From Sphaerisporangium krabiense (GTDB lineage Bacteria > Actinomycetota > Actinomycetes > Streptosporangiales > Streptosporangiaceae), in contig NZ_JACHBR010000001.1 of the NCBI RefSeq assembly GCF_014200435.1, forward strand, positions 2,914,001-2,978,000: a DNA stretch of 64,000 nt, in the 5' to 3' direction. Numbering within the stretch: position 1 is the stretch's first letter; every line of letters begins with the position of its first letter. This document shows positions 1 through 64,000 of this stretch, one piece after another. Below the pieces are notes generated by a model. That model had not been told where the DNA came from, made no database searches, and worked only from the letters and a program-made list of their open reading frames with translations. The position numbers and the translations under genes are program-made.

Positions 1-1002
1 GTCGTCGCCGGGGCCGTCAGCCTGTACATGTCGGCCGGCATCCGGGAGTTCCCCGTCCGGTACGCCCCCACCTGGTCGCCGCGCTGGCTCGTCACCGGCG
101 TGTCGGGGGCGGCGGGCCACATCGCACGGGCCATGAAGACCCTCGGCGACGAAGTGCGCCTGTGCGGCGTGGTCGGCCGCGACCTGGCCGGCGGCGCGAT
201 AGCGGCGGAACTGGCCCGGGAGGGCCTGCTCGGGCCGGGCATCGTCCCCGGGCCGGAGTCGTCCACCGGCCTGGTGCTGGTCGCGCCGGACGGACGGCGC
301 ATGGGGTTCCCGCACCTGGCGCCGGTGAACCCGGTCGTCTACCCGTGGGACGTCCTCGCGTCCCAGGCGGAGGGGGCCGACCTGCTGGTCCTGACGAACG
401 CCCGGTTCGTCCGCGAGCTGGTGCCTCGCGCCGGCCGGCTCGGCGTTCCCATCGCGGTGGACGTGCATCTGATCTCGGACGTCGCCGACGCCTACAACCG
501 GCCGTGGTTGGAGAACGCCGACGTGGTCTTCTGCAGCCACGAGTGCCTTCCGGTGCCGCCCGCGCGCTGGGTGGCGGAGGTGTTCGCACGCTATCCGCGC
601 TGCCGGATCGTCGGCGTGGGGCTCGGAGCCCGGGGAGCGCTCGCGGGCACCCGAGACGGCTCCCTGATCAGGGTCGAGGCCGTCGCCCCGCGCGGGGTCG
701 TCAACACCTCGGGCGCGGGCGACGCGCTCTTCTCCGGCTTCCTGCACGTGTGGCGCGCCACGGGCGACCCCGTGCGCGCGCTGCGGGCGGCGGTCGTCCA
801 CGCGGGATGGAAGATCGGACACCAGGCGCCGGCGGCGGCGTCGTTGACCTGCGGGGAGCTGTCGCGACTCGGTGAGGCGCACGCGCCGCCGACGACCGTC
901 GGCCGCTGGGACGGTCAGCTCTCGCCGAGCCGCACCAGCCGCTCCTTCACCGGCCCGACGTCCGCGCCGCGCGCGGAGAGCAGGCGCAATGCCTCCTCGT
1001 AG
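1..1002 (+). CDS. PfkB-family carbohydrate kinase (5' end outside window)
   Basis: Sugar or nucleoside kinase of the ribokinase/PfkB superfamily, phosphorylating a small hydroxylated substrate with ATP in the cytoplasm. The frame is open from base 1 and the first visible residues (VVAGAVSLY) look like the first beta strand of the fold, so the start lies upstream and the in-frame ATG at 28 is probably internal. The family's C-terminal signature NTSGAGDALFSGF is present; its Asp (about residue 241 of the visible part) is the catalytic base. Substrate cannot be told. The last 30 codons run antisense into the end of the convergent NB-ARC gene and are low-complexity, so the natural C-terminus may simply be a read-on to the first stop. 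Confidence 0.8.
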   Translation, partial: VVAGAVSLYMSAGIREFPVRYAPTWSPRWLVTGVSGAAGHIARAMKTLGDEVRLCGVVGRDLAGGAIAAELAREGLLGPGIVPGPESSTGLVLVAPDGRRMGFPHLAPVNPVVYPWDVLASQAEGADLLVLTNARFVRELVPRAGRLGVPIAVDVHLISDVADAYNRPWLENADVVFCSHECLPVPPARWVAEVFARYPRCRIVGVGLGARGALAGTRDGSLIRVEAVAPRGVVNTSGAGDALFSGFLHVWRATGDPVRALRAAVVHAGWKIGHQAPAAASLTCGELSRLGEAHAPPTTVGRWDGQLSPSRTSRSFTGPTSAPRAESRRNASS

Positions 1003-3047
1003 TGGGCCCGCGCGTCTTCGAGGCGCCGCTCACGGGCGGCCAGGTCTCCGAGCGCCTCCAGCGCCAGGGCCTCGCCCGCGTCCGAGCCGATGCGCCGCAT
1101 CTCGCTCAGACCCTCCTCCAGCAGGCCGGCCGCCTCCGGCTCGCCCGCGCGGGCCCTGCCCAGCAGGATGAGCACCCTTGCCTGGTTGTAGGGGTCGGGT
1201 TCGGGCGCGAGGAGCCGCCGCGCCTCCGTCAGGCGCGCGACGGCCTCCCGCGTCCGGCCCTGGCGGGTCAGCGCGTCCCCGAGGTCTGCGAGGGTGCGCG
1301 CGGCCCGCCGCTGCTCACCCGTCCGGCGGTAGCCGTCGAGGGCCTCCTCGAAGAGGGCGACGGCCTCGGCGACCCGGCCACGGTCCAGTTCGACCAGGCC
1401 GAGCCTGCGGTGGCCGCCGGCGATCCGCTGGGCGTCCCCCTCACGGCGCCAGATGTCCACGGCACCGCGAAAGTGGACCGCCGCCTCGTCGAGCCGGCCC
1501 AGAGCCCGCAGGGCCAGGCCGGTCCGGTTCAGCATCTTCGCCTCCGCGCGAGGGTTCGCGCCGTCGCGGGCCGCGGCCAGCCCCATCTGGTCGATCTCCA
1601 GCCGTTCCGCGTGGAGGCCCCGGTAGAGGAACAGCGGCCACAGGGCCTCGACGAGCTGCCACGCGGTGGGGAACAGGCCCCTCTCGTTCGCGGTCCGCAC
1701 GGCGGTCCTGAGGTTGGGGAGCTCCCGCTCCAGCCAGTCGAGCGCGGCCGCGGAGCCGTCGAACGCGACGGGCTCGGCGGGGACGTGGACGATCGCGTCG
1801 TAGGCGACGCGGCGGTAGGGCATCACCGTCCGGCTCGCCGCCGCCGCGGTGTCCAGGTACCAGTCCAGCACCCGTCGCACCGCCTCGGCGCGGTCGGCTT
1901 CCGTGTCGTGCTCCTCGGCCATCTCACGGGCGTGCAGCCGGGTCAGCTCGTGCAGGCGGACGGCGCCGCCCGGCGCGTCGTCGAGCAGGTTGGCGTCGAG
2001 CAGCACGTCGAGCAGTCGCCGGACCTCGGCCCTCGGCAGGTTCGCCATCGCCGCGGCGGCCCGCGCGTCGATGGGCGTGCCGGGGAAGAGCCCGAGCAGC
2101 CGGTAGACCCGGGCGGCCTCGGACGGGGCAAGCCCCTCGTACGACAGCATCAGGGCCGCGCGGATCGTCATGTCGTCCTCCACCGACAGCGCGCTGAGGC
2201 GCTGCCGCTCGTTGGTGAGAGCCTCCACCATGTCCGTCAGCGGCCGGTTCGGCCGGGTGGCCAGCCGGGCGGCGGCGACGCACAGGGCGAGCGGCAGCCC
2301 GGCGCACAGCTTCACGAGCTCGCGCGCGGCGCCCGGCTGGGCGCGCACGCGATCGTCGCCCACGGTCTTCTCCAGCAGTTCCAGCGCGGCGTCGGCGCCG
2401 AGCCGGTCGAGCCGCACGGCCTGGGCTCCGCGCGCGAGGAGGCCGCCGAGCCGTAACCGGCTCGTCACCACCGCGACGCTGCCGGCCGAGGCCGGGAGCA
2501 ACGGGCTCACCTGCGCGGCGGAGACGGCGTCGTCCAGGACCACGAGCAGCCGGCGCTCGCTCACCAGGGACTGGTAGAGCGCGGAGCGTTCCGCGAGCCC
2601 GCCCGGGATCCGCTCCGGCGCGATCCCGAAGGCGCGGATGAAGCGGCCGAGGACCTCGGCCGGGTGTACGGGATCGTCGGCTGCGTGCCCTTGCAGGTCG
2701 GCGAAGAGCCGGCCGTCGGGGAACGCGGCCCGTTCGCGGTGCGCCCAGTGCAGGGCCACCGCGGACTTGCCGACTCCGGCGGGCCCGCTCACCACCGCCA
2801 CGGCGGGGACGCCGTTCTCCTCCAGCCGGGTACGGATGGCGTCCAGCCGGGACAGCGCGGTGGTCCTGCCGACCAGGACGCCGGTGGCGGGGAGCTGGTT
2901 CGGCTTGGGCAGAGGGGTGGTGGCGTGGTGCAGGTGGATGTCGCCGTGGACGTCACGTGCCTGGACGGCCGGGCCGTGCACCGTGCCGCTCAGCTCGTTG
3001 ACCTGTGCCGCGATCTTCCGGTCCTCCCCGCGGGACTCGGCGTTCAT
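915..3047 (-). CDS. NB-ARC (STAND) ATPase with C-terminal TPR repeats
   Basis: A 710-residue signal-transduction ATPase of the AfsR/NB-ARC class, without the SARP DNA-binding domain of AfsR. Walker A GPAGVGKS is at 88-95, Walker B LLVVLDD at 167-173 and the GLPLAL motif near 250; the C-terminal third (about 480-700) is helical TPR-like repeats with GLALRALGRLDEA-type units. The N-terminus carries VQARDVHGDIHLH (28-40), a short motif that recurs, from memory, in front of many actinomycete NB-ARC proteins. No DNA-binding or membrane segment is visible, so it probably senses a ligand or partner by oligomerising. It is monocistronic, with a long upstream spacer. The ATG has no clear Shine-Dalgarno site. 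Confidence 0.85.
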   Translation of the reverse strand: MNAESRGEDRKIAAQVNELSGTVHGPAVQARDVHGDIHLHHATTPLPKPNQLPATGVLVGRTTALSRLDAIRTRLEENGVPAVAVVSGPAGVGKSAVALHWAHRERAAFPDGRLFADLQGHAADDPVHPAEVLGRFIRAFGIAPERIPGGLAERSALYQSLVSERRLLVVLDDAVSAAQVSPLLPASAGSVAVVTSRLRLGGLLARGAQAVRLDRLGADAALELLEKTVGDDRVRAQPGAARELVKLCAGLPLALCVAAARLATRPNRPLTDMVEALTNERQRLSALSVEDDMTIRAALMLSYEGLAPSEAARVYRLLGLFPGTPIDARAAAAMANLPRAEVRRLLDVLLDANLLDDAPGGAVRLHELTRLHAREMAEEHDTEADRAEAVRRVLDWYLDTAAAASRTVMPYRRVAYDAIVHVPAEPVAFDGSAAALDWLERELPNLRTAVRTANERGLFPTAWQLVEALWPLFLYRGLHAERLEIDQMGLAAARDGANPRAEAKMLNRTGLALRALGRLDEAAVHFRGAVDIWRREGDAQRIAGGHRRLGLVELDRGRVAEAVALFEEALDGYRRTGEQRRAARTLADLGDALTRQGRTREAVARLTEARRLLAPEPDPYNQARVLILLGRARAGEPEAAGLLEEGLSEMRRIGSDAGEALALEALGDLAARERRLEDARAHYEEALRLLSARGADVGPVKERLVRLGES

Positions 3048-3401
3048 TCATGGCCCAGAATCACGTCGAGAACACCCTTAGCCACATTCGTTCGATCGTC
3101 GTCGATGGAATCGTGGATTCGCGCGTGAATGATCGTACATGTTTCCACCATGCTTGCCCGGAGCCGAACTCCCGTCAAGCGTGGAACCGATGCCGTTTCC
3201 GGCCATAATGCGAGGAGATAGGAATGCGTTGTGGTGGAAGACGCCGTATGAGGGACATCCGCATTGATGTCCGGAGGACGTGCCGGAAATAGCTGTGAAC
3301 AGTGTTACATATGGTGTTCGGTGCTGTGGCGGGCGTCACTTTTCAGGGGGAAGGCGAACGCCAAGGGGCGCCCTCGGATGGTGAGGGCGCCCCGGGGTGG
3401 G
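3048..3401. other. Intergenic spacer with NB-ARC promoter side and operon terminator
   Basis: 354 bases without a convincing gene. The left part, noticeably lower in G+C than the flanks, must hold the promoter of the minus-strand NB-ARC gene; I could not pick reliable -35/-10 boxes. The right end holds the hairpin terminator of the GMC operon. Confidence 0.6.
3365..3393 (-). terminator. Hairpin terminator of the GMC/NTF2/VOC operon
   Basis: Perfect 11-bp stem (GGGGCGCCCTC against GAGGGCGCCCC) with a 7-base loop, 8 bases past the stop of the last operon gene. No U-tract follows, as is usual for actinomycete terminators. Confidence 0.7.
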
Positions 3402-3839
3402 TCAGGCGTAGTTGGCCAGTTCTTCGGGGGTTTGGTCGACGTAGCCCTGGCTGATCTCGATGATGACGCCGTCGGGGTCGCGGACCCATACGGTCTTCCA
3501 GCCGGGGATGTACTCGTCGAACCTCAGGGGGCCGAGGGTGATGTGGGCGTCGTCGCCGGCCTCGTTGAGGAAGGCGTCCACGTCGTCCACCTGGAAGGCG
3601 AGGTGGCGGGCGACGCCGGGGGCGGCGGGGCCGTCATCGGTGGGCTCGGGGGCGGGGGCGGCGGTGGTGGGGAACAGTTCGAGCAGGGCCTCGCCTCGCC
3701 GCAGGAAGATGACCCGCGTGCCGTCCGCCTCCGCGACCCTCGCTCTCCTGAAGCCGAAATAGCGGGTGTAGAACTCCTCGGTGGCCTTCTGGTCGCGGCA
3801 GTTCAGGCCGACGTGCGACCAGCGCGGGCTGTCGGGCAT
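3402..3839 (-). CDS. VOC-family (glyoxalase/bleomycin-resistance fold) protein
   Basis: 145-residue single vicinal-oxygen-chelate protein. The paired beta-alpha-beta modules begin at SHVGLNCRD and ARHLAFQVDD, and the glyoxalase-type metal ligands are recognisable: His near residue 9, Glu in the first half (LLELF), His in ARHLAF and Glu in VIIEIS. It could be a metal-dependent isomerase, lyase or dioxygenase. It is the last gene of the operon, 10 bases after the preceding stop, with a GAGG site 8 bases before ATG, so it most likely acts on the same substrate series as the two GMC oxidoreductases upstream. The actual reaction is unknown. Confidence 0.8.
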   Translation of the reverse strand: MPDSPRWSHVGLNCRDQKATEEFYTRYFGFRRARVAEADGTRVIFLRRGEALLELFPTTAAPAPEPTDDGPAAPGVARHLAFQVDDVDAFLNEAGDDAHITLGPLRFDEYIPGWKTVWVRDPDGVIIEISQGYVDQTPEELANYA

Positions 3840-3849
3840 CCGTACCGCC

Positions 3850-4221
3850 TCACTTACCGAGGATGGGCGCGAACGGCACGCTGTCGTGGAAGTTGGACAT
3901 GTACGAGATGAGCCCGTCGGTGACGACGAAGTAGTTGCACACTCCGGCCTCGATCGACTCGCCGCCGACCGTGACGGCGGAGATGCGCGAGACCACGGCC
4001 GCCTGCTCGCCCTCCACGACGACGTGGGCGGGGACGTTCGCGAACCGCGCGTAGGTCTCCGGGAATCCCTTCATCATGCCGCGCAGGGTCTCCCGGCCTT
4101 CGACGTGCCCGGAGAGCTGCTCGTCCATCACCTGGTTCTCGGCGAACAGGTCGCACCAGGCGTCCCACTCGCCGGCGTTGGCGAGCTCGTAGTAGCGCGT
4201 GATCACTTCTCTGGTGTCCAC
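3850..4221 (-). CDS. SnoaL/NTF2-like protein
   Basis: 123-residue cone-fold protein of the nuclear-transport-factor-2/SnoaL superfamily, which includes polyketide cyclases, isomerases, hydrolases and binding proteins. It starts with the typical helix (DTREVITRYYELANAGEWD) and contains the FAENQVMDEQLSGHVEGRE pocket-forming region. The GTG start is preceded by GAAGGGGA at good spacing; longer in-frame starts would run into the upstream gene. The gap to the upstream NTF2-like gene is 14 bases. Two neighbouring but divergent NTF2-like genes in one operon suggest successive cyclisation or isomerisation steps, or a heteromeric pair. The reaction is not assignable. Confidence 0.8.
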   Translation of the reverse strand: MDTREVITRYYELANAGEWDAWCDLFAENQVMDEQLSGHVEGRETLRGMMKGFPETYARFANVPAHVVVEGEQAAVVSRISAVTVGGESIEAGVCNYFVVTDGLISYMSNFHDSVPFAPILGK

Positions 4222-4235
4222 GTGTGGTTTCCCCT

Positions 4236-4664
4236 TCAGGAGACGGGGGCGCTGTCCTGCACCCAGGTGGGAAGCGGGACGTCGATCTGCCGGAACAGGG
4301 TGACGAGGTCGTCGACGGCCCAGCGCTCGGCGAAGCGGCCGTCCTCCACGCGCCAGAGCTCGTGGGTGTACCACTCCAGAGCGTTGCCGGTGGGGGCGAC
4401 GCCGAGGAAGGGGCCGACGTGCCGGCCGGTGAGGCGGATCCGGGTGAAGACCCGGTCCCCGGCGCTCACGACCTCCTCCGGGTGGGCGACCATCTGCAGG
4501 GCCTCGATGACCGCGCCGAGGTTCCCCTGGTAGATCGACAGTCCCGCGACGTCGACGAGCCCGGGGTGGTGGTCGACGAAGTCCTCGGTCATCACCTCGC
4601 CGAGCCCGTCCAGCTCGCGTGCGTTGAAGAGCTGCGCGAAGCGCTGGTAGAGCTGCTCGCTCAT
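4236..4664 (-). CDS. SnoaL-like polyketide-cyclase-type protein
   Basis: 142-residue NTF2-fold protein close to the SnoaL/ester-cyclase group: an N-terminal helix (QLYQRFAQLFNARELDGL), MTEDFVDHHPG as the first pocket segment, then FTRIRLTGRHVGPFLGVAPTG and ALEWYTHELWRVEDGRFAERW, all typical. Its ATG overlaps the stop of the upstream GMC gene in an ATGA junction, implying translational coupling and stoichiometric expression. In known SnoaL members an Asp/His pair does the aldol chemistry; the DHH near residue 32 could supply it here. Product and substrate are unknown. Confidence 0.82.
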   Translation of the reverse strand: MSEQLYQRFAQLFNARELDGLGEVMTEDFVDHHPGLVDVAGLSIYQGNLGAVIEALQMVAHPEEVVSAGDRVFTRIRLTGRHVGPFLGVAPTGNALEWYTHELWRVEDGRFAERWAVDDLVTLFRQIDVPLPTWVQDSAPVS

Positions 4665-6220
4665 GGTGACTCCGTCCTGCCGAGCAGCAGGTCGGCGGCC
4701 TTCTCGCCGATCATGATGCACGGCGCGTTGGTGTTGCCCGCCACGATCTGCGGCATGATCGAGGCGTCGGCGACCCGCAGCCCCTCCACGCCGTGGACGC
4801 GCAGGCGGTCGTCCACGACGGACTCCCCGTCCTCGCCCATGCGGCAGGTCCCGGTGGGGTGCCAGAGCGTTCCGGCGTTCTCCCGCACGTACTCGGTCAG
4901 CTCGGCGCGCCCGGTGACCGTGGGCCCCGGTGCGATCTCCTCCTTGACCAGGCCCGAGATCGCGCTGGTCGCGGCGAGCGCCCGGGACAGCTCGATGGCC
5001 TCGAGGAAGCACTCGACGTCGGCCGGGTCGCTGAGGTAGTTCGGCTGCACGATCGGCAGCTCGGACGGGTCCGCGGACCGCAGCGTCACCGACCCCGTGC
5101 TGCGCGGCTGGATGATGATCGGCGCGAACGTGAAGCCCGGCCCCTCGCGGTCGTAGGCGGGGGAGACGAACTTGATGCTGCCGAACGCCATCTGCAGGTC
5201 CGGCGGCCGGTCGGCCGGCGTCGCGCTGGTGCGGGTGAAGAACCCGGTCTCGGCGATCAGCGTCGGGACGAACGGGTGTTCTTCCCTGGCCAGGTAGCAG
5301 ACCCCGACGACCATGTGGTCCTGGAGGTTCCGCCCGACCCCGGGCAGGTCGGCCACGACGTCGATCCCGTGCCCGCGCAGCTCGTCGGCCGGGCCGATGC
5401 CCGACAGCATCAGCAGGTGCGGGGAGTTGAACGCCCCGCCGCAGACGATCACCTCGGTGCTCGCGTACGCCTGGTGGGCGGCGCCGTCCGCCACGTACTC
5501 CACGCCGACGGCCCGCTCGTTCCTGATCAGGATCCGGCTCGCCAGCGCCTCGCTCGCGATGGTCAGCCCGGGGTTCTCCAGCAGGGGGTGCAGGTAGCCG
5601 GTGGCGGTGCTCGACCTGTGGTGGTCGCGGGTCTTGCTGGTCTGGTAGTAGAAGACCGTCTCTTCCTGCTCGCCCGCGTTGTAGTCGAACCTCGGCCCCT
5701 GGTCCTTGAGCCCGACCTCGCCGCCCGCGGCGAAGAGCCTGGTCGAGACGGGGCTCGGGTCGGCGTGGTAGAGGACGCCGATCGGCCCGCCCGTGCCCCG
5801 GTACTCCGACTCCCCGCCCTCGAAGTCCTCCAGCCTCTTGAAGTACGGGAGCACGTCGCGGTAGCCCCAGCCGTGGTTGCCCAGCGCGGCCCAGTTGTCG
5901 TAGTCCATGCGGTGGCCCCGCACGTACAGCATGGCGTTGACCGAGCTGGAGCCGCCCCACACCTTGCCGCGCGCGATGGGCACCGTGCGGCCGTGCAGCG
6001 CCGGCTGGGGAGCGGTGACGTACCCCCAGTCGATCTCGCTCGGGCTCCACAGGGAGACCGTGGAGGGCACCTTCTCGTCGTGGATCTCGCGCCGGCTGTC
6101 GCGAGGGCCCGCCTCGATCAGCAGGACCGTCGCGTCGCTTCCGGTGACCAGCCGGTTGGCGAGGGCGGCGCCCGCGGATCCGGCGCCCACGACGATGAAG
6201 TCGTAGGAACCGGCGCTCAT
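4661..6220 (-). CDS. GMC-family FAD oxidoreductase (His-Asn type)
   Basis: 519-residue glucose-methanol-choline oxidoreductase, oxidising an alcohol to an aldehyde or ketone with FAD. The FAD-binding VVGAGSAGAALANRL is at the N-terminus, GMC signature 1 near GGSSSVNAMLYVRG, signature 2 at GAFNSPHLLMLSGIG, and the C-terminal active site has the catalytic His in LWHPTGTCRMG with Asn in AGNTNAP. That His-Asn pair is as in choline and cholesterol oxidases. There is no signal peptide, so it is cytoplasmic. It is coupled by ATGA overlaps to the upstream GMC paralogue and to the downstream SnoaL-like gene. Whether it is an oxidase or dehydrogenase, and the substrate, cannot be read. Confidence 0.92.
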   Translation of the reverse strand: MSAGSYDFIVVGAGSAGAALANRLVTGSDATVLLIEAGPRDSRREIHDEKVPSTVSLWSPSEIDWGYVTAPQPALHGRTVPIARGKVWGGSSSVNAMLYVRGHRMDYDNWAALGNHGWGYRDVLPYFKRLEDFEGGESEYRGTGGPIGVLYHADPSPVSTRLFAAGGEVGLKDQGPRFDYNAGEQEETVFYYQTSKTRDHHRSSTATGYLHPLLENPGLTIASEALASRILIRNERAVGVEYVADGAAHQAYASTEVIVCGGAFNSPHLLMLSGIGPADELRGHGIDVVADLPGVGRNLQDHMVVGVCYLAREEHPFVPTLIAETGFFTRTSATPADRPPDLQMAFGSIKFVSPAYDREGPGFTFAPIIIQPRSTGSVTLRSADPSELPIVQPNYLSDPADVECFLEAIELSRALAATSAISGLVKEEIAPGPTVTGRAELTEYVRENAGTLWHPTGTCRMGEDGESVVDDRLRVHGVEGLRVADASIMPQIVAGNTNAPCIMIGEKAADLLLGRTESP

Positions 6221-7737
6221 GAGGCGGCGTCCTGCTTGATGAAGTCGGCGGCACGCTCGGCGACCATGACCACGGCGGTGTGGCAGTTGCCGGTGGTGAC
6301 CTCGGGCATCACCGAGGCGTCGGCGATGCGGAGCCCCTCGACGCCGTGGACGCGCAGGCGCGGGTCCACCACGGCCAGCTCGTCGACGCCCATCTTGCAC
6401 GCGCCGACGTAGTGGTAGTACGAGCCGAGGTTCTGCTTGACGAACTCGGTGACGTCCTCCCGGCTGGAGACGCCGTCGCCCGGGGTGACCTCCTTGACGC
6501 CCCAGTCGGCGAACGCGCGGGTGCGGAACAGGTCGCGGGCCATCTCGAACGCGTCGACCATGCGCTCGCGGTCGGAGGGGTGCGACAGGTAGCGGGGGTC
6601 GGCGAGTGGCGCCTCCAGCGGGTCGGCGCTGGCCAGGCGCAGCGTGCCGCGGGCCAGCGGGCGGACGAGGCCGGGCAGCATGGTGACGAGCTGGGGGTGC
6701 GGCTCGGGCTGGAACTGCGCCCTGTGGATGAAGCCGATCTGCACGTCGGGGACCGCCCAGCCGCCCGTGTTGGCGAACAGGCACACCTCGGACATGTTCA
6801 TCGTGGGCTCGGGCGCCGCCCGGTCGGTCATGTTGACCGGCGCCACGATGAGGACGTGGTCGTGGTAGTTCTCGCCGACGCCGGGGAGGTTCAGGCGGAC
6901 GTCGATGCCGAACCGCCTGAGGTGGCTCTCCTGCCCGATGCCGGAGAGCATCAGCAGCTTGGGCGTCTCCAGGCCGTTGGCGCAGAGGATGACCTCCGAG
7001 CCGGCGCGGGCCTGGCGGGTCTCGCCGGCGCGCACGTACTCGACGCCGGCGACCCGGTCGCCCTCGAAGATCAGCTTCGTGGCGCGGGAGTCGGCGCTGA
7101 GGGTCAGGTTGGGCCGTCCGAGCGCCGGCAGCAGGTACGCCTGCCGGACGCCGAACCGCTTGCCGTCCTTGATGTCCAGGTGGTGCCAGCCGGCGCCGGT
7201 GAGCTGGGCGTTGAAGTCGGGCGTGGAGGGGTGCCCGAGCTCGGCGCAGGCGTCCAGGAAGGTCTGCGACAGCGGGTTCGGCTGGTGCCTGCCGGCGTTG
7301 ATGACGTTGACGGGCCCGCCGTGCCCGGCCGTCGGGTTGGTGTCGTCCTCCTGGGACTCCAGCTTCTGGAAGTACGGCAGCACGTCCTGCCAGGACCATC
7401 CGGTGGCCCCGTGGTACGCCCAGTTGTCGTAGTCCAGCGCCTGACCCCGCAGGTGGATCATGTGGTAGAGGTTGCCGGACCCGCCGATGCCCTTGCCGGC
7501 GGCGAGGTAGACCTTGCGCCCGCCGAGGGCGGCCTGCTCGGCCGTCCAGTACACCCAGTCGATCGGGGTGAAGTGGTGCTCGGCCCACCGGTATGGAATG
7601 TCGACGGTGTCGGGGATCGTGTCCGCGCCGGCCTCCAGCAGGAGCACCGTCGCGTTCTCCAGCTCGCTGAGCCTGTTGGCGATCACCGAGCCGGACGCGC
7701 CCGCGCCCACCACGATGTAGTCGTAGGTCTCGCTCAC
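6217..7737 (-). CDS. GMC-family FAD oxidoreductase (His-His type)
   Basis: 506-residue paralogue of the downstream GMC enzyme: VVGAGASGSVIANRL at the N-terminus, GGSGNLYHMIHLRGQ and NGLETPKLLMLSGIG signatures, and the C-terminal HYVGACKMG. The second active-site residue is His (TGNCHTAVVM) instead of Asn, as in glucose oxidase and aryl-alcohol oxidase, so the two enzymes probably do not share a substrate. The GTG at 7737 was chosen because AGTGAGG lies 8 bases upstream; the GTG at 7743 would sit only 2 bases after it. It starts 10 bases after the upstream NTF2-like gene. No secretion signal is present. Confidence 0.9.
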   Translation of the reverse strand: MSETYDYIVVGAGASGSVIANRLSELENATVLLLEAGADTIPDTVDIPYRWAEHHFTPIDWVYWTAEQAALGGRKVYLAAGKGIGGSGNLYHMIHLRGQALDYDNWAYHGATGWSWQDVLPYFQKLESQEDDTNPTAGHGGPVNVINAGRHQPNPLSQTFLDACAELGHPSTPDFNAQLTGAGWHHLDIKDGKRFGVRQAYLLPALGRPNLTLSADSRATKLIFEGDRVAGVEYVRAGETRQARAGSEVILCANGLETPKLLMLSGIGQESHLRRFGIDVRLNLPGVGENYHDHVLIVAPVNMTDRAAPEPTMNMSEVCLFANTGGWAVPDVQIGFIHRAQFQPEPHPQLVTMLPGLVRPLARGTLRLASADPLEAPLADPRYLSHPSDRERMVDAFEMARDLFRTRAFADWGVKEVTPGDGVSSREDVTEFVKQNLGSYYHYVGACKMGVDELAVVDPRLRVHGVEGLRIADASVMPEVTTGNCHTAVVMVAERAADFIKQDAAS

Positions 7738-7747
7738 GTTCACTACC

Positions 7748-8170
7748 TCACTTCTCCGCCGGCGACAGCGGGTTGAGCGCGCCGACGTGGTACTTGACGA
7801 TGGCCAGGCCGTCCGGCGTCTTCGCCAGCTCCCACTCCTGGGTGACACGGAAGCTGCTGCGGCTTCCGTCGGAGGTCTGGGTGGCCGTCCACACGACCTG
7901 GACGTCGACGTGGACGGTGTCCCCGTCGTCGCGGGCGGCGAGCCGCTCGACGACGTGGTCCTGATCGGTGAAGGACTCGCCGACGACGGCGTACCAGTCC
8001 CGGAAGTCTTCGTGGTCGCGCAGCGTGCGCTCCGGGAAGGCCATTTCGAGGTCCCGGTCGACGACGAGGGGAAGCAGCCTCTCGACCGGCTCGTGGGCGC
8101 TCAGCCGGTCGAACCACTGCCGCGCGAACTCCGCGGTCTCCGCGTCCAGCGCGGACTGATTGGCTGGCAT
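7748..8170 (-). CDS. NTF2/SnoaL-like protein, first gene of the GMC operon
   Basis: 140-residue NTF2-fold protein opening the six-gene operon. The helix FARQWFDRLSAHEPVERLL, the strand segment VVWTATQTSDG and the C-terminal EWELAKTPDGLAIVKYHVGALN fit the SnoaL/DUF4440-like family. AAGGGAG stands 8 bases before the ATG. It is more distant from the two other NTF2-like proteins of the operon than they are from each other. It could be a cyclase, isomerase or a substrate carrier. The start faces the divergent exporter across 225 bases. Confidence 0.78.
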   Translation of the reverse strand: MPANQSALDAETAEFARQWFDRLSAHEPVERLLPLVVDRDLEMAFPERTLRDHEDFRDWYAVVGESFTDQDHVVERLAARDDGDTVHVDVQVVWTATQTSDGSRSSFRVTQEWELAKTPDGLAIVKYHVGALNPLSPAEK

Positions 8171-8289
8171 TGTGCCACTCCCTTGAATAGTAACGGATTT
8201 TAATTATTAAGTCGGAATTGTGCGTTAGGGTCGATCGGCCGAAAACCAGAACCGCACTCGGATAAATGCACGTAGTGCCGTGTCGGGAC

Positions 8290-8318
8290 TTGACACAGTG
8301 CCCTGTGTTTCCATGAAT
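8290..8318 (+). promoter_or_regulatory. Putative promoter with palindromic operator for the DHA1 exporter
   Basis: A perfect -35 hexamer TTGACA (8290-8295) is followed after 17 bases by ATGAAT, a weak -10. Overlapping the spacer is the inverted repeat ACACAG-TGCC-CTGTGT (8293-8308), placed where a repressor would block polymerase. The exporter ATG is about 80 bases downstream. The same spacer (8171-8395) must hold the oppositely directed operon promoter. Confidence 0.4.
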
Positions 8319-8395
8319 CCCGTTCTCCGCCGGATAGACGCCGCCATAGCCTCGCCTGGTAGGTGAATGCCCGTTAACGAGAGGGACCTCCGCCC

Positions 8396-9655
8396 ATGCG
8401 AGCTCGATCGATCGCGACCGTGCTGCCGGGAGGCGCGGCACGTCATCCGGTCCTTCTGCTGTCCCTCGGCACCTTCGCCCTTGGCACCGACGCCTTCGTG
8501 ATCAGCGGCGTGCTGAACGAGGTCGGACGCGAGCTCGGCGTTTCCCTGGGGACGGCGGGACTGCTCATCACCGTGTTCTCCGGCGTGTACGCGCTGTCGG
8601 CCCCCGTGCTGGCGGTGGTGACCGGGAATATGTGCCGCAGACAACTGCTCTTACTGAGCCTCGCCGTGTTCGTCGCCGCGAATGTGCTGGCCGCCGTGGC
8701 GCCCAACTTCACCGTGATGATCCTGGCCCGGGTGGCCGCGGCGATCGGCGGCGCCATGTACACGCCGGTCGCGGTGAGCGTCGCCGCCACGCTCGCCGCC
8801 CCCTCCGAGCGCGGGCGCGCCCTCGCCGCCGTCGCCGCGGGCCTCACCGTCGCCAACGCGCTCGGGGTGCCGCTCGGCACGCTGATCGGCCAGGCCTTCC
8901 AGTGGCGCGTGACCTTCGTGTTCGTGGCGGTCCTCGGCGTGGTGGCCTACGTCGGGCTGCACCGCGCGCTGGACCCGCTGCCGTCCCCCGGCGTCGCGTC
9001 GCTGCGCCAGCGGCTCGCCGTCGCGACGCTGCCCGGCGTCCCGGCCACGCTGCTCGGCACGTCCCTGGCCGTCTGCGGCATCTTCACGCTCTACGCCTAC
9101 CTGGCGTGGTTCGCCGGCCAGAGCGCGGGCATCGCCGGGGGAGCGCTCACCGTGGTCTACCTGATCTTCGGCCTGGTGGCGGTGGTCTCCAACCTCACGG
9201 CGGGCGTGCTCATCGACCGCACCTCGCCCACGCGCGTCGCGCTGCTCTCCATCGTCGGGCTGGCCGTCGTCTACACCGGCCTGTCGGTGTTCGCCGGGCT
9301 CGGGCTCTCCGGCACGGGCGCGGTGGTGACGCTCGCCGTGCTCGTCGGCGTGTGGTCGATGATCGGATGGCTGTTCAACCCCTCCCAGCAGCAGCGTCTG
9401 CTCACCGCCGCCGGTCCGCAGGGCACGATCGCGCTGTCCCTGAACGCCTCCGCCCTCTACACCGGGCAGGCCGTGGCCGGGGTCATCGGCGGGCTCATGC
9501 TCGCCGCGGGCCCGGGCCGGCTCGCCCTCGCCGCCGCGGCCTGCGAGGTCCTCGCCGTGGCCGCGCTCGCCGTCTCGGCCCTCGCCGGCCGCCGCAGGAC
9601 CCCGGCCGCCGGGCCCGTCGAAACAGGGGTTGCTTTCCGTCGCTCCCGGGCATAG
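8396..9655 (+). CDS. MFS exporter, DHA1 (AraJ/PbuE-like) family
   Basis: 419-residue twelve-helix major-facilitator transporter. The DHA1 pattern is clear: a first helix with LGTFALGTDAFVISG, the helix-2/3 region (SAPVLAVVTGNMCRRQLLL), motif C-like ALGVPLGTLIG in helix 5, and a second half beginning near residue 205. Proton-driven efflux of a small molecule is the usual role; family members export sugars, purines or drugs. GAGAGGG precedes the ATG. It is divergent from the GMC/SnoaL operon and shares its control region, so it is the likely exporter of that pathway's product or of a toxic substrate. Confidence 0.88.
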   Translation: MRARSIATVLPGGAARHPVLLLSLGTFALGTDAFVISGVLNEVGRELGVSLGTAGLLITVFSGVYALSAPVLAVVTGNMCRRQLLLLSLAVFVAANVLAAVAPNFTVMILARVAAAIGGAMYTPVAVSVAATLAAPSERGRALAAVAAGLTVANALGVPLGTLIGQAFQWRVTFVFVAVLGVVAYVGLHRALDPLPSPGVASLRQRLAVATLPGVPATLLGTSLAVCGIFTLYAYLAWFAGQSAGIAGGALTVVYLIFGLVAVVSNLTAGVLIDRTSPTRVALLSIVGLAVVYTGLSVFAGLGLSGTGAVVTLAVLVGVWSMIGWLFNPSQQQRLLTAAGPQGTIALSLNASALYTGQAVAGVIGGLMLAAGPGRLALAAAACEVLAVAALAVSALAGRRRTPAAGPVETGVAFRRSRA

Positions 9656-9728
9656 GGGGATGACGCGAACGGTTCCCCCGCGCGGTCCAGCGTCATACCG
9701 GCCTGGTCATGGATGAGTCATGCCTCAA

Positions 9729-9747
9729 GTGGCATCGAGAGTGCCAC
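9729..9747. promoter_or_regulatory. Inverted repeat upstream of the IS701-like gene
   Basis: GTGGCA-tcgagag-TGCCAC, in the 173-base spacer between the exporter and the first transposase-like gene. It may be a weak terminator for the exporter or an operator. A TTGACA at 9789 lies nearer the gene but has no -10 partner. Confidence 0.3.
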
Positions 9748-9828
9748 CATTAACAGGCTCTGTCCCCCCCTGTCCCGCTGCAACAGGCTTGACACGAACG
9801 CGCTGCGAAGCGGATGGGGGTGTACGCA

Positions 9829-11025
9829 ATGACCACAGCCACTGTCATGTCGAGTAGGGAGCCATCGCCGGCCCACACTGTGGAGCTGGCGTCTTTGTGC
9901 CGTGACCTCTTCGCGTCCTTCACCAGGTCGGACCAGCGTCGCTGGGGCGAGGTCTACGTCCGGGGGTTGCTGTCGGTGTCGGGGAGGAAGTCCATCCGGC
10001 GGATGGCGGAGCAGGTCGTCGGCTGGGAGGCCGAGCAGTGCCTGCAGCAGTTCGTCAACCAGAGCCCGTGGGACTGGGTGCCCGTACGGCGCCGTCTCGT
10101 CGAGCACGCGATGCCCGCCGTCCAGCCGAAGGCGTGGGTGGTCAGGGAAGTCGTGATGCCGAAGAACGGGTCCAGCTCGGTGGGTGTGGACAAACAGTAC
10201 GCGCACTCCATCGGCCGGATGATCAACTGCCAGATGGGGCTGGCGGTGTTCCTCGCGGGCGACTCGGGGGCGTCCCCGGTCAACTGGCGGCTGCTGCTGC
10301 CGAGGAGCTGGGACGAGGACCCGGCCCGCCGCAACCGTGCCCACCTGCCCCCCGCCGAGCGGCACCGGTCGCGCTGGGACCTGCTGCTGGACGCCGTGGA
10401 CGAGATGATCGGCTCCTGGGGGCTGAGCCCGGCGCCCATCCTGGTGGACGCCTGCCACACCGCCCAGGTCGAACCGCTGCTGAGCGGCCTGGAGGAGCGC
10501 GGCCTGCGTTACGTGGTCCAGGTCACCGAGGGCACCCGCGTCTCCGTCGGGCCGCGCGCCCGCTGGTCGGCCACCCTCGGCGAGCTGGTCGCGCAGCGGG
10601 CCAGGCACGACGCCGTCATGCTGAGCCGCAGGGACGACATGAACGCGACCACGTCGAGGTTCGTGGCGCTGCCCCTGACCGAGCTGGCGGGCCTGTACGA
10701 CATGGGTCAGGGAGGGCCGTACCGGGGGGCACGGCGCGTGCTCGCGGAGTGGCCCGTCAGCCAGCCCGACCTGCGCGCGATCTGGCTCACCAACCTCAGC
10801 GGCTCTCGCCTGCTCGACCTGATCGGCCTGCTGAGGCTCGGTCACCGCGCCGACCAGGACCTGGCGACGCTGGCGGACGGCTTCGGCCTGCGGCACTTCG
10901 AGGGCCGCTCGTTCCGGGGCTGGCACCACCACGTCACGCTGGTCTCGGTCGCCTTCGCCTACCGCCTGCTGCGCCGCCTGGAGGAGCGGGACGAGGCTGA
11001 TCTGCGCCTGTGGTCGCGCGTGTGA
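9829..11025 (+). CDS. IS701-family transposase-like protein, catalytic Asp lost (copy 1)
   Basis: 398 residues, related over its whole length to IS701/DDE_5 transposases: PRSWDEDPARR, the central ILVDACH (second Asp of the DDE triad kept) and the C-terminal HFEGRSFRGWHHH (Glu kept). At the first-Asp position, where active IS701 enzymes have a V-D-D-T-G-F type motif, this protein reads VVREVVMPKNG (Arg106-Glu107), so strand cleavage is unlikely. I see no terminal inverted repeats or target duplications. The ATG at 9829 was chosen over 9814 because GGGGGT precedes it. It is followed 205 bases on by a diverged paralogue. A domesticated DNA-binding or regulatory role is inferred. Confidence 0.8.
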   Translation: MTTATVMSSREPSPAHTVELASLCRDLFASFTRSDQRRWGEVYVRGLLSVSGRKSIRRMAEQVVGWEAEQCLQQFVNQSPWDWVPVRRRLVEHAMPAVQPKAWVVREVVMPKNGSSSVGVDKQYAHSIGRMINCQMGLAVFLAGDSGASPVNWRLLLPRSWDEDPARRNRAHLPPAERHRSRWDLLLDAVDEMIGSWGLSPAPILVDACHTAQVEPLLSGLEERGLRYVVQVTEGTRVSVGPRARWSATLGELVAQRARHDAVMLSRRDDMNATTSRFVALPLTELAGLYDMGQGGPYRGARRVLAEWPVSQPDLRAIWLTNLSGSRLLDLIGLLRLGHRADQDLATLADGFGLRHFEGRSFRGWHHHVTLVSVAFAYRLLRRLEERDEADLRLWSRV

Positions 11026-11230
11026 GGCGAGGCCACGGCGGCGGCCCGCGCGGCCGCACGCTCGAACGCCTCCGGCGCGCCTGACCTGGCCAAGGGCGCG
11101 ACCGGTGGCGCCGGTTCCAACGCCGGCCTTCCCCGCGCGGGCGCGGAACCCGTCCACTTCGCCCGGCAGCCACCATCCGGGGGAAACCGGCGCGCAGGGG
11201 ACGGCCGGCCATTTCCGTGGGGGTGCTCGG

Positions 11231-12388
11231 ATGGTGGAGAAAACCGAATTCATGGTTCGCGACGCGTGGTGGTCTCCGTTCTGCGAAGACCTTTTCTCGT
11301 CATTCGCGCGGGCGGACCAGCGACGCTGGGGAGACGTTTATCTGCAAGGGCTGCTGACCGTTCCGGGCAGGAAATCCATACGCCGGATCTCCGATCAGGT
11401 GGTGGGCCGTCCGGTGGACCAGTGCCTGCAGCAGTTCGTCAATCAGAGTCCGTGGGACTGGCAGCCCGTGCGGAAAAGGCTCGCCGGCCATATGGCCGCG
11501 GCCTTCCGCGCGAAGGCGTGGGTCGTCGAGGAGGTCGCCTTCCCCAAGAACGGCGCCAACTCGGTGGGCGTGGCGCGGCAGTTCGCCCACTCCGCGGGCC
11601 GGCTGATCAACTGCCAGCTCGGGCTCGCGATCATGCTGGTCGGCGAGCACGGGGGATGCCCGGTGAACTGGCGGCTGCTGCTGCCGAGGAGCTGGGACGA
11701 CGATCCGGCGCGGCGGGCGAGGACCCGGATACCCGCGCACGAGCGGTACCGGTCACGATGGGAACACCTTTTGGAGGCGATCGACGAGATGGTCCTCGAC
11801 TGGGGCCTGCCTCCCGCGCCCGTCGTGGTGGACGCGCGGGCGACGCCGAGGGTGGAGCCGCTGCTGCGCGGGCTGGAGGACCGCGGGCTGAGCTACGTGG
11901 CCAGGGTCGGCGAGAGCGCGCTGCTGCGGGGCCGCATGGCGGGATGGGGGTTCGGCGAGGCCGCCGGCGGGACGCCCGCGAACGGCACGACGCTCAGCGG
12001 CCCGCGCCGTGACCGGGGCCTGCGGTCCCATCTCATGACCGTCCCGCTGGAGGTGCCGGGCACGCTGGCCGTCCCGCGGCCGAGGCACCCCGCCAAGCGG
12101 TCCATGACCGTCGAATGGGCGCAGGGCAGGAACGGCCCCAAGGCGATCTGGCTCACCGATTTCGGCGAGACGCGGCTGCCGGAGATCGCCGGCATGATCG
12201 AGCTGCGGCGGCGCGCGGCCGCCCAGCTCGCGCTGATGGACGCCGAGTCGGGACTGCGGCACTTCGAGGGCCGCTCCTTCCGCGGCTGGCACCACCACGT
12301 CACGCTGGTCTCCGCCGCGCACGGCTACCGGCTCCTGCGCGGCCTCGACGCCGAGCCCGCGCACGCCCGGGCGCGATCCCATGGCTGA
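11231..12388 (+). CDS. IS701-family transposase-like protein, catalytic Asp lost (copy 2)
   Basis: 385-residue paralogue of the preceding gene, sharing QCLQQFVNQSPWDW, NWRLLLPRSWD and HFEGRSFRGWHHHVTLVS but diverged in the middle (about residues 225-310). The first catalytic Asp position reads VVEEVAFPKNG (Glu100-Glu101) instead of Asp-Asp; the second Asp (VVVDARA) and the Glu survive. Its stop lies 8 bases inside the following histidine-kinase gene, an arrangement expected of an operon partner, not a mobile insertion. GTG/ATG starts nearby are possible; the ATG at 11252 with GGAGA upstream is an alternative start. Confidence 0.78.
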   Translation: MVEKTEFMVRDAWWSPFCEDLFSSFARADQRRWGDVYLQGLLTVPGRKSIRRISDQVVGRPVDQCLQQFVNQSPWDWQPVRKRLAGHMAAAFRAKAWVVEEVAFPKNGANSVGVARQFAHSAGRLINCQLGLAIMLVGEHGGCPVNWRLLLPRSWDDDPARRARTRIPAHERYRSRWEHLLEAIDEMVLDWGLPPAPVVVDARATPRVEPLLRGLEDRGLSYVARVGESALLRGRMAGWGFGEAAGGTPANGTTLSGPRRDRGLRSHLMTVPLEVPGTLAVPRPRHPAKRSMTVEWAQGRNGPKAIWLTDFGETRLPEIAGMIELRRRAAAQLALMDAESGLRHFEGRSFRGWHHHVTLVSAAHGYRLLRGLDAEPAHARARSHG

Positions 12389-13847
12389 GCGTCCGCCGGG
12401 CCTGGCCGCCCGGCTCAAGGAGATCGAGCTCTTCGCCGAGCTGTCCGACGACCAGCTCGGCTGGCTCGCCACGGTCGGCACGCACCAGGAGCTGGCAGAC
12501 GGGGACGTGCTCTTCCACGAGAACGAACCGGCCGGCCACTTCTACGTCCTGCTCGGCGGCGAGCTGCTGTTCACCAAGGTGTTCGGCGGCCAAGAGCACG
12601 TGCTCACCAAGCACATCGCCGAGTCGACCCCCGAGCCGCTGCTCGTGCAGTACGACGGCAAGCGGCGCGCGGCGCACCAGTTCACCGGCGAGCTTCCGCT
12701 GCTCACCGACAGCGGCTACATCGCCACCGCGATCTCCGCGGGCGGCACCGAGCTGATGGCCTACGACAAGGGGACGTTCCTCGACATGCTCACCCGCTGC
12801 CCGGAGGTGAGCCGGGTGCTGCTGCCCGTGCTCGCCTGGCGCATCCGGACGGTGGAGCTCGAGGCCGGGCGCAACCGGATGCTGGAGGGCCTCGGCACGC
12901 TCGCGGCCGGGCTCGCGCACGAGCTGAACAACCCGACGGCCGCGATGGTGCGGGCCGCCGGCGAGCTGCGCGGCACGGTGGGCGAGCTGACGGAGGCCGC
13001 CATGCGCTGGGGGCGGGTGGCGACGGCCGCGGAGCGGCGGCTGATCACCCGCGTCTGCGAGAGCCTGCACTCCGGCGCCGCGCCCGGGCGGCCCCTGGAC
13101 GTGCTGGAGGCCGCCGAGCTCGCCGACGAGGTGATGGAGTGGCTCTTCGCGCACGACATCGAGCGCTACCAGGACGTCGGCACGGCGCTGGTCGACCGCG
13201 GACTCGGCATCGAGACGCTCGACGAGATCGCCGCCGGCGTGCGCCCGGAGGCGCTGGAGCCCGCGATCGGCTGCCTCGGCCTGATCGTGCAGGCCAGGAC
13301 GATGGTCGAGGACGTCGCCGAGGCCGGGCGCCGCATCGAGGCGCTCGTGGACACCACCAAGGCGTACACCAACCTGGACCGCGCCCCCGTGCGGGACGTG
13401 GACCTGTGGGAGGGCCTGGAGGCGACGCTGGCGATGCTCGCGCCCCGGCTCAGCGGCGTGCGGGTGCGGCGGCACTACGGTGACGTCCCGCTGGTCACGG
13501 CGTATCCGAGCGAGCTGAACCAGGTGTGGACCAACCTCATCGACAACGCGGTGGACGCGATGGAGGGCATCGGCGAGCTGCGGATCGGCACCAAGGTCGA
13601 GGGGCACCACGCGCTGGTGGAGATCAGGGACAGCGGGCCCGGCATCCCGCAGGGCGTGCTGTCGCTGTTGTTCCAGCCGTTCTTCACCACCAAGGACACC
13701 GGCCACGGCACCGGCCTCGGCCTGCACCTGAGCCGGTACATCGTGTCCCACCGGCACGGCGGCACGATCGACGTGACGTCCGTGCCGGGGGACACGCGGT
13801 TCCTCGTGCGGCTACCGCTGACGAGGCGTCAGCTCTCGGCCCGGTAG
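12381..13847 (+). CDS. Sensor histidine kinase with N-terminal cNMP-binding domain
   Basis: 488-residue soluble kinase. Residues about 10-145 form a CRP/cNMP-binding beta barrel (ELSDDQLGWLATVG, DVLFHENEPAGHFYVLLGGEL). The phosphoacceptor His180 is in GLAHELNNPTAA, and the ATPase domain has the N-box NLIDNAVDA, DSGPGIP and GHGTGLGLHLS (from 441). No transmembrane segment is present, so it senses a cytoplasmic ligand. The probable partner is the convergent receiver/thioredoxin-reductase-like gene, whose end overlaps this one by 19 bases; kinases of this type next to such fusions are a recurrent bacterial pair. The start overlaps the transposase-like gene, implying co-translation. Confidence 0.88.
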   Translation: MAERPPGLAARLKEIELFAELSDDQLGWLATVGTHQELADGDVLFHENEPAGHFYVLLGGELLFTKVFGGQEHVLTKHIAESTPEPLLVQYDGKRRAAHQFTGELPLLTDSGYIATAISAGGTELMAYDKGTFLDMLTRCPEVSRVLLPVLAWRIRTVELEAGRNRMLEGLGTLAAGLAHELNNPTAAMVRAAGELRGTVGELTEAAMRWGRVATAAERRLITRVCESLHSGAAPGRPLDVLEAAELADEVMEWLFAHDIERYQDVGTALVDRGLGIETLDEIAAGVRPEALEPAIGCLGLIVQARTMVEDVAEAGRRIEALVDTTKAYTNLDRAPVRDVDLWEGLEATLAMLAPRLSGVRVRRHYGDVPLVTAYPSELNQVWTNLIDNAVDAMEGIGELRIGTKVEGHHALVEIRDSGPGIPQGVLSLLFQPFFTTKDTGHGTGLGLHLSRYIVSHRHGGTIDVTSVPGDTRFLVRLPLTRRQLSAR

Positions 13848-15472
13848 CGGTGGATCATCGCGACGGCCATCGCGCCCTCGCCGACGCTTGAGGCGATGCG
13901 CTTGATGGACTTGGACCGGGCGTCGCCGGCCACGAAGACCCCGGGCATGCTGGTCTCCAGCGGCAGCGGCTCGCGGGGCAGGTCCCAGCCGCCGATCGTC
14001 TTCCTGGGCCCGAGGTCCTGGCCGGTGACCAGGAAGCCGTGCGGGTCGCGGGCCACGGCGCCGTCGAGCCATTCGGTGCGCGGCCGGGCGCCGATGAACG
14101 TGAAGACGTACTCGGCGTCCTCGGTCACCTCCTCACCGGTGTCGAGATTTCGCAGCGTGATGTGTTCGAGCCGGTCGTCGCCGTCCGCGGCGACCAGGAT
14201 CGTGCGCGTCCGCACGTCGATGTTCGGCGCGCGGTTGATCTCGTCGATCAGGTACTGCGACATGCGCGACTCCAGGTTCTCCGCGCGCACGAGCATCGTC
14301 ACGTGCCGGGCGTGCCGGGAGAAGTGCAGCGCCGCCTGGCCGGCGGAGTTGGCCCCGCCGACGATCCAGACGTGCTGCCCGGTGCACAGCGTAGTCTCCG
14401 AGAGGGTGGCGCCGTAGTAGATGCCGGCGCCCTCGAAGCGGGCGGCCCCCTCGGCGTCGAACCTGCTGTAGGACAGCCCGGGGCACAGCAGGACGGTTCC
14501 CGCGCTGATCTCCTTGCCGTCGGCCAGGTCGAGGATCACCGCGCGCCCCGCGCGCCGCAGGCGCACGGCCTCCATGGGCGCGAGCAGGTCCACCCCGAAC
14601 CGGCGGGCCTGCGACACGGCTCTGCTGGTCAGCTCGACGCCGGAGATGCCCGACGGGAACCCCAGGTAGTTCTCGATCCTGCTGGAGGAGCCCGCCTGGC
14701 CGCCGGGGACGTACGCCTCCACGAGCAGCGTGGACAGCCCTTCCGAGGCGGTGTAGACGGCCGCGGCGAGCCCGGCGGGCCCCGCGCCGACGATGGCGAC
14801 GTCGTAGTGCGGGTGCTTCACCTCCATGGCGAGGCCGAGCGCGGTCGCGAGCTGCCCGGTGGCCGGGGCGGCGAGCCGCCTGCCGTCGGGCAGCGTGACC
14901 ACGGGCAGCTCGGCCGCCGGGATGTCCTCGCCGGACTCGGTGGCGTCCTGGAACTTGAAGGGCTGGCGGTGCCGGGTGAGGAAGTCGCGCACGCGATGGG
15001 TGGCGGGCGCGAAGGGCAGGCCGGTGACGGTGATGCCGCCGTAGGGCGGCTCGTAGCTCGACTGCCAGTCGGCCAGCAGCTCGTCGAGCACGGGGTAGAG
15101 CCGTTCCTCGGGAGGGTCCCACGGCTTGATGAGGTAGTGGTCGAGCCGGACCTCGTTGATGGCGGCGATGGCGACGCTGGTGTCGGCGTACGCCGTCAGG
15201 AGCACCCGGCGCGCCGAGGGGAAGCGGTCCGCGGCGGCGGCGAGCAGTTCGATGCCGGTCAGCTCCGGCATGCGCTGGTCGGAGAGGACGAGCGCGGGTT
15301 CCTCGTTGCGGTTGATCAGGGAGTCGAGGATCTGGATCGCCTCGGCGCCCGATCCGGAGGTGAGGACCCGATAGCGGCCCTGGTAGGCCCGGATGAGGTC
15401 ACGACGTATGGCTCTGAGCACGTGGGGGTCGTCGTCCACGGCGAGCACGACCGGGCGGTGCGGCTCAGGCAT
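13829..15472 (-). CDS. Fused response regulator / thioredoxin-reductase-like flavoprotein
   Basis: 547 residues in three parts. A receiver domain (1-125) has the acidic pocket VDDD, phosphoacceptor Asp65 in LSDQRMPE and Lys116 in YLIKPW. A glutaredoxin-like stretch (about 147-215; RDFLTRHRQPFKFQD, ELPVVTLPDG) has no cysteine. A thioredoxin-reductase-like domain has FAD-binding GAGPAG (229-234), the NAD(P)H-binding GGANSAGQAA and GVFVAGDAR at the C-terminus. Where thioredoxin reductases carry CxxC, the sequence reads YGATLSE; only two isolated Cys are visible in the whole protein. So phosphorylation may gate a flavin-based output that is not dithiol reduction. It pairs with the convergent cNMP-type histidine kinase. 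Confidence 0.88.
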   Translation of the reverse strand: MPEPHRPVVLAVDDDPHVLRAIRRDLIRAYQGRYRVLTSGSGAEAIQILDSLINRNEEPALVLSDQRMPELTGIELLAAAADRFPSARRVLLTAYADTSVAIAAINEVRLDHYLIKPWDPPEERLYPVLDELLADWQSSYEPPYGGITVTGLPFAPATHRVRDFLTRHRQPFKFQDATESGEDIPAAELPVVTLPDGRRLAAPATGQLATALGLAMEVKHPHYDVAIVGAGPAGLAAAVYTASEGLSTLLVEAYVPGGQAGSSSRIENYLGFPSGISGVELTSRAVSQARRFGVDLLAPMEAVRLRRAGRAVILDLADGKEISAGTVLLCPGLSYSRFDAEGAARFEGAGIYYGATLSETTLCTGQHVWIVGGANSAGQAALHFSRHARHVTMLVRAENLESRMSQYLIDEINRAPNIDVRTRTILVAADGDDRLEHITLRNLDTGEEVTEDAEYVFTFIGARPRTEWLDGAVARDPHGFLVTGQDLGPRKTIGGWDLPREPLPLETSMPGVFVAGDARSKSIKRIASSVGEGAMAVAMIHRYRAES

Positions 15473-15752
15473 CAGGGCGTCTCCGATCGCTGGAGGCAGA
15501 GTGGGGCTTGGCGTTTCCGCGCGCGCGACGGCGGGCCATGATTGGCCGGGCCACGTCACTTTAACTCGCATTTCGGTGCCCGGGTTCTGGCACATGACGA
15601 AGTACCGGCTGATTCGCGCGCTGACTATGACGACTTGACGAAATAATCCGACTTCAGGAAGTGAGTCCCGCTCGGTCGAGCGGCCTTGTAGTGAAATATG
15701 CAAATTTGTTTGAATCCCGTCGCGGACGATTGTCGATCGACAGGAGCCATCG
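15473..15752. promoter_or_regulatory. Divergent control region of the RR-flavoprotein and the DJ-1/STAS operon
   Basis: 280 bases, locally A+T-richer, between two divergently read units. GACGA recurs at least three times around 15595-15640. AGGAG lies 6 bases before the DJ-1 start. I could not assign a sigma-specific promoter; a GTTT at 15709 has no matching -10. Control of both units from here would link the two-component pair to the operon. Confidence 0.4.
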
Positions 15753-16577
15753 ATGCCGCGCAATATCCTTATCATTCTCTCCGAGTACGGGTACTGGGGA
15801 GAGGAACTCCTGGGGCCGCTGACCACTTTCGATGAACGTGGATATCAGAGCGTCTTCGCCACGCCCACGGGCAAGCGCCCGCGGGCCCTGCCCCCGAGCC
15901 TCGACCCCGGGTACATCGACCCGCCTCTCGGACGGTCGGTCACCACGCCCGAGGTCGCCGTGGCCGCCCGGCTGCTGGACGAGTCCGACCGCCTGGACGC
16001 CCCGCTCAGCCTCGCCGAGTGGATCCCGGACCGGCCGTACTTCAGCGAGCAGAACTTCATCCGCAAGATCGAGGCCTACTACCGGGACATCGCCCGGCTG
16101 GACGAGGACGTCAAGCAGTACGACGCGCTGACCATCGTCGGCGGGAGCGGCCCGATCGCCGACCTGGCGAACAACGGCCGGCTGCACGAGCTGATCCTCG
16201 CCTTCCTGCGGGCCGGCAAGCCCATCCTCGCCGAGTGCTACGGCGTCGCCTGCCTGGCCTTCGCCCGTGACTGGGAGACCCGCCAGAGCATCCTGTGGGG
16301 CAAGCACGTCACCGGCCACTGCAAGGAGTACGACTACAAGGACGGCACCGGCTTCGTCGGCGTGGACTTCAACATGGGCCCGCCGCCGTACCCGCTGGAG
16401 TACATCCTCCGCGACGCCACCGGTCCCGACGGCCGCTACCACGGCAACGTCGGCAAGGAGACCTCGGTCATCGTGGACTACCCGTTCGTCACCGGACGCT
16501 CGACCCCCGACTCGTTCCTGTCGGGCCAGAAGCTCGTCGAGGTCCTGGAGTCCGGCCTGCGGCGCTACGGCTGGTGA
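15753..16577 (+). CDS. DJ-1/PfpI superfamily protein (class I amidotransferase-like)
   Basis: 274-residue protein of the DJ-1/PfpI/Hsp31 fold. The nucleophile elbow is AECYGVACLAF near residue 160, preceded by TIVGGSGPIADL; the N-terminal strand is ILIILSEYGYWGEELL with an acidic residue where DJ-1 proteins have the Glu that tunes the cysteine. Family members are chaperones, glyoxalases, deglycases or amidases protecting against carbonyl and oxidative stress. At 274 residues it is longer than PfpI (about 170) and nearer Hsp31-like proteins with an inserted cap. It is the first gene of the operon, with an AGGAG site. The exact activity is unknown. Confidence 0.85.
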   Translation: MPRNILIILSEYGYWGEELLGPLTTFDERGYQSVFATPTGKRPRALPPSLDPGYIDPPLGRSVTTPEVAVAARLLDESDRLDAPLSLAEWIPDRPYFSEQNFIRKIEAYYRDIARLDEDVKQYDALTIVGGSGPIADLANNGRLHELILAFLRAGKPILAECYGVACLAFARDWETRQSILWGKHVTGHCKEYDYKDGTGFVGVDFNMGPPPYPLEYILRDATGPDGRYHGNVGKETSVIVDYPFVTGRSTPDSFLSGQKLVEVLESGLRRYGW

Positions 16578-16634
16578 TCACCATGACCTTGCCGCGCCGG
16601 TTCTCGTCGACCTCGTGCTGACGTGAGGTGCACC

Positions 16635-19268
16635 ATGAGTGAGAAGCGTTTGGAAGGCTGCACTGTCGCGATACTGATGGAAAGCGACTACGTCGAGCCT
16701 GAGATCAACTACTACCAGCGCAGGTTCGTCGAGGAAGGTGCGCGGGTCGAGTTCCTCACCCGGCTGTGGGGCCAGAAATCGATCACCTTCCACGGCCACG
16801 AGTACCAGAACCCGTTCACCGTGTCCGGCGACCTGGAGGCGGTGGACGACGACAAGCTCGACGCGTACGACATGTTCATCGTGCCGGCCGGCATGGTGTC
16901 CGACCGCCTGCGCTACACCGAGGACGTCCACCAGCTCGCCCCGGCCGTCCAGCTCCTGCGCAGGGCGTTCGAGCGGCCCAAGCTGCTGAAGGGCATCATC
17001 TGCCACGGCCTGTGGCTGGCGGCCCCGATACCCGAGGTCGTGCGGGGACGCCGCGTGACCTGCCACAACAACCTGATCGGCGACGCCCGCAACATGGGCG
17101 CGATCTACACCGACCAGGACGTCGTGGTGGACGGGGACCTGGTCACCGGGCGCAGCTTCAACCAGTGCCACCTGTTCGCCCGCATGATGATCGACCTGGT
17201 CGCCGCCGCCCGCGCGCCCCGCGGGGCGCTGGTCACGGCGGGCGTGGGCACCGCGCCGCTGGCCGCGGGCGCGGCCTCGCGGACGGCGGGCGCGCTCCCG
17301 GCGGGGGAGATCGCCAATGGATCGAACGGATCGAACGGGTCCAACGGGTCCAACGGCGCCGCGACGGTGATCCCCGAGCTGGTCGCCCCCCAGGACAACG
17401 GGCGTCCCGTGCTGGAGCGCGCGGCGCCGGCGCGCCCGCCCGGCTACCACCCCGACTTCACCTTCTCGGACCTGGTCGCCGGCTACATCACCGGCTACGA
17501 CCCGGCCCGCGACACGATCGACCTCAAGACCAACGAGGGCAAGGCCGTCCAGGTGCGTCTCACCTCGACGACCTCGGCCGAGTTCCTGCGCAACCTCGGC
17601 GAGCCGTACATCGACGCCACCGGCCACCTGGACGAGCTGCTCAAGCCCGGCGGGTACCTGTTCGCGTACGGCGTCTACTATCCCGAGCACGGCGCGTACA
17701 CCTTCGAGGCCAAGCGCCTGGTCTTCCTCGGCAGGCAGGCGGGCGACTACAACTTCGAGCGGCCCGACTGGTGGGTGCGCCAGCTCGGCTCGCTCGCCAG
17801 GTTCTACAGGAAGGCGCAGTTCGGCGAGGGCGGCCCGATCGACTACACCGCCTACCGCACTTCGCTGCGTCTCGGGGGAGAGAAGACCCTGAACGCCAAG
17901 GGCGTGCAGGAGACCGACACGATCTCGCGCCTGACCTACGGCATGGCCTCGGCCTACATGCTGACCGGCGACGAGGACTTCCTGGAGGTCGCCGAGCAGG
18001 GCACGCAGTACCTGCGCGACCACATGCGCTTCGTCGACCGCGACGAGGACGTCGTCTACTGGTACCACGGCATCGAGGTGCGCGAGGGCACCGAGCACAA
18101 GCTGTTCACCTCGGAGTTCGGCGACGACTACGACGCGATCCCGATGTACGAGCAGATCTACGCGCTGGCCGGGCCCGTCCAGCTCTACCGGCTGACCGGC
18201 GACCCGCGGATCCTCGCCGACGCCGAGGGCACGCTGCGCCTGTTCCGCAAGTTCTTCCGCGACCCCGAGCAGGGCGGCTGGTACTCCCACGTCGACCCGA
18301 TCCTGCTCAGCCCGCACCACGAGTCGCTCGGCCCGAACCGGTCGAGGAAGAACTGGAACTCGGTGGGCGACCACGCGCCGGCCTACCTGACCAACCTGTA
18401 CCTGGCCACGGGCGACCCCCGGCACGCGGAGATGCTGGAGGAGACGTTCGACCTGATCGTCAAGCACTTCCCGCAGGCCGGCAGCCCGTTCGTGCAGGAG
18501 CGTTTCCACGCCGACTGGTCGGCCGACCGCACGTGGAGCTGGCAGCAGGACCGGGCCGTCGTCGGGCACAACCTGAAGATCGCCTGGAACCTGATGCGGA
18601 TGGCGGCGATCAACCCCAAGGACGGCTACCGGCGGCTCGCCACCGAGATCGGCAGGAAGATGCCGCAGGTCGGCGCCGACCCGCAGCGCGGCGGCTGGTA
18701 CGACGTCGTGGAGCAGCACCTCCAGGAGGGCCAGGAGCTGCACCGGTTCGTCTGGCACGACCGCAAGGCGTGGTGGCAGCAGGAACAGGCGATCCTCGCC
18801 TACCAGATCCTGGCCGGCCACACCGGCGACCCGGAGTTCCGGCGCAGGGCCAGGGAGTCCTCGGCGTTCTACAACGCCTTCTTCCTGGACCACGACGAGG
18901 GCGGCGTCTACTTCAACGTCCTGGCCAACGGCCTGCCGTACCTTCTGGGGAACGAGCGGTCGAAGGGCAGCCACTCGATGAGCATGTACCACGGCGCGGA
19001 GCTGTGCTTCCTCGCCACGGTCTACGAGCGCCTGCTGCTGGACGACGAGCCGCTGACCCTGCACTTCCGCCCCAACCCCGACGGCTTCACCGACCGCGTC
19101 CTGCGGGTCGCGCCAGACGCGCTGCCGCCGGGCCGGGTGCGGCTGGACTGGGTGGAGGTGGACGGCTCCCCGTACCAGGCCTTCGACGCGGCGGCGATGA
19201 CCGTGAAGCTGCCCGACTCGAAGTCGCACCTGCGGGTCCGCGCCCACCTGTCGCCCGTGAGTGACTAG
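16635..19268 (+). CDS. DJ-1/PfpI domain fused to AGE-like (alpha/alpha)6-barrel domain
   Basis: 877-residue multidomain protein. Residues 1-195 are a complete DJ-1/PfpI domain with the Cys-His pair at 123-124 (IICHGLWLAA). A flexible stretch 196-245 includes four NGS units (228-239). Residues about 250-350 look like a small beta domain (GYITGYDPARDTIDLKTN, PGGYLFAYGVYY). From about 360 the protein resembles N-acylglucosamine-2-epimerase-type barrels: repeated helical hairpins with GWYSHVDP, GGWYDVVEQHL and a late SHSMSMYHGAELCF. Epimerase/isomerase action on a sugar is a family inference; catalytic His residues were not aligned. ATG at 16635 has GAGG 6 bases upstream. GlgX three genes on suggests a glucan-derived substrate. 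Confidence 0.8.
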   Translation: MSEKRLEGCTVAILMESDYVEPEINYYQRRFVEEGARVEFLTRLWGQKSITFHGHEYQNPFTVSGDLEAVDDDKLDAYDMFIVPAGMVSDRLRYTEDVHQLAPAVQLLRRAFERPKLLKGIICHGLWLAAPIPEVVRGRRVTCHNNLIGDARNMGAIYTDQDVVVDGDLVTGRSFNQCHLFARMMIDLVAAARAPRGALVTAGVGTAPLAAGAASRTAGALPAGEIANGSNGSNGSNGSNGAATVIPELVAPQDNGRPVLERAAPARPPGYHPDFTFSDLVAGYITGYDPARDTIDLKTNEGKAVQVRLTSTTSAEFLRNLGEPYIDATGHLDELLKPGGYLFAYGVYYPEHGAYTFEAKRLVFLGRQAGDYNFERPDWWVRQLGSLARFYRKAQFGEGGPIDYTAYRTSLRLGGEKTLNAKGVQETDTISRLTYGMASAYMLTGDEDFLEVAEQGTQYLRDHMRFVDRDEDVVYWYHGIEVREGTEHKLFTSEFGDDYDAIPMYEQIYALAGPVQLYRLTGDPRILADAEGTLRLFRKFFRDPEQGGWYSHVDPILLSPHHESLGPNRSRKNWNSVGDHAPAYLTNLYLATGDPRHAEMLEETFDLIVKHFPQAGSPFVQERFHADWSADRTWSWQQDRAVVGHNLKIAWNLMRMAAINPKDGYRRLATEIGRKMPQVGADPQRGGWYDVVEQHLQEGQELHRFVWHDRKAWWQQEQAILAYQILAGHTGDPEFRRRARESSAFYNAFFLDHDEGGVYFNVLANGLPYLLGNERSKGSHSMSMYHGAELCFLATVYERLLLDDEPLTLHFRPNPDGFTDRVLRVAPDALPPGRVRLDWVEVDGSPYQAFDAAAMTVKLPDSKSHLRVRAHLSPVSD
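17316..17351 (+). repeat. Four 9-base repeats encoding the NGS linker
   Basis: Four in-frame units, AATGGATCG, AACGGATCG, AACGGGTCC, AACGGGTCC, followed by AACGGC. They encode a Gly/Ser/Asn linker between the DJ-1 and downstream domains and are prone to copy-number change. Confidence 0.9.
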
Positions 19269-19276
19269 GAGTGGCG

Positions 19277-19612
19277 ATGCAACTCCGCACGGAACTGCGC
19301 GACGACGTCACGATCATCGCGCTCGAAGGATCCCTGGACAGCCGGACGGCGCCCCAGGTGCAGCAGGAGATCGAGGCGCTGTTCCCCGACCACGGGCTGG
19401 TGCTGCTGGACCTCAGCGGCACCAGCTACATGTCCAGCGCCGGGCTGCGCGTGCTGCTGCTCGTGTACCGCAGGGCCCAGGCGGGCACGGCGCGACTGGC
19501 GCTCACCGGGGTCCCGGACGAGGTGCGCGAGATCATGGCGGCCACCGGGTTCCTGGACTTCTTCACCGTCGCCGGGTCGGTGGAGGACGGCGTCAAGGCG
19601 TTGACGGTATGA
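19277..19612 (+). CDS. STAS-domain anti-sigma-factor antagonist (first)
   Basis: 111-residue single-domain STAS protein of the SpoIIAA/RsbV type. The diagnostic stretch is LLDLSGTSYMSSAGLRVLL, with the phosphoacceptor serine in MSSAG; phosphorylation by an RsbW-like kinase blocks, and dephosphorylation restores, its binding to that kinase. Both opposing enzymes are encoded downstream in this operon. The ATG at 19277 was preferred to the GTG at 19271 because AGGAG sits 5 bases before it. The 3' end overlaps glgX by an ATGA junction. Confidence 0.92.
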   Translation: MQLRTELRDDVTIIALEGSLDSRTAPQVQQEIEALFPDHGLVLLDLSGTSYMSSAGLRVLLLVYRRAQAGTARLALTGVPDEVREIMAATGFLDFFTVAGSVEDGVKALTV

Positions 19613-21690
19613 CGGCGCCCCAGGCCATCGAACGAATCGACGCCTACCCGACGCGCAGGATCGCGGGATTCCCGGTGCGCGCCGGCCGGCCGCTGCCGTT
19701 CGGCGCGACGCCGGTGCCCGGCGGCGTCAACTTCTCCGTCTACTCCAACAACGCGACGGGGATGACGCTGGTGCTCTACCGGGCCGGCGAGCCGGAGCCC
19801 ATGGCCGAGCTGCCGTTCCCCGACGCCTTCGTCATCGGGGGCGTCTACGCGATGACGGTGTACGACCTCGACGCGGAGGGCATCGAGTACGGCTACCGCG
19901 CCCAGGGTCCCTTCGACCCCGAGCGCGGCCACCGTTTCGATCCCACGGTCGTGGTCGCGGACCCATACGCCCGGTTGATGAGCGACGCCCGCACGGGGCC
20001 GCGGCGGTCACGGGTGGCCCTGGACGACTTCGACTGGGAGGACGACAGGCCGCTGCGCCTGCCGCACGAGGATCTGGTCATCTACGAGCTCCACGCGCGT
20101 GGCTTCACCCGCGACCCCTCCTCGGGGGTCGCGGCGCCGGGCACGTACGCGGGGCTCGTCGAGAAGATCCCGTACCTGCGGGAGCTCGGCGTCAACTGCG
20201 TCGAGCTCCTGCCGGTCTTCGAGTTCGACGAGAACGACAACCCCCGGTCGCATCCGGTCACCGGCGAGCCGCTGGCGAACTACTGGGGGTACAACACCGT
20301 CGGCTACTTCGCGCCCAAGGCGTCCTACGCCTCGACGGGCCGGTACGGCATGCAGGCCGACGAGTTCAAGAACCTCGTCAAGCAACTGCACCGGGCCGGC
20401 ATCGAGGTCATCCTGGACGTGGTGTTCAACCACACCGCCGAGGGCAACGAGTACGGGCCCACGATCTCGTTCAAGGGCCTGGACAACGCGACGTACTACA
20501 TGCTCACGCCGGACGGGCACTACTACAACTTCAGCGGCACCGGCAACACGCTGAACTGCAACAACCCCGTGGTCCGCGGCTTCGTGCTCGACTGCCTGCG
20601 CTACTGGGCGTCGGAGTTCCACATCGACGGCTTCCGGTTCGACCTGGCCGCGATCCTCGGGCGCGGGCCCGACGGCGCGCTGCTGGCCAACCCGCCGCTG
20701 CTGGAGACGCTGGCCTACGACCCGGTGCTGCGCGACTGCAAGCTGATCGCCGAGGCGTGGGACGCGGCAGGGCTCTACCAGGTGGGCAGCTTCCCGAACT
20801 ACTGCCGCTGGTCGGAGTGGAACGGCCGCTACCGCGACACCGTGCGCCGGTTCGTCAAGGGCGACACCGGCGTGACCGGCGACCTCGCCACCCGCATGGT
20901 CGGCTCGCCCGACATGTACGCCCAGCGGGGGACCTCGGCGACGGTGAACTTCGTGCTGTGCCACGACGGGTTCACGCTCAACGACCTGGTGTCCTACAAC
21001 GGCAAGCACAACGAGGTCAACGGCGAGGACAACAGGGACGGCGACAACAACAACCAGTCGTGGAACTGCGGGGTGGAGGGCCCGACCGACGATCCGGAGG
21101 TCCTGGCCCTGCGCGCCCGCCAGATGCGCAACGTCTTCATGATCCTTCTGGCCAGCCAGGGCGTGCCGATGATCCTCGCCGGGGACGAGGTCGGGCGCAC
21201 CCAGCAGGGCAACAACAACGCCTACTGCCACGACGGGCCGCTGACGTGGTTCGACTGGCGCCTGGTCGAGCGCAACGCCGACCTGCTGCGCTTCGTGCGG
21301 CGCGCGATCGCCTTCCGTCAGGCCCACCCGGTCCTGCGGCGCGGTCCGGCCTCCGAGGTGAGCTGGCACGGCGTGCGGGCCTGGACGGCCGACTGGTCGG
21401 AGCACTGCCGGCTGATCGCCGGCATGTTCGGCACCGGCGCGGACGACTGCGTGTACGTCGCGGCGAACTCCCACTGGGAGGGCCACCTCCTGGAACTGCC
21501 GGAGCCCCCCCAGGGGACCGCCTGGCACCTGTTCGCCGACACCGCGGCGCCGCCGCCGTTCGACGCCCGCGAACCGGGCGAGGAGCCGGTGCTGCCGGAC
21601 CAGTCGCACGTGGAGGTGGGCCCGCGCGCCGTCGTCGTCCTGGTCGCTCACAGCCAGGCGGAGCAACGAGACAACGGGAAGGAGGAGTGA
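19609..21690 (+). CDS. glgX: Glycogen debranching enzyme GlgX (GH13)
   Basis: 693-residue isoamylase-type GH13 enzyme that hydrolyses alpha-1,6 branches of glycogen or limit dextrin. An N-terminal CBM48 (PFGATPVPGGVNFSVYS) precedes the barrel; conserved blocks are ILDVVFNHT, the nucleophile in DGFRFDLA, acid/base Glu in LIAEAWD, and LCHDGFTLND for the third acid. The length matches GlgX/TreX. It sits between two STAS genes with 4-base and 1-base overlaps, so it is co-translated with stress-signalling proteins, an unusual place for a debranching enzyme. No trehalose-synthesis genes (treY/treZ) are nearby, so glycogen mobilisation is the most likely role. Confidence 0.93.
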   Translation: MTAPQAIERIDAYPTRRIAGFPVRAGRPLPFGATPVPGGVNFSVYSNNATGMTLVLYRAGEPEPMAELPFPDAFVIGGVYAMTVYDLDAEGIEYGYRAQGPFDPERGHRFDPTVVVADPYARLMSDARTGPRRSRVALDDFDWEDDRPLRLPHEDLVIYELHARGFTRDPSSGVAAPGTYAGLVEKIPYLRELGVNCVELLPVFEFDENDNPRSHPVTGEPLANYWGYNTVGYFAPKASYASTGRYGMQADEFKNLVKQLHRAGIEVILDVVFNHTAEGNEYGPTISFKGLDNATYYMLTPDGHYYNFSGTGNTLNCNNPVVRGFVLDCLRYWASEFHIDGFRFDLAAILGRGPDGALLANPPLLETLAYDPVLRDCKLIAEAWDAAGLYQVGSFPNYCRWSEWNGRYRDTVRRFVKGDTGVTGDLATRMVGSPDMYAQRGTSATVNFVLCHDGFTLNDLVSYNGKHNEVNGEDNRDGDNNNQSWNCGVEGPTDDPEVLALRARQMRNVFMILLASQGVPMILAGDEVGRTQQGNNNAYCHDGPLTWFDWRLVERNADLLRFVRRAIAFRQAHPVLRRGPASEVSWHGVRAWTADWSEHCRLIAGMFGTGADDCVYVAANSHWEGHLLELPEPPQGTAWHLFADTAAPPPFDAREPGEEPVLPDQSHVEVGPRAVVVLVAHSQAEQRDNGKEE

Positions 21691-22010
21691 TGGCATTCAA
21701 GGCGAAGATGCAGATCGAGGACGGCACCGCGACCATCAGGCTCGAAGGCGAGCTCGACGGCCGCTCGGCCCCCGAGCTCAACGACCTGGTCGTCAAGGCC
21801 GCCGAGCAGCACGTGGACCGGCTCGTGCTGCTGCTGGAGGAGCTGACCTACATGTCGTCGGCCGGCATCCGCTGCCTGGTGTTCGCGCACCAGAAGATGC
21901 CGGAGGACGCCGAGATCATATTGGTGGGCACCCGGCCCGACGTGGCCGAGACCATCAGGCTGACCGGCTTCGACCGCAGCATCGTGATGCGGGAAACCTT
22001 GGAGGCGTGA
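21690..22010 (+). CDS. STAS-domain anti-sigma-factor antagonist (second)
   Basis: 106-residue SpoIIAA/RsbV-like protein. It keeps the serine motif (LTYMSSAGIRCLVF) but lacks the Asp of the usual DLS strand (LLEEL instead), so it may differ in kinase affinity from the first STAS protein. GGAGGAG precedes the ATG, whose A is the last base of the glgX stop. A 1-base overlap also links it to the kinase gene that follows. Two antagonists with one kinase suggests two inputs onto one anti-sigma factor. Confidence 0.92.
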   Translation: MAFKAKMQIEDGTATIRLEGELDGRSAPELNDLVVKAAEQHVDRLVLLLEELTYMSSAGIRCLVFAHQKMPEDAEIILVGTRPDVAETIRLTGFDRSIVMRETLEA

Positions 22011-22477
22011 TGGCGGGATGCCGGCTCAAGGTCGACGGCTCCGGCGCGTCCATCGCCGGACCGGTCGCGGATTTCGTCGGGGCACTGGCCGAGCGGGCCG
22101 GGCTGGGCAGACGCCCGGCCTACTGGCTGCGGCTCGCCGCCGACGAGATCACCACCAACATCGTGCAGCACGGTTACCGGGGGCGCTGCGGTGTGGTGGA
22201 TCTTGAGGGCGGCATCGAGGCGGGCGCGCTGTGGCTGCGCATCGAGGACGACGCGCCCGCCTTCGATCCCCGGAGATACGATCCCGCCCCGCGTCTCGCC
22301 GTCCCGCTGTCCGTGCGCGAGCAGGGCGGATACGGCTTGATGCTCGCGATCGGCAAGGTGGACGAGTTCAGTTACCAGTACGTCGGGGGGCGCAACCGCA
22401 ATACGTTGATCATGCGGCTGACCGGCTCCGGCGAAGCACATGGAGGGGTCGATGCCGAACGCGCTGGTGGTGTTTGA
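22010..22477 (+). CDS. RsbW-like anti-sigma factor / serine kinase (HATPase)
   Basis: 155-residue GHKL ATPase of the RsbW/SpoIIAB type. The N-box is ADEITTNIVQHGY, the G1 box IEDDAPAFDP and the G2 region GGYGLMLA, so ATP binding looks intact. Such proteins bind either a sigma factor or a STAS antagonist and phosphorylate the latter. No sigma-factor gene is in the operon, so the target must be encoded elsewhere or be a non-sigma effector. ATG at 22010 follows GGAGG; its end overlaps the phosphatase gene by 26 bases. Confidence 0.92.
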   Translation: MAGCRLKVDGSGASIAGPVADFVGALAERAGLGRRPAYWLRLAADEITTNIVQHGYRGRCGVVDLEGGIEAGALWLRIEDDAPAFDPRRYDPAPRLAVPLSVREQGGYGLMLAIGKVDEFSYQYVGGRNRNTLIMRLTGSGEAHGGVDAERAGGV

Positions 22478-23714
22478 GACCGAGACGGGCGTGCCGGAGG
22501 TGGTGGCGGAGCTACGCGAGGTGCTCCGCGCCGACGGCTTCGACGTCGCCTACAGCACTCCGGACGATCTGCCGATGCGCCCGGAGCAGTCGCCGCCGGA
22601 CGTCCTTCTGGTGTCCGCCTCGCTCGGCCTGCAACGCGTCGCGCTCGTCGGCCAGCACTTCATGGTCGACGGGCGCACGCCCACCATCATCGCGTTCCCG
22701 GAGGACGACCTGGCCGCGCTGGAGGAGTGCGTGGAGGGCGGGTTCGACTACGTCACCCCGCCCTTCCGCCGCACGCTGCTGCGCAGCCGCATGGAGTCCT
22801 GCCAGGAGAGGTCGGCCCTCAGTACCACCGTGGAGGAGATGGCCGCGCTCGCGAGCCTGCGGGAGTACGAGCGCGACCTGCACATAGCCAGGGAGATCCA
22901 GTCGGGGTTCCTGCCCGAGCACCTGCCCACGCCGGACGGCTGGGAGGTCGGGGCGCGCTTCCGGCCCGCCCGGCAGGTCGCCGGCGACTTCTACGACGTG
23001 TTCACGATCGTCAACGGCCGCAGGCTGGCGTTCGTCGTGGCCGACGTGTGCGACAAGGGCATCGGGGCCGCGCTGTTCATGGCGCTCATCCGGACGCTGC
23101 TGCGGCACACCGCCGAGCACACCGGGGCGTCCCGGCTGATCGAGGACGAGTTCCTGGTGTCGATGGACGGGGAGGGCGTGGGCGGGTCGGCGGCGCCGCT
23201 GCTGTCCCTGGGGGCGGGCCCCCTGGTCCAGGCGATCCTCGGCACCAACCGGTACATGGCGCGCAACCACCTCAAGCAGGGCTACTTCGCGACCATGTTC
23301 TTCGGGGTCCTGGACCCGGTGTCGGGCGTGGTCCTCTACATCAACGGCGGCCACAACCCGCCGGTGGTGGTCCACGCCGACGGCAGGCGCAGCATGCTGC
23401 CGCCCACGGGACCGGCCGTGGGGATCCTCCCCGACAGCTCCTACACCCTGGGGTACGTCCAGCTCGACCAGGGCGACACCCTGTTCGCCTACACCGACGG
23501 CGTCGTGGAGGCCCGGGACACGCGGGGCGGCCTGTACGGCACGCCCAAGCTGCTGGACCTGCTGGACGCCAACAGGGGGCGTGACGTGGAGGGGCTGCTG
23601 GAGGAGGTGGACACCTCGGTGCGGCACTTCGCGAGCCACGCCGAGCAGAGCGACGACATCACCACCCTGGCCCTGCGCCGCGTCCCGCCGGGCGGCATCG
23701 CGGCGGCGAGGTGA
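22452..23714 (+). CDS. SpoIIE/RsbU-type PP2C phosphatase with degenerate receiver domain
   Basis: 420-residue serine phosphatase expected to dephosphorylate the STAS proteins. Residues about 1-115 look like a receiver fold (ALVVFETETGVPEVVAEL), but the strand that should end in the phosphoacceptor Asp reads PDVLLVSASLG, so it is probably a pseudo-receiver. A coiled linker (EEMAALASLREYERDLHIAREIQ) leads to the PP2C domain with metal-binding AGDFYDVF, VADVCDKGIGAALF, YTDGVVEA and the final SDDITTLAL. GGAGGGG precedes the ATG at 22452. It is the last gene before the terminator hairpin. Confidence 0.93.
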   Translation: MPNALVVFETETGVPEVVAELREVLRADGFDVAYSTPDDLPMRPEQSPPDVLLVSASLGLQRVALVGQHFMVDGRTPTIIAFPEDDLAALEECVEGGFDYVTPPFRRTLLRSRMESCQERSALSTTVEEMAALASLREYERDLHIAREIQSGFLPEHLPTPDGWEVGARFRPARQVAGDFYDVFTIVNGRRLAFVVADVCDKGIGAALFMALIRTLLRHTAEHTGASRLIEDEFLVSMDGEGVGGSAAPLLSLGAGPLVQAILGTNRYMARNHLKQGYFATMFFGVLDPVSGVVLYINGGHNPPVVVHADGRRSMLPPTGPAVGILPDSSYTLGYVQLDQGDTLFAYTDGVVEARDTRGGLYGTPKLLDLLDANRGRDVEGLLEEVDTSVRHFASHAEQSDDITTLALRRVPPGGIAAAR

Positions 23715-23736
23715 CCGCGCGATAGGCGCGCATACG

Positions 23737-23778
23737 AAGACCCCGGCGCGGGAGGTTCGCCTCCCGCGCCGGGGTCTT
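23737..23778. terminator. Bidirectional hairpin terminator
   Basis: A perfect 19-bp stem closed by a TTCG tetraloop, between the convergent phosphatase and polyketide-synthase genes. It starts 23 bases past the phosphatase stop and ends 12 bases past the PKS stop. It is the strongest hairpin of the window. Confidence 0.9.
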
Positions 23779-23789
23779 CTGGTGACGGG

Positions 23790-26700
23790 TCAGGTCTGCT
23801 CGGCGGGCACCGCGGTGGCGGTCACCGCCTCGTACAGGTCGCCGGCCAGCAGGCCGATCGGCCGGGCGGCCAGCAGATCGCCGATCCTCACCTCCACCGA
23901 CAGGTCCGCCTTGATCCGCGCGCACAGCTTGGCGGCGAGCACCGAGTCCAGGCCGTGCAGGCTGAGCGACACCTCCGGGTCGAGCTGGTCGGGCGGCAGG
24001 CCGAGGAACTCGGCGAACCGCAGCATCAGGTACTGGCGGAACGCCTCCGGCGAGGAGGTCGCGAGGTCCGCGCCGTCGTAGGCGACCCCGGGCCGCTCGG
24101 GCGCCGCCTCGAACACCGGCTCCGCCACGGGCGCCGGCATCGTGTCCTCCGGCAGGTCGATCCAGAAGCGCTTACGCTGCCACGGGTACAGGGGCAGCGG
24201 GACGAACCGGCCCCCGGCGTGGAGGCGGTCCCAGTCGGGCTCACAGCCCCGCACGTAGGCCGCGGCGAGGGCGTGCAGCATGTGCTCCAGTTCCGGCTCC
24301 CCGCGGTGCAGCGACGGTACGGCCGTCGCGTCCGCGTTCGTGGCCGCGATCTCGTCCTCGATGACCGCGCTGAGCAACGGGTGCGGGCTGATCTCGACGA
24401 ACAGCGTGGGCGCCTCCTCGGCCAGCACGGCGCGGATCGCCGCGGCGAACAGCACCGGGCGCCGCAGGTTCTCCATCCAGTACTCCGCGTCCAGCTCCGC
24501 GCCGTCCACGACCCGGTTGAGCAGCGTGGAGTGCAGGGGCGCCTTCCCCGCCCTGGGGCGCAGCGCGGACAGCGCCTCCAGCAGGGCCGGGCGCACGGGC
24601 TCGACCTGCGGGGCGTGCGAGGCGTAGTCCACCTGCACCTGCCTGCAGAACACGCCCTGCCGGCGCAGCGGCTCGATCACCTCGGCCAGCGCCCCGGGCG
24701 CGCCCGCGAGCACGCACGACCGCGCGCTGTTGACCACGCCCACGCAGACCTCGCCCGCGTGCTCGCCGATCGCCTCACGGGCCTGCCGCTCGTCGAGCTG
24801 CACGACCCACATCGCGCCCGTGCCCGCGAGCCCGTCCAGCAGGGCGCTCCTGCGGCAGACCACCGCCGCCCCCTGGCGCACGGTGAGGGCGCCGGCGACG
24901 GTCGCGGCGGCGATCTCGCCCATGCTGTGGCCGATGAGCAGGTCCGGCGTGATGCCCCAGTCCTGCCAGGCGGCGGCCAGCGAGACCTGGAACGCCCACA
25001 GCGTGGGCTGGATCTCGCCGGTGGCCGTCATCGGCGTGTCGTCCTGCAGCCGCTCGATGACCGACCAGCCCAGCTCGTCGTGGATCGCCCGGTCGCACTC
25101 GCGCATGCGCCGCGCGAACGCCCGGTTCCGGTCCAGCAGCTCCCGGCCCATGCCGGCCCACTGCGCTCCCTGGCCGGGGAAGACGAACACCACCCGGGAC
25201 GGCCCGGACGCGCGCTGCGCCCCGCCCGCCACCGCCTGAGGGAACGCTCCAGAGCCGTACGCCCGCAGGGACGCGGCGACCTTCTCGACGCCCCCCACGA
25301 CGGCGAGCCGGTGCTCATGGTGGCTCCTGCGCCGGCCCGCGCTGTAGCAGACGTCGCGCAGGTCGGTGCCCGGGGTGTTCAGGGCCTCGGCGTAGCGCTG
25401 GGCCAGCCGCCGCAGCGCCCGGCCGTCCCTGGCCGACAGCGGCAGCAGGAACGGCCCGGCGGCCGGCCTGCGCCTCGGCGTCTCGGCGGCGGCGGGCGCC
25501 TCCGCGAGGACGACGTGCGCGTTCGTCGCGGACAGCCCGAACGAGCTGACGCCGGCCATCGCGGGCCCCGGTTCGTCCGGCCAGGGCTGGGTGTGCATGA
25601 CCGGCCGCAGCGGCGCGCCGGGCTCGTCGAACAGCGGATGCGGTTGTTTCACGTGGAGCGTCGCGGGAATGGTCTTGTGCTTGAGCGTCAGCGCCGCCTT
25701 CACCAGGCCGACCAGTCCCGCCGCGCCCTCGCCGTGGCCGATGTTGGACTTCGCCGACCCCACCAGGCAGGGCCGCCCCGGCTCCCGGCCCTCGCCCATG
25801 ACACGGCTCAGCGCGACCAGCTCGGTGTAGTCGCCCCGCGGCGTCCCCGGGCCGTGCGCCTCGACATAGGCCACCTGCCCCGGTGACACGCCCGCGTCCT
25901 CGTAGGCGTCCCGCAGCATGGCCTCCTGGCCGTCCACGCCCGCGGCGATCAGCGTGCCCGAGCCCCGGCCGTTGCTGTTGACCGCCGTCCCGATGATCGT
26001 GGCGTAGATCCGGTCGCCGTCGGCCAGCGCCCGGGACAGCGGCTTGAGTATGACGCTGACCGCGGCCTCGCTGCGCACGTACCCGTCCGCGCCGGCGTCG
26101 CCGAACTTGCTGCGGCCGGAGGGGGAGAGCACGCCCGCGTCGGCGAGGCTGAGGTACAGGTCAGGGGCCAGCAGCAGGTTCACGCCCGCCACGACGGCCA
26201 GCGTGCTCTGCCCGGTCCACAGCTCCCTGCACGCCAGGTGGACGCCGAGCAGCGAGGTCGAGCAGGTGGCCTCCAGGCCCATGCTGGGGCCGCGCAGGTC
26301 GAAGAGGTAGGAGATGCGGCCCGCGAGCGTGCCCCAGTTGCCGGCGCCCACCGCGGCGTGCATGTCGTACAGCCCGGCCCTGCGGAGGATGTCCCAGTAG
26401 TCGGACGGCAGGCAGCTCGTGTAGACGGCGGTCCTGCTTCCCGCCAGCCGGGACAGCGGGATCCCCGCGTCCTCGACGGCCTCGGCGGTGACCTCGATCA
26501 GGAGGCGGTGCTGCGGGTCGATGCGCAGCGCCTCGTGCGGGGAGATGGAGAAGAAGGAGGCGTCGAACTGGTCGACGTCCTCCAGGAAACCGCCGGCACG
26601 TGCGGCGACGCGGTTCCACCACTCTCCGGTGGCCTGGTCCAGGCCACCGGAGGGGAACCGGTCGGTGGGGATCTCCCCCACGGTGCAGCACTCGCCGGCC

Positions 26701-26798
26701 AGGACGTCCCAGAACGCGGACACGCTCGGGGCGCCCGGCAGCCGGCACGCGGCGCCGATGATGGCGATGGGATCTCGGGGACTGGTGGTGCGATTCAT
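23790..26798 (-). CDS. Single-module type I polyketide synthase (KS-AT-ACP)
   Basis: 1002 residues. KS about 8-435 with active Cys179 (EATCSTS), His315 (EAHGPGTPRGD) and His355 (SNIGHGEGAAG); AT about 538-830 with Ser625 (GHSMGE) and YASH at 725-728, the signature usually read as methylmalonyl-CoA-specific; then YPWQRKRFW and an ACP with the phosphopantetheine Ser952 (LHGLDSVLAAKL). No KR, DH, ER or thioesterase is present. Stand-alone modules of this kind can act iteratively or hand a beta-keto chain to another enzyme. KS deviations (Pro317 for Thr, TCSTS for ACSSS) are mild. Its ATG overlaps the upstream ATPase stop (ATGA). Confidence 0.93.
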   Translation of the reverse strand: MNRTTSPRDPIAIIGAACRLPGAPSVSAFWDVLAGECCTVGEIPTDRFPSGGLDQATGEWWNRVAARAGGFLEDVDQFDASFFSISPHEALRIDPQHRLLIEVTAEAVEDAGIPLSRLAGSRTAVYTSCLPSDYWDILRRAGLYDMHAAVGAGNWGTLAGRISYLFDLRGPSMGLEATCSTSLLGVHLACRELWTGQSTLAVVAGVNLLLAPDLYLSLADAGVLSPSGRSKFGDAGADGYVRSEAAVSVILKPLSRALADGDRIYATIIGTAVNSNGRGSGTLIAAGVDGQEAMLRDAYEDAGVSPGQVAYVEAHGPGTPRGDYTELVALSRVMGEGREPGRPCLVGSAKSNIGHGEGAAGLVGLVKAALTLKHKTIPATLHVKQPHPLFDEPGAPLRPVMHTQPWPDEPGPAMAGVSSFGLSATNAHVVLAEAPAAAETPRRRPAAGPFLLPLSARDGRALRRLAQRYAEALNTPGTDLRDVCYSAGRRRSHHEHRLAVVGGVEKVAASLRAYGSGAFPQAVAGGAQRASGPSRVVFVFPGQGAQWAGMGRELLDRNRAFARRMRECDRAIHDELGWSVIERLQDDTPMTATGEIQPTLWAFQVSLAAAWQDWGITPDLLIGHSMGEIAAATVAGALTVRQGAAVVCRRSALLDGLAGTGAMWVVQLDERQAREAIGEHAGEVCVGVVNSARSCVLAGAPGALAEVIEPLRRQGVFCRQVQVDYASHAPQVEPVRPALLEALSALRPRAGKAPLHSTLLNRVVDGAELDAEYWMENLRRPVLFAAAIRAVLAEEAPTLFVEISPHPLLSAVIEDEIAATNADATAVPSLHRGEPELEHMLHALAAAYVRGCEPDWDRLHAGGRFVPLPLYPWQRKRFWIDLPEDTMPAPVAEPVFEAAPERPGVAYDGADLATSSPEAFRQYLMLRFAEFLGLPPDQLDPEVSLSLHGLDSVLAAKLCARIKADLSVEVRIGDLLAARPIGLLAGDLYEAVTATAVPAEQT

Positions 26799-28162
26799 GC
26801 GGCCTCCACTCCGCCTGTGACGTTCGCTCTCCCGTTGCCGGTGAGCATCGAGATCGCGACAGCGACGTCCCACCCCGAGCTCTGCTCGCCGCCGTGGAAG
26901 TCGCTCGCCAGGAAAGTCGCCTCGCCGGACCTGCCGGCCAGGAGCAGCGCGTCGATGAGACACGCCGTTATGTAGGGCGCCAGCCATGGGGGGCCGGCGT
27001 CGGCCCCGCCGGTGCCGAGCGCCAGCGCCCGTCGTAGGTGGAAGACGGCCTGCTGCGGGTCGGCGCCGGTGGGCGCCGTCGCCCGCGCGGCGTGCACGAA
27101 CATGGCCGTCTCCCGGTCGTCGCGGTCGAGGCTCCCGATCCCCTCGGAACCGTCAGACCCGCGGCCGGTGAGTGCCTGGATCCAGGAACGGTAGGCGAGG
27201 TAGCGCCCTCCGGGCCGGGGGCCGCGCAGCAGGGCGGCCTTGAGCAGGAACTCCTCGGCCGCCGCGGGCTCGCCCAGGCCGAACGCCAGGGCCATCGCCT
27301 TCGCCAGCGCGAGGTGCGGCGTCGTCTCGACCGTGCCGGTCGGCAGCGAGTCCAGGAAGACGAGGGCGTCCTCCGCCCTGCCGTGCAGCAGCAGCAGGTG
27401 GGCGAGCACGGGGGCGACCATCTCCCCGGCGCCGCACCACACGGCCGCCTTGCACAGTTCGTGGGCCCGTTCGAGCGACAGCTCGTACCAGGCCCGCGTC
27501 GCCGCCTTGGAGAGCAGGGCGAGCGACCCGCGCGTCCCCCCGCCGATCCAGGTGCTCACCTCCCGGAACTCCCACAGGTTGTTGCGGCGCACGAAATGGA
27601 GTCCGAGGTCGCAGGCGCCGATCAGCTCATGGAGCAGCGCCGGATTCCCCCCGGAGGCGGCGTGCAGGGCCTCGGCCGTGGCATGGCGCACATGCCCCCC
27701 GATGACGTCGGCCAGCAGCGTCGTCACCTCGTCCAGGCTCAGCGGCGGAACGTGCACGTTGCGCCGGTGCGGCTCGAACCGCAGGCTGTCCGCCGGGTCC
27801 GGCTGCGGGACCGTGCCCGCGGGCGCGGTCGTGACCAGGAGCGTTCCGGCCCCGCGCCGGCAGAGGTCGCGGAGCGTCAGCAATGTGGCGTGGTCGCTGA
27901 GGTGCGCGTCGTCGACCACCAGGAGCAGACGGCGTCCGTTCGTCTCCGGGATCCGGGCCGCGACCCCCGTCGGGCCCCCCGGCGCCTCGAAGCGGACGAT
28001 CTCGTAGCCCTCGGCCTCCGCGGACGCCAGCGCCCTTTCGAGGAGCGCGGTGCGCCCCATGCCTCTTTCCCCCTCGATGATGATCGGACCCGGCACCCGG
28101 GCCCCCAGTGACGCGCGGATGCTTTCCAGCTGTCGATTCCGGCCCACGAAATTCCACTGCAT
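26795..28162 (-). CDS. STAND/LAL-like ATPase without DNA-binding domain
   Basis: 455-residue ATPase resembling the N-terminal two thirds of LuxR-type (LAL) regulators. Walker A is GERGMGRT (31-38), with Arg where Lys is normal; Walker B is LLLVVDDAH; the rest is helical repeats up to about 440. LAL proteins end in a LuxR helix-turn-helix, absent here, so it is either a truncated regulator that acts through a partner or a chaperone-like ATPase. AAGGGGG precedes the ATG. The overlap with the PKS gene makes it a dedicated partner of the synthase. ATP hydrolysis may be weak. Confidence 0.75.
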   Translation of the reverse strand: MQWNFVGRNRQLESIRASLGARVPGPIIIEGERGMGRTALLERALASAEAEGYEIVRFEAPGGPTGVAARIPETNGRRLLLVVDDAHLSDHATLLTLRDLCRRGAGTLLVTTAPAGTVPQPDPADSLRFEPHRRNVHVPPLSLDEVTTLLADVIGGHVRHATAEALHAASGGNPALLHELIGACDLGLHFVRRNNLWEFREVSTWIGGGTRGSLALLSKAATRAWYELSLERAHELCKAAVWCGAGEMVAPVLAHLLLLHGRAEDALVFLDSLPTGTVETTPHLALAKAMALAFGLGEPAAAEEFLLKAALLRGPRPGGRYLAYRSWIQALTGRGSDGSEGIGSLDRDDRETAMFVHAARATAPTGADPQQAVFHLRRALALGTGGADAGPPWLAPYITACLIDALLLAGRSGEATFLASDFHGGEQSSGWDVAVAISMLTGNGRANVTGGVEAA

Positions 28163-28384
28163 TGTGGTCCCCCTTATTTCCCCAGGCCGTTGCCTACGAC
28201 GACTCGCTGGGGTGCAAGACCGCATACGAACGTCTCCTGGCCTGGACGCTAATCAGGGCAGGCGACAATGGAAACGTCCGGCTCCGTGACTGCGCGGTCG
28301 TTGCTGTCGCACTTTCCACGATCACGCAGGCGGAATCATGGCGTCAATCCAGAGATGACGGAATCTTCACCGTACGGGGCGCGC

Positions 28385-29206
28385 CTATACCAGGCTATTC
28401 GGAGCGCCTTCGATGGGGAGATGGACGACGACGGAATGGAATGGACTGTCCATCACGCGCAGGACGGCGATACGGAAAGTGCACGTACCGAGACCGGGCA
28501 CCGTGAGGGTCCTCGGCCGGACGTGCTGTTCACGGACGTGCTGCTCGCTCCACCAGACGCGGAAGTCCGCGCTCTCGCGCTCAAGGTCGCGCACGAGCTG
28601 GTTCATCTTCCTGTCGGCCGCCCGGCCGGCATAGGCGGCTCTTAACCGGGCCACGACATCGCGGGTGTCCTCGGCCCAGCCGATGATCCGCTTCTTGGCC
28701 TCCGGATCGGTGAGCATCCACCACAACATGTTCCTGCGGCCTTCGGGGAGGAGCCCGAAGTCGGTGTACCAATCGGTCGTGGACTTGTTCCAGGCCAGGA
28801 GTTCGCCGTACTGATTGGCGGCGTAGACGGGAAAAGGCCCGTATCCGGCAATCCGGGTCACCTGGGTTACCAGATGCCTGCTCTCGTCGTCGAGCTCGCT
28901 GGAAATCTCTACAGAAGTCCTGTCGAGCGCGAGCAGGTGTATGTACTTGCGCTCGTCCTCCTCCAGGCACAGGACGTTCGCGAGGCTGTCGAGCACCTGG
29001 GGGGACGGGTGGATGTCGCGCCCCTGCTCGAGGTAGGTGTACCAGGTGGGGCTGAGGCCGGCGAGGACGGCGACCTCTTCGCGGCGGAGCCCCTGCGTGC
29101 GCCGGCGTGCGCCGGCCGGGAGACCGACCTGCTCGGGGGTGATGCGTGCCCGGCGGTTGCGTAAGAACCGGGCGAGCTCCTGCCTTCTCTCGCTGCTGCC
29201 GGCCAC
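28385..29206 (-). CDS. MmyB-type helix-turn-helix transcriptional regulator
   Basis: 273-residue XRE regulator: an N-terminal HTH (GLRREEVAVLAGLSPTWYTY, then LEQGRDIHPS) and the MmyB-like ligand-binding domain (YAANQYGELLAWN, WWMLTDPEAKK). Such regulators are common in actinomycetes, often beside oxidoreductase genes they repress, with a fatty-acid-like pocket in the C-domain. The GTG start has GGGGAGA 5 bases upstream. It is divergent from the flavin monooxygenase and lies 222 bases ahead of the ATPase-PKS pair on the same strand, so it may control both sides. The C-terminus has an unusual repeated EQHVREQHV. Confidence 0.9.
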   Translation of the reverse strand: MAGSSERRQELARFLRNRRARITPEQVGLPAGARRRTQGLRREEVAVLAGLSPTWYTYLEQGRDIHPSPQVLDSLANVLCLEEDERKYIHLLALDRTSVEISSELDDESRHLVTQVTRIAGYGPFPVYAANQYGELLAWNKSTTDWYTDFGLLPEGRRNMLWWMLTDPEAKKRIIGWAEDTRDVVARLRAAYAGRAADRKMNQLVRDLERESADFRVWWSEQHVREQHVRPRTLTVPGLGTCTFRIAVLRVMDSPFHSVVVHLPIEGAPNSLV

Positions 29207-29235
29207 GAAATCTCCCCTGCACCTGACGTGATACG

Positions 29236-29281
29236 TGCCGGTAGTGCGCACGTCGCTACGACTGTAGGTCACTTACCGGCA
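29236..29281. promoter_or_regulatory. Inverted repeat between regulator and monooxygenase
   Basis: TGCCGGTA (29236-29243) and its exact complement TACCGGCA (29274-29281), 30 bases apart, lie in the 108-base divergent promoter. Such spaced half-sites would let one regulator bridge both promoters; the MmyB-type regulator is the obvious candidate. Confidence 0.4.
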
Positions 29282-29314
29282 TATCGTCATCGCGTGGTAT
29301 CCGGAGGCGGAGTT

Positions 29315-30538
29315 TTGGCGCTGTCGAGAAGCCGGGTCGGCGTCGTGGGCGGGAGCCTGGCGGGCTGCGCCGCGGCTACCGTACTACGCCGGATCGGCTG
29401 TGACGTGACGGTCTATGAAAGGACCACGGGCGAGCTGAGGAGCCGGGGGGTCGGTATTGCCCTTCCGATCGAAATGCAATACGAACTCGTTTCGGGCGGC
29501 TACCTGCAGGATAATGTGCCCTTCGTATCGAATGTCGAGCGCAATTGGGTGGTGGAGCCGGGCGGCGGCGAAAGCAGGCTGATCTGGCGGCAGCACCTGC
29601 CCGCGGCCTTCACGAACTGGGGACTGCTGTGGCAGGGCGTGCGCGCGGGAGTCCCCGACGGGGTCTACCGCGCGGGCGTCACGGTGACCGACGTGCGCGC
29701 CGGCGACGACGGCGTCGAGATCGCGTTCGCCGACGGCCCGCCCGAACGCTTCGACCTGGTCATCGGCGCGGACGGCTACCAGTCGCGGTTGCGGCGGCTC
29801 GTCCACCCGCGGTCCCGGCTGAGCTACGCCGGGTACGTCCTGTGGCGCGGCACGTGCGAGGAACACCTGCTCACCGACCCGGTGCTGCGGGAGCTGACCC
29901 ACCGCGGCGCGGTGACCACGTGCTTCGACGGCGGGCACGCGATCCTGTACCGCATCCCCGCGGGGCACGGCGGCCTGGGCGGGGACGGCGGGCTGCTGAA
30001 CTGGGGCGTCTACGGCCGGCCGCCGGAGTGGTTCGCGCTGCGCGGCGAGGCGTGGGTCCCCCCGGGGCGGGTGGACGGCGACCTCGCCGGGCACCTCGTC
30101 CGCCTGGTCGACGAGCGCCTCTCCGAGGGCTGGCGCCGGCTCGTCCGCGGGACCGGCGCCCCCCGGCTGGCCGTCCAGCCGATCTTCGACCTCACCGTGC
30201 CCAGCTACGTGTCCGGGCGCGTGCTGCTGATGGGGGACGCCGGCACCGTCGCGCGTCCCCACACCGGGGCGGGGGCGGTCAAGGCGCTGCGCGACGCCAT
30301 CGCCCTGGGACGCATCGCGGGCGAGCACGACGACTGGCGGCGGGTGTTCGCCGTCTACGACGCCGAACGCCGCGCCGAGGGCAACGCCACCGTCGACCTC
30401 GGCCGCCGCCTCGGGCACGCCCAGGTCGAGCAGACCCCGGACTGGGCCGGGATGACCACGGCCGCGTTCCAGGAGTGGGTGCGCGACACGGTGGCCGGCG
30501 GCTCGCGCTACCTGTACACCGAACTGGGGGACGGCTGA
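29315..30538 (+). CDS. FAD-dependent monooxygenase (PHBH/DHPH-like)
   Basis: 407-residue class A flavin monooxygenase. The dinucleotide-binding motif is VGVVGGSLAGCAAA, the DG motif GADGYQSRLRR and the GD motif LLMGDAGTVARPHTGAG, in the expected order and spacing. The family hydroxylates or epoxidises aromatic or polyketide-derived rings with NAD(P)H and oxygen. I chose the TTG at 29315 because GGAGG lies 7 bases before it and the protein then begins right at the Rossmann strand; upstream in-frame starts lack a site. It is divergent from the MmyB regulator and near the PKS, so it may tailor the same product. Confidence 0.88.
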   Translation: MALSRSRVGVVGGSLAGCAAATVLRRIGCDVTVYERTTGELRSRGVGIALPIEMQYELVSGGYLQDNVPFVSNVERNWVVEPGGGESRLIWRQHLPAAFTNWGLLWQGVRAGVPDGVYRAGVTVTDVRAGDDGVEIAFADGPPERFDLVIGADGYQSRLRRLVHPRSRLSYAGYVLWRGTCEEHLLTDPVLRELTHRGAVTTCFDGGHAILYRIPAGHGGLGGDGGLLNWGVYGRPPEWFALRGEAWVPPGRVDGDLAGHLVRLVDERLSEGWRRLVRGTGAPRLAVQPIFDLTVPSYVSGRVLLMGDAGTVARPHTGAGAVKALRDAIALGRIAGEHDDWRRVFAVYDAERRAEGNATVDLGRRLGHAQVEQTPDWAGMTTAAFQEWVRDTVAGGSRYLYTELGDG

Positions 30539-30700
30539 CGGAGCCGGGCCGTGCGTGGAACTGCGACTGCCATCATCAACGCTCTCTGGGAGCCTGCCCC
30601 GCGGCGGAGCAGACTGGAGATCGGCAATAGGGAAGGACGCCTGGATGCGGACCCGTAATCCCATCGCGTGCCGCGACGCCCCGCCACGCGGAGCGGCGCG

Positions 30701-31804
30701 ATGCACCTGATCACCATCGCCGCAGGGCTAGTCGGGGTCGCCCTGGTGCTGGTGGTGTGGCTCAGCGTGCTGCGCACGGTATTCACCCCCCGGATGCGGA
30801 CCTCCCGGGTCGCGCGCCGGGTGCTGCGCGTGGTGGCCCCCTGCGTCCTCGCCGTCGCCCGGCGCGTTCCCTGCGACCGCCGCGAGCGGGTGCTGGACAT
30901 GTGCGCGCCGATGACCTTGTTCGGCATCGCCGGGGTCTGGGTCGGCGCGTCGCTGCTCGGGTTCTCCCTGATCGGATGGTCCCTGGAGGGCCTGGCCTCC
31001 GGTGAGGTCACGCTGGCGGACTTCCACGTGAACCGGGCGCAGGAAGGCCCGCTCGCCGCTCTGGTGTGGGTCTCCGAGGCGCTGCTGCTGGCCGCCATCA
31101 CCACCTACATCCTGCGCTTCACCGACGCCTACGGCCGCCGCGAGCGCGTCGTCGCCCGGCTCGCCGGCCGGGTCGTCCAGCCGCAGGACGCCGACGCCCT
31201 GCTGGTCACCTACCTGCGCACGGGCTCGCGCGACCATCTCGACACCATGTTCGGCCAGTGGACCGACTGGATGACCGATGTGGAGAGCACCCACGTCGCC
31301 TACCCCGCCCTGACCTTCTCCCGCCCGGTCGGCGACCTGTGCTGGCTGCGCGCCGCGGTGACCGTCCTCGACATCGCGGCCGTCACCGAGGCCGTGGCGC
31401 CGAACTGGGCGCCCCCCTGCACCCGCGCCCTACTGACCACCGGCTCCCGGTGCATGCAGCGCCTGGCCGCGGAGTTCGCCCTCGTGCTGCCCCGCGCGGT
31501 GGTCAGTCTCCAGGGCCGCGAGGAGCGCAGCTTCTCCGACACGCTGCGCGCGGCGCAGAACGTCGGCCTGCCGGCGCAGCGCGAGGAGGACGAGGCGTGG
31601 ATCGTCTTCCAGAGCCTGCGCACCCGCTACGCGCCGCACGCGCACGCCATGGAGTCGCACCTGCTGTACGAGGACATCGACGTGGAGGACGAGGACGAGG
31701 ACGATGAGGAGGTCATGGACGACCCCGGCCCCGTCTTCGCCCCCGTGGAGAGCGGCGAGGTCCGCGAGCGGGCCGCCCCGCGCAAGGACAAGGCCCGCCG
31801 CTGA
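30701..31804 (+). CDS. Membrane protein with acidic C-terminal tail, function unknown
   Basis: 367 residues. One hydrophobic helix opens the protein (HLITIAAGLVGVALVLVV), followed by a basic stretch (TPRMRTSRVARRVLR), then two more helices (about 70-95 and 113-135) and a cytosolic domain of about 150 residues. The tail is strikingly acidic (about 328-348, mostly Asp/Glu) before a basic end. The layout recalls ion-channel-like actinobacterial proteins, but there is no potassium selectivity filter, so I give no function. GAG-rich sequence precedes the ATG. It is not obviously linked to its neighbours. Confidence 0.75.
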   Translation: MHLITIAAGLVGVALVLVVWLSVLRTVFTPRMRTSRVARRVLRVVAPCVLAVARRVPCDRRERVLDMCAPMTLFGIAGVWVGASLLGFSLIGWSLEGLASGEVTLADFHVNRAQEGPLAALVWVSEALLLAAITTYILRFTDAYGRRERVVARLAGRVVQPQDADALLVTYLRTGSRDHLDTMFGQWTDWMTDVESTHVAYPALTFSRPVGDLCWLRAAVTVLDIAAVTEAVAPNWAPPCTRALLTTGSRCMQRLAAEFALVLPRAVVSLQGREERSFSDTLRAAQNVGLPAQREEDEAWIVFQSLRTRYAPHAHAMESHLLYEDIDVEDEDEDDEEVMDDPGPVFAPVESGEVRERAAPRKDKARR

Positions 31805-31809
31805 ACCCT

Positions 31810-31833
31810 CCCCGCCCGGCGACCCGGGCGGGG
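31810..31833. terminator. Hairpin between convergent genes
   Basis: 10-bp G+C stem (CCCCGCCCGG / CCGGGCGGGG) with a 4-base loop, 6 bases past the membrane-protein stop and 10 bases past the nucleotidyltransferase stop. It probably serves both. Confidence 0.7.
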
Positions 31834-31842
31834 ACCGGCACG

Positions 31843-33129
31843 TCAGTCCACGAGATCGCCCACCGTGGTGAGCCGGGCGCCCGCGGGCACCTCGTCACCG
31901 CTGCGGACGGTCAGCCGGGGGTCCACGGTGACGCCGGTCAGCCGCGTCCCCTCCTGGACGGTCGCCTCGTGGCCGAGCGCGGTGAAGCCGTCCAGCACGG
32001 TGGCGGACTCCAGCGAGGACTCCACGGACGCCATCATCCCGACGTGCGTGTCGACCAGCCGGGCGCCCGCGCCGATGATCGCCCCGTCGAGGCAGGCGAC
32101 CCGCTCCAGGTGGCACCAGGCGTGCAGGTCGACGCCATCGCCCACGTAGGAGTCGCGGATCACCACGCCGGGCCCGATCTCGACGTCCCTGCCGATCCAG
32201 GCGTTCGGACCGACGCGCACCAGCCCGGCGGCCAGCTTGGCGGCCAGCGTCATGCCGCTGACCTCGTCGCGGCGCGCCAGCGAGGACGGGTGGATCGTCG
32301 GGGTGCCGGTGCCGCGCAGGCTCGGGTACCCGCCCGACAGCGCGTCCACCAGCGTGATCAGGTACTCCCGGGGGTTGCCCAGGTCGCCGACCTTGGCGAT
32401 CGGGGCGAGCCGCACCGGATGCCCGTGGGAGACCAGCCACGGCAGCAGGTCGCGGCCCCAGTCGAGCCTGAGCCGCGCGAGCGCGCCGAGCTCCGGGGTC
32501 GCGGCCAACTCGCGCAGCCGCGCGCAGTCGACCACGTAGAGGCCGGTGCTGATCGGCACGCGGGAGGGATCGGCCACCATGTCGTTGACCACCTGCAGCG
32601 GCGGCTTCTCCACGAACTCGCGGATCCGGCCGGCGTCGTCGGCGACCATCGTCCCGTACGTGCCCGCCACCTCGCGCGCGGTCCTGTGCACGGTCGCGAC
32701 GGTGACCACGGCGCCGCTGCGCACATGGTCGGCCACGAGCGCCGCGAGGTCGAACTCGAACAGGGAGTCGGTGGGGAAGACGATGGCGACGCCGCGCAGG
32801 TCCCATTCCTCGGCGACGCTGAGAGTGGCCTGCCCCGAACCGGTGTTGAACCGGTCCGCGCGCGCCCTCGAATACTCGATGCGGACGCCGAGCGCGTCGC
32901 CGTAACCGAGCGCGTCCTTGACCTGATAACGATTCTCGCGGCCGTTGGCCGCGATATAGAAATTCCGCACGCCCTGCTGACTGAAAGAGGCGACCTGCCA
33001 TTCGATGAGCGGGCGGCCGATGAAAGGGACGGTGGCTTTGCTGCGCAGATATCCGGGGCCCTCGAGTGTCAGCGGGCGGGCGCGCACGCCCCTGCCGCCC
33101 GCCAGGGCGATCGCGGCGATCTCAGACAC
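31843..33129 (-). CDS. Sugar-phosphate nucleotidyltransferase with left-handed beta-helix
   Basis: 428 residues. The N-terminal Rossmann domain has the pyrophosphorylase signature (IALAGGRGVRARPLT, SKATVPFIGRP) and the FVEKPP motif; from about 290 hexapeptide repeats follow (AWIGRDVEIGPGVVIRDS, IIGAGARLVDTHVG). This is the architecture of GDP-mannose and glucose-1-phosphate pyrophosphorylases, which make NDP-sugars for cell-wall or exopolysaccharide glycans. The nucleotide and sugar are not determined. The GTG at 33129 places the start at the first beta strand, but its ribosome site (TGGGG) is modest; an upstream ATG at 33303 is possible. Confidence 0.85.
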   Translation of the reverse strand: MSEIAAIALAGGRGVRARPLTLEGPGYLRSKATVPFIGRPLIEWQVASFSQQGVRNFYIAANGRENRYQVKDALGYGDALGVRIEYSRARADRFNTGSGQATLSVAEEWDLRGVAIVFPTDSLFEFDLAALVADHVRSGAVVTVATVHRTAREVAGTYGTMVADDAGRIREFVEKPPLQVVNDMVADPSRVPISTGLYVVDCARLRELAATPELGALARLRLDWGRDLLPWLVSHGHPVRLAPIAKVGDLGNPREYLITLVDALSGGYPSLRGTGTPTIHPSSLARRDEVSGMTLAAKLAAGLVRVGPNAWIGRDVEIGPGVVIRDSYVGDGVDLHAWCHLERVACLDGAIIGAGARLVDTHVGMMASVESSLESATVLDGFTALGHEATVQEGTRLTGVTVDPRLTVRSGDEVPAGARLTTVGDLVD

Positions 33130-33559
33130 CCGTGCCCCAGGTGCCCACGATGCCGTGACCGGGAATTCTGTTACGTCGATGAATGGACGCGACACCGGCG
33201 GGAGCGGCGCTCCGGCTCGGTGAGGACGTCGTTGCGGGCAGGTGCGCCATGGTGCCCCCTGAGAACGGTGATGAGGAGGACGCGCTTCATTGTTATCATT
33301 CACCGTTAGGCTGTCAGATCGGCCGTGACGAAATTCGGAAGCATTTCGTCATGTCGGGCGGGCGCCGATACAGGGGTTTATCGCGACCGGCGGCGACGGC
33401 CCGCGGCTTTCCCCGTTGAAAGCCGCGGAAGTCCCTCGCGTGCGGGCACGCGCGTCGTTCACCTCATATACATTCACGGCCACGATAGTGGCACGGAAAT
33501 GAGCCGGCGGCGCGGGACGTGTGAATTGCCGATTCCCGCGCCGGCCGGTCGCGCGGCCG
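33130..33559. other. Intergenic spacer with one hairpin
   Basis: 430 bases between two genes read leftward. An A+T-rich patch near 33285-33320 is the likely promoter side of the nucleotidyltransferase. The only clear structure is CCGCGGCTTT (33401-33410) facing AAAGCCGCGG (33419-33428), a 10-bp stem with an 8-base loop, possibly the terminator of the secreted-protein gene to its right. A short plus-strand frame (33183-33419) ends there but has no ribosome site and I do not call it. Confidence 0.55.
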
Positions 33560-34060
33560 TCACTTGGACAGGTAGACGACCTTCCAGGTGCCGGCGTAGA
33601 GGCAGTTCAGCGAGGGCTTGGCGGCCTTGGGCTCCGAGCACACCTTCAGCTCGACCTGGTAGACGTCGCGCTGGCTGAACGAGAAGGACTTGGGCGTGCC
33701 GTAGGAGCAGTCCAGCACGCTGCGGTGGCGGAACGGGAGCCCGCCGTTCTCGTCCCGGTAGGTGACGCGGAAGACCGCCCAGCCGCAGGCCGACGTGCGG
33801 GTGAGGTCGGTCACCTTGCCGGAGATCTTGACGCTGTCGGCGGTCGGGATGTCGGCGTGGTCCTCCCCGGTGGCCACGAGCCCGCCGAGCGCCTTGGCGC
33901 GCTTGCCGGGGGCGTAGTAGGTCCCCCACTTGACGGTCGTGGCGGCGGTGGCGGACGTGCTCGCGCCGGAGGGGCCGGTGGCGGCCTGGGCGGCGACGGG
34001 GGCGAAGGAGACGAGGGCGGCGGTCGCCGCGAGGCCGGCGAGGGTGCGGGTGATCGTCAT
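33560..34060 (-). CDS. Small secreted protein, function unknown
   Basis: 166 residues with a clear Sec signal peptide: ITRTLAGLAATAALVSFA then a cut after AQA (about residue 26). The mature part has four cysteines (SACGW, LDCSYG, KVCSEP, LNCLY), probably two disulfides, and a beta-rich pattern with WAVFRVTYRDENGG and FSFSQRDVYQVELKVC. It resembles small extracellular proteins of actinomycetes of unknown role. It is monocistronic; AAAGG lies 8 bases before the ATG. Confidence 0.78.
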   Translation of the reverse strand: MTITRTLAGLAATAALVSFAPVAAQAATGPSGASTSATAATTVKWGTYYAPGKRAKALGGLVATGEDHADIPTADSVKISGKVTDLTRTSACGWAVFRVTYRDENGGLPFRHRSVLDCSYGTPKSFSFSQRDVYQVELKVCSEPKAAKPSLNCLYAGTWKVVYLSK

Positions 34061-34109
34061 CGGGGGGGCCTTTCTTGTCGTGATACCCGCAGTGTGGGGC
34101 ATCCCGCTT

Positions 34110-34652
34110 TCAATCGGCTTGCGGGCGTTTGAATCCGCTTGCCGCCACCCCGCCGCGGAGGTGTGACCGGCCCACGGCCGGCTGGTCGCGCGCCGCGATC
34201 GCCGCGCCGATGCCGGCGTCGAGGAACCTGCGGATCACCCCGCGCTCCTCGTCGGTGAACCTGTCGAAGACGGAGGCGAGGCCGCCGGCCAGCGGCGCGA
34301 AGAACCGCTCGGCCAGCGCCACGGCCTGCGCGCGCAGGGTCAGCTCGACCTTGCGGCGGTCGGCGGCGCTGCGCCGCCGCTCGACGTGCCCGGCCCGCTC
34401 CAGGCGGTTGAGCAGCGCGGTGGTGGCCGGGGCGCTCAGGTTCAGCGCGCCCGCGAGGCTGCCGGGCGTCAGCGGCGTGCCTCCCCGGACGGCGTCCATG
34501 ATCACGACGACCGCGTTGAGGTCGGTGCGGTGCAGGCCGTGGTCGGAGGCGAACCGCTCGGCGAACCGGTCGAGCTCCACGGTCAGACGGCGCATCAGGG
34601 TGAGCAGGTCGGGTGCCGCCGCTCCGCCTTGTCCTGGTCGGTCCGCCGACAC
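34110..34652 (-). CDS. MarR-family transcriptional regulator
   Basis: 180-residue winged-helix regulator. The HTH and wing are LAGALNLSAPATTALLNRL and ERRRSAADRRKVELTL, the DxRxxxL-type motif of MarR proteins. The GTG start has GGAGG 8 bases upstream. It follows the ECM4-type reductase on the same strand after 155 bases that contain a perfect palindrome, so it is probably autoregulated and may also affect the reductase. Ligands of the family are typically phenolic or oxidising compounds, consistent with that neighbour. Confidence 0.88.
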   Translation of the reverse strand: MSADRPGQGGAAAPDLLTLMRRLTVELDRFAERFASDHGLHRTDLNAVVVIMDAVRGGTPLTPGSLAGALNLSAPATTALLNRLERAGHVERRRSAADRRKVELTLRAQAVALAERFFAPLAGGLASVFDRFTDEERGVIRRFLDAGIGAAIAARDQPAVGRSHLRGGVAASGFKRPQAD

Positions 34653-34700
34653 GTGCGCCTCCTCCGGGTCGCCGGCAGCGCGGTTCCCTGTTCTCGATGG

Positions 34701-34710
34701 TGGAATTCCA
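34701..34710. promoter_or_regulatory. Palindrome upstream of marR-type gene
   Basis: Perfect 10-base palindrome TGGAATTCCA in an A+T-richer patch, 49 bases before the regulator's start codon, a normal position for an autoregulatory MarR operator. Confidence 0.35.
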
Positions 34711-34807
34711 TGAAGTTTGTGGAAGTGCCTGAGAGCCCTGATAACGGGTGGGGTCACCGTGCCACGGCCGGTGGTCCACCCGGAGAACGGGGAGTGCCGG
34801 GCCGCCG

Positions 34808-35806
34808 TCAGGACGACGGATTCTCCCGGACCTCCCGGCCGTGCGGGGCGTCCCAGTCGAGCACGGGCCCGGCCGGGACGATGCGCGTCGGGTTGATCTG
34901 CGGGTGCGTCGTGTAATAGTGGCGCTTGATGTGGTCGAAGTTCGTGGTGCCCCCGAACGCCGGGCGCTGGAACAGGTCTCTGGTGTACGCCCAGAGGTTG
35001 GGGTAGTCCGCGACGCGGCGCACGTTCGCCTTGAAGTGGGTGGCGTACACCGTGTCGAACCGCACCAGCGTCACCCACAGGCGCACGTCCGCCTCGGTGA
35101 GCCGGTCGCCGAACAGGTACCGGCCGGTGCCCAGGCGCGCCTCCAGGTCGTCCAGCGTGGCGAACAGCGCAACGACGGCCTCGTCGTAGGCCTCCTGGCT
35201 CTTGGCGAACCCGCACCGGTAGACGCCGTTGTTGACGGTCGTGTAGACGAGGTCGTTCAGCGCGTCGATCTCGGGCCGCAGGTCCACCGGGTAGAGATCC
35301 ACGCCGGTGTCCGCCCATCGCTCGAACTGGGTGCCGAGGTCGATGGTGATGTCGGGGAAGTTGTTGCTGACGATGCGGCCCGTCTCGCGGTCCCAGAGCA
35401 CCGGCACCGACACGTGACCGTCGTAGCCGGGCTCACTCGCCTCGTACGCCTCGCGCAGCAGCGTGAACCCGTTCACCGGGTCGGGGGTGTGCCCGGGCCC
35501 CTCGCGGAACGCCCACCCCCGGCCGTCGCGCACCGGGTCGAGCACCGACAGGGAGACCACGTCCTCCAGGCCCTTCAGGGCCCGCACGATCACCGAGCGG
35601 TGCGCCCACGGGCAGGCCAGCGACACGTACAGGTGGTAGCGCCCGGGCTCGGCCGGGTGGCCGCTGGAGCCGTCGGCCGTGATCCGGCCCCGGAAGGCGT
35701 ACGCGGGCCGGCTGAACGCGCCTCCGGCGCCGGTCGACGCCTTGATCCCGTAGTCGCCGTGGACCTCGAAGTCCACCGGGCTCGCGACGGTCGCTGCGTG
35801 CGTCAC
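34808..35806 (-). CDS. Glutathionyl-hydroquinone-reductase-type (ECM4/YqjG) GST
   Basis: 332-residue Xi-class glutathione-transferase-like enzyme. The catalytic cysteine motif LACPWAHR, the PVLWDRETGRIVSNNFPDI block and the C-terminal GDRLTEADVRLWVTLVRFD are diagnostic. The class reduces S-thiolated hydroquinones; since actinomycetes use mycothiol, a mycothiol-dependent version is a reasonable inference. The downstream MarR-type regulator fits control by quinone or phenolic stress. Confidence 0.92.
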   Translation of the reverse strand: MTHAATVASPVDFEVHGDYGIKASTGAGGAFSRPAYAFRGRITADGSSGHPAEPGRYHLYVSLACPWAHRSVIVRALKGLEDVVSLSVLDPVRDGRGWAFREGPGHTPDPVNGFTLLREAYEASEPGYDGHVSVPVLWDRETGRIVSNNFPDITIDLGTQFERWADTGVDLYPVDLRPEIDALNDLVYTTVNNGVYRCGFAKSQEAYDEAVVALFATLDDLEARLGTGRYLFGDRLTEADVRLWVTLVRFDTVYATHFKANVRRVADYPNLWAYTRDLFQRPAFGGTTNFDHIKRHYYTTHPQINPTRIVPAGPVLDWDAPHGREVRENPSS

Positions 35807-35958
35807 GGCTGCGTTCCTCCCCGCGCCACGGCCCGCTCCCGCGCGGGCCCTTCTCCATCATCTCCGTCCGGCCGCCCCCGCGCATACCCGGCATCCCCTG
35901 GACAGGACCGGATTCGCGGTATGGGTCCGCCCGTCCGCCCATGGGCGAGGATGGCGCC

Positions 35959-36363
35959 ATGGACACCAGAGAAGCGGCCGAGCGCTTCACGCGCACGTGG
36001 GAGCGCGGCTGGGCCGCGCACGACGCCGAGCTCATCGGCGCCCTCTACGCCGAGGACGCCGTCCACCGCTCGATGCCCTTCCGCCCGGTTCACCGAGGAC
36101 GTGCCGGGGTGCTGGAGTACATCCGGTGGTCGTTCGGCGCCGAGCGCGCCGTCGACGTCCGTTTCGGCGCCCCGATCGTGGACGGGGACCGCGCGTTCGC
36201 CGAGTACCGCGCGTTCCTCGTCGAGAGCGACGGCGGCAAGCCGGTCACGCTGGCCGGATGCGTCGTCGTGCGGTTCGGCGCGGACGGGCTCGCGGCGGAG
36301 ACCCGCGACTACTGGCATGTCTCCGACGGCCACCAGGAGCCCGGGGGCGGCCTGTTCCTGTGA
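35959..36363 (+). CDS. NTF2/SnoaL-like protein
   Basis: 134-residue NTF2-fold protein: ERFTRTWERGWAAHDAELIG, ALYAEDAVHRSMPFRPVHRG and the final TRDYWHVSDG are typical of the SnoaL-like group with a polar pocket. GAGG lies 9 bases before the ATG at 35959. It is divergent from the ECM4-type reductase with a 152-base gap, so they may share control. No clear relation to the NTF2-like genes of the GMC operon beyond the fold. Function unknown. Confidence 0.78.
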   Translation: MDTREAAERFTRTWERGWAAHDAELIGALYAEDAVHRSMPFRPVHRGRAGVLEYIRWSFGAERAVDVRFGAPIVDGDRAFAEYRAFLVESDGGKPVTLAGCVVVRFGADGLAAETRDYWHVSDGHQEPGGGLFL

Positions 36364-36974
36364 CGGGCCGGTCACGGTCCGGTGACAGATGTGATGTAGG
36401 TGACGTCGTGCGCGTCCCGTCCAGGGGCGCGGACGGCATAGGCTGACGGGGAGTCCCCGGGCAGGTGAACCGCCGGGCGGCGCCCTGTCCACATGCGCCG
36501 CCGCGCGCGGCGGCCTCACGTGTCTCTGTGACGCCGTGGCGTCCAACTCAGGCAGCGCCGGCGCTTTGCGTGGACCAGGTGGGTCAACCACTTGGCTCCT
36601 GTCATCGTGCCGCACTACGCTTTGTCGCAGATCATTCCGCCCTGTGTCCGCGGAGCTTCCTCACATGGAGGTGGCACCGCCATTGACACGGGCGTTGACC
36701 ATGCCAAGCGCATGTCAAGCGCGCTGTGGCTCCGCATATCGTCGGCCGCGCTCGCCGGAACCCGCCGTCCGCCGGACGGTCTGTCCGGCATGGCCGGAGC
36801 CCCCCTTTTCGCTGTCCGGATCGCCGCGCGACTCGGGCTTTTCGGCGTGCTCTCCCGCGCCGTCCGCGAAAAGTGGGACTAGCGTGCCCGATTTCGGGCA
36901 GATGGATGGCGGAAACGCATGCCTCTCCATGAACGCGCCGACGCTGGGGTGAGGGTTCAGCAAGAGGATGGAAT
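36364..36974. other. 611-base spacer before the GAF-ANTAR gene
   Basis: No gene that I can support; several short frames lack ribosome sites and family resemblance. It contains a perfect 16-base palindrome CCGCCGCGCGCGGCGG (36498-36513) and repeated GTCCG/CGGAC half-sites at 36765-36825. The right end has AGAGG before the next ATG. The length leaves room for a long leader, which would suit RNA-binding ANTAR control, but I see no ANTAR twin-hexaloop. Confidence 0.5.
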
Positions 36975-37679
36975 ATGACACGTATTGATCCTGAGGCCCT
37001 GATAGCAAGCTTGAGGGGCCTGCAGAAGGCCTCGGAGGCCACCGGGGTGGTCCATCATTTGGAACGCATAGTGCGGGTGGTGGACCGCCTGTTCGGCTAC
37101 GCCGGGGCGGGTCTCATGTTCGCCGACGAGGGGAAGACGCTGCGCTACCTCGTCACGACCGACGAGGCCGGCCGCAGTCTGGAGCACGCCCAGGCCGCTC
37201 TCGGACGCGGGCCTTGCGTGTCGGCGTATTTCCACAACACGGCGGTGACCACCCGGGACGTCCAGCGTGACCAGCGCTGGCCGGAACTGGCGCCGCTTCT
37301 TGACTCCCGGGTGCGCGCGGTGGCGGGCGTCCCCGTACGCCTGGGTGACGGGCCGGTGGGCACGCTGAACGTGTACCAGGCGGAACCGCACGATTGGGAG
37401 GAGTCCGACACACAGGCGCTGCTGGCCTACGCGCATGTCATCGAGGAGGTTCTGGCCGCGGCGGTGAAGGCCGAGGAGAAGAGCGCCCTCGCCGACCAGT
37501 TGCAGTACGCGCTGGACTATCGAATCGTGATCGAGCGGGCGATCGGCTACCTCATGGGCAAACACGACCTCACTGCCGCCCAGGCGTTCACGGGCCTGCG
37601 CAAACGCGCCCGCGACAGCCGGCGCCGCGTCGCCGACCTCGCCGCCGAGATCCTCGGCGAACAGGCGCCCCCCGCCTGA
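36975..37679 (+). CDS. GAF-ANTAR regulatory protein
   Basis: 234 residues: a GAF sensor domain (about 20-165; DRLFGYAGAGLMFADEG, GPCVSAYFHNTAVTTRD, VRAVAGVPVRLGDGPVGTLN) and a C-terminal ANTAR domain (LQYALDYRIVIERAIGYLMG, QAFTGLRKRARDS). ANTAR domains bind twin-hexaloop RNA hairpins and prevent transcription termination. GAF-ANTAR proteins are abundant in actinomycetes and may bind a small ligand or be phosphorylated. The target RNA is not evident here. AGAGG precedes the ATG by 8 bases; a long palindrome follows the stop. Confidence 0.93.
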   Translation: MTRIDPEALIASLRGLQKASEATGVVHHLERIVRVVDRLFGYAGAGLMFADEGKTLRYLVTTDEAGRSLEHAQAALGRGPCVSAYFHNTAVTTRDVQRDQRWPELAPLLDSRVRAVAGVPVRLGDGPVGTLNVYQAEPHDWEESDTQALLAYAHVIEEVLAAAVKAEEKSALADQLQYALDYRIVIERAIGYLMGKHDLTAAQAFTGLRKRARDSRRRVADLAAEILGEQAPPA

Positions 37680-37719
37680 GAGGAAGCCGACCATGATCAC
37701 GCTTCTCCCCCGGGAGGTC

Positions 37720-37747
37720 CGCGCCGGCCCGCCGGCGGGCCGGCGCG
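37720..37747 (+). terminator. 28-base perfect palindrome, likely terminator
   Basis: Uninterrupted palindrome starting CGCGCCGGCCCGCC, 40 bases past the GAF-ANTAR stop and 71 bases before pyrD. It would fold into a very stable stem and probably separates the two transcripts. Confidence 0.65.
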
Positions 37748-37818
37748 TCAGCCGGGCGCGGGCCGTCCGGCCGGACCCCACGCAGAGCCCCGTCCGATCC
37801 CGGCTACGCTGATCCCTG

Positions 37819-38892
37819 ATGTATCGACTGCTCTTCGCGCAGGTGCTGCGGCGCTTCGACGCCGAGACCATGCACCACATGACCATCCGGGCGCTCCGGC
37901 TCCTGTCCGTCGCCCCGGTGGCCAAGCGGCGCCTGTACCGCCGGTTCGCGCCGCGGGACGAGGCGCTGCGGGTGCAGGCGTTCGGCGTCCACTTCCCGAG
38001 CCCCTTCGGGCTCGCGGCCGGCTTCGACAAGGACGCGGGCTGTGTGGAGGCCCTGGCCGCCTTCGGCTTCGGCCACGTGGAGGTCGGCACCATCACCGCC
38101 CACGCTCAGCCGGGCAACCCCCGCCCCCGGCTGTTCCGGCTGGTCTCCGACCACGCCATCGTCAACCGCATGGGGTTCAACAACGCGGGCGCCGACGCGG
38201 CCGCGCGACGGCTGCGCCGCCCCCGCGGCGTCCCCGCGGTCGTCGGCGTGAACATCGGCAAGACCAAGGTCATCCCGGAGGAGCTGGCCGTGCGCGACTA
38301 CGTCGCGGCCGCCCGCAGGCTCGCGCCGCTGGCCGACTACCTCGTCGTCAACGTCAGCTCACCCAACACCCCGGGCCTGCGCGACTTCCAGGCCGTCGAG
38401 CTGCTCCGGCCGCTGCTGAGGGAAGTAGGGCGGGCGGCCGGGCGCACCCCGCTGCTCGTCAAGATCGCACCTGACCTGGCGGACGAGGACGTCGACGCCG
38501 TCGCGGACCTCGCCGTCGAGATCGGCCTGGCCGGCGTCATCGCCACCAACACCACCATCGGCAGGCAGGGCCTCTCCAAGGCCGACGCCGGCGTGGCCGC
38601 CGAGACCGGCGGCCTGTCCGGCCGTCCGCTCAAGGCCCGCTCGCTGGAGGTCCTGCGCCGGCTCCGCGCCCGCGTGGGCGACCGGGTCACGCTCGTCTCG
38701 GTCGGAGGCGTCGAGAACGTGGACGACGTCTGGGAGCGCCTCCTCGCCGGCGCGACCCTCGTCCAGGGCTACACCGGCTTCGTCTACGAGGGCCCCCTGT
38801 GGGCCTGGCGCATCAACCGCGCCCTCTCCCGCCGCCTGCGCCGCCACGGCTACACCTCGATCCGCGAAGTGATCGGCCGCGTCACCACCTGA
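37819..38892 (+). CDS. pyrD: Quinone-dependent dihydroorotate dehydrogenase
   Basis: 357-residue class 2 dihydroorotate dehydrogenase, the membrane-associated FMN enzyme of de novo pyrimidine synthesis. The N-terminal helices that contact quinone ([19 protein letters not shown]) are present, as are [21 protein letters not shown], the catalytic Ser region [24 protein letters not shown], and the FMN-binding [10 protein letters not shown] and [10 protein letters not shown]. Length and signatures are standard. It stands alone, with no other pyr genes here. Confidence 0.97.
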
Positions 38893-39165
38893 CCCGCCAG
38901 GGCCGCCCGCGAAGGACCCGGAAGACCAGGACCCGGGCCGCCGCCGGAACGGTCCTCGCCGCGCTCGGGCTGTGTGCTCCGGCCGAAGCGTGGCCGGGGG
39001 CGTCCCGCATCGTGTGGGAGGGGAGCCGGTCGGCGCCGGACGATCCGGGCGGCCGTGCCCCGGACTCCCCGCCTCGTACGCGATGGGGCCTTCCCCTCGT
39101 GTGCGCCATGGGCGTACCCACAGGTTGTGGACGAAGGGGGCCGGCGGGTGAGGGCGGTGCGGGGG

Positions 39166-39585
39166 TCAATCGCAGGGGAGGCCGAGTTGGTCGCGGAGTT
39201 GTAGCTGGTCGAAGTAGAGGCGGAGGCTGACGATGAGGCCGTTCTCGACCGTGGTGAGGTAGAAGCAGCGCAGTGATATCGGGCGGTGGGTCGCCTGTAC
39301 CACGCGGCCGCCGGGTGTCCGGTACGGCCCCAGATGGGTGCCCTGCATCAGCAGCTCGTCGATCGCCGTGTCGCCGTCGTCGAACGACTCCATGACGTTG
39401 GTGCGGACGTCCGGGAACGCCTCCCAGAACTCCTCGATGACCGAGGCGAGCTCCTCGCACCCCTGCGTCACGCAGTCGGGGCTGATGGTCACCCCCTCAG
39501 GGCTCAGCTCGCGCAGGAGGGCGTCCATGTCGTGGGCGTTGAACGCGGCGATGTACCGGTCGTGTACCTGCCGTGCCTCGGTCAT
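39166..39585 (-). CDS. SnoaL-like ester-cyclase-type protein
   Basis: 139-residue NTF2-fold protein of the SnoaL/ester-cyclase group: HDRYIAAFNAHDMDALLREL, EEFWEAFPDVRTNVMESF and a central Q-G-T-H-L-G-P-Y stretch typical of predicted ester cyclases. Convergent with pyrD across 273 bases in which I see nothing else. It lies 96 bases beyond the hexosaminidase gene on the same strand and may be read through from it. Function unknown. Confidence 0.8.
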   Translation of the reverse strand: MTEARQVHDRYIAAFNAHDMDALLRELSPEGVTISPDCVTQGCEELASVIEEFWEAFPDVRTNVMESFDDGDTAIDELLMQGTHLGPYRTPGGRVVQATHRPISLRCFYLTTVENGLIVSLRLYFDQLQLRDQLGLPCD

Positions 39586-39681
39586 GGCGTCGCCCTCCTC
39601 GTAGGCGGATGCGCGAGAGGCGGCCGCGACGCTGGGCGCCTTCTCTCCCCCTCTACCCAGGGCGGATCGCGGGCGTGCCGA

Positions 39682-41388
39682 TCAAGCGAGGCTCGGGCGG
39701 GTGGAGTCGGCGTCGTGGGCGAGTTCCTCCACGTGGCGCATGATGTCGCGGACCTTGACCTCGCCCGGGTGATGGGCGCGCAGACCCGTGCCGCCGCGCT
39801 GCCAGGGGTGGGGGCCCGCGAGCGGGCGGTACTCGACCCCGTAGGCGTCCAGCCGGGCCAGGTGGGCGGGCAGGGCGGTGGTGAACCCGTCGGCGTCGCC
39901 GGACCAGGTGAGCTGGGCGAGGGCGCAGCCGCGCGGCCAGGCACGGTAGTCGAGGGCGCGGCCGTCGGGGATGCGCTCGGTCCAGAGCTGGAACTGCGCG
40001 CCGAGCACGCGCGACGCCTCCTCGGGCGTGAGGGACCCCGGCACGGTCTCGAAGGCCAGGACGTCGTCCAGGGTGGTCGCGTCGCCGATCGCCAGGGGCT
40101 CCTCGGAGGAGGACGCCTCGGCGTAGTCGAAGTACAGCGGGAAGACCGGCGTCGCCACGATGTCGTGGCCGGCGGCCACCGCGCGCCGCCCGACCGGCAT
40201 GCCGCGCCAGGGCATGACGATCGTGTCCTCGCGCAGGCGGCCGCTCACGAACGCCTCGTCCCACACGACCGCGCGTGACCCGTGCTCGGCCAGGACGTCG
40301 GCCAGCCTGCGCAGGAACCAGGCGTGCAGGTCGGCGGGCGCGTCGAGCCCGAGCGAGCGCTGGTAGGCCGTGATCTCCTCGGACGCCGCCCAGTCGTCGA
40401 GCACGCACTCGTCGCCGCCGATGTGGAAGTACGGCACCGAGCCGAGCGCCTCGATGACCTCGGAGAACACCGTGGCCAGGAAGTCGACGGTCTCGGGCAG
40501 CGGCGACATGATGACGGGCGAGATGCCCCAGCGGTCCAGGACCTCGACGGGCTTGGACCGGTCCGCGCCGAGGTGCGGGTACGCCGCCACGATCGCGGAG
40601 GCGTGGCCCGGCACGTCGATCTCGGGGACGACGGTGACCGCGCGGGCGCGGGCGTAGGCGGCGATCTCCGCGAGGTCGGCCAGGGTGTAGTAGCCGCCGT
40701 GCGGCGTGCCGTCGAAGCCCTCCGGGCCCTCGCGGTAGGGCTTGGTGGTGGTCTGCGCCCGGTGGGAACCGACCTCGTGGAGCAGCGGGTAGGCCCGGCT
40801 CTCGACCCGCCAGCCCTGGTCGTCGACCAGGTGCAGGTGCAGGCGGTTGAGCTTGTGCGCGGCGAGCAGGTCGATCATGCGCAGCACTTCGCGCTTGGGC
40901 ATGAAGTGCCGGGCGACGTCCAGGTGGGCGCCCCGCCACGGGAAGCGAGGGGAGTCCTCGACGCGGCCGCACGGGACGGTCCAGCGGACCCCGGGGACGG
41001 CCGTGGACCGGAACGCCTCGGGTGGAAGCAGTTGCCGCAGGGTCTGGCCCGCGTAGAGCGCGCCCGCGGCGTCGCCCGCGGTGATCCGGACGGCCTCAGA
41101 AGTCACTGTGAGGGCGTAACTTTCCGGCCCAAGGCCTTCATCCCGCTCGACGGTGATCGCCCCGGAAAGCGGCTCTGAGGCCCCGCCGGAGGTGGATCGC
41201 GGGGCTTCCCGCGCCTCGTCCGCGACGGACCCCGCCCCGGGAGCCGCGTACCGGAGGTCGAGCACGGCCAGCGCCAGCCGCACTCCGTCCACAAGATCGG
41301 ACGGACCGGACACCACGGCTCGCGGGACGAACTCAAACGAACCGGAACCCTGATCGACGAGACGCGGACGCGGGATGAGGTCACTCAT
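39682..41388 (-). CDS. Beta-N-acetylhexosaminidase (GH20)
   Basis: 568-residue GH20 enzyme that removes terminal GlcNAc/GalNAc by substrate-assisted catalysis. The N-terminal GH20b domain ends near 140; the barrel has WRGAHLDVARHFMP, LHLHLVDDQGWR, VVPEIDVPGHASA and the catalytic pair Asp326-Glu327 in HIGGDECVLDDW. No signal peptide is seen, so it probably acts on imported chitobiose or muropeptide fragments. The ATG at 41388 is the second of two in-frame starts (GTG at 41394); neither has a good ribosome site. A LacI-type regulator lies two genes away. Confidence 0.95.
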   Translation of the reverse strand: MSDLIPRPRLVDQGSGSFEFVPRAVVSGPSDLVDGVRLALAVLDLRYAAPGAGSVADEAREAPRSTSGGASEPLSGAITVERDEGLGPESYALTVTSEAVRITAGDAAGALYAGQTLRQLLPPEAFRSTAVPGVRWTVPCGRVEDSPRFPWRGAHLDVARHFMPKREVLRMIDLLAAHKLNRLHLHLVDDQGWRVESRAYPLLHEVGSHRAQTTTKPYREGPEGFDGTPHGGYYTLADLAEIAAYARARAVTVVPEIDVPGHASAIVAAYPHLGADRSKPVEVLDRWGISPVIMSPLPETVDFLATVFSEVIEALGSVPYFHIGGDECVLDDWAASEEITAYQRSLGLDAPADLHAWFLRRLADVLAEHGSRAVVWDEAFVSGRLREDTIVMPWRGMPVGRRAVAAGHDIVATPVFPLYFDYAEASSSEEPLAIGDATTLDDVLAFETVPGSLTPEEASRVLGAQFQLWTERIPDGRALDYRAWPRGCALAQLTWSGDADGFTTALPAHLARLDAYGVEYRPLAGPHPWQRGGTGLRAHHPGEVKVRDIMRHVEELAHDADSTRPSLA

Positions 41389-41496
41389 ATCCACAGCTCA
41401 TCCCAAAAGCCTCCGCCCGAGCAATGCCACCACGATCAAATGCTGCATCTTGGAACGATCTTCCGAAGTCCGGCCCGCTGGCGCGACGCCGGTCGG

Positions 41497-42348
41497 TCAG
41501 GTCAGGTAGTTCTCCAGCCCCTCGACCAGGGAGGCGGCGATGCGCTGGCGGAAGGACGGGTCCTTCAGCTTGGCGGCGTCGCGCGGGTTGCGCATGTTCC
41601 CGGTCTCGATGAAGACCTTGGGCACGGTCGACAGGTTCAGGCCGCCGAGGTCGCTGCGGTAGTCGAGCGCGTCCTTCCCGATGTAGGTCGAGTACGGGAT
41701 GCCGGTGCCGGACTTGTAGGCGTCCCGCAGCGCGAGCCCGAGCTTGGCGGACTTGCCCACCACCGGGTCGACCGGGCCGCCGATCTTCTTCGGCATGATC
41801 ACGTGAAAGCCCCTGGCCGAGGCCGGGGCGCCGTCGGCGTGGACGGAGATCGCCGCGTTGGCGTGCGCCTTGTTGCCGATGGCGGCGCGCTGGGTGATGC
41901 ACGGGCCGACGCCGGAGTTGTCGGCGCGGGTCAGCTTGACCGTCGCGCCCTTGGCCTTCAGCAGCTTGACCATGCGGTTGGCGACGTCCCAGGTGAACGC
42001 GGCCTCGGAGTAGCCGTCGTTGGTCGCGGTGCCCGTGGTGTCGCAGGGCTTCCACTCGGTGAGGACGTTCACCTTCTTGTTGACGACCTCGGGGTGGCGG
42101 TAGTTGCCGCCGTTGTGGCCGGGGTCGATCACGATGACCTTGCCGGCGAGCGGCTCGGCCGGGGTGGGACTGGCGGCGGCGGCCGCGCGGACCTCGGTCG
42201 AGGGGGCGCGCTCGGGCACGCCGCTCTTGGCGTCGGCGGCACGCGGGGAGGCGGCGCCTTGGGCCCCGGAGGCGGAGACGGCCCCGCAGGCCGTGGCGCC
42301 CAGCCCGCACAAGGCCAGGAGCCCGGCGGCCAGTGCTCGACTGGTCAC
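41497..42348 (-). CDS. Secreted N-acetylmuramoyl-L-alanine amidase (Amidase_3)
   Basis: 283 residues. The signal region is SRALAAGLLALCGLGATAC, possibly lipoprotein-like, though the residue three before Cys is Ala and not the usual Leu. A Pro/Ala-rich linker reaches about residue 65, then the zinc amidase: VIDPGHNGG (His), a Glu in YSEAAFTWDV, ISVHADG (His) and the catalytic Glu in VFIETGNMRNP. It cleaves the stem peptide from peptidoglycan, in growth, division or sporulation. GTG at 42348 has AAGGGG 6 bases upstream. Confidence 0.93.
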   Translation of the reverse strand: MTSRALAAGLLALCGLGATACGAVSASGAQGAASPRAADAKSGVPERAPSTEVRAAAAASPTPAEPLAGKVIVIDPGHNGGNYRHPEVVNKKVNVLTEWKPCDTTGTATNDGYSEAAFTWDVANRMVKLLKAKGATVKLTRADNSGVGPCITQRAAIGNKAHANAAISVHADGAPASARGFHVIMPKKIGGPVDPVVGKSAKLGLALRDAYKSGTGIPYSTYIGKDALDYRSDLGGLNLSTVPKVFIETGNMRNPRDAAKLKDPSFRQRIAASLVEGLENYLT

Positions 42349-42498
42349 GTTGATCCCCTTCGCAGACGACGTCTCGGCTTTCAACCTACGTGTACCGGAG
42401 AGGTGACCCGGCCGTTGTCCACAGAAAGCGAGAGCCCCGGGAAGTCGTCCACAGGCGCGAAGGGGTCGCGGGACCGGTCCACGACCGGCCCCGGAAGA

Positions 42499-42747
42499 TC
42501 ACCAGGCGGGCTCGCCGAGATCCTGCCGCTGGAGCAGGGCGGCCAGCTCGCGGGCGTCCTCGGCGTCCAGGCCGAGGACGACGCGGGGGCGTCCCCAGGG
42601 ATGGTCGATCGAGTGGGCGACATAGCTGGCGACGGACTCGGTGGTCCCCTCGTCGTCCTTGCCGCGGGTGGCCCGCCAGTGCGCCCAGGCACGTTCGAGC
42701 TCGGCCGCGGCGCGCTGGGCGCACGACACCAGTTCCGGATCACGCAT
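42499..42747 (-). CDS. Small conserved-type actinobacterial protein
   Basis: 82 residues, acidic and helical (RDPELVSCAQRAAAELERAW), with SYVAHSIDHPWGRPRVVLGL in the middle and a final DAEDARELAALLQR. I do not recognise a family with known function. GGGGG stands 7 bases before the ATG. The layout of helix, beta pair and helix with a conserved-looking W-G-R-P suggests a small binding domain. It is 150 bases upstream of the amidase on the same strand. Confidence 0.65.
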   Translation of the reverse strand: MRDPELVSCAQRAAAELERAWAHWRATRGKDDEGTTESVASYVAHSIDHPWGRPRVVLGLDAEDARELAALLQRQDLGEPAW

Positions 42748-42912
42748 GTCCAACCCCCAGGTCAGGCACCGGCCGCCTGGCCCGGCGGGCATCGCCTGCC
42801 CGCCCGCCGCCCCCACGACAAGCGAGCGTCCCGGCTAAGGTCCGGCACGCCGGAGGGCCGGCGCCATGGCACGAGTCAACACGGGCGCGGCGCCGATCCC
42901 GTGCATGTTGAC

Positions 42913-44016
42913 CTACCCTTGGGGATCACTTGGAGCCGGGCCGGTGCTGTGCCGCACGACCAGCTTTGGTGTGACCTGCCGTAATCTGCCCACCTTCGCG
43001 GGGTCGCCGATGCGGTCGCTCAGCAGCGCCGCCGCCGACCGCCCCATGGCCCTGCGGGGCTGGTCGAGGCTGGTCAGCGAGATGTGGTGGACGGCGGCAA
43101 GGTGCGTGTTGTCGTACCCCACCACCGACAGGTCCTCGGGGACGCGCAGTCCGAGCTCGCTCGCCGCCACGAGCACCCCGAGGGCGACGACGTCGTTGGC
43201 CGCGAAGATCGCCGTGGGCCGGGGGTCACGTTCCAACAGCGCGCGTGCCGCCCGCCTGCCGCCTTCTTCGGTGAAGTCGCCGTGCTCGACCATGATGTGC
43301 GGCGCCAGCCCGTGCCTGCGCATCGCCATCAGGTATCCGTCGCAGCGGAACCGCGCCGAGGACGAGGGCGTGCCCTCGATGTGGGCGATGCGCCGGTGCC
43401 CGAGCTCGACCAGGTGGTCGACCGCGAGCCTGGCGCCGAGCTGGTCGTCGTCCACGACGATGTCCACGCTCTCCAGCTCGACGTCGCGCTCCCCGACCAC
43501 CACCGTGGGGGTGTAGGCGGCGGCCTCGGCCAGCGTCTCGCTGGAGGGGGCCACGCCGAGCAGCACGAGGCCGTCGACCCGGAGCTCCAGGAAGGCCTCG
43601 ACGGCCTCCTCCTCGAACGCGGGGTCCCAGCGCCCGCTCCCGATCAGCAGCCGCAGCCCGTCACCGTGCAGGCTCTCCTGGAGTCCGTCCAGGAACTCGG
43701 CGTAGAAAGGGTTGTGCAGGTCGGCGACCAGCGCCCCGACCAGGTGGGTGCGGCCTTCGACCAGGCTGCGCGCCACCGCGTTGGGCCGGTAGCCGAGCTC
43801 CCTCGCCGCCTGGAGCACCGCTTCGCGGCGGTGTTCGCTGACGTGCGGGGACCCTCGCAGCACCAAGGACACCAGCGACTTTGAGACGCCCGCGCGTTCT
43901 GCAACGTTCCGAATCGTCGGCCGGGGACGCGGTCCGTGCGCGTCGCCGAGCACGTGCTCGGCCGGGCCGACCTCGGATCGGTACCGGGCGGTCGTCTGGA
44001 TGGACGGTCCTGACAT
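42913..44016 (-). CDS. LacI-family transcriptional regulator
   Basis: 367 residues with an N-terminal LacI HTH (TIRNVAERAGVSKSLVSLVL) and hinge helix (YRPNAVARSL), then a periplasmic-binding-protein-like effector domain (GALVADLHNPFYAEFLDGL, TAIFAANDVVALGVLVAA, SVVGYDNTHLA). It probably responds to a sugar or sugar phosphate. The first 30 residues before the HTH are longer than usual. GGGGAG precedes the ATG. The target could be the hexosaminidase or a distant transporter; no sugar transporter is adjacent. Confidence 0.93.
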   Translation of the reverse strand: MSGPSIQTTARYRSEVGPAEHVLGDAHGPRPRPTIRNVAERAGVSKSLVSLVLRGSPHVSEHRREAVLQAARELGYRPNAVARSLVEGRTHLVGALVADLHNPFYAEFLDGLQESLHGDGLRLLIGSGRWDPAFEEEAVEAFLELRVDGLVLLGVAPSSETLAEAAAYTPTVVVGERDVELESVDIVVDDDQLGARLAVDHLVELGHRRIAHIEGTPSSSARFRCDGYLMAMRRHGLAPHIMVEHGDFTEEGGRRAARALLERDPRPTAIFAANDVVALGVLVAASELGLRVPEDLSVVGYDNTHLAAVHHISLTSLDQPRRAMGRSAAALLSDRIGDPAKVGRLRQVTPKLVVRHSTGPAPSDPQG

Positions 44017-44155
44017 GGTTCTCCCCACGCTGAGTGGATGTGCACCTGTCAGACCAAACGATCGAGTCGCGCGAAGGGTACGGGTGTTTGTGCGCCTCGC
44101 TGGATGGTCCTCGGGGCCGCCCTTATTGGGCACGCCCTCAGATAGTGTGCGGATT

Positions 44156-44836
44156 GTGGGTGCGACATCAAGGGCCCCAGGTGAGCGCGAAGATTCGGGT
44201 AGGGGTGGCACGCGCCGGGCACGTCGCCGGCTGAGCGTGGACCGCCGTCGCGAGGAGTTGTTGGCCGCGGCGCTGGAACTCTTCAGCAAGTACGACGCCG
44301 AGGACGTCTCGATCGACGACGTCGCCGCGGCGGCGGGCGCGTCCCGGGCGCTGGTGTACCACTACTTCGGGGGAAAGCAGGAGCTGTACGTCGCCGCCCT
44401 GCGCAGCGCGGCGGTGGAGCTGGAGGCGCGGCTCCGTCCGTCCGGGGACGGCGCGGTGATCGAGGAGCTGCGGGCGGGCCTCGCCCGGTACTTCGACTTC
44501 GTGGAGGACCACGCGGCGGGGTTCGCGGCCCTGCTGCGCGGCGGCCCGGCCAACCGCGCCGGCGAGGTCGGAGAGATCATCGAGGGCGTCCGGCGGCGCC
44601 TCGTCAAGATGATCATGGGGCGGATGCGCGTCGACGACCCGAGCCCGGCGCTGCGTGTCACGCTGAGGTCCTGGATCGCGTGCGTCGAGACGGCGGGCCT
44701 GGACTGGCTGGAGAGCCGCGACGTGGACCGCGGGGTGCTGGAGCGCCTGCTGGTGGAACAGATGGTGGCCCTGCTCGGCGTGGCGGCCCGCCATGACGGG
44801 CGTGTCGAGGGGCTGGTCGCCGACTTCGGACGGTGA
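44156..44836 (+). CDS. TetR-family transcriptional regulator
   Basis: 226 residues: an Arg-rich N-terminal tail, then the TetR HTH (ELLAAALELFSKYDAEDVSI, VAAAAGASRALVYHYFGGK) and a helical ligand domain. The start is uncertain: the GTG at 44156 gives a 28-residue basic extension, the GTG at 44237 would begin almost at helix 1; neither has a convincing ribosome site. It is divergent from the LacI-type gene and convergent with bldC after a long spacer. Confidence 0.88.
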   Translation: MGATSRAPGEREDSGRGGTRRARRRLSVDRRREELLAAALELFSKYDAEDVSIDDVAAAAGASRALVYHYFGGKQELYVAALRSAAVELEARLRPSGDGAVIEELRAGLARYFDFVEDHAAGFAALLRGGPANRAGEVGEIIEGVRRRLVKMIMGRMRVDDPSPALRVTLRSWIACVETAGLDWLESRDVDRGVLERLLVEQMVALLGVAARHDGRVEGLVADFGR

Positions 44837-45271
44837 CCGCCGCGAGGGTCACCCGCCGTGACGCCGCCTCCGGAAGGCGATCCGTGACGCTTTCCCGCGA
44901 GGTGTGGCGTGGTGGTGACGTCTTCGTACCGCCGCGGCCGGTCCGGCCGCGGGTGGACATCCGCGGCACGCCGCCCCGGGCGGCGGATAGGGCCACCGTG
45001 CGGTGGAGGCCCTAGATCCGTTATCCACCGGGACTGTCCGCATGGCTTCTGTGGGCCGGCGCCGGGCGGGCGGCGCCTCCCACGCCAATCCCCATGACCT
45101 TGTCGCGACGTTCGCGGCGTTGGCGATGTCCGCGACCCTTGGACGTACGGCGGGACGTTGCCCTCCGTCATCCCCGGGACGCCCCCACGCGGCCATGGGT
45201 GTGGTGGACGCGCTCACATACGGGACGCGAGCGCGCCGGTTCTCCCCCCTAGGTCCTTGACGGTTCCCGCG
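44837..45271. other. Spacer between TetR gene and bldC
   Basis: 435 bases with no supported gene. A 21-base palindrome with a single central base (44932-44952, CCGCGGCCGG / CCGGCCGCGG) followed by CCGCC/GGCGG repeats is the likely terminator of the TetR transcript. The rest is unremarkable. Confidence 0.5.
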
Positions 45272-45475
45272 TCACTCCGAACGCTGCTGCGGGATGCCCG
45301 CGAGCAGCGCACGGACCTCGGTCTCCCGGTACCGCCGGTGACCGCCAAGGGTGCGGATGGACGTCAACTTGCCCGCCTTCGCCCACCGAGTAACGGTCTT
45401 GGGGTCGACGCGGAACATGGTGGCGACCTCCGCCGGGGTGAGCAGTGGCTCGGCCTCGGGTGTACGAGCTGACAT
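45272..45475 (-). CDS. bldC: Developmental regulator BldC (MerR-like single HTH)
   Basis: 67-residue winged-HTH protein, almost certainly BldC: LLTPAEVATMFRVDPKTVTR and the wing GGHRRYRETEVRALLAG match the family as I remember it, as does the C-terminus IPQQRSE. BldC binds direct repeats cooperatively, without a dimerisation domain, and represses early entry into differentiation in Streptomyces. GGAGGAGAGG lies just before the ATG. The neighbourhood (unknown gene, vdh, DUF3073, purM, purF) is the conserved actinomycete context, supporting the symbol. Confidence 0.96.
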   Translation of the reverse strand: MSARTPEAEPLLTPAEVATMFRVDPKTVTRWAKAGKLTSIRTLGGHRRYRETEVRALLAGIPQQRSE

Positions 45476-45796
45476 TTGTGCGGCCTCTCCTCCGTGGACC
45501 GGCGACAGCGATCCTGCGACTTGTGTTGGCGCTTGTCACGGATGTCCCGCAATGATCCAGTTCGTACGGATTTTTCTGGACCGTATGCGGTATCACCCGA
45601 TGTGACCATACAGCCACGTAGAGCGATTGGCGAGCCCTCAAAGTACAACGCCTTGTCCACGGGTTGATGTCACGCTCGGTGATTCTAGCGACACGTTTCG
45701 TGGTATCGCAGTGAAAACGGCAAACTACTCAGTTCGCAGAAGCGAGCTGGTGACTCCCGTTACCTACTTTTGCAGGTCACGTGCATGATTTGCGGT
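45476..45796. promoter_or_regulatory. Upstream region of bldC
   Basis: 321 bases, lower in G+C than the flanks, between the unknown gene (whose stop is at its right end) and bldC. It must contain the bldC promoter. A TAGAAT on the minus strand (45682-45687) could be a -10, but I find no -35 at the right distance. It leaves room for a leader of over 200 bases. Confidence 0.4.
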
Positions 45797-46675
45797 TCAG
45801 TTCGCCGATTCGAGGGCTTGTATTGACTTCCAGCGCACGATCACGCGCTGATACATGGCGTAGGCCAGTTCTTCTTGACCCGTGTCCAACCCGGTCAGCG
45901 CGGCCGCCAGCTCGGCCGCGGACTGGTCGGCCTGCAGCGTGGCGTCGTCCATGACGTGGACCAGGCCGCCGTAGTCCAGCTCGACCAGCGAGTGCGGGTG
46001 GAACTCCTCCAGCCAGCGCCCCACTTCCTCCACCTCGGCCAGCGCGCCGACCTCGCCCGCGTGCCTGCGGATCACGGCGAGCGCACGCGCGACCCTGCGC
46101 CTGGCCTGCGCCATCGACGTCACGTACAGCAGGTTGCGCGCCGGGGCCGTCGTGGTGGGCGCGGACGGCTCGGCCGCCGGCTCCTCACGGTGACCGAGGA
46201 CGAGCCACCGCTCCGCCGAGTCGAACGGCACGAACCACGACGTCGGGACGTGCCACGTGCTCGTGCGGATGTGGGTGCGCAGCGACGCGGCGCCGCCCTT
46301 CTGCTTGAAGCGGTCGAAGTCGTCGGCCGTCTGCTCGGCGATCGCGCGCGGCACGAAACGATCGGCCAGCTTCAGCGGCGTGGCGCCCCGGAACCGGGCG
46401 AAGGCCAGCCAGGACCTGAGCCTGCTCTCCCACGGGCAGACGTACAGGGTCTCCTCGATGCGCCGCAGGTAGGCGTTGGCGCTCTCGGCGCCGGGCGCCG
46501 GCATCGGGGGCACGCCGAGAAGCCGCCTGACGGCCTCCGCGTGCTCGGCCTCCAAGGCGAAGGCGCGGCGCGGACGGTCCTTGCTGTCGGCGTACGCCGC
46601 CCAGAAGGTGCGCTCACGTTCGGTGAACGCGGACAACGGCTCGTAGACGCGGAGATAGGCGGCGTAGGGCAGCAC
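45797..46675 (-). CDS. Conserved actinobacterial protein of unknown function (bldC-vdh locus)
   Basis: 292 residues, no signal or membrane helices. A helical N-terminal half includes CPWESRLRSWLAFARFRG and SWFVPFDSAERWLVLG; the C-terminal half has ARRRVARALAVIRRH and a DYGGLVHVMDD segment. I do not know its function, but a gene of this size occupies the same place between bldC and the amino-acid dehydrogenase in Streptomyces. The start is a GTG with a weak ribosome site. It is divergent from the dehydrogenase gene. Confidence 0.8.
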   Translation of the reverse strand: MLPYAAYLRVYEPLSAFTERERTFWAAYADSKDRPRRAFALEAEHAEAVRRLLGVPPMPAPGAESANAYLRRIEETLYVCPWESRLRSWLAFARFRGATPLKLADRFVPRAIAEQTADDFDRFKQKGGAASLRTHIRTSTWHVPTSWFVPFDSAERWLVLGHREEPAAEPSAPTTTAPARNLLYVTSMAQARRRVARALAVIRRHAGEVGALAEVEEVGRWLEEFHPHSLVELDYGGLVHVMDDATLQADQSAAELAAALTGLDTGQEELAYAMYQRVIVRWKSIQALESAN

Positions 46676-46921
46676 ATCTCGAATGGTGCCATGGAGCGGC
46701 GAGCCGACGCGAGCGCGCCGGGATCACCACGTTCAATGGCGCGGCGGCCCGTTCCTGAGCGTGCGGGGCCGTGCCCGCGGACGGCCCCGCACCGCCCGAT
46801 GGATGGGATATGGGGTCCAACGCGTGGACGATCATGGTCCTGGCGTGGTCAGCTGGATATGGTGGTTTTCCAGGATTCGCCGCGATGAGGCGGCGGACGA
46901 AATGGACCGGGAGTCACCACC

Positions 46922-48025
46922 GTGACCGACGTCTTCGGGCCGTCCCACCAGGACACGGGCCCCTCGATCGGACAGGCGAGACACGAGCAGGTCGTATTCT
47001 GCTCCGACGAGCGCAGCGGCCTGCGCGCGATCATCGCCATCTACAACACCGCCCTCGGCCCCGGGCTCGGGGGCACCCGCTTCTACCCCTACGAGAACGA
47101 GCAGACGGCCCTCGCCGACGTGCTCAACCTCTCGCGGGCGATGGCGTACAAGAACGCGCTGGCCGGGCTGGACCTCGGCGGCGGGAAAGCCGTGATCATC
47201 GGGGACCCGGCCAAGGACAAGAGCGAGGCGCTCCTGCGCGCCTACGGCCGCTTCATCCAGTCCCTCGGCGGCCGGTACTACACCGCCTGCGACGTGGGCA
47301 CCTACAGCGAGGACATGGACGTCATCGCGAGGGAGACCTCCTACGTGACCGGGCGCACCCCCGCGCACGGCGGCGCCGGCGACTCCTCGATCTGCACCGC
47401 CTTCGGCGTCTTCCAGGGCATGCGGGCCTCCGCCCGGCACGTCTACGGCTCCCCGACCCTGCGCGGCAGGCGCGTGGGCGTGGAAGGTGTCGGAAAGGTC
47501 GGGTACCGGCTGGTCGATCACCTCCTGGCGGACGGCGCCGAGGTCGTGATCTGCGACGTCAACGCCGAGGCCGTCGAGCGCGTGCTCCAGGCCCACCCGG
47601 GGGTGGAGGTCGTGGCGGACACCGCGGCGATGAAGCGGGCGGACATCGACGTGTACGCGCCGTGCGCGCTGGGCGGCGTGCTCGACGACGAGGCGGTCAC
47701 GACGCTCCGCGCGAAGATCGTCTGCGGAGGGGCCAACAACCAACTCGCCCATCCCGGCGTGGAGAAGCAGCTCGACGAGCGGGGCATCCTTTACGCTCCG
47801 GACTACGTAGTCAACTCCGGGGGCGTGATCCAGGTGTCCGACGAGATCGAGGGCTTCAACATGGACCGCGCCAGGGCAAAGGCGACGCAGATCTTCGACA
47901 CGACGCTGAAGATCTTCTCGATCGCCGAAGAGGAAGGTGTTCCACCAGCGGCGGCGGCCGATAGGCTGGCCGAGCGCAGAATGTCGGAAGTCGGTCGGCT
48001 TAGGGGTATTTGGCTGGGCCGCTGA
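46922..48025 (+). CDS. vdh: Valine/leucine dehydrogenase (Glu/Leu/Phe/Val family)
   Basis: 367-residue NAD-dependent branched-chain amino-acid dehydrogenase, deaminating valine or leucine to the keto acid; in actinomycetes it supplies acyl-CoA precursors for branched fatty acids and polyketides. Conserved pieces: [12 protein letters not shown], the catalytic Lys region [33 protein letters not shown], the Rossmann [17 protein letters not shown] and [18 protein letters not shown] is 8 bases before the GTG. Val versus Leu preference cannot be read. The bldC-DUF3073-pur context matches the Streptomyces vdh locus. Confidence 0.93.
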
Positions 48026-48175
48026 CTGTGGACGCCCATACGGCGTACCGAGAGGCGCGCAAAACAGGTACGGTTGTAGGCGAACGAGAGCTGACGCCGG
48101 AAGTCAGGCGGCATCAGCGCGTGATGCGTTAGCGACGAGGGGTCGGGCACGACCCCGCATGAGGGGGTCGAGCCG

Positions 48176-48397
48176 ATGGGGCGCGGCCGAGCCAAGGCCA
48201 AGCAGGTGAAGGTTGCTCGCCAGCTCAAGTACAACAGTGGCGGCACCGATCTTGACCGTCTTCGCGAGGAGCTCGGAGTCAATCACGACTCCAACCGACA
48301 CGATGTGGACGCCGTCGACGATGAACTGGCCGATCGGTACGCCGATTACGCCGACATCGACGACGACGAAGAGGACGACAGGTCTCGTCGCCGGTAG
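48176..48397 (+). CDS. DUF3073 small basic/acidic protein
   Basis: 73 residues: a basic N-terminus (GRGRAKAKQVKVARQLKYNS) and an acidic tail (ADYADIDDDEEDDRSRRR), the signature of DUF3073, a small actinobacterial family of unknown function. GAGGGGGTCGAG precedes the ATG. A GGGGTC/GACCCC hairpin lies in its 150-base leader, just before the ribosome site. Its place next to purM is conserved. Two hairpins follow it. Confidence 0.92.
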   Translation: MGRGRAKAKQVKVARQLKYNSGGTDLDRLREELGVNHDSNRHDVDAVDDELADRYADYADIDDDEEDDRSRRR

Positions 48398-48420
48398 GCG
48401 ATTTTCGGGTTGACGCCGGT

Positions 48421-48506
48421 AGGCACCCGGTAAGCGATGGCTTGCCGAGTGCCTCCTTCGCGCGCCTGAAGAGCTCCTTGCCATCCCTGATGGCAAGGAG
48501 CTCTTC
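48421..48506 (+). terminator. Two consecutive hairpins after the DUF3073 gene
   Basis: First hairpin: an imperfect 15-bp stem (48421-48435 with 48440-48454). Second: a perfect 18-bp stem (48468-48485 with 48489-48506) with a 3-base loop, reading GAAGAGCTCCTTGCCATC on the left arm. They end the vdh/DUF3073 side; purM converges from the right. Confidence 0.85.
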
Positions 48507-48675
48507 GTCGTGCCCTGAGGCGTCCGGCGCTCCCGAGGGCAGGCCGACGGCCCCGGCGTGGCGTCCACGCCGGGGCGGTGAGGGGAGGCCGGGCGATGTG
48601 ACACGGGAGCATGCACTCGCACCGGGTGCGAGGCACAGGGCTCCGTACCGGCCCGGCGGCCGGAGCCCGTGCCCG

Positions 48676-49728
48676 TCAGCTCGTGAATCGGGCCTGCCCT
48701 GAACCCGGCACGATCTCGCCCAGAATCCAGGCGTCCTGCCCGCGCTCGCGCAGGAGCCGCAGCGCCGGATCGGCCGCCTCCGCGGCCACGATCGCGCACA
48801 TGCCCACGCCGAGGTTGAACGTGCGGTCCATCTCGGCGGCGGGCACCCGCCCGTGCCCGGCGATCACCTCGAAGATCGCCGGCGGCGTCCACGACCCCCG
48901 GTCGAGCAGGGCGTCCACCGTGCCCGGCAGCGAGCGCGCCAGGTTCGCCGCGAGCCCGCCCCCGGTGATGTGGGCGAACGCGTGGACCTCCACGCGGCGG
49001 GTCAGCTCCAGGCAGTCGAGCGAGTAGATGCGCGTCGGCTCCAGCAGCTCGTCGCCGAGACGGCGGCCGAGCTCGGGAAGCGAGACGTCCAGCGCCAGGC
49101 CCGCCGTGCGCAGCACGTGCCGTACCAGCGAGTAGCCGTTGGAGTGGACCCCGGACGAGGCCAGGCCGAGCACGACGTCGCCGGCGCGCACCCGGGCCGG
49201 CCCGAGCAGCTCGGAGGCCTCGACGACCCCGGTGCCCGCGCCCGCGAGGTCGTACTCGTCGGGACCCATGGCGCCCGGATGCTCGGCGGTCTCGCCGCCC
49301 ACCAGCGCGCACCCCGCCAGCCGGCAGCCCTCCGCCACCCCGCCGACGATCTCGGCGACGCGCTCGGGGACCACCTTGCCGCAGGCGATGTAGTCCGTCA
49401 TGAACAGCGGCTCGGCCCCGCAGACCACCAGGTCGTCGACCACCATGCCGACCAGGTCGATGCCGATCGTGTCGTGCCTGCCGACGGCCTGGGCCAGCAT
49501 GACCTTGGTGCCCACCCCGTCGGTCGAGGTCGCGAGCAGCGGCCGCTTGTACCGCAGGAAGGCCGAGGCGTCGAACAGCCCCGCGAACCCGCTGGCGTCG
49601 TCCACCACCTCGGGCCGCCGCGACCGCGCCACGCGCTCCTTCATCAGCGCGACCGCGCGGTCACCCGCCTCGATGTCGACGCCCGCCGCGGCATAGCTCG
49701 CCCCGGAGGCCTCGTTCCCGCCGGTCAC
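48676..49728 (-). CDS. purM: Phosphoribosylformylglycinamidine cyclo-ligase
   Basis: 350-residue AIR synthetase, the fifth step of de novo purine synthesis, closing the imidazole ring with ATP. The family's blocks are present: SYAAAGVDIEAGDRAV, LATSTDGVGTKVMLA, GIDLVGMVVDDLVVCGAEP, LVGGETAEHPG, SSGVHSNGYSLVR, FAHITGGGLAANLAR. The GTG start overlaps the purF stop in a GTGA junction, with AAGG upstream inside purF, so the two are translationally coupled. Confidence 0.97.
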   Translation of the reverse strand: MTGGNEASGASYAAAGVDIEAGDRAVALMKERVARSRRPEVVDDASGFAGLFDASAFLRYKRPLLATSTDGVGTKVMLAQAVGRHDTIGIDLVGMVVDDLVVCGAEPLFMTDYIACGKVVPERVAEIVGGVAEGCRLAGCALVGGETAEHPGAMGPDEYDLAGAGTGVVEASELLGPARVRAGDVVLGLASSGVHSNGYSLVRHVLRTAGLALDVSLPELGRRLGDELLEPTRIYSLDCLELTRRVEVHAFAHITGGGLAANLARSLPGTVDALLDRGSWTPPAIFEVIAGHGRVPAAEMDRTFNLGVGMCAIVAAEAADPALRLLRERGQDAWILGEIVPGSGQARFTS

Positions 49729-51161
49729 GCCTTGGCCTCGAGGACGAACTTGCCCACGTTGTCGCGGTCGATCGGGATCGGATACGTGCCGTTGAAACAG
49801 GCCCGGCACAGGCGGTCGGCCGGCAGCGTGGTCGCCTCGGTGAGCCCCTCCAGCGAGATGAAGCCGAGGCTGTCGGCGCCGATGGACTCGCGGATCTCTT
49901 CGACCTCCTTCGACCCGGCGATCAGCTCCGCCTTGGTGGCGAAGTCGATGCCGTAGAAGCACGGCCACGACACCGGCGGCGAGGAGATGCGCACGTGCAC
50001 CTCGGTCGCCCCGGCCTCGCGGAGCATCTTGACGATCGCCCGCTGGGTGTTGCCGCGCACGATCGAGTCGTCCACGACGATCAGGCGCTTGCCCGCGATC
50101 ACCTCGCGCAGCGGGTTCAGCTTGAGTCGGATGCCGAGCTGGCGGATCGTCTGCGACGGCTGGATGAACGTGCGGCCGACGTAGGAGTTCTTGACCAGCC
50201 CCTGGCCGTAGGGGATGCCGCTCTCCTCGGCGTAGCCGATCGCGGCGGGCGTCCCGGACTCCGGGGTCGGGATCACGAGGTCGCCCTCGATCGGGTGTTC
50301 GCGGGCCAGCCTGCGGCCCACCTCCACCCGGGTGGCCTGCACGCCGCGCCCCGCGATCGTGGTGTCGGGGCGGGCCAGGTAGACGTACTCGAACAGGCAG
50401 CCCTTCGGCTCGGCCAGCGCGAACCGGCGGGAACGCACGCCCCGCTCGTCGATCCTGAGCAGCTCGCCCGGTTCGATCTCGCGCAGGAACGTGGCGCCCA
50501 CGATGTCCAGCGCCGCGGTCTCGGAGGCCACCACCCAGCCCCGCTCCAGCCGGCCGAGGACCAGCGGGCGGATGCCCTGCGGGTCACGGGCGGCGTACAA
50601 GGTCTTCTCGTCCATGAAGACCAGGGAGTAGGCGCCCTTGACCTTGGGGAACAGGTCGGCCGCGGCGTCCTCGATGGACGTGCCGGGGTCGCGGGCGAGC
50701 AGGGAGGTGAGCACCTCGGTGTCGGTGGTCGCCCGGATGGTGCCCGCGGGGAGGCGGGCCATCAGCTCCGGGGTGTTGATCAGGTTGCCGTTGTGGGCGA
50801 GCGCCAGCCCGCCGCCGTCACTGGAGCTCAGCGTCGGCTGCGCGTTCTCCCACACACTGGACCCCGTGGTGGAGTAACGGCAGTGCCCGATCGCCAGGTG
50901 CCCGCGCAGCGTGCCGAGCACTGACTCGTCGAAGACCTGGGCCACCAGGCCCATGTCCTTGTAGACGAGGATTCTGCTGCCTTCGCTGACCGCGATGCCC
51001 GCGGACTCCTGTCCGCGGTGCTGCAGCGCGTACAGCCCGTAGTAGGTGAGCTTGGAGACATCCTCCCCAGGGGCCCACACTCCGAACACTCCGCAGGCGT
51101 CCCGCGGTGCGTGGTCTTGAGGGTCAAGGTCATGTCCGAGCCGGCCGTCGCCCTTTAGCAC
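49725..51161 (-). CDS. purF: Amidophosphoribosyltransferase
   Basis: 478-residue glutamine PRPP amidotransferase, the first committed step of purine synthesis. The GTG at 51161 gives a 22-residue propeptide followed by Cys23 (DACGVFGVWAPG), the glutaminase nucleophile exposed after processing; GLYALQHRGQESAGIAVS, HCRYSTTG and AHNGNLIN follow, and the PRPP loop is VVDDSIVRGNT. The C-terminus has CRACFNGTYP, and the set of cysteines fits the Bacillus-type iron-sulfur form. The ribosome site of this start is weak. Confidence 0.96.
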   Translation of the reverse strand: MLKGDGRLGHDLDPQDHAPRDACGVFGVWAPGEDVSKLTYYGLYALQHRGQESAGIAVSEGSRILVYKDMGLVAQVFDESVLGTLRGHLAIGHCRYSTTGSSVWENAQPTLSSSDGGGLALAHNGNLINTPELMARLPAGTIRATTDTEVLTSLLARDPGTSIEDAAADLFPKVKGAYSLVFMDEKTLYAARDPQGIRPLVLGRLERGWVVASETAALDIVGATFLREIEPGELLRIDERGVRSRRFALAEPKGCLFEYVYLARPDTTIAGRGVQATRVEVGRRLAREHPIEGDLVIPTPESGTPAAIGYAEESGIPYGQGLVKNSYVGRTFIQPSQTIRQLGIRLKLNPLREVIAGKRLIVVDDSIVRGNTQRAIVKMLREAGATEVHVRISSPPVSWPCFYGIDFATKAELIAGSKEVEEIRESIGADSLGFISLEGLTEATTLPADRLCRACFNGTYPIPIDRDNVGKFVLEAKA

Positions 51162-51356
51162 GTGCTTCAGTCTAAGTTGGGCTTCTCCCTGCACGGTAAT
51201 CCGGGTGTGGCCAGGGTTCGCCAAGGTCGTCCCAGCAAGCGCGCTCCCGCCGGTCGCGGGGCGAATTTCCGTGTCTTTGGTCGTGCCGGGCGCGCGTGCG
51301 GCGAGGATCACAGGGAAGGCTTGTGATCAGGCATGCCCAGGTCGAAAGAGCGGACC

Positions 51357-52004
51357 GTGACGACATCTGGCGATCCGAACGACTCCCGCGGGTGGGACGA
51401 CCCGCAAGGCCGCCAGGACGGGGGCGGATCCACCTCCGGCGGCCGTCCCCCGAGTGACCAGCCCCCGCACGGCCAGGAGGGGCGGCCGCCCGGCGGTGAG
51501 CCGTACGGCCAGACGCCCGGCGGCGGGCCCCCGTACGGCCAGACGCCCGGCGGTGGACCCCCGTATGGTCAGACGCCCGGCGGCGGACCCCCGTACGGCT
51601 GGCCGCCCCCAGGGGAGGGCCCTCCCGGCGGTCAGCCGCCTCCGTACGGCCCGCCCCCCTACGGCGCCGGCTACGGGCAGCCGCCGAGCGCCCGGGGCGG
51701 GCTCGGCACCGCGGCGCTGGTGCTCGGCATCGTCAGCCTGTTCCTGCTGCTCATCTGCGGCCTCGGCGTGCTCACGGCGATCGTCGCCATCATCCTCGGC
51801 ATCATCGCCGTGGCGCGGAACGCCAACAGGGGGCGCGGCATCGCCGGCATCGTCCTCGGGGTGTTGACGATCGTCCTGGCGATCATCGGGTTCACCTGGT
51901 TCTACAGCAACTTCGAGGAGTGTTTCGGCCTGCCGACACAGGCCGAGGCCCAGCAGTGCGTGGAACGCAAGCTCGGAGTGAACGTCCGGTCACCCTCCCC
52001 GTGA
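51357..52004 (+). CDS. DUF4190-type membrane protein with Pro/Gly-rich N-terminus
   Basis: 215 residues. The first 110 are Gly/Pro/Gln/Tyr-rich and include three exact copies of PYGQTPGGGP; then GGLGTAALVLGIVSLFLLLI and AGIVLGVLTIVLAIIGF form two transmembrane helices of the DUF4190 type, and a short C-terminal tail with two cysteines follows. The disordered repeat probably lies in the cytoplasm. Function unknown; proteins of this kind are common in actinomycetes. I chose the GTG at 51357 by family resemblance; the ATG at 51333 is also open. Divergent from purF. Confidence 0.8.
   Translation: MTTSGDPNDSRGWDDPQGRQDGGGSTSGGRPPSDQPPHGQEGRPPGGEPYGQTPGGGPPYGQTPGGGPPYGQTPGGGPPYGWPPPGEGPPGGQPPPYGPPPYGAGYGQPPSARGGLGTAALVLGIVSLFLLLICGLGVLTAIVAIILGIIAVARNANRGRGIAGIVLGVLTIVLAIIGFTWFYSNFEECFGLPTQAEAQQCVERKLGVNVRSPSP
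51501..51590 (+). repeat. Three tandem 30-base repeats inside the DUF4190 gene
   Basis: Units start at 51501, 51531 and 51561, with a few silent differences, each encoding PYGQTPGGGP; a partial fourth unit follows. It is a coding minisatellite whose copy number can change without a frameshift. Confidence 0.92.
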
Positions 52005-52010
52005 ACCACC

Positions 52011-52047
52011 CCCGCCCGTCCGCCCCGGGAGGCTCCGCCCGGGCGGG
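52011..52047. terminator. Hairpin between convergent genes
   Basis: CCCGCCCG (52011-52018) pairs with CGGGCGGG (52040-52047) around a G+C-rich 21-base loop, between the stops of the DUF4190 gene and the SCP-like gene. Confidence 0.45.
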
Positions 52048-52057
52048 CGCACCGGGG

Positions 52058-52495
52058 TCACAAGGGGAGGTACTCGGACAGGTCGGCGCGGGTGCCGCTC
52101 GCGCTGATCTTCCCGGCCTCCATGGCGTCGTCCCAGGTGAGACGGCCCGTCGCCAGCTCCAGCCACGTACGGGGATCGGTCTCGACGACGTTCGGGGGAG
52201 TGCCCCGCGTATGCCGGGGGCCGGGCACGCACTGCACCGCCGCGTACGGCGGCACGCGCACCTCGACCGTACGCCCGGGCGCCTTGTCGGCCAGCCGGTC
52301 CAGCGACGCCCGTACGGCGAGTCGCGCGAGATCCTTCTCCGGGCGCAGCCCGCGCGCGTAGAGTCCGAGGATCACCTGGACGGCGGCGTCGGGGGCGGCC
52401 TGGGGAGGGCCGTCGTAGGGGTGCTCGCCCAGCTCGGCGAGCTGGGAGTCCAGCGCGGCGCGGATGCGTTCGGGGTCGATCTTGCGTGCGGGCAC
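52058..52495 (-). CDS. Sterol-carrier-family-like protein
   Basis: 145 residues, resembling the short actinobacterial proteins annotated as bacterial SCP orthologues: RKIDPERIRAALDSQLAEL, a helical middle (LARLAVRASLDRLADKAPG), and a C-terminus RTWLELATGRLTWDDAMEAG plus ISASGTRADLSEYLP, which matches the end of SCP2-like domains where lipid binds. It probably binds a hydrophobic ligand. The GTG start has AGGA 9 bases upstream. Convergent with the DUF4190 gene and divergent from the PhoX-type gene. Confidence 0.8.
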   Translation of the reverse strand: MPARKIDPERIRAALDSQLAELGEHPYDGPPQAAPDAAVQVILGLYARGLRPEKDLARLAVRASLDRLADKAPGRTVEVRVPPYAAVQCVPGPRHTRGTPPNVVETDPRTWLELATGRLTWDDAMEAGKISASGTRADLSEYLPL

Positions 52496-52623
52496 GCCAT
52501 CTATCCTGCCCGGCGCCCGGCCCGCGACGCGTTCATCCCGCGGGAAGGCGTCGTTCACCTCTCGTTGTGGTGGCGGCCGTACGGTCCGGACGAGGAACCT
52601 GTCGGACGATCTTGGAGGGTCCA

Positions 52624-54714
52624 GTGGCGAATCCCTCGCCGCGCAGAACGCTGCCGTTGATCTCCGTCCCCCGCACGGGCGGGCGGGACGCGATGACATG
52701 CCGGTTCCGGTGTGGCGACGCCTGCGCGCACGAAGTGCCGAACAGCAGTGAGAATCCCTATTTCCAGGACATCCTGACCGACGTGCTGTCGCGCAGGGGC
52801 GCGCTGCGGGCCGGCGCCCTCGGCGCCCTGGTCGCGACCGCCGGCGTCACCGGAGCCGTGGCCGCCGTCCCCGCCCTCGCCGACCCCGGAGACCCCGCCC
52901 CCGACGCCCAGACCTTCGGCGGGGGCCACGAGAGGGGCGGCCTGCGGTTCACGCCCGTCGCGCCCAACTCCGCCGACGCCCTCACCGTCGCCGACGGCTA
53001 CGCCTCCGCGGTCGTCGTCCGCTGGGGCGACCCCGTCCTCCCCGACGCCCCGGCGTTCGACTTCGACAACCAGACCGCGGCCGCGCAGGCCAGGCAGTTC
53101 GGCTACAACTGCGACTTCGTCACCTTCTTCCCGCTCGGCCGCGAGCGCGGCCTGCTGTGGGTCAACCACGAGTACACCGACGAGAACCTCATGTTCCGCG
53201 GCTGGACCAGCGGCGACACCGTCCCCCTGGAGCAGATCAAGATCGGCCTCGCCGCGCACGGCGGGTCCGTCGTCGAGATCGAGCGCGAGGGCCGCACCGG
53301 GCAGTGGAAGCTCGTCACCCGCGGCCGCCGCCGCTACAACCGGCGCGTCACCGCCCAGACCCCGATCCGGATCTCCGGCCCGGCCGCCGGCTCGCCCCTG
53401 CTGCGCACCGCCGCCGACCCGCGCGGCGTCACCGCGTACGGCACGCTCAACAACTGCGCGGGCGGCACCACCCCGTGGCGCACCGTGCTCACCGGCGAGG
53501 AGAACTGGAACCAGTACTTCGTCGGCGGCAACGGCGTCCCCGAGGCCCAGAAGCCCTACCTCACGCGCTACGGCGTCAGCACGACCGTCGCCATCCCCGC
53601 CGGCAACCGGCGCTTCGACCGCGTCGAGGAGCGCTTCGACCTCGCCAAGCACCCCAACGAGATCAACCGGTTCGGGTGGGTCGTCGAAGTCGACCCGTTC
53701 GACCCCGACGCGCGCCCCGTCAAGCGCACCGCGCTCGGCCGCTTCGCCCACGAGGGCGCCACCACCACCCTCACCCGGGACGGCCGGGTCGCCGTCTACA
53801 TGGGCGACGACGGGCGGTTCGAGTACATCTACAAGTTCGTGTCGGACGACCGCTACATCCCCGGCTTCGACCGGCACAACCGCGACCTTCTCGACGAGGG
53901 CACGCTGCACGTGGCCGTGTTCACCGGCGACAGCCCGGCCGCCGAGATCGACGGCACCGGCAAGCTCCCCGCCGACGGCGGCTTCGACGGCACCGGCAAG
54001 TGGGTGCCCCTGGTCAGCGGCAAGAAGTCCTTCGTGGACGGCATGACCGCCGAAGAGGTCCTCGTCTACACCCGCGTCGCCGCCGACAAGGCCGGCGCCA
54101 CCAAGATGGACCGCCCCGAGGACATCGAGCGCAACCCCGTCAACGGCGCCATCTACGCGGCCCTGACCAACAACACCAACCGGACCGCCGCCAACGCCGA
54201 CGAGGCCAACCCGCGCGCCTCCAACCGCCACGGCCACATCCTGGAGATCGCCGAGGACCGGAACGACGCGGGCGCCAGGACCTTCCGCTGGGCCCTGCCC
54301 CTGGTCTGCGGCGACCCCAACGACCCCGGGACGTACTTCGCCGGGTACGACAAGACGAAGGTCTCCCCGATCTCCTGCCCCGACAACGTCACCTTCGACG
54401 CCGAGGGCAACCTGTGGATCGCCACGGACGGCAACGCCCTCGGCAAGAACGACGGCCTGTTCGCCGTCCCGCTCGCCGGCCCCGAGCGCGGCCACGTCCG
54501 CCAGTTCCTCACCGTCCCCTACGGCGCCGAGACCTGCGGCCCCCTCATCAGCCCCGACCAACTGAGCGTCTTCGTCGCCGTCCAACACCCCGGCGAGATC
54601 ACCGGCGCCACCCCCGACAACCCCGCCAGCCACTGGCCCGACGGCGGCACCACCCAGCCCCGCCCCTCCGTAGCCGTCGCCTGGCACAAGCAGGGCAAAA
54701 AGATCGGCTCCTGA
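52624..54714 (+). CDS. PhoX/DUF839-family phosphatase, Tat-exported
   Basis: 696 residues. A Tat signal (LSRRGALRAGALGALVATAG; twin Arg 57-58) lies unusually far from the N-terminus, after a PhoX-family leader with FQDILTDVLSRR. The mature beta-propeller has blocks such as WVNHEYTDENLMF, TGEENWNQYFVGGNG, GRFAHEGATTTLTRDGRVAVYMGDD and RPEDIERNPVNGAIYAALTNNT. PhoX enzymes are calcium/iron alkaline phosphatases folded before export, so extracellular phosphate release is likely. GGAGGGT is 4-5 bases before the GTG. Confidence 0.9.
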   Translation: MANPSPRRTLPLISVPRTGGRDAMTCRFRCGDACAHEVPNSSENPYFQDILTDVLSRRGALRAGALGALVATAGVTGAVAAVPALADPGDPAPDAQTFGGGHERGGLRFTPVAPNSADALTVADGYASAVVVRWGDPVLPDAPAFDFDNQTAAAQARQFGYNCDFVTFFPLGRERGLLWVNHEYTDENLMFRGWTSGDTVPLEQIKIGLAAHGGSVVEIEREGRTGQWKLVTRGRRRYNRRVTAQTPIRISGPAAGSPLLRTAADPRGVTAYGTLNNCAGGTTPWRTVLTGEENWNQYFVGGNGVPEAQKPYLTRYGVSTTVAIPAGNRRFDRVEERFDLAKHPNEINRFGWVVEVDPFDPDARPVKRTALGRFAHEGATTTLTRDGRVAVYMGDDGRFEYIYKFVSDDRYIPGFDRHNRDLLDEGTLHVAVFTGDSPAAEIDGTGKLPADGGFDGTGKWVPLVSGKKSFVDGMTAEEVLVYTRVAADKAGATKMDRPEDIERNPVNGAIYAALTNNTNRTAANADEANPRASNRHGHILEIAEDRNDAGARTFRWALPLVCGDPNDPGTYFAGYDKTKVSPISCPDNVTFDAEGNLWIATDGNALGKNDGLFAVPLAGPERGHVRQFLTVPYGAETCGPLISPDQLSVFVAVQHPGEITGATPDNPASHWPDGGTTQPRPSVAVAWHKQGKKIGS

Positions 54715-54734
54715 CCCAGAAGCCAAAGCACCCC

Positions 54735-54779
54735 GCCAGGGGCGAGCCCAGCCCAAAGAGCCTCACCCTCGCCCCTGGC
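54735..54779 (+). terminator. Terminator hairpin of the PhoX-type gene
   Basis: GCCAGGGGCGAG (54735-54746) pairs perfectly with CTCGCCCCTGGC (54768-54779), 12 bp with a 21-base loop, 20 bases after the stop. Confidence 0.65.
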
Positions 54780-54815
54780 ACCATTCCACCCAGTGGAGCG
54801 CGCCGCCCGAGAAAA

Positions 54816-54890
54816 GGTCCTCCCCTCCGGGCCCTGGGGGCCCTCCGGCTCGGGCTGTGTTTTCCTAGGAGGCTTCGCCCCCTCACCCCC
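54816..54890. repeat. Intergenic direct repeat, copy A
   Basis: About 75 bases, beginning GGTCCTCCCCTCCGGGCCCT and holding a long run identical to copy B, with an internal GGGCCC-GGGCCC palindromic core. Similarity fades beyond both ends. Confidence 0.85.
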
Positions 54891-55006
54891 AGTCGGAAGG
54901 CTCCCCCTCTAACTCCTGGCTTCCTCGTCGCCTCGCGTTCACGTGACCCTTCTGGAACGAGGCCGATTCGCCCTGAAAGGGAGGGGATGTGCGCACGTCC
55001 CAGAAC

Positions 55007-55080
55007 GGTCCTCGCCTCCGGGCCCTGGGGGCCCTCCGGCTCGGGCTGTGTCTTCCTAAGAGGCTCCGCCCTCCTCCCCC
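55007..55080. repeat. Intergenic direct repeat, copy B
   Basis: Same orientation as copy A, 191 bases downstream, beginning GGTCCTCGCCTCCGGGCCCT and differing at only a few positions over the first 60 bases. It lies just downstream of the small-gene operon, whose last stop is at 55177. Confidence 0.85.
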
Positions 55081-55176
55081 TGCTCGAAGGGCTGCCGCCC
55101 ACTCGCACTCGCGGCTTCCAGGCCGTACCTGAGATCTCGGTATCCGAGCCGGTCCCTCGGGGCGGCTGGAGGGCGA

Positions 55177-55467
55177 TCACCGGGCGCGCCCCAGAATGAT
55201 CAGTTCCCATAGGTCCGCAATCGGCGCATACCGCATCCGGGACGTCTGCACTCTGACCCCACAAGGGCCGATCCTTTCGACGTACCCGCGCCCGCCTGCC
55301 GCGATCAGGTAATACACCTCGTCCCTGCACTCGCAGGTCCATCGCAGAACCCTGCGCCGGTCCTCGGCCGCGACGGCGGGCTGCCAGACGATCGACTCAC
55401 AGCCAGGCTGCGGTTCAAGGACATGGATCCCATGTCCAGCACTACCCTCCGTCGCCTTCATGGTCAC
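55177..55467 (-). CDS. Small protein of unknown function, fourth of an overlapping gene set
   Basis: 96 residues. The centre has RVLRWTCECRDEVYYLIAAG with two cysteines, then RGYVERIGPCGVRVQTSRM and a hydrophobic end ADLWELIILG. I recognise no family. The GTG start overlaps the stop of the preceding gene in a GTGA junction; an ATG follows two codons later. Position and coupling are the main evidence that it is real. Confidence 0.6.
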   Translation of the reverse strand: MTMKATEGSAGHGIHVLEPQPGCESIVWQPAVAAEDRRRVLRWTCECRDEVYYLIAAGGRGYVERIGPCGVRVQTSRMRYAPIADLWELIILGRAR

Positions 55468-55952
55468 CGCGCTTCTCCGGGCCTCGCACGGCCAGTGACG
55501 ACGGCGGCGCAGCCGTCGCACATCATCGGTCCCGGCGTCCAGATCACCCGAGACCCGGAGATGTCCGCGACCCTCGCCTCGACCCCGCATGCCGCTTCGG
55601 CATTGACATGCGGCACGGCCACACTCCAGGCCACGGCATGCTCGACCCGAGACGGAACCACGTACGCCACCGCGTACAACTGCCGCTCAGCACCACCGTC
55701 CCCCGCGCTCCCGGAGACTTGAAACTCGCCCAGAACGGCTGTTTCCCACCCTCGAAAGCGCCACCCCGCCGCGCCCGGAAAGTAGCCCCCGACCGAGATC
55801 CGCGCCCGAGGACCCAGCCCGTAGGGGTCAGACCACTCGTTACCGCGCTCGACCTGTTCCAGTCCTCTCTCGCTGGAGCCATCCCCGCTCGTGCCGAACT
55901 CGTCGGTGTCGGGGCCGTCCTCGCTCAGGCCATCGGTGCCCGGGTTGCTCAC
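55464..55952 (-). CDS. Small protein of unknown function, third of an overlapping gene set
   Basis: 162 residues: an acidic, Gly/Ser-rich first 40 residues (GLSEDGPDTDEFGTSGDG), a middle with ARISVGGYFPGAAGWRFRGW and QLYAVAYVVPSRVEHAVAWS, and a C-terminus with SRVIWTPGPMMCDGCAAVVT. The pattern suggests a beta-rich domain. No family recognised. GTG at 55952 overlaps the stop of the preceding gene by four bases (GTGA). It overlaps the next gene the same way. Confidence 0.6.
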   Translation of the reverse strand: MSNPGTDGLSEDGPDTDEFGTSGDGSSERGLEQVERGNEWSDPYGLGPRARISVGGYFPGAAGWRFRGWETAVLGEFQVSGSAGDGGAERQLYAVAYVVPSRVEHAVAWSVAVPHVNAEAACGVEARVADISGSRVIWTPGPMMCDGCAAVVTGRARPGEAR

Positions 55953-56239
55953 GCGACCCACTCCCGTGGCCATCCGCTCGAGGCCGCCGAACCGTTTTCG
56001 GCCTCATGCATGAGCTCACGCAACTCTTCGGCCGTCCGCGCCTCCACCCTCACCGGCTCAGCAGACCACCAGGTCCCGATCGCTACGAACTGCCGCGACC
56101 CGACCCCGTAGAACACGAACCACGCCGGCTCTGACCGATCCAGCTCTGCTGCGGCGGCCCTCTTGGACAGGTCCCACCGTCGTGGCGTCACCGGCTCTGG
56201 CGGTGTGCCGATCCGATGCCGTCCTACGTCGCGACTCAT
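55949..56239 (-). CDS. Small protein of unknown function, second of an overlapping gene set
   Basis: 96 residues: WDLSKRAAAAELDRSEPAWF, then FYGVGSRQFVAIGTWWS, and a helix TAEELRELMHEAENG. I believe similar small proteins occur beside HTH-regulator genes in other actinomycetes, but I cannot name a family. GAGG lies 7 bases before the ATG, which overlaps the stop of the preceding small gene (ATGA). Confidence 0.65.
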   Translation of the reverse strand: MSRDVGRHRIGTPPEPVTPRRWDLSKRAAAAELDRSEPAWFVFYGVGSRQFVAIGTWWSAEPVRVEARTAEELRELMHEAENGSAASSGWPREWVA

Positions 56240-56451
56240 GCCGCGGCCTCGCTCCGCCTCGGCTCCGGCGCTTGCGGGATGGTGGGAGGCATCCGCTGAC
56301 TCTCTCGCCGGTACGGGCTGCGGGGCGCGTCTCGAATTTGCGGCGGGTGCCGAAAGCACCGGCAGTCGAGCGTGTGGGACGAAGCATCTTCGTAGTCGCA
56401 GGTCCGAAGGTATCCAGCAGTCTGCTGGCTTCCGATCCATGGCTTGCTCAT
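56236..56451 (-). CDS. Small protein of unknown function, first of an overlapping gene set
   Basis: 71 residues, Pro/Arg-rich in the second half (SPYRRESQRMPPTIPQAPEP), with three acidic/Cys-His positions in the first (CDYEDASSHTLDCRCFRHPP) that could bind a metal. The ATG at 56451 has GGGAG 8 bases upstream; a GTG at 56457 is too close to that site. Unknown family; it opens a four-gene chain in which every junction overlaps by four bases. Confidence 0.5.
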   Translation of the reverse strand: MSKPWIGSQQTAGYLRTCDYEDASSHTLDCRCFRHPPQIRDAPRSPYRRESQRMPPTIPQAPEPRRSEAAA

Positions 56452-56729
56452 AGCCACATCTCCCGCGTGTGTTCAAAGTCCAACCCGGCGTTTGCGCCGA
56501 CCTCTTACGTGGCCCAACACAGATTGCACAGAGTTGCCTTGGAAGTCCGATTTGTCTTTCGATAACGACCCATGTGATCGTGGGTTCCGAAGTACCATCT
56601 CGATGCGATCAATTGTCGGAACGTCCGCTGCCGCCTGTCTGGGTGGTGCATGCCGACAAAACGCTAGGACCAGCACCGGGCTTACAGAACTGACCGGCGG
56701 TACGAGTACAGGCGGCGGTGATCAGCTCC
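56452..56729. promoter_or_regulatory. Divergent region between small-gene set and HTH regulator
   Basis: 278 bases, clearly lower in G+C than the surroundings. It must carry both promoters. I could not identify boxes with confidence; short plus-strand frames inside lack ribosome sites. Confidence 0.4.
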
Positions 56730-57869
56730 ATGGCGCAACAGGGCAGGACAACCCTCACTAGTAGTCGGGGAAGTGCCGAACACGGCCGCGAGGGAAGAAT
56801 CTCCGGCTACGTGCTCAAGGTCATCCGTGAATCGATCGGACTAACTCAGGAAAGTCTGGCTGAGCAGCTGATGATAGATGTCACCAAGATTCAGGGATGG
56901 GAGTCCGGCCGCCGACCGCTAATGGCGGTATCTGTGAGCAACTATCTCTCGCTGCGGCATTCCCTTCTCCGGCTTGGCGTTGGCTACCGTTTGCTGGCAG
57001 AACTTGACAACGCGCTCGAAGCGGACAGGCTCATCGGTTACGTGCTCAGCGTCGAGCCCAAGAAGGATGATCTCCAGAAGCATCCACTGGCCTGTTGGGT
57101 GATCACACGTCCATTTACCGATCTTGTCGCGTGGCCATTCACCAAGACGGCTCCGATGCCTGTAGCCGAGCGGATCAGAAGTATTGGTCGCCGTGGCCCC
57201 GTATCTGTAGCACCGTTCCTTCCCTCGGATGAGCGAGCTCAGTTTTTCGAGCGCCTCAAGATGGCGGCTGAGCTCGCTGATGTCGACAAGATAAGCGGGA
57301 TGCTTCTACGTCGTCAGGCGCACTATGTGGCCGCCTTCGATGATGGGTGTGACACCGCCGAGTGGGTTGCGGGTATGCAACGTGCGGAGGAGTGCAGGAT
57401 TGCACGCGTACGCGATTGGACGCCCTCTTGGGCGGTCGTTCGTTCCGGCGCTCACACCATGGCAAGGCTTGGAGATCGGACGGTTCTGCAGCATTTCATC
57501 CGCACGCGTCTGGCCGATGACGTCTGTGAATCGGCGAACCTGAACTACTGGGCTTACTGGCTCGGCGAGGTCGGCGAGCAGCAGCCGGCGGATACTTTTA
57601 TGGTAGAGATGCGTCTGAACGCATGGCGCGGAGTCACGCTACTGCGACATTTGATCGGGAAGCTGTACTCTGAGAATCCCTACGTTGACGTAGTCATCCA
57701 CACACTGTGGGCACTGATCATGCTTCGCCCCTCCACACTTGATCTCCAAGCCGCAACCGAGTTGAATCAAGCCGCCGGTCGCGTGCTGGACGAAGCTGTG
57801 GTGTCGCCGCAGTCGCAACGGGAGATTACAGAGATCATGTACGTGCTACGCGTGATCGATAGCAACTGA
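56730..57869 (+). CDS. HTH-type regulator with long helical C-terminal domain
   Basis: 379 residues. An XRE-type HTH is near the N-terminus (VIRESIGLTQESLAEQL, KIQGWESGRRPLMAVS). The remaining 290 residues are helical (ERLKMAAELADVDKISGMLL, RLNAWRGVTLLRHLIGKLYS) without a family I can name; actinomycete regulators of this plan often carry TPR-like sensing domains. Codon use is less G+C-biased than in neighbours, suggesting transfer. It is followed 11 bases on by the HD-domain gene. The ATG at 56730 was chosen; a GTG at 56718 is in frame. Confidence 0.78.
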   Translation: MAQQGRTTLTSSRGSAEHGREGRISGYVLKVIRESIGLTQESLAEQLMIDVTKIQGWESGRRPLMAVSVSNYLSLRHSLLRLGVGYRLLAELDNALEADRLIGYVLSVEPKKDDLQKHPLACWVITRPFTDLVAWPFTKTAPMPVAERIRSIGRRGPVSVAPFLPSDERAQFFERLKMAAELADVDKISGMLLRRQAHYVAAFDDGCDTAEWVAGMQRAEECRIARVRDWTPSWAVVRSGAHTMARLGDRTVLQHFIRTRLADDVCESANLNYWAYWLGEVGEQQPADTFMVEMRLNAWRGVTLLRHLIGKLYSENPYVDVVIHTLWALIMLRPSTLDLQAATELNQAAGRVLDEAVVSPQSQREITEIMYVLRVIDSN

Positions 57870-57880
57870 AGGGTGAGCGT

Positions 57881-58465
57881 ATGCCTGACGAGCTGACCAG
57901 GCTCATGTGCTTCCTGTACGAAATCGGCCTGCTCAAGCGCTACAAGCGCACGGGGTGGCTGGTCGCCGGGGTGCGAGATCCGGAGAGCATCGCTGACCAC
58001 TCCTTTCGGGCCGCGATGATCGCGGTGGTCATCACCGCTCTCGAAGGAGGCAACGTAGAACGTGCGGCACTCCTGAGTCTCCTGCACGATACTCAGGAGA
58101 CACGGATTACCGACATTCCCTACGTCGGCAAGCGCTACCTGAAGACGACACCGAATGAAGTGGTCACGGAAGACCAGTTGAGAGGTGTTCCGGAGCAGGT
58201 GAGGGCGATCATCGGCGCGGTGGTCGGCGAATACGAAGAGAAGGAGAGCATTGAGGCCATCTGTGCACGCGACGCCGACAAACTTGAGTGTTTGATGCAG
58301 GCCATTGAGTACAGAGAACAGGGAAATCAGAACACCCAACCCTGGATCGACAGCTCTCTGGCCGCTCTCAAAACCCCATCCGCCAAGCGCCTTGCCGAAG
58401 AGGCGCTACGTACAGGCTCTATCGAGTGGGTGACTCGCATCCTGGACACAGACGGGAGTGCCTGA
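57881..58465 (+). CDS. HD-domain phosphohydrolase (YfbR/HDDC2-like)
   Basis: 194-residue HD-domain protein. Metal ligands are in ESIADHSFRA (His), SLLHDTQET (His-Asp) and CARDADKLECL (Asp), the order of YfbR/HDDC2 5'-deoxynucleotidases, which hydrolyse (deoxy)nucleoside monophosphates. Length is typical. It is co-transcribed with the HTH regulator and shares its lower G+C. Nucleotide clean-up is the default role; together with a regulator in an acquired block it could also serve in stress or phage response, which is only a guess. Confidence 0.85.
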   Translation: MPDELTRLMCFLYEIGLLKRYKRTGWLVAGVRDPESIADHSFRAAMIAVVITALEGGNVERAALLSLLHDTQETRITDIPYVGKRYLKTTPNEVVTEDQLRGVPEQVRAIIGAVVGEYEEKESIEAICARDADKLECLMQAIEYREQGNQNTQPWIDSSLAALKTPSAKRLAEEALRTGSIEWVTRILDTDGSA

Positions 58466-58546
58466 GCTCGAATGGTGACGCTCGTTCGTGCGAGCTGACT
58501 AACAGGACGACAGGTTAATTTCCGCTGAAGGCAGCCGGGGCATGTC

Positions 58547-59098
58547 TCAGGTGTTCGCGAGGCGAGAGATCGCGGTTCGGATCGTGGTTATGCGGTCTGG
58601 AAGGAGGCCGGCGGGGATGTCGATGAGGTTGTAGCCGAAGGCTTGGTAGGTCTGTTCGTGGAGGTGTTCGAAGGTCAGGGAGTCTTCGAAGGTGATCTGG
58701 CGGGCGTTGGTGGGTTCGCAGAAGCCCAGGTTGCGGATGAAGAAGACGTGGGGGGCGTAGATCCGCTCTCGGGTGATGCGGTCGATCTCGCTGGACAGGG
58801 TCGGGGGGATCGGGTGGCCGACGTAGGTGCTGAGGGCGTGGGTGCAGATGGGGGAGCGGTCGAAGAACTGGATGGATGCGGCGGTTGCGTTCGAGTCCTC
58901 TTGTCGACGGCGTTGCAAGGCCACGATCTTTTCGATGAAGGCCGGCCGGGTCCACGGTTCGGCGTCGCCGTGTGCCTGTTCGGCCGCGATGATCGCTGTG
59001 GCGGCCTCCTCGACCGTCGCGTATCCCAGCGTCGCCAGCCGTCGCAGGATCGTGGTCTTGCCGGAGCCCGGGGTGCCGGTGAGGATGTAGCGCTTCAT
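58547..59098 (-). CDS. AAA_28-type ATP/GTP-binding protein
   Basis: 183-residue P-loop protein: Walker A GTPGSGKTT (8-16), then FDRSPICTHAL with a DRSP motif and a lid-like RITRERIYAPHVFFIRNLGF. This is the AAA_28 group of small kinase-like ATPases related to NadR/Ttd14; the substrate is unknown. It lies 40 bases after the HxlR-type gene on the same strand. The ATG has no strong ribosome site, so it may depend on coupling. Confidence 0.85.
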   Translation of the reverse strand: MKRYILTGTPGSGKTTILRRLATLGYATVEEAATAIIAAEQAHGDAEPWTRPAFIEKIVALQRRRQEDSNATAASIQFFDRSPICTHALSTYVGHPIPPTLSSEIDRITRERIYAPHVFFIRNLGFCEPTNARQITFEDSLTFEHLHEQTYQAFGYNLIDIPAGLLPDRITTIRTAISRLANT

Positions 59099-59138
59099 GG
59101 TCGTCTGGTCGCCTTTCGGACGGGGCGCGGCGTCGTGG

Positions 59139-59528
59139 TCATTCGATGGGGGATGGTGGCTGTTTCGCGGCCCTTTCCTGGGCGTCGAGGAGGTCGTCGG
59201 CGTGGTCGAGGGTCCAGCGGGCGAGGGCGTTCATCGGGCCGTCCACCAGGCTCTGTCCCAGCTCGGTCAGGGCGTATTCGACGCGCGGCGGGGCCTCGGG
59301 GTATGCCTGGCGGCTGATCAGGCCATTGGCGAGCAGGCGGTGTAGCGCCTGGGTCAGCACTTTGTCGCTGATGCCGCCGATCGCGACGCGCAATTCGCGC
59401 CGTCGATGCGGGCCGAGGGCGAGGGTCGCCAGGACGACGGGATCCCAGGTGTGGGTGAACAGGTCGGTGGCGATGCGCAGGCGACAGTCCGCCACGAACT
59501 CGTCACGACCGGCGTAATGATCACTCAT
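59139..59528 (-). CDS. HxlR-family transcriptional regulator
   Basis: 129-residue winged-helix regulator of the HxlR family: a Cys near the N-terminus (VADCRLRIATDLF), the HTH LRVAIGGISDKVLTQALHRL and the wing PRVEYALTELGQSLVDG. Some family members sense reactive electrophiles or oxidants through that Cys. It is divergent from an F420/NADP-type oxidoreductase, with a perfect palindrome between the starts, and upstream of the AAA_28 gene. Confidence 0.9.
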   Translation of the reverse strand: MSDHYAGRDEFVADCRLRIATDLFTHTWDPVVLATLALGPHRRRELRVAIGGISDKVLTQALHRLLANGLISRQAYPEAPPRVEYALTELGQSLVDGPMNALARWTLDHADDLLDAQERAAKQPPSPIE

Positions 59529-59557
59529 GTCGTGTGGCCAGTATCGCCCGCTCGTCG

Positions 59558-59573
59558 CGCACCGATCGGTGCG
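59558..59573. promoter_or_regulatory. Palindromic operator candidate for the HxlR regulator
   Basis: Perfect 16-base palindrome CGCACCGATCGGTGCG, 30 bases before the HxlR-type start and 87 bases before the divergent oxidoreductase start. GTATCG occurs on both sides. It is well placed to repress both genes. Confidence 0.5.
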
Positions 59574-59659
59574 TATCGGCCCTTCTACTGTAGCCGCCGG
59601 ACGATCAGCCGGTGCGCCCCGTGTGCGCAACCGTGGGCTGGAGCGGAAGGGGGACGGAG

Positions 59660-60307
59660 ATGCGGATCGGGATTCTCGGGACGGGGACTCTGGCGGCGGC
59701 GTTGGGGGAGGGGTGGGCGCGTGCGGGGCATGAGGTGGCCATCGCGGGGCGGTCCACGGACAGGGCGCGGGCGCTCGCGGACCGGCTGGGGCCGGCGGTG
59801 TGCGCGGTCACGCCGCGTCAGGCGGTCGCCGGCCGTGACGCGGTGCTGCTCGCCGTGTCGTGGGACGGGGTCGAGGACATGCTCACAAGGGCGGGGGCGC
59901 CTGGGGGCTCGCTGGAGGGGACTCCGCTGATCGATCCCACGAACGCCGTCGAGCACGGCGTGGGCGTGCTGCTCACCGCGCCCGGCGACTCGATGGCGCG
60001 GCGCATCGCGGGGCTGGCTCCGGGGGCGCGTGTCGTGAAGGCGTTCCACCTGTTCCCGGCCGAGCAGTGGACCAGACCCCCGCGCCCGGGAGAAACCCCC
60101 GTGACGGTGGCGATGTCCGGCGACGACCCGGACGCCCTGCGCGTCGCCGGCGAGCTAGCCCGTGCCGTGGGCGCGGCACCGGCCGTCCTCGGGTCGCTCG
60201 ATCGTGCCCGCCAGCTCGAAGAGGTCGCGGGCTACGTCATCGGCCTGGCCTTCGCCGGCACCGACCCCGGCGCCACCATTCCGCGCGTGCCGTCCCCGGC
60301 CGCGTGA
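59660..60307 (+). CDS. NADP/F420-dependent oxidoreductase (FNO-like Rossmann protein)
   Basis: 215-residue dinucleotide-binding protein resembling F420-dependent NADP reductase: MRIGILGTGTLAAALGEGW (GxGxxA), AGRSTDRARALADRL after the second strand, and KAFHLFPAEQW where FNO has its conserved K-A-F-N motif. It might transfer hydride between F420 and NADP or reduce an electrophile. GGAAGGGGGACGGAG precedes the ATG at 59660. It is divergent from the HxlR regulator and ends 7 bases from the convergent efflux gene. Confidence 0.85.
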   Translation: MRIGILGTGTLAAALGEGWARAGHEVAIAGRSTDRARALADRLGPAVCAVTPRQAVAGRDAVLLAVSWDGVEDMLTRAGAPGGSLEGTPLIDPTNAVEHGVGVLLTAPGDSMARRIAGLAPGARVVKAFHLFPAEQWTRPPRPGETPVTVAMSGDDPDALRVAGELARAVGAAPAVLGSLDRARQLEEVAGYVIGLAFAGTDPGATIPRVPSPAA

Positions 60308-60314
60308 ATCCGCG

Positions 60315-62069
60315 TCACGAAGAGGGCGCCCCCTGCGGTTCCGGATCCGCTTCGCCGGTCGGCGTGGCGGTGGCGAGCTCGGCGTCCGGGCGTCGCGAAC
60401 GGCCGCGCAGTGCCGAGGCGATGGCCGAGATCACGGCCATGCCCGCCGCCACGCTGAACACGATCACGAGACCGTCGTGGAAGGGGCCGGAGACCAGTTG
60501 GGGGAAGTAGCTGAAGCCCGTCAGCGCCTCGCGCTGGTCGGCGGCGAGCCGGGAGAGCGTGCCGGGGCCGAGCAGGTGCTGGATCGGGTTCTCGCCGAGG
60601 AACGTCGCGAACAGCGTGCTGACGGGCGGCAGCGAGGCCACGTGGTGCGCGGTCTCGGCGGGCACGCCGTGCGCCTGGAGCCCGCCGCTCAGCGTGGACG
60701 GCAGGGACGAGGCGAGGCCGGAGACCATGAGCGAGAAGAAGACGCCGATGGACAGCGCGGTCCCGGAGTTCTGGAAGGTGGCGCGCATCCCGGACGCCAC
60801 GCCGCGGTACGCCGCCGGGACGCTTCCCATGATCGAGGACGTGTTGGGCGCCGAGAACATGCCCTGGCCGAAGCCGTTGACCAGCAGGAGGAGCGCGAAC
60901 ACGCCGTAGTCGAAGTTCACGGGCAGCAGGAGCAGACCGACGAACGAGCACGCGACGACCACAGGCCCGGCCGTCGAGAACAGCCGGGCGCCGAACCGGT
61001 CGGACATGTAGCCCGACAGCGGGCCGGCGATGAGGAAACCGCAGGTCATCGGCAGCATGAAGATGCCGGCCCACAGGGGTGTGTCCTCGAACTCGTAGCC
61101 GTGCAGGGGCAGCCAGATGCCCTGGAGCCAGATGATCAGCATGAACTGGAGACCGCCCCGCGCGATCGCGATCAGCAGCGCGGCCAGGTTGCCCGCCGCG
61201 AACGCCCGCACCTTTAACAGCGCGAGCCGGAACATCGGCTCCTTCAGGCGCGTCTCGATGACGCAGAACACCACGAGCAGGAAGACGCCGCCGAACAGGC
61301 CGCCGAGCACCACCGGGTTGCCCCAGCCGGTCGCGCCGCCGCCGTACGGCTGGATCCCGTACGTGATCGCGGCCAGCAGGGCGCCGGCGCCCGCCGCGAA
61401 CGTGATGTTGCCGAACCAGTCGATCCTGCCGCCACGACGGCCGGACGCGGTCTCGCGCAGGCTCAGGTACGACCAGATCGTGCCCGCCACGCTGATCGGC
61501 ACGCTCACCCAGAACACCGCGCGCCAGTCGATGACGGCCAGCAGGCCGCCCGCGAGCAGGCCGAGGAACTGCCCGGCGAGCGCGGTGATCTGGTTGACGC
61601 CCAGCGCCATGCCGCGCTGGCGGGCCGGGAACGCGTCGGTCAGGATGGCGGCGGAGTTGGCGGTGAGCATGGACCCGCCGAACGCCTGGACGATGCGCCA
61701 CAGGATCAGCCACAGCGCGCCCGCGCCTTCCCTGAACGGGTCGAGCGACAGGGCGATGGACGCGCACGCGAAGATCAGGAAGCCGAGGTTGTAGATCCTG
61801 ACCCGGCCGAACATGTCGCCGAGCCTGCCGAGGACCACCACGAACACGGCCGACACCAGCAGGTAGCCGAGGATCATCCAGAGCAGGTAGCCGATGTTGC
61901 CTGGGGCGAGCGGGTCGAGCCCGATGCCGCGGAAGATGGCGGGCAGCGAGATGATCACGATGGAGCTGTCGAGGGTGGCGATCAGCACGCCCAGGGTGGT
62001 GTTGGAGAGGGCGATCCACTTGTAGCCGGGGCCGACGGGAGCGTCTCTCAGGCGCTGGGTGCGCGTCAT
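60315..62069 (-). CDS. MFS efflux transporter, DHA2 (14-helix) family
   Basis: 584-residue drug:proton antiporter of the EmrB/QacA type. The first helix and motif D1 read TLGVLIATLDSSIVIISLP; LGRLGDMFGRVRIYN is motif A; GVNQITALAGQFLGLLAGG covers motif C; fourteen hydrophobic stretches can be counted, with an extracellular loop near 440-510. It exports a lipophilic toxin or antibiotic. A MarR-type regulator gene lies 124 bases upstream on the same strand, the usual regulator-pump pairing. Confidence 0.92.
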   Translation of the reverse strand: MTRTQRLRDAPVGPGYKWIALSNTTLGVLIATLDSSIVIISLPAIFRGIGLDPLAPGNIGYLLWMILGYLLVSAVFVVVLGRLGDMFGRVRIYNLGFLIFACASIALSLDPFREGAGALWLILWRIVQAFGGSMLTANSAAILTDAFPARQRGMALGVNQITALAGQFLGLLAGGLLAVIDWRAVFWVSVPISVAGTIWSYLSLRETASGRRGGRIDWFGNITFAAGAGALLAAITYGIQPYGGGATGWGNPVVLGGLFGGVFLLVVFCVIETRLKEPMFRLALLKVRAFAAGNLAALLIAIARGGLQFMLIIWLQGIWLPLHGYEFEDTPLWAGIFMLPMTCGFLIAGPLSGYMSDRFGARLFSTAGPVVVACSFVGLLLLPVNFDYGVFALLLLVNGFGQGMFSAPNTSSIMGSVPAAYRGVASGMRATFQNSGTALSIGVFFSLMVSGLASSLPSTLSGGLQAHGVPAETAHHVASLPPVSTLFATFLGENPIQHLLGPGTLSRLAADQREALTGFSYFPQLVSGPFHDGLVIVFSVAAGMAVISAIASALRGRSRRPDAELATATPTGEADPEPQGAPSS

Positions 62070-62193
62070 GCGTCGGCCCTGTCCTGTGGGCGGTGCCTGT
62101 CCTGTCCTCGGGCACTGCCTCGTTCGCGGTCCCGGTCGTGTTCGTGGTCCCTGCCGAGTTCGCCGTTCCCGGCCTGTCTGCCGCCCTCGCCGC

Positions 62194-62673
62194 TCACAGG
62201 CGCTCGGCCAGCCGGTCGAGCAGGGAGACGGCGGACGCCAGCGTGTGCCGCTCGGCGGGCGTGAACTCCGCGCCGAGCACTTCCGCGAGCCGTCGTTCGG
62301 ACTCGGAGCGTCGTTCGGACAGCACGCGGCGCCCCTCGTCGGTGATCGTCATGATCGCGCGCCGCCCGTCCGCGGCGTCCTGGCCGCGCCGGACGAGGCC
62401 GCGCTCCTCCAGTGAGGCCAGCGTGGTCGCCATCGCCTGAGGGCGTACGCGCTCCAGTTCGGCGAGGGATCCGGGCGAGTCCGGGCCTTCCGCGAGCCGG
62501 GCGAGCACCGACACCCCGGAGATCGTCACATCCCCGACGGCGTGCGCCTGCCGAAGCCGGCGCGCGATGCGGGCGATGGCCACCCGCAGATCCGAGCCGA
62601 GCTGGGCCGCGTCGTCAGGTGTGGGGGGATTGCCGGTTTCTAAGGGCTTTCCTGCTGGTTCGTCCAACTCCAT
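62194..62673 (-). CDS. MarR-family regulator of the DHA2 pump
   Basis: 159-residue MarR protein: ISGVSVLARLAEGPDSPGSL, then the recognition helix region RVRPQAMATTLASLEERGL and the wing RRGQDAADGRRAIMTITDEG. No Shine-Dalgarno site precedes the ATG, and an A+T-rich inverted repeat begins 7 bases upstream, so the transcript is probably leaderless with the operator over the promoter. It likely represses itself and the downstream pump until a substrate binds. Confidence 0.9.
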   Translation of the reverse strand: MELDEPAGKPLETGNPPTPDDAAQLGSDLRVAIARIARRLRQAHAVGDVTISGVSVLARLAEGPDSPGSLAELERVRPQAMATTLASLEERGLVRRGQDAADGRRAIMTITDEGRRVLSERRSESERRLAEVLGAEFTPAERHTLASAVSLLDRLAERL

Positions 62674-62679
62674 GGATAG

Positions 62680-62700
62680 TAACAATAGACTTATTAGTTA
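62680..62700. promoter_or_regulatory. A+T-rich inverted repeat at the MarR promoter
   Basis: TAACAATA (62680-62687) faces TATTAGTTA (62692-62700), near-perfect with a one-base bulge, in an island of A+T within very G+C-rich DNA. The MarR-type ATG is 7 bases away, so operator and -10 region probably coincide. Confidence 0.5.
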
Positions 62701-62837
62701 AGGAAACATACCTCGATTTCGCCTGAGACGTAGGGGATGCGGCGCCGGCCGGATCGGAGGGCGAGGGGGATACGCGCCTGCCTTGTGTGTTTCGCCGGCC
62801 TGTCGGACGGGTCGGCCGAGGCGTGGCTCCGGCGTGC

Positions 62838-62881
62838 CGGGCGGGCGCCGGCCGGGGACGTGGTCGGCGGCGCTCGCCCGG
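62838..62881 (-). terminator. Hairpin after the ricin-type lectin gene
   Basis: 13-bp stem with one mismatch (62838-62850 with 62869-62881), 14 bases past the lectin stop. Confidence 0.5.
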
Positions 62882-62894
62882 GCGGGGCAGGGGA

Positions 62895-63455
62895 CTACCA
62901 GGTGGCGCCGTCGGCGAGGAAGCGCCACAGGCGGTCGTTGCTGTTCTGGTCGCGGTCCAGGTAGAGGGTGTTCCAGCTTCCGGAGCCCTGGTAGACGGCG
63001 AGGGTGATGGCCAGGCCAGGCGAGCTCTTGGGGCGGATGCTGAACCAGTTGGCGCCGGCGCCGCCGGTCTCCTCCCAGCGGTACGTCCAGTTCTGCGCGT
63101 CCGAACCGTCACACGTGCGGACCACGATGGTGTCGCCGGCCTTCGGGGCCGCGGTCGAGGGTTGCAGGCACTTGCCGGTGTAGACGTTCTTGATCACGAT
63201 GCTCTCGTCGGGGTTGCTGGTGTACGTCCACTTGACGCTCTTGTACTGCCAGCCGGGGGAGCGCAGCGAGATGATCTGGGCGCCCTCGCCGAGGCTGTCG
63301 GACAGCACGGCGACGCGGCTGCCGTCGGTCCGGTTGATGAGCCGGCGCTCGTCGGCCGCCGTCCCGGCGTGCGCCGTGGGGGTCGTCGCGCCGAAGACGC
63401 CCGCGGAGGTCAGCGCCAGGGCGGAGCACGCGAGAGCCCGCTTCGTGAAGGCCAT
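62895..63455 (-). CDS. Secreted ricin-type beta-trefoil lectin domain protein
   Basis: 186 residues. A Sec signal peptide (TKRALACSALALTSAGVF, cut after AHA) precedes a single beta-trefoil: repeats with the QxW-like ends DAQNWTYRWEE and NDRLWRFLADG, and SIVIKNVYTGKCLQPS in the sugar-binding loop region. Two Cys (GKCLQ, RTCDG) probably pair. No catalytic domain is attached, so it is a free extracellular carbohydrate-binding protein. AAGG precedes the ATG; a hairpin lies in its leader. Confidence 0.88.
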   Translation of the reverse strand: MAFTKRALACSALALTSAGVFGATTPTAHAGTAADERRLINRTDGSRVAVLSDSLGEGAQIISLRSPGWQYKSVKWTYTSNPDESIVIKNVYTGKCLQPSTAAPKAGDTIVVRTCDGSDAQNWTYRWEETGGAGANWFSIRPKSSPGLAITLAVYQGSGSWNTLYLDRDQNSNDRLWRFLADGATW

Positions 63456-63480
63456 GTACTGGCACCCTTCTTGTCGGTGT

Positions 63481-63507
63481 GGGCGGCCTCCCTGCCGGAG
63501 ACCGCCC
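63481..63507 (-). promoter_or_regulatory. Hairpin in the lectin gene leader
   Basis: GGGCGG-C-CTCC pairs with GGAG-A-CCGCCC around a short loop, 26 bases before the start codon and just ahead of the ribosome site. It could protect the mRNA 5' end or affect initiation. Confidence 0.35.
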
Positions 63508-63523
63508 ACCCACAGTGCCTGGT

Positions 63524-63548
63524 GATCACTCAACGGAGTTGAATGATC
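63524..63548. promoter_or_regulatory. Near-perfect inverted repeat upstream of the lectin gene
   Basis: GATCACTCAAC and GTTGAATGATC around GGA, one mismatch in 11. GATCAAC recurs at 63561. It is more A+T-rich than a normal terminator here, so an operator is as likely. Confidence 0.4.
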
Positions 63549-63586
63549 GTTCCCGCAAATGATCAACGCCGGGGACGCGAACCCGC

Positions 63587-64000
63587 TCAGCCCACGGGTT
63601 CGGGGACTTTCGGGACGTCCGCCACCCCGGCCGGCGCGGTACGCCGGGTACGCAAGGTGATCAGGCTGACCGGCACCCCGACCGCCACGATGACGCCCGC
63701 GACGACCAGCGCGAGCTGGTACCCCTGCAGGAACGCGGGCAGGGGGCCGGCGCCGTCGGCGATGGCCGCGCTCTGCCGCGCGCTGAGGATCGCGCCCAGG
63801 ATGGTGACGCCGAGCAGGCCGAAGACCTCGCGCGAGACGTTCAGCACGCCCGACGCGACGCCCCCGCGGCCCGCCGGAAGTGCTCCGAGAATGGCGTTGG
63901 TGAGCGGGACGAGCAGGCCCGCGCCCAGGCCGTACACCATCAGCCAGGGGAAGATCTGCCCGTAGGTGCCGTGCTCGCCGACGAAGGACAGGGCGACCAC
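63587..64000 (-). CDS. MFS transporter, C-terminal part (cut by window edge)
   Basis: The last 137 residues of a major-facilitator transporter: WLMVYGLGAGLLVPLTNAIL, GGVASGVLNVSREVFGLLGV and GYQLALVVAGVIVAVGVPV are the final helices of a DHA2-type drug exporter. The frame is open to base 64000, so the gene continues outside the window. It is on the same strand as the lectin gene, 131 bases upstream. Confidence 0.88.
   Translation of the reverse strand: MVALSFVGEHGTYGQIFPWLMVYGLGAGLLVPLTNAILGALPAGRGGVASGVLNVSREVFGLLGVTILGAILSARQSAAIADGAGPLPAFLQGYQLALVVAGVIVAVGVPVSLITLRTRRTAPAGVADVPKVPEPVG

Follow-up and report, generated by a model that had tools for sequence, protein, structure and literature searches.

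An operon of DJ-1, epimerase-like, glycogen-debranching and partner-switching genes in Sphaerisporangium krabiense as an actinobacterial counterpart of cyanobacterial icfG

The closest described relative of the locus analysed here is the icfG operon of the cyanobacterium Synechocystis sp. PCC 6803 (Shi et al, 1999, as cited in PMC12329169 and PMC8670252). According to the excerpts of the two citing papers used here, it encodes the AGE protein Slr1855, the STAS protein Slr1856, the GlgX/isoamylase Slr1857, a second STAS protein (Slr1859), the PP2C phosphatase IcfG (Slr1860) and the RsbW-type kinase Slr1861. It is linked to carbon and glucose metabolism, mutants showing carbon and glucose phenotypes; PMC8670252 gives the operon as slr1852-1862, with Slr1855 as AGE protein and slr1857 as GlgX2. 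Slr1861 phosphorylates both STAS proteins, and IcfG dephosphorylates Slr1856 but not Slr1859 (PMC12329169). The same excerpt describes Slr1861 as an anti-sigma factor for SigC, which steers RNAP-SigC formation together with a third STAS protein, Ssr1600, and in 2025 still calls the sigma targets of the operon's own two STAS proteins unknown. Partner switches directed at enzymes are also on record, namely SiaC-SiaD, HsbA-HsbD and BgrV-BgrR (PMC8457831, excerpt).

The window, a stretch of 64,000 nucleotides of the S. krabiense genome, contains seven consecutive genes on the plus strand. The order and labels given in the first-pass annotation are borne out by the ORF coordinates and by Pfam and NCBIfam matches for each gene. 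A DJ-1/ThiJ-like protein (DJ1, 15753..16577; Pfam ThiJ_like/DJ-1_PfpI) is followed by a fusion of DJ-1 and AGE (16635..19268; DJ-1_PfpI and GlcNAc_2-epim), a STAS protein at the position of Slr1856 (STAS1, 19277..19612), an isoamylase-1-like debranching enzyme (GlgX, 19609..21690; CBM48 and alpha-amylase, NCBIfam TIGR02100 above cut-off), a STAS protein at the position of Slr1859 (STAS2, 21690..22010), an RsbW/SpoIIAB-type serine kinase (22010..22477; HATPase_c_2, with the intact N box DEITTN) and a SpoIIE/IcfG-type PP2C phosphatase with an N-terminal pseudo-receiver (22452..23714; SpoIIE). Both STAS proteins match Pfam STAS and carry an SSAG phosphorylation motif. The reported spacing (gaps of 57 and 8 nucleotides, then overlaps of 4, 1, 1 and 26) agrees with these coordinates; the phosphatase gene also has an alternative in-frame ATG at 22440.

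The strong hairpin noted at the end of the operon is equally real: it starts 21 nucleotides past the stop of the phosphatase gene (23736..23779, no strand assigned) and has a 20 bp stem with a UUCG loop, and the 84-nucleotide hairpin region has a folding energy of −62.5 kcal/mol (z −7.6). It has no U tail, and the terminator pattern scan did not list it; the promoter and terminator scan as a whole returned no promoters and two terminator-like sites, which is chance level. The hairpin is a possible bidirectional terminator and may serve both the operon and a convergent PKS gene, because it lies between the two. Shared direction and tight spacing speak for a regulator that controls the operon's own transcription only, with neither direct enzyme contact nor any other target. 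We consider this improbable, since Pfam matched no DNA-binding domain in the seven proteins and contact with a sigma factor or an enzyme would therefore still be required.

At the level of family identity, we are highly confident that the locus is an icfG-type operon in actinobacterial form. The earlier statement that no described system has this composition does not hold, because the Synechocystis icfG operon, known since the 1990s, matches it (PMC12329169 and PMC8670252, excerpts). The same six gene types form one operon there, and their locus numbers give the order AGE-STAS-GlgX-STAS that is also seen in the window; here these four lie on one strand with kinase and phosphatase just downstream, and both STAS proteins are orthologous by position to the cyanobacterial ones and have a phosphorylatable Ser. 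The likeness was drawn through the published Synechocystis gene set and the sequences of other cyanobacteria.

To assess conservation, 84,980 species genomes were scanned with an AGE profile, which confirmed at least 549 relatives; the 80 named loci are the best-scoring of these, an uneven sample from three phyla. Among these best 80 of at least 549, AGE is followed by STAS in 77, by STAS and GlgX in 75 and by STAS, GlgX and a second STAS in 69, with kinase and phosphatase added in 67, and two loci are AGE-STAS fusions. For the 76 of the best 80 that have at least 7 kb of downstream sequence, the successive counts are 73, 72, 68 and 66, with two fusions, and the full set fails in eight non-fusion loci (L041, L083, L096, L100, L108, L109, L110 and L111). 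L108 and L110 have the STAS2-kinase-phosphatase set on the opposite strand, 8-9 kb off, and L041 has a similar set; the phosphatase lies upstream in L083, and no further part was found past GlgX in L100 and L109. The seven-gene order was present in all eight relatives that were fetched, which refutes a gene order found only in this strain. The neighbourhood search for STAS-glgX-STAS that the first-pass annotation had proposed thus found the arrangement kept in these eight and, as counted above, in most of the best named loci of three phyla.

Even draws of genomes gave AGE in 21 of 194 members of the cyanobacterial class and 5 of 201 Chloroflexota (each draw including a centre genome chosen for its AGE) and in 2 of 396 Actinomycetota (own genome included). 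AGE-STAS-GlgX occurs in 16 of the 21 cyanobacterial genomes, with the second STAS in 15 and with kinase and phosphatase in 11; three have an AGE-STAS fusion, and in two (L174, L175) the AGE is divergent and stands next to DJ-1 genes, with no STAS. Five more fail the full-set test: the phosphatase is unmatched in L160 and L169 and both kinase and phosphatase in L173, the kinase is on the other strand in L164, and glgX is split into two frames in L168. The five Chloroflexota comprise four fusions and one full set (L105, STAS1 doubled). Such patchiness, with 7 of the 11 same-genus genomes positive (own genome included) and only the two Actinomycetota just mentioned, together with a transposase gene adjoining the block, might suggest unrelated neighbours joined by chance or recent transfer. 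This reading is refuted by the conserved order, and we give it almost no credence: the order is kept across three phyla in which AGE is about 60% identical. Within the genome, STAS matches number 20, and neither of the other two glgX genes, each examined as a control in a 20-kb stretch, has any of the partner genes near it, so the seven-gene grouping is not chance.

The two STAS proteins are clearly distinct. Profiles of STAS1 and STAS2 split 183 stand-alone proteins (at least 60 bits) into 93 and 90, each by more than 20 bits, and in a tree of 95 thinned rows STAS1 falls on one side of a branch with SH-aLRT 100; the tree uses 111 columns only and leaves many forks unresolved. Judged by these sequence comparisons, STAS1 and STAS2 form two separate, ancient groups, each of positional orthologues across phyla. 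All 91 STAS2 rows have the second Ser of the [SA]SAG motif. So do 93 of 95 STAS1 rows; of the other two, that of L041 has Gln and one is cut by a contig end. In Ssr1600, the Synechocystis target of Slr1861, Ser59 likewise stands two residues before the Gly, as does the phospho-Ser here (read from residue numbers).

Of the seven genes, DJ1 is tied in most loosely: in six of the eight relatives it is separated from the second DJ-1 gene by 1.6 to 4.7 kb. All 68 DJ1 rows above the score cut-off have the ECYG cysteine, and the Cys-His of DJ1b is conserved in 98 of 98. A role in carbonyl or oxidative protection, which had been proposed for the operon, is not supported, its sole basis being the DJ-1 family label. 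In the fusion protein, a PfpI-type DJ-1 domain (residues ~1-200) is joined to an (alpha/alpha) barrel of the AGE family, which has additional beta domains at its N and C termini. In the AGE tree the DJ-AGE fusion is confined to one actinobacterial clade; as a defining feature of the operon it was rejected, being present in only three of eight relatives and 10 of the 80 named loci (best 80 of at least 549). A structure model of the AGE part (pTM 0.90) has the AGE/glucose-2-epimerase fold, with glucose 2-epimerase 8h1l as best structural match (TM 0.76 by target and 0.54 by query length). In the GHxxE motif the His is kept, and the Glu, which is present in 8h1k and has a catalytic role in the AGE superfamily, is Lys (GHNLK) in 37 of 37 aligned rows, an exchange that could point to another chemistry.

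The Asp and Glu of GlgX are kept in 101 of 101 rows above the cut-off. Its nearest solved structure is plant isoamylase 1, and it is 42% identical to the other two GlgX proteins of the genome, one of which is nearest to 7u39, the second being 72% identical to that one. In a by-eye reading, the operon GlgX has Pro where the RETD motif has Arg; control by c-di-GMP through the known RxxD motif was rejected on this comparison.

In the kinase, Glu and Asn of the N box are kept in 88 of 88 rows above the cut-off. A structural match to the phosphatase model is RssB, which combines a receiver with PP2C; TM is only 0.45-0.50 by query length and the rmsd ~15, so the domains of the phosphatase are placed unlike those of RssB. 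The receiver Asp is missing (DVLLVSA region, by eye) in 30 aligned actinobacterial rows, chosen from the 71 above 250 bits, so the domain is taken to be a pseudo-receiver. The cyanobacterial phosphatase of L099 has a GAF domain instead; the sensor of the phosphatase therefore varies between phyla and the core is kept. Within the clusters of the 21 cyanobacterial genomes, the kinase precedes the phosphatase in eight and follows it in three.

The most valuable new point of the analysis is the fusion of STAS2 to AGE. Chloroflexota and some cyanobacteria have a sister arrangement, DJ1b-GlgX'-AGE=STAS, in which a STAS domain is joined to the C terminus of AGE. Its GlgX' shares 43-50% identity with the main GlgX group, against 61-70% among the five GlgX' compared. 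By profile score the fused domain is of the STAS2 type in 9 of 9 rows; that a neighbouring STAS1 had been joined to AGE by stop loss was considered and rejected, as both profile scores and tree place the domain with STAS2. The phospho-Ser is present in only one of the nine rows (eight distinct ones, as L104 and L176 represent the same locus) and is otherwise replaced by K, G, D or T. No kinase or phosphatase was matched near the fusions, in stretches that include short ones of 11.7 kb (L177) and 7.7 kb (L179), and the genome of L107, the sole Ser-keeping fusion, also has a full cluster with kinase (L180). AGE proteins that carry the fusion group in a single clade (98) spanning Cyanobacteriota and Chloroflexota, in a tree made by a quick method from 63 rows after thinning with L173-L175 omitted, and the Ser losses are therefore not independent events. 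Two loci without the AGE=STAS fusion were reduced in another way: L096 has no STAS1, with AGE, STAS2, kinase and phosphatase consecutive, and L111 has neither STAS1 nor GlgX, leaving DJ=AGE-STAS2-kinase-phosphatase. Loss of STAS1 with STAS2, kinase and phosphatase retained fits a core made up of AGE and STAS2.

A sigma gene is absent from the switch, as had been stated: no sigma-70-like frame lies in or beside the operon, and none was found in 113 stretches (at least eight of them duplicates), by a model that ECF sigmas would escape and that was built from six sigma genes of the window's genome, both positive controls being recovered. This result weighs against an anti-sigma switch, in which the kinase would bind the product of a sigma gene at another locus, with GlgX, AGE and DJ-1 merely co-transcribed, possibly as part of the regulon. 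Two SigB/F/G-type sigma genes score over the cut-off elsewhere in the genome and could supply such a target, although one of them has a STAS match beside it (L185). Binding of SigC by Slr1861, demonstrated in Synechocystis (PMC12329169, excerpt), favours this reading and weighs most heavily against a view confined to enzymes. The anti-sigma reading does not, however, predict that the STAS genes of three phyla would have enzymes embedded between them, or that AGE and STAS would be fused. We regard it as the main rival and a serious one, with something over a third of our belief; enzyme and sigma outputs may also coexist.

The best explanation of the locus as a whole, which we hold to be probable by a modest degree, is an icfG-type switch that sets the handling of glycogen and sugars. 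The link between switch and carbohydrate metabolism proposed in the first-pass annotation is reasonable, because the unit is conserved, its catalytic and phosphorylation residues are intact and no sigma gene lies nearby; that part stands, and the novelty claimed for the system falls. By family, intact residues and the published Synechocystis biochemistry, the kinase would phosphorylate the second Ser of SSAG in STAS1 as well as STAS2, and the phosphatase would strip at least one of these phosphates on a signal reaching its pseudo-receiver. As the most likely output, unphosphorylated STAS2 would then dock on the AGE-type sugar epimerase, perhaps together with GlgX, and tune it, a step to which we give slightly less than an even chance. 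More tentatively, in loci that have STAS1 this protein would serve as a decoy under phosphatase control and keep the kinase off STAS2. In this way the operon would set the handling of glycogen-derived sugars upon a change in carbon supply.

Further points against docking of STAS2 on AGE are that the fusion arose once and can reflect mere co-regulation and that AGE and GlgX' of the fusions differ from those of the window. The incomplete sets among the cyanobacterial genomes and the named loci also count against the explanation as a whole. Stated for all three phyla, the proposal is that icfG-type operons are enzyme-directed switches in which STAS2 is a removable AGE subunit gated by Ser phosphorylation and STAS1 a dispensable decoy; we advance it as a possibility that falls short of even likelihood. 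The decoy was made optional because L096 and L111 lack STAS1 and it thus cannot be essential everywhere, and our estimate for the proposal is unchanged by these loci, because they also support an AGE-STAS2 core.

Further regulatory genes adjoin the operon. Outside the core and divergent from it lies a gene for a response regulator fused to a thioredoxin reductase-like flavoprotein (13829..15472, minus strand), and with it, directly upstream, one for a histidine kinase with a CRP-like domain and the H box AHELNNP (12381..13847, plus strand), which is likely its partner. The CxxC of thioredoxin reductase is found in none of 36 aligned flavoproteins, that of the window included. Among the 80 named loci (best 80 of at least 549), the flavoprotein was matched in 34, in 32 of these upstream, and the histidine kinase in eight; the flavoprotein also adjoins the AGE=STAS locus of the cyanobacterium L107. 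Histidine kinase and flavoprotein may belong to the same physiology as the operon.

Operons of this type in actinomycetes and Chloroflexota offer other hosts for testing, and in most loci examined GlgX sits between the two STAS genes. Actinomycete hosts are non-photosynthetic, and the actinomycete operon would therefore separate the glycogen link from inorganic-carbon sensing. The AGE=STAS2 fusion, with its phospho-Ser mostly lost, gives a concrete candidate target, STAS2 on AGE.

Compared with RsbVWU and SpoIIAA-AB-E, the operon has the chemistry of STAS protein, kinase and PP2C phosphatase in common and differs in having no sigma gene nearby and two STAS groups interleaved with carbohydrate genes. 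With SiaABCD, HsbA/HsbD and BgrV/BgrR it would share the control of an enzyme through phosphorylation of a STAS or STAS-like protein (PMC8457831, excerpt); the enzyme is a diguanylate cyclase there, whereas here it would be an epimerase-like protein and GlgX, with contact predicted. GlgX is likewise under control in another actinobacterium, Streptomyces venezuelae, whose Vnz29170 is activated by c-di-GMP (PMC9530166, excerpt), but the operon GlgX differs from it in its nearness to plant isoamylase 1 and in the Pro of its RETD motif.

Relative to icfG itself, for which the excerpts of PMC12329169 and PMC8670252 name no sigma gene in slr1852-slr1862, the window has DJ-1 fused to AGE, the kinase before the phosphatase and a pseudo-receiver on the phosphatase, and an extra DJ-1 gene and the histidine kinase/flavoprotein pair adjoin the operon. 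Synechocystis slr1853 is annotated as a carboxymuconolactone decarboxylase (PMC3564720, excerpt), a family that Pfam matched in none of nine window genes. Word searches of open-licence papers returned no description of an actinobacterial icfG-type operon. We therefore describe the locus as a new variant of a known system, the new elements of its actinobacterial form being the DJ-AGE fusion, the pseudo-receiver phosphatase and the adjoining histidine kinase and response-regulator flavoprotein.

Some loci fetched from other genomes display reduced or rearranged versions of the window's icfG-type set (15753–23714). The STAS gene between AGE and GlgX (STAS1) is missing from locus L096 (9314–14613, locus-internal coordinates here and for all L loci), and STAS1 and GlgX are both missing from L111 (9371–12556); each locus retains the DJ-1–AGE fusion, the STAS gene after GlgX (STAS2), the kinase and the phosphatase. 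In Actinoplanes sp. RD1 (L041, 11842–21228), the AGE-adjoining STAS1 has Gln at the phospho-serine position (second Ser of the SSAG motif), and a second STAS1-STAS2-RsbW-PP2C set lies close by on the opposite strand. The kinase and phosphatase profiles both match a single reading frame of L089 (14653–16335), an apparent RsbW–PP2C fusion. L174 and L175, which contain a divergent AGE and two DJ-1 genes and yielded no match to STAS or GlgX, represent a third arrangement.

STAS2-type domains are also found fused to AGE itself (L104, 3571–5793; L107, 9977–12157; L167, L171, L172, L177, L178 and L179), in Chloroflexota and cyanobacteria. Most of these domains have lost the phospho-serine, and a distinct GlgX subfamily adjoins the fusions wherever the fetched stretch extends that far.

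In several actinobacteria, a TPP enzyme, SnoaL-like proteins and a GMC oxidoreductase are sited between the two DJ-1 genes (by Pfam in L033, 4946–8994, and L053, 6031–9376, the latter with an EthD protein upstream; by N termini only in L042, 4859–8967). In L053, the gene after the cluster encodes a ParA/MinD-like ATPase (16536–17312, Pfam); L042 (16308–17087), L066 (16390–17139) and cyanobacterial L091 (1881–2660, opposite strand) contain genes that resemble it, as judged from the N terminus only.

The window's own operon is flanked by convergent genes for a CRP-domain histidine kinase and a response regulator/TrxR-like flavoprotein fusion (12381–15472), a putative two-component pair whose output appears to be an enzyme; none of 36 aligned rows has CxxC in the flavoprotein. 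The histidine kinase gene is adjoined by a gene for a DDE transposase (11105–12388). Converging on the operon's end is a KS-AT-ACP polyketide synthase (23790–26987).

Of the genome's two other GlgX proteins (L113, L114), one is closest to the solved structure 7u39 and the second is 72% identical to that one; inspection of the alignment and sequences by eye revealed the RETD c-di-GMP motif in neither. The AGE-type protein (16635–19268) and its aligned relatives possibly differ in chemistry from glucose 2-epimerase (8h1k), because an invariant Lys replaces the Glu of that enzyme (GHNLK versus GHNSE).
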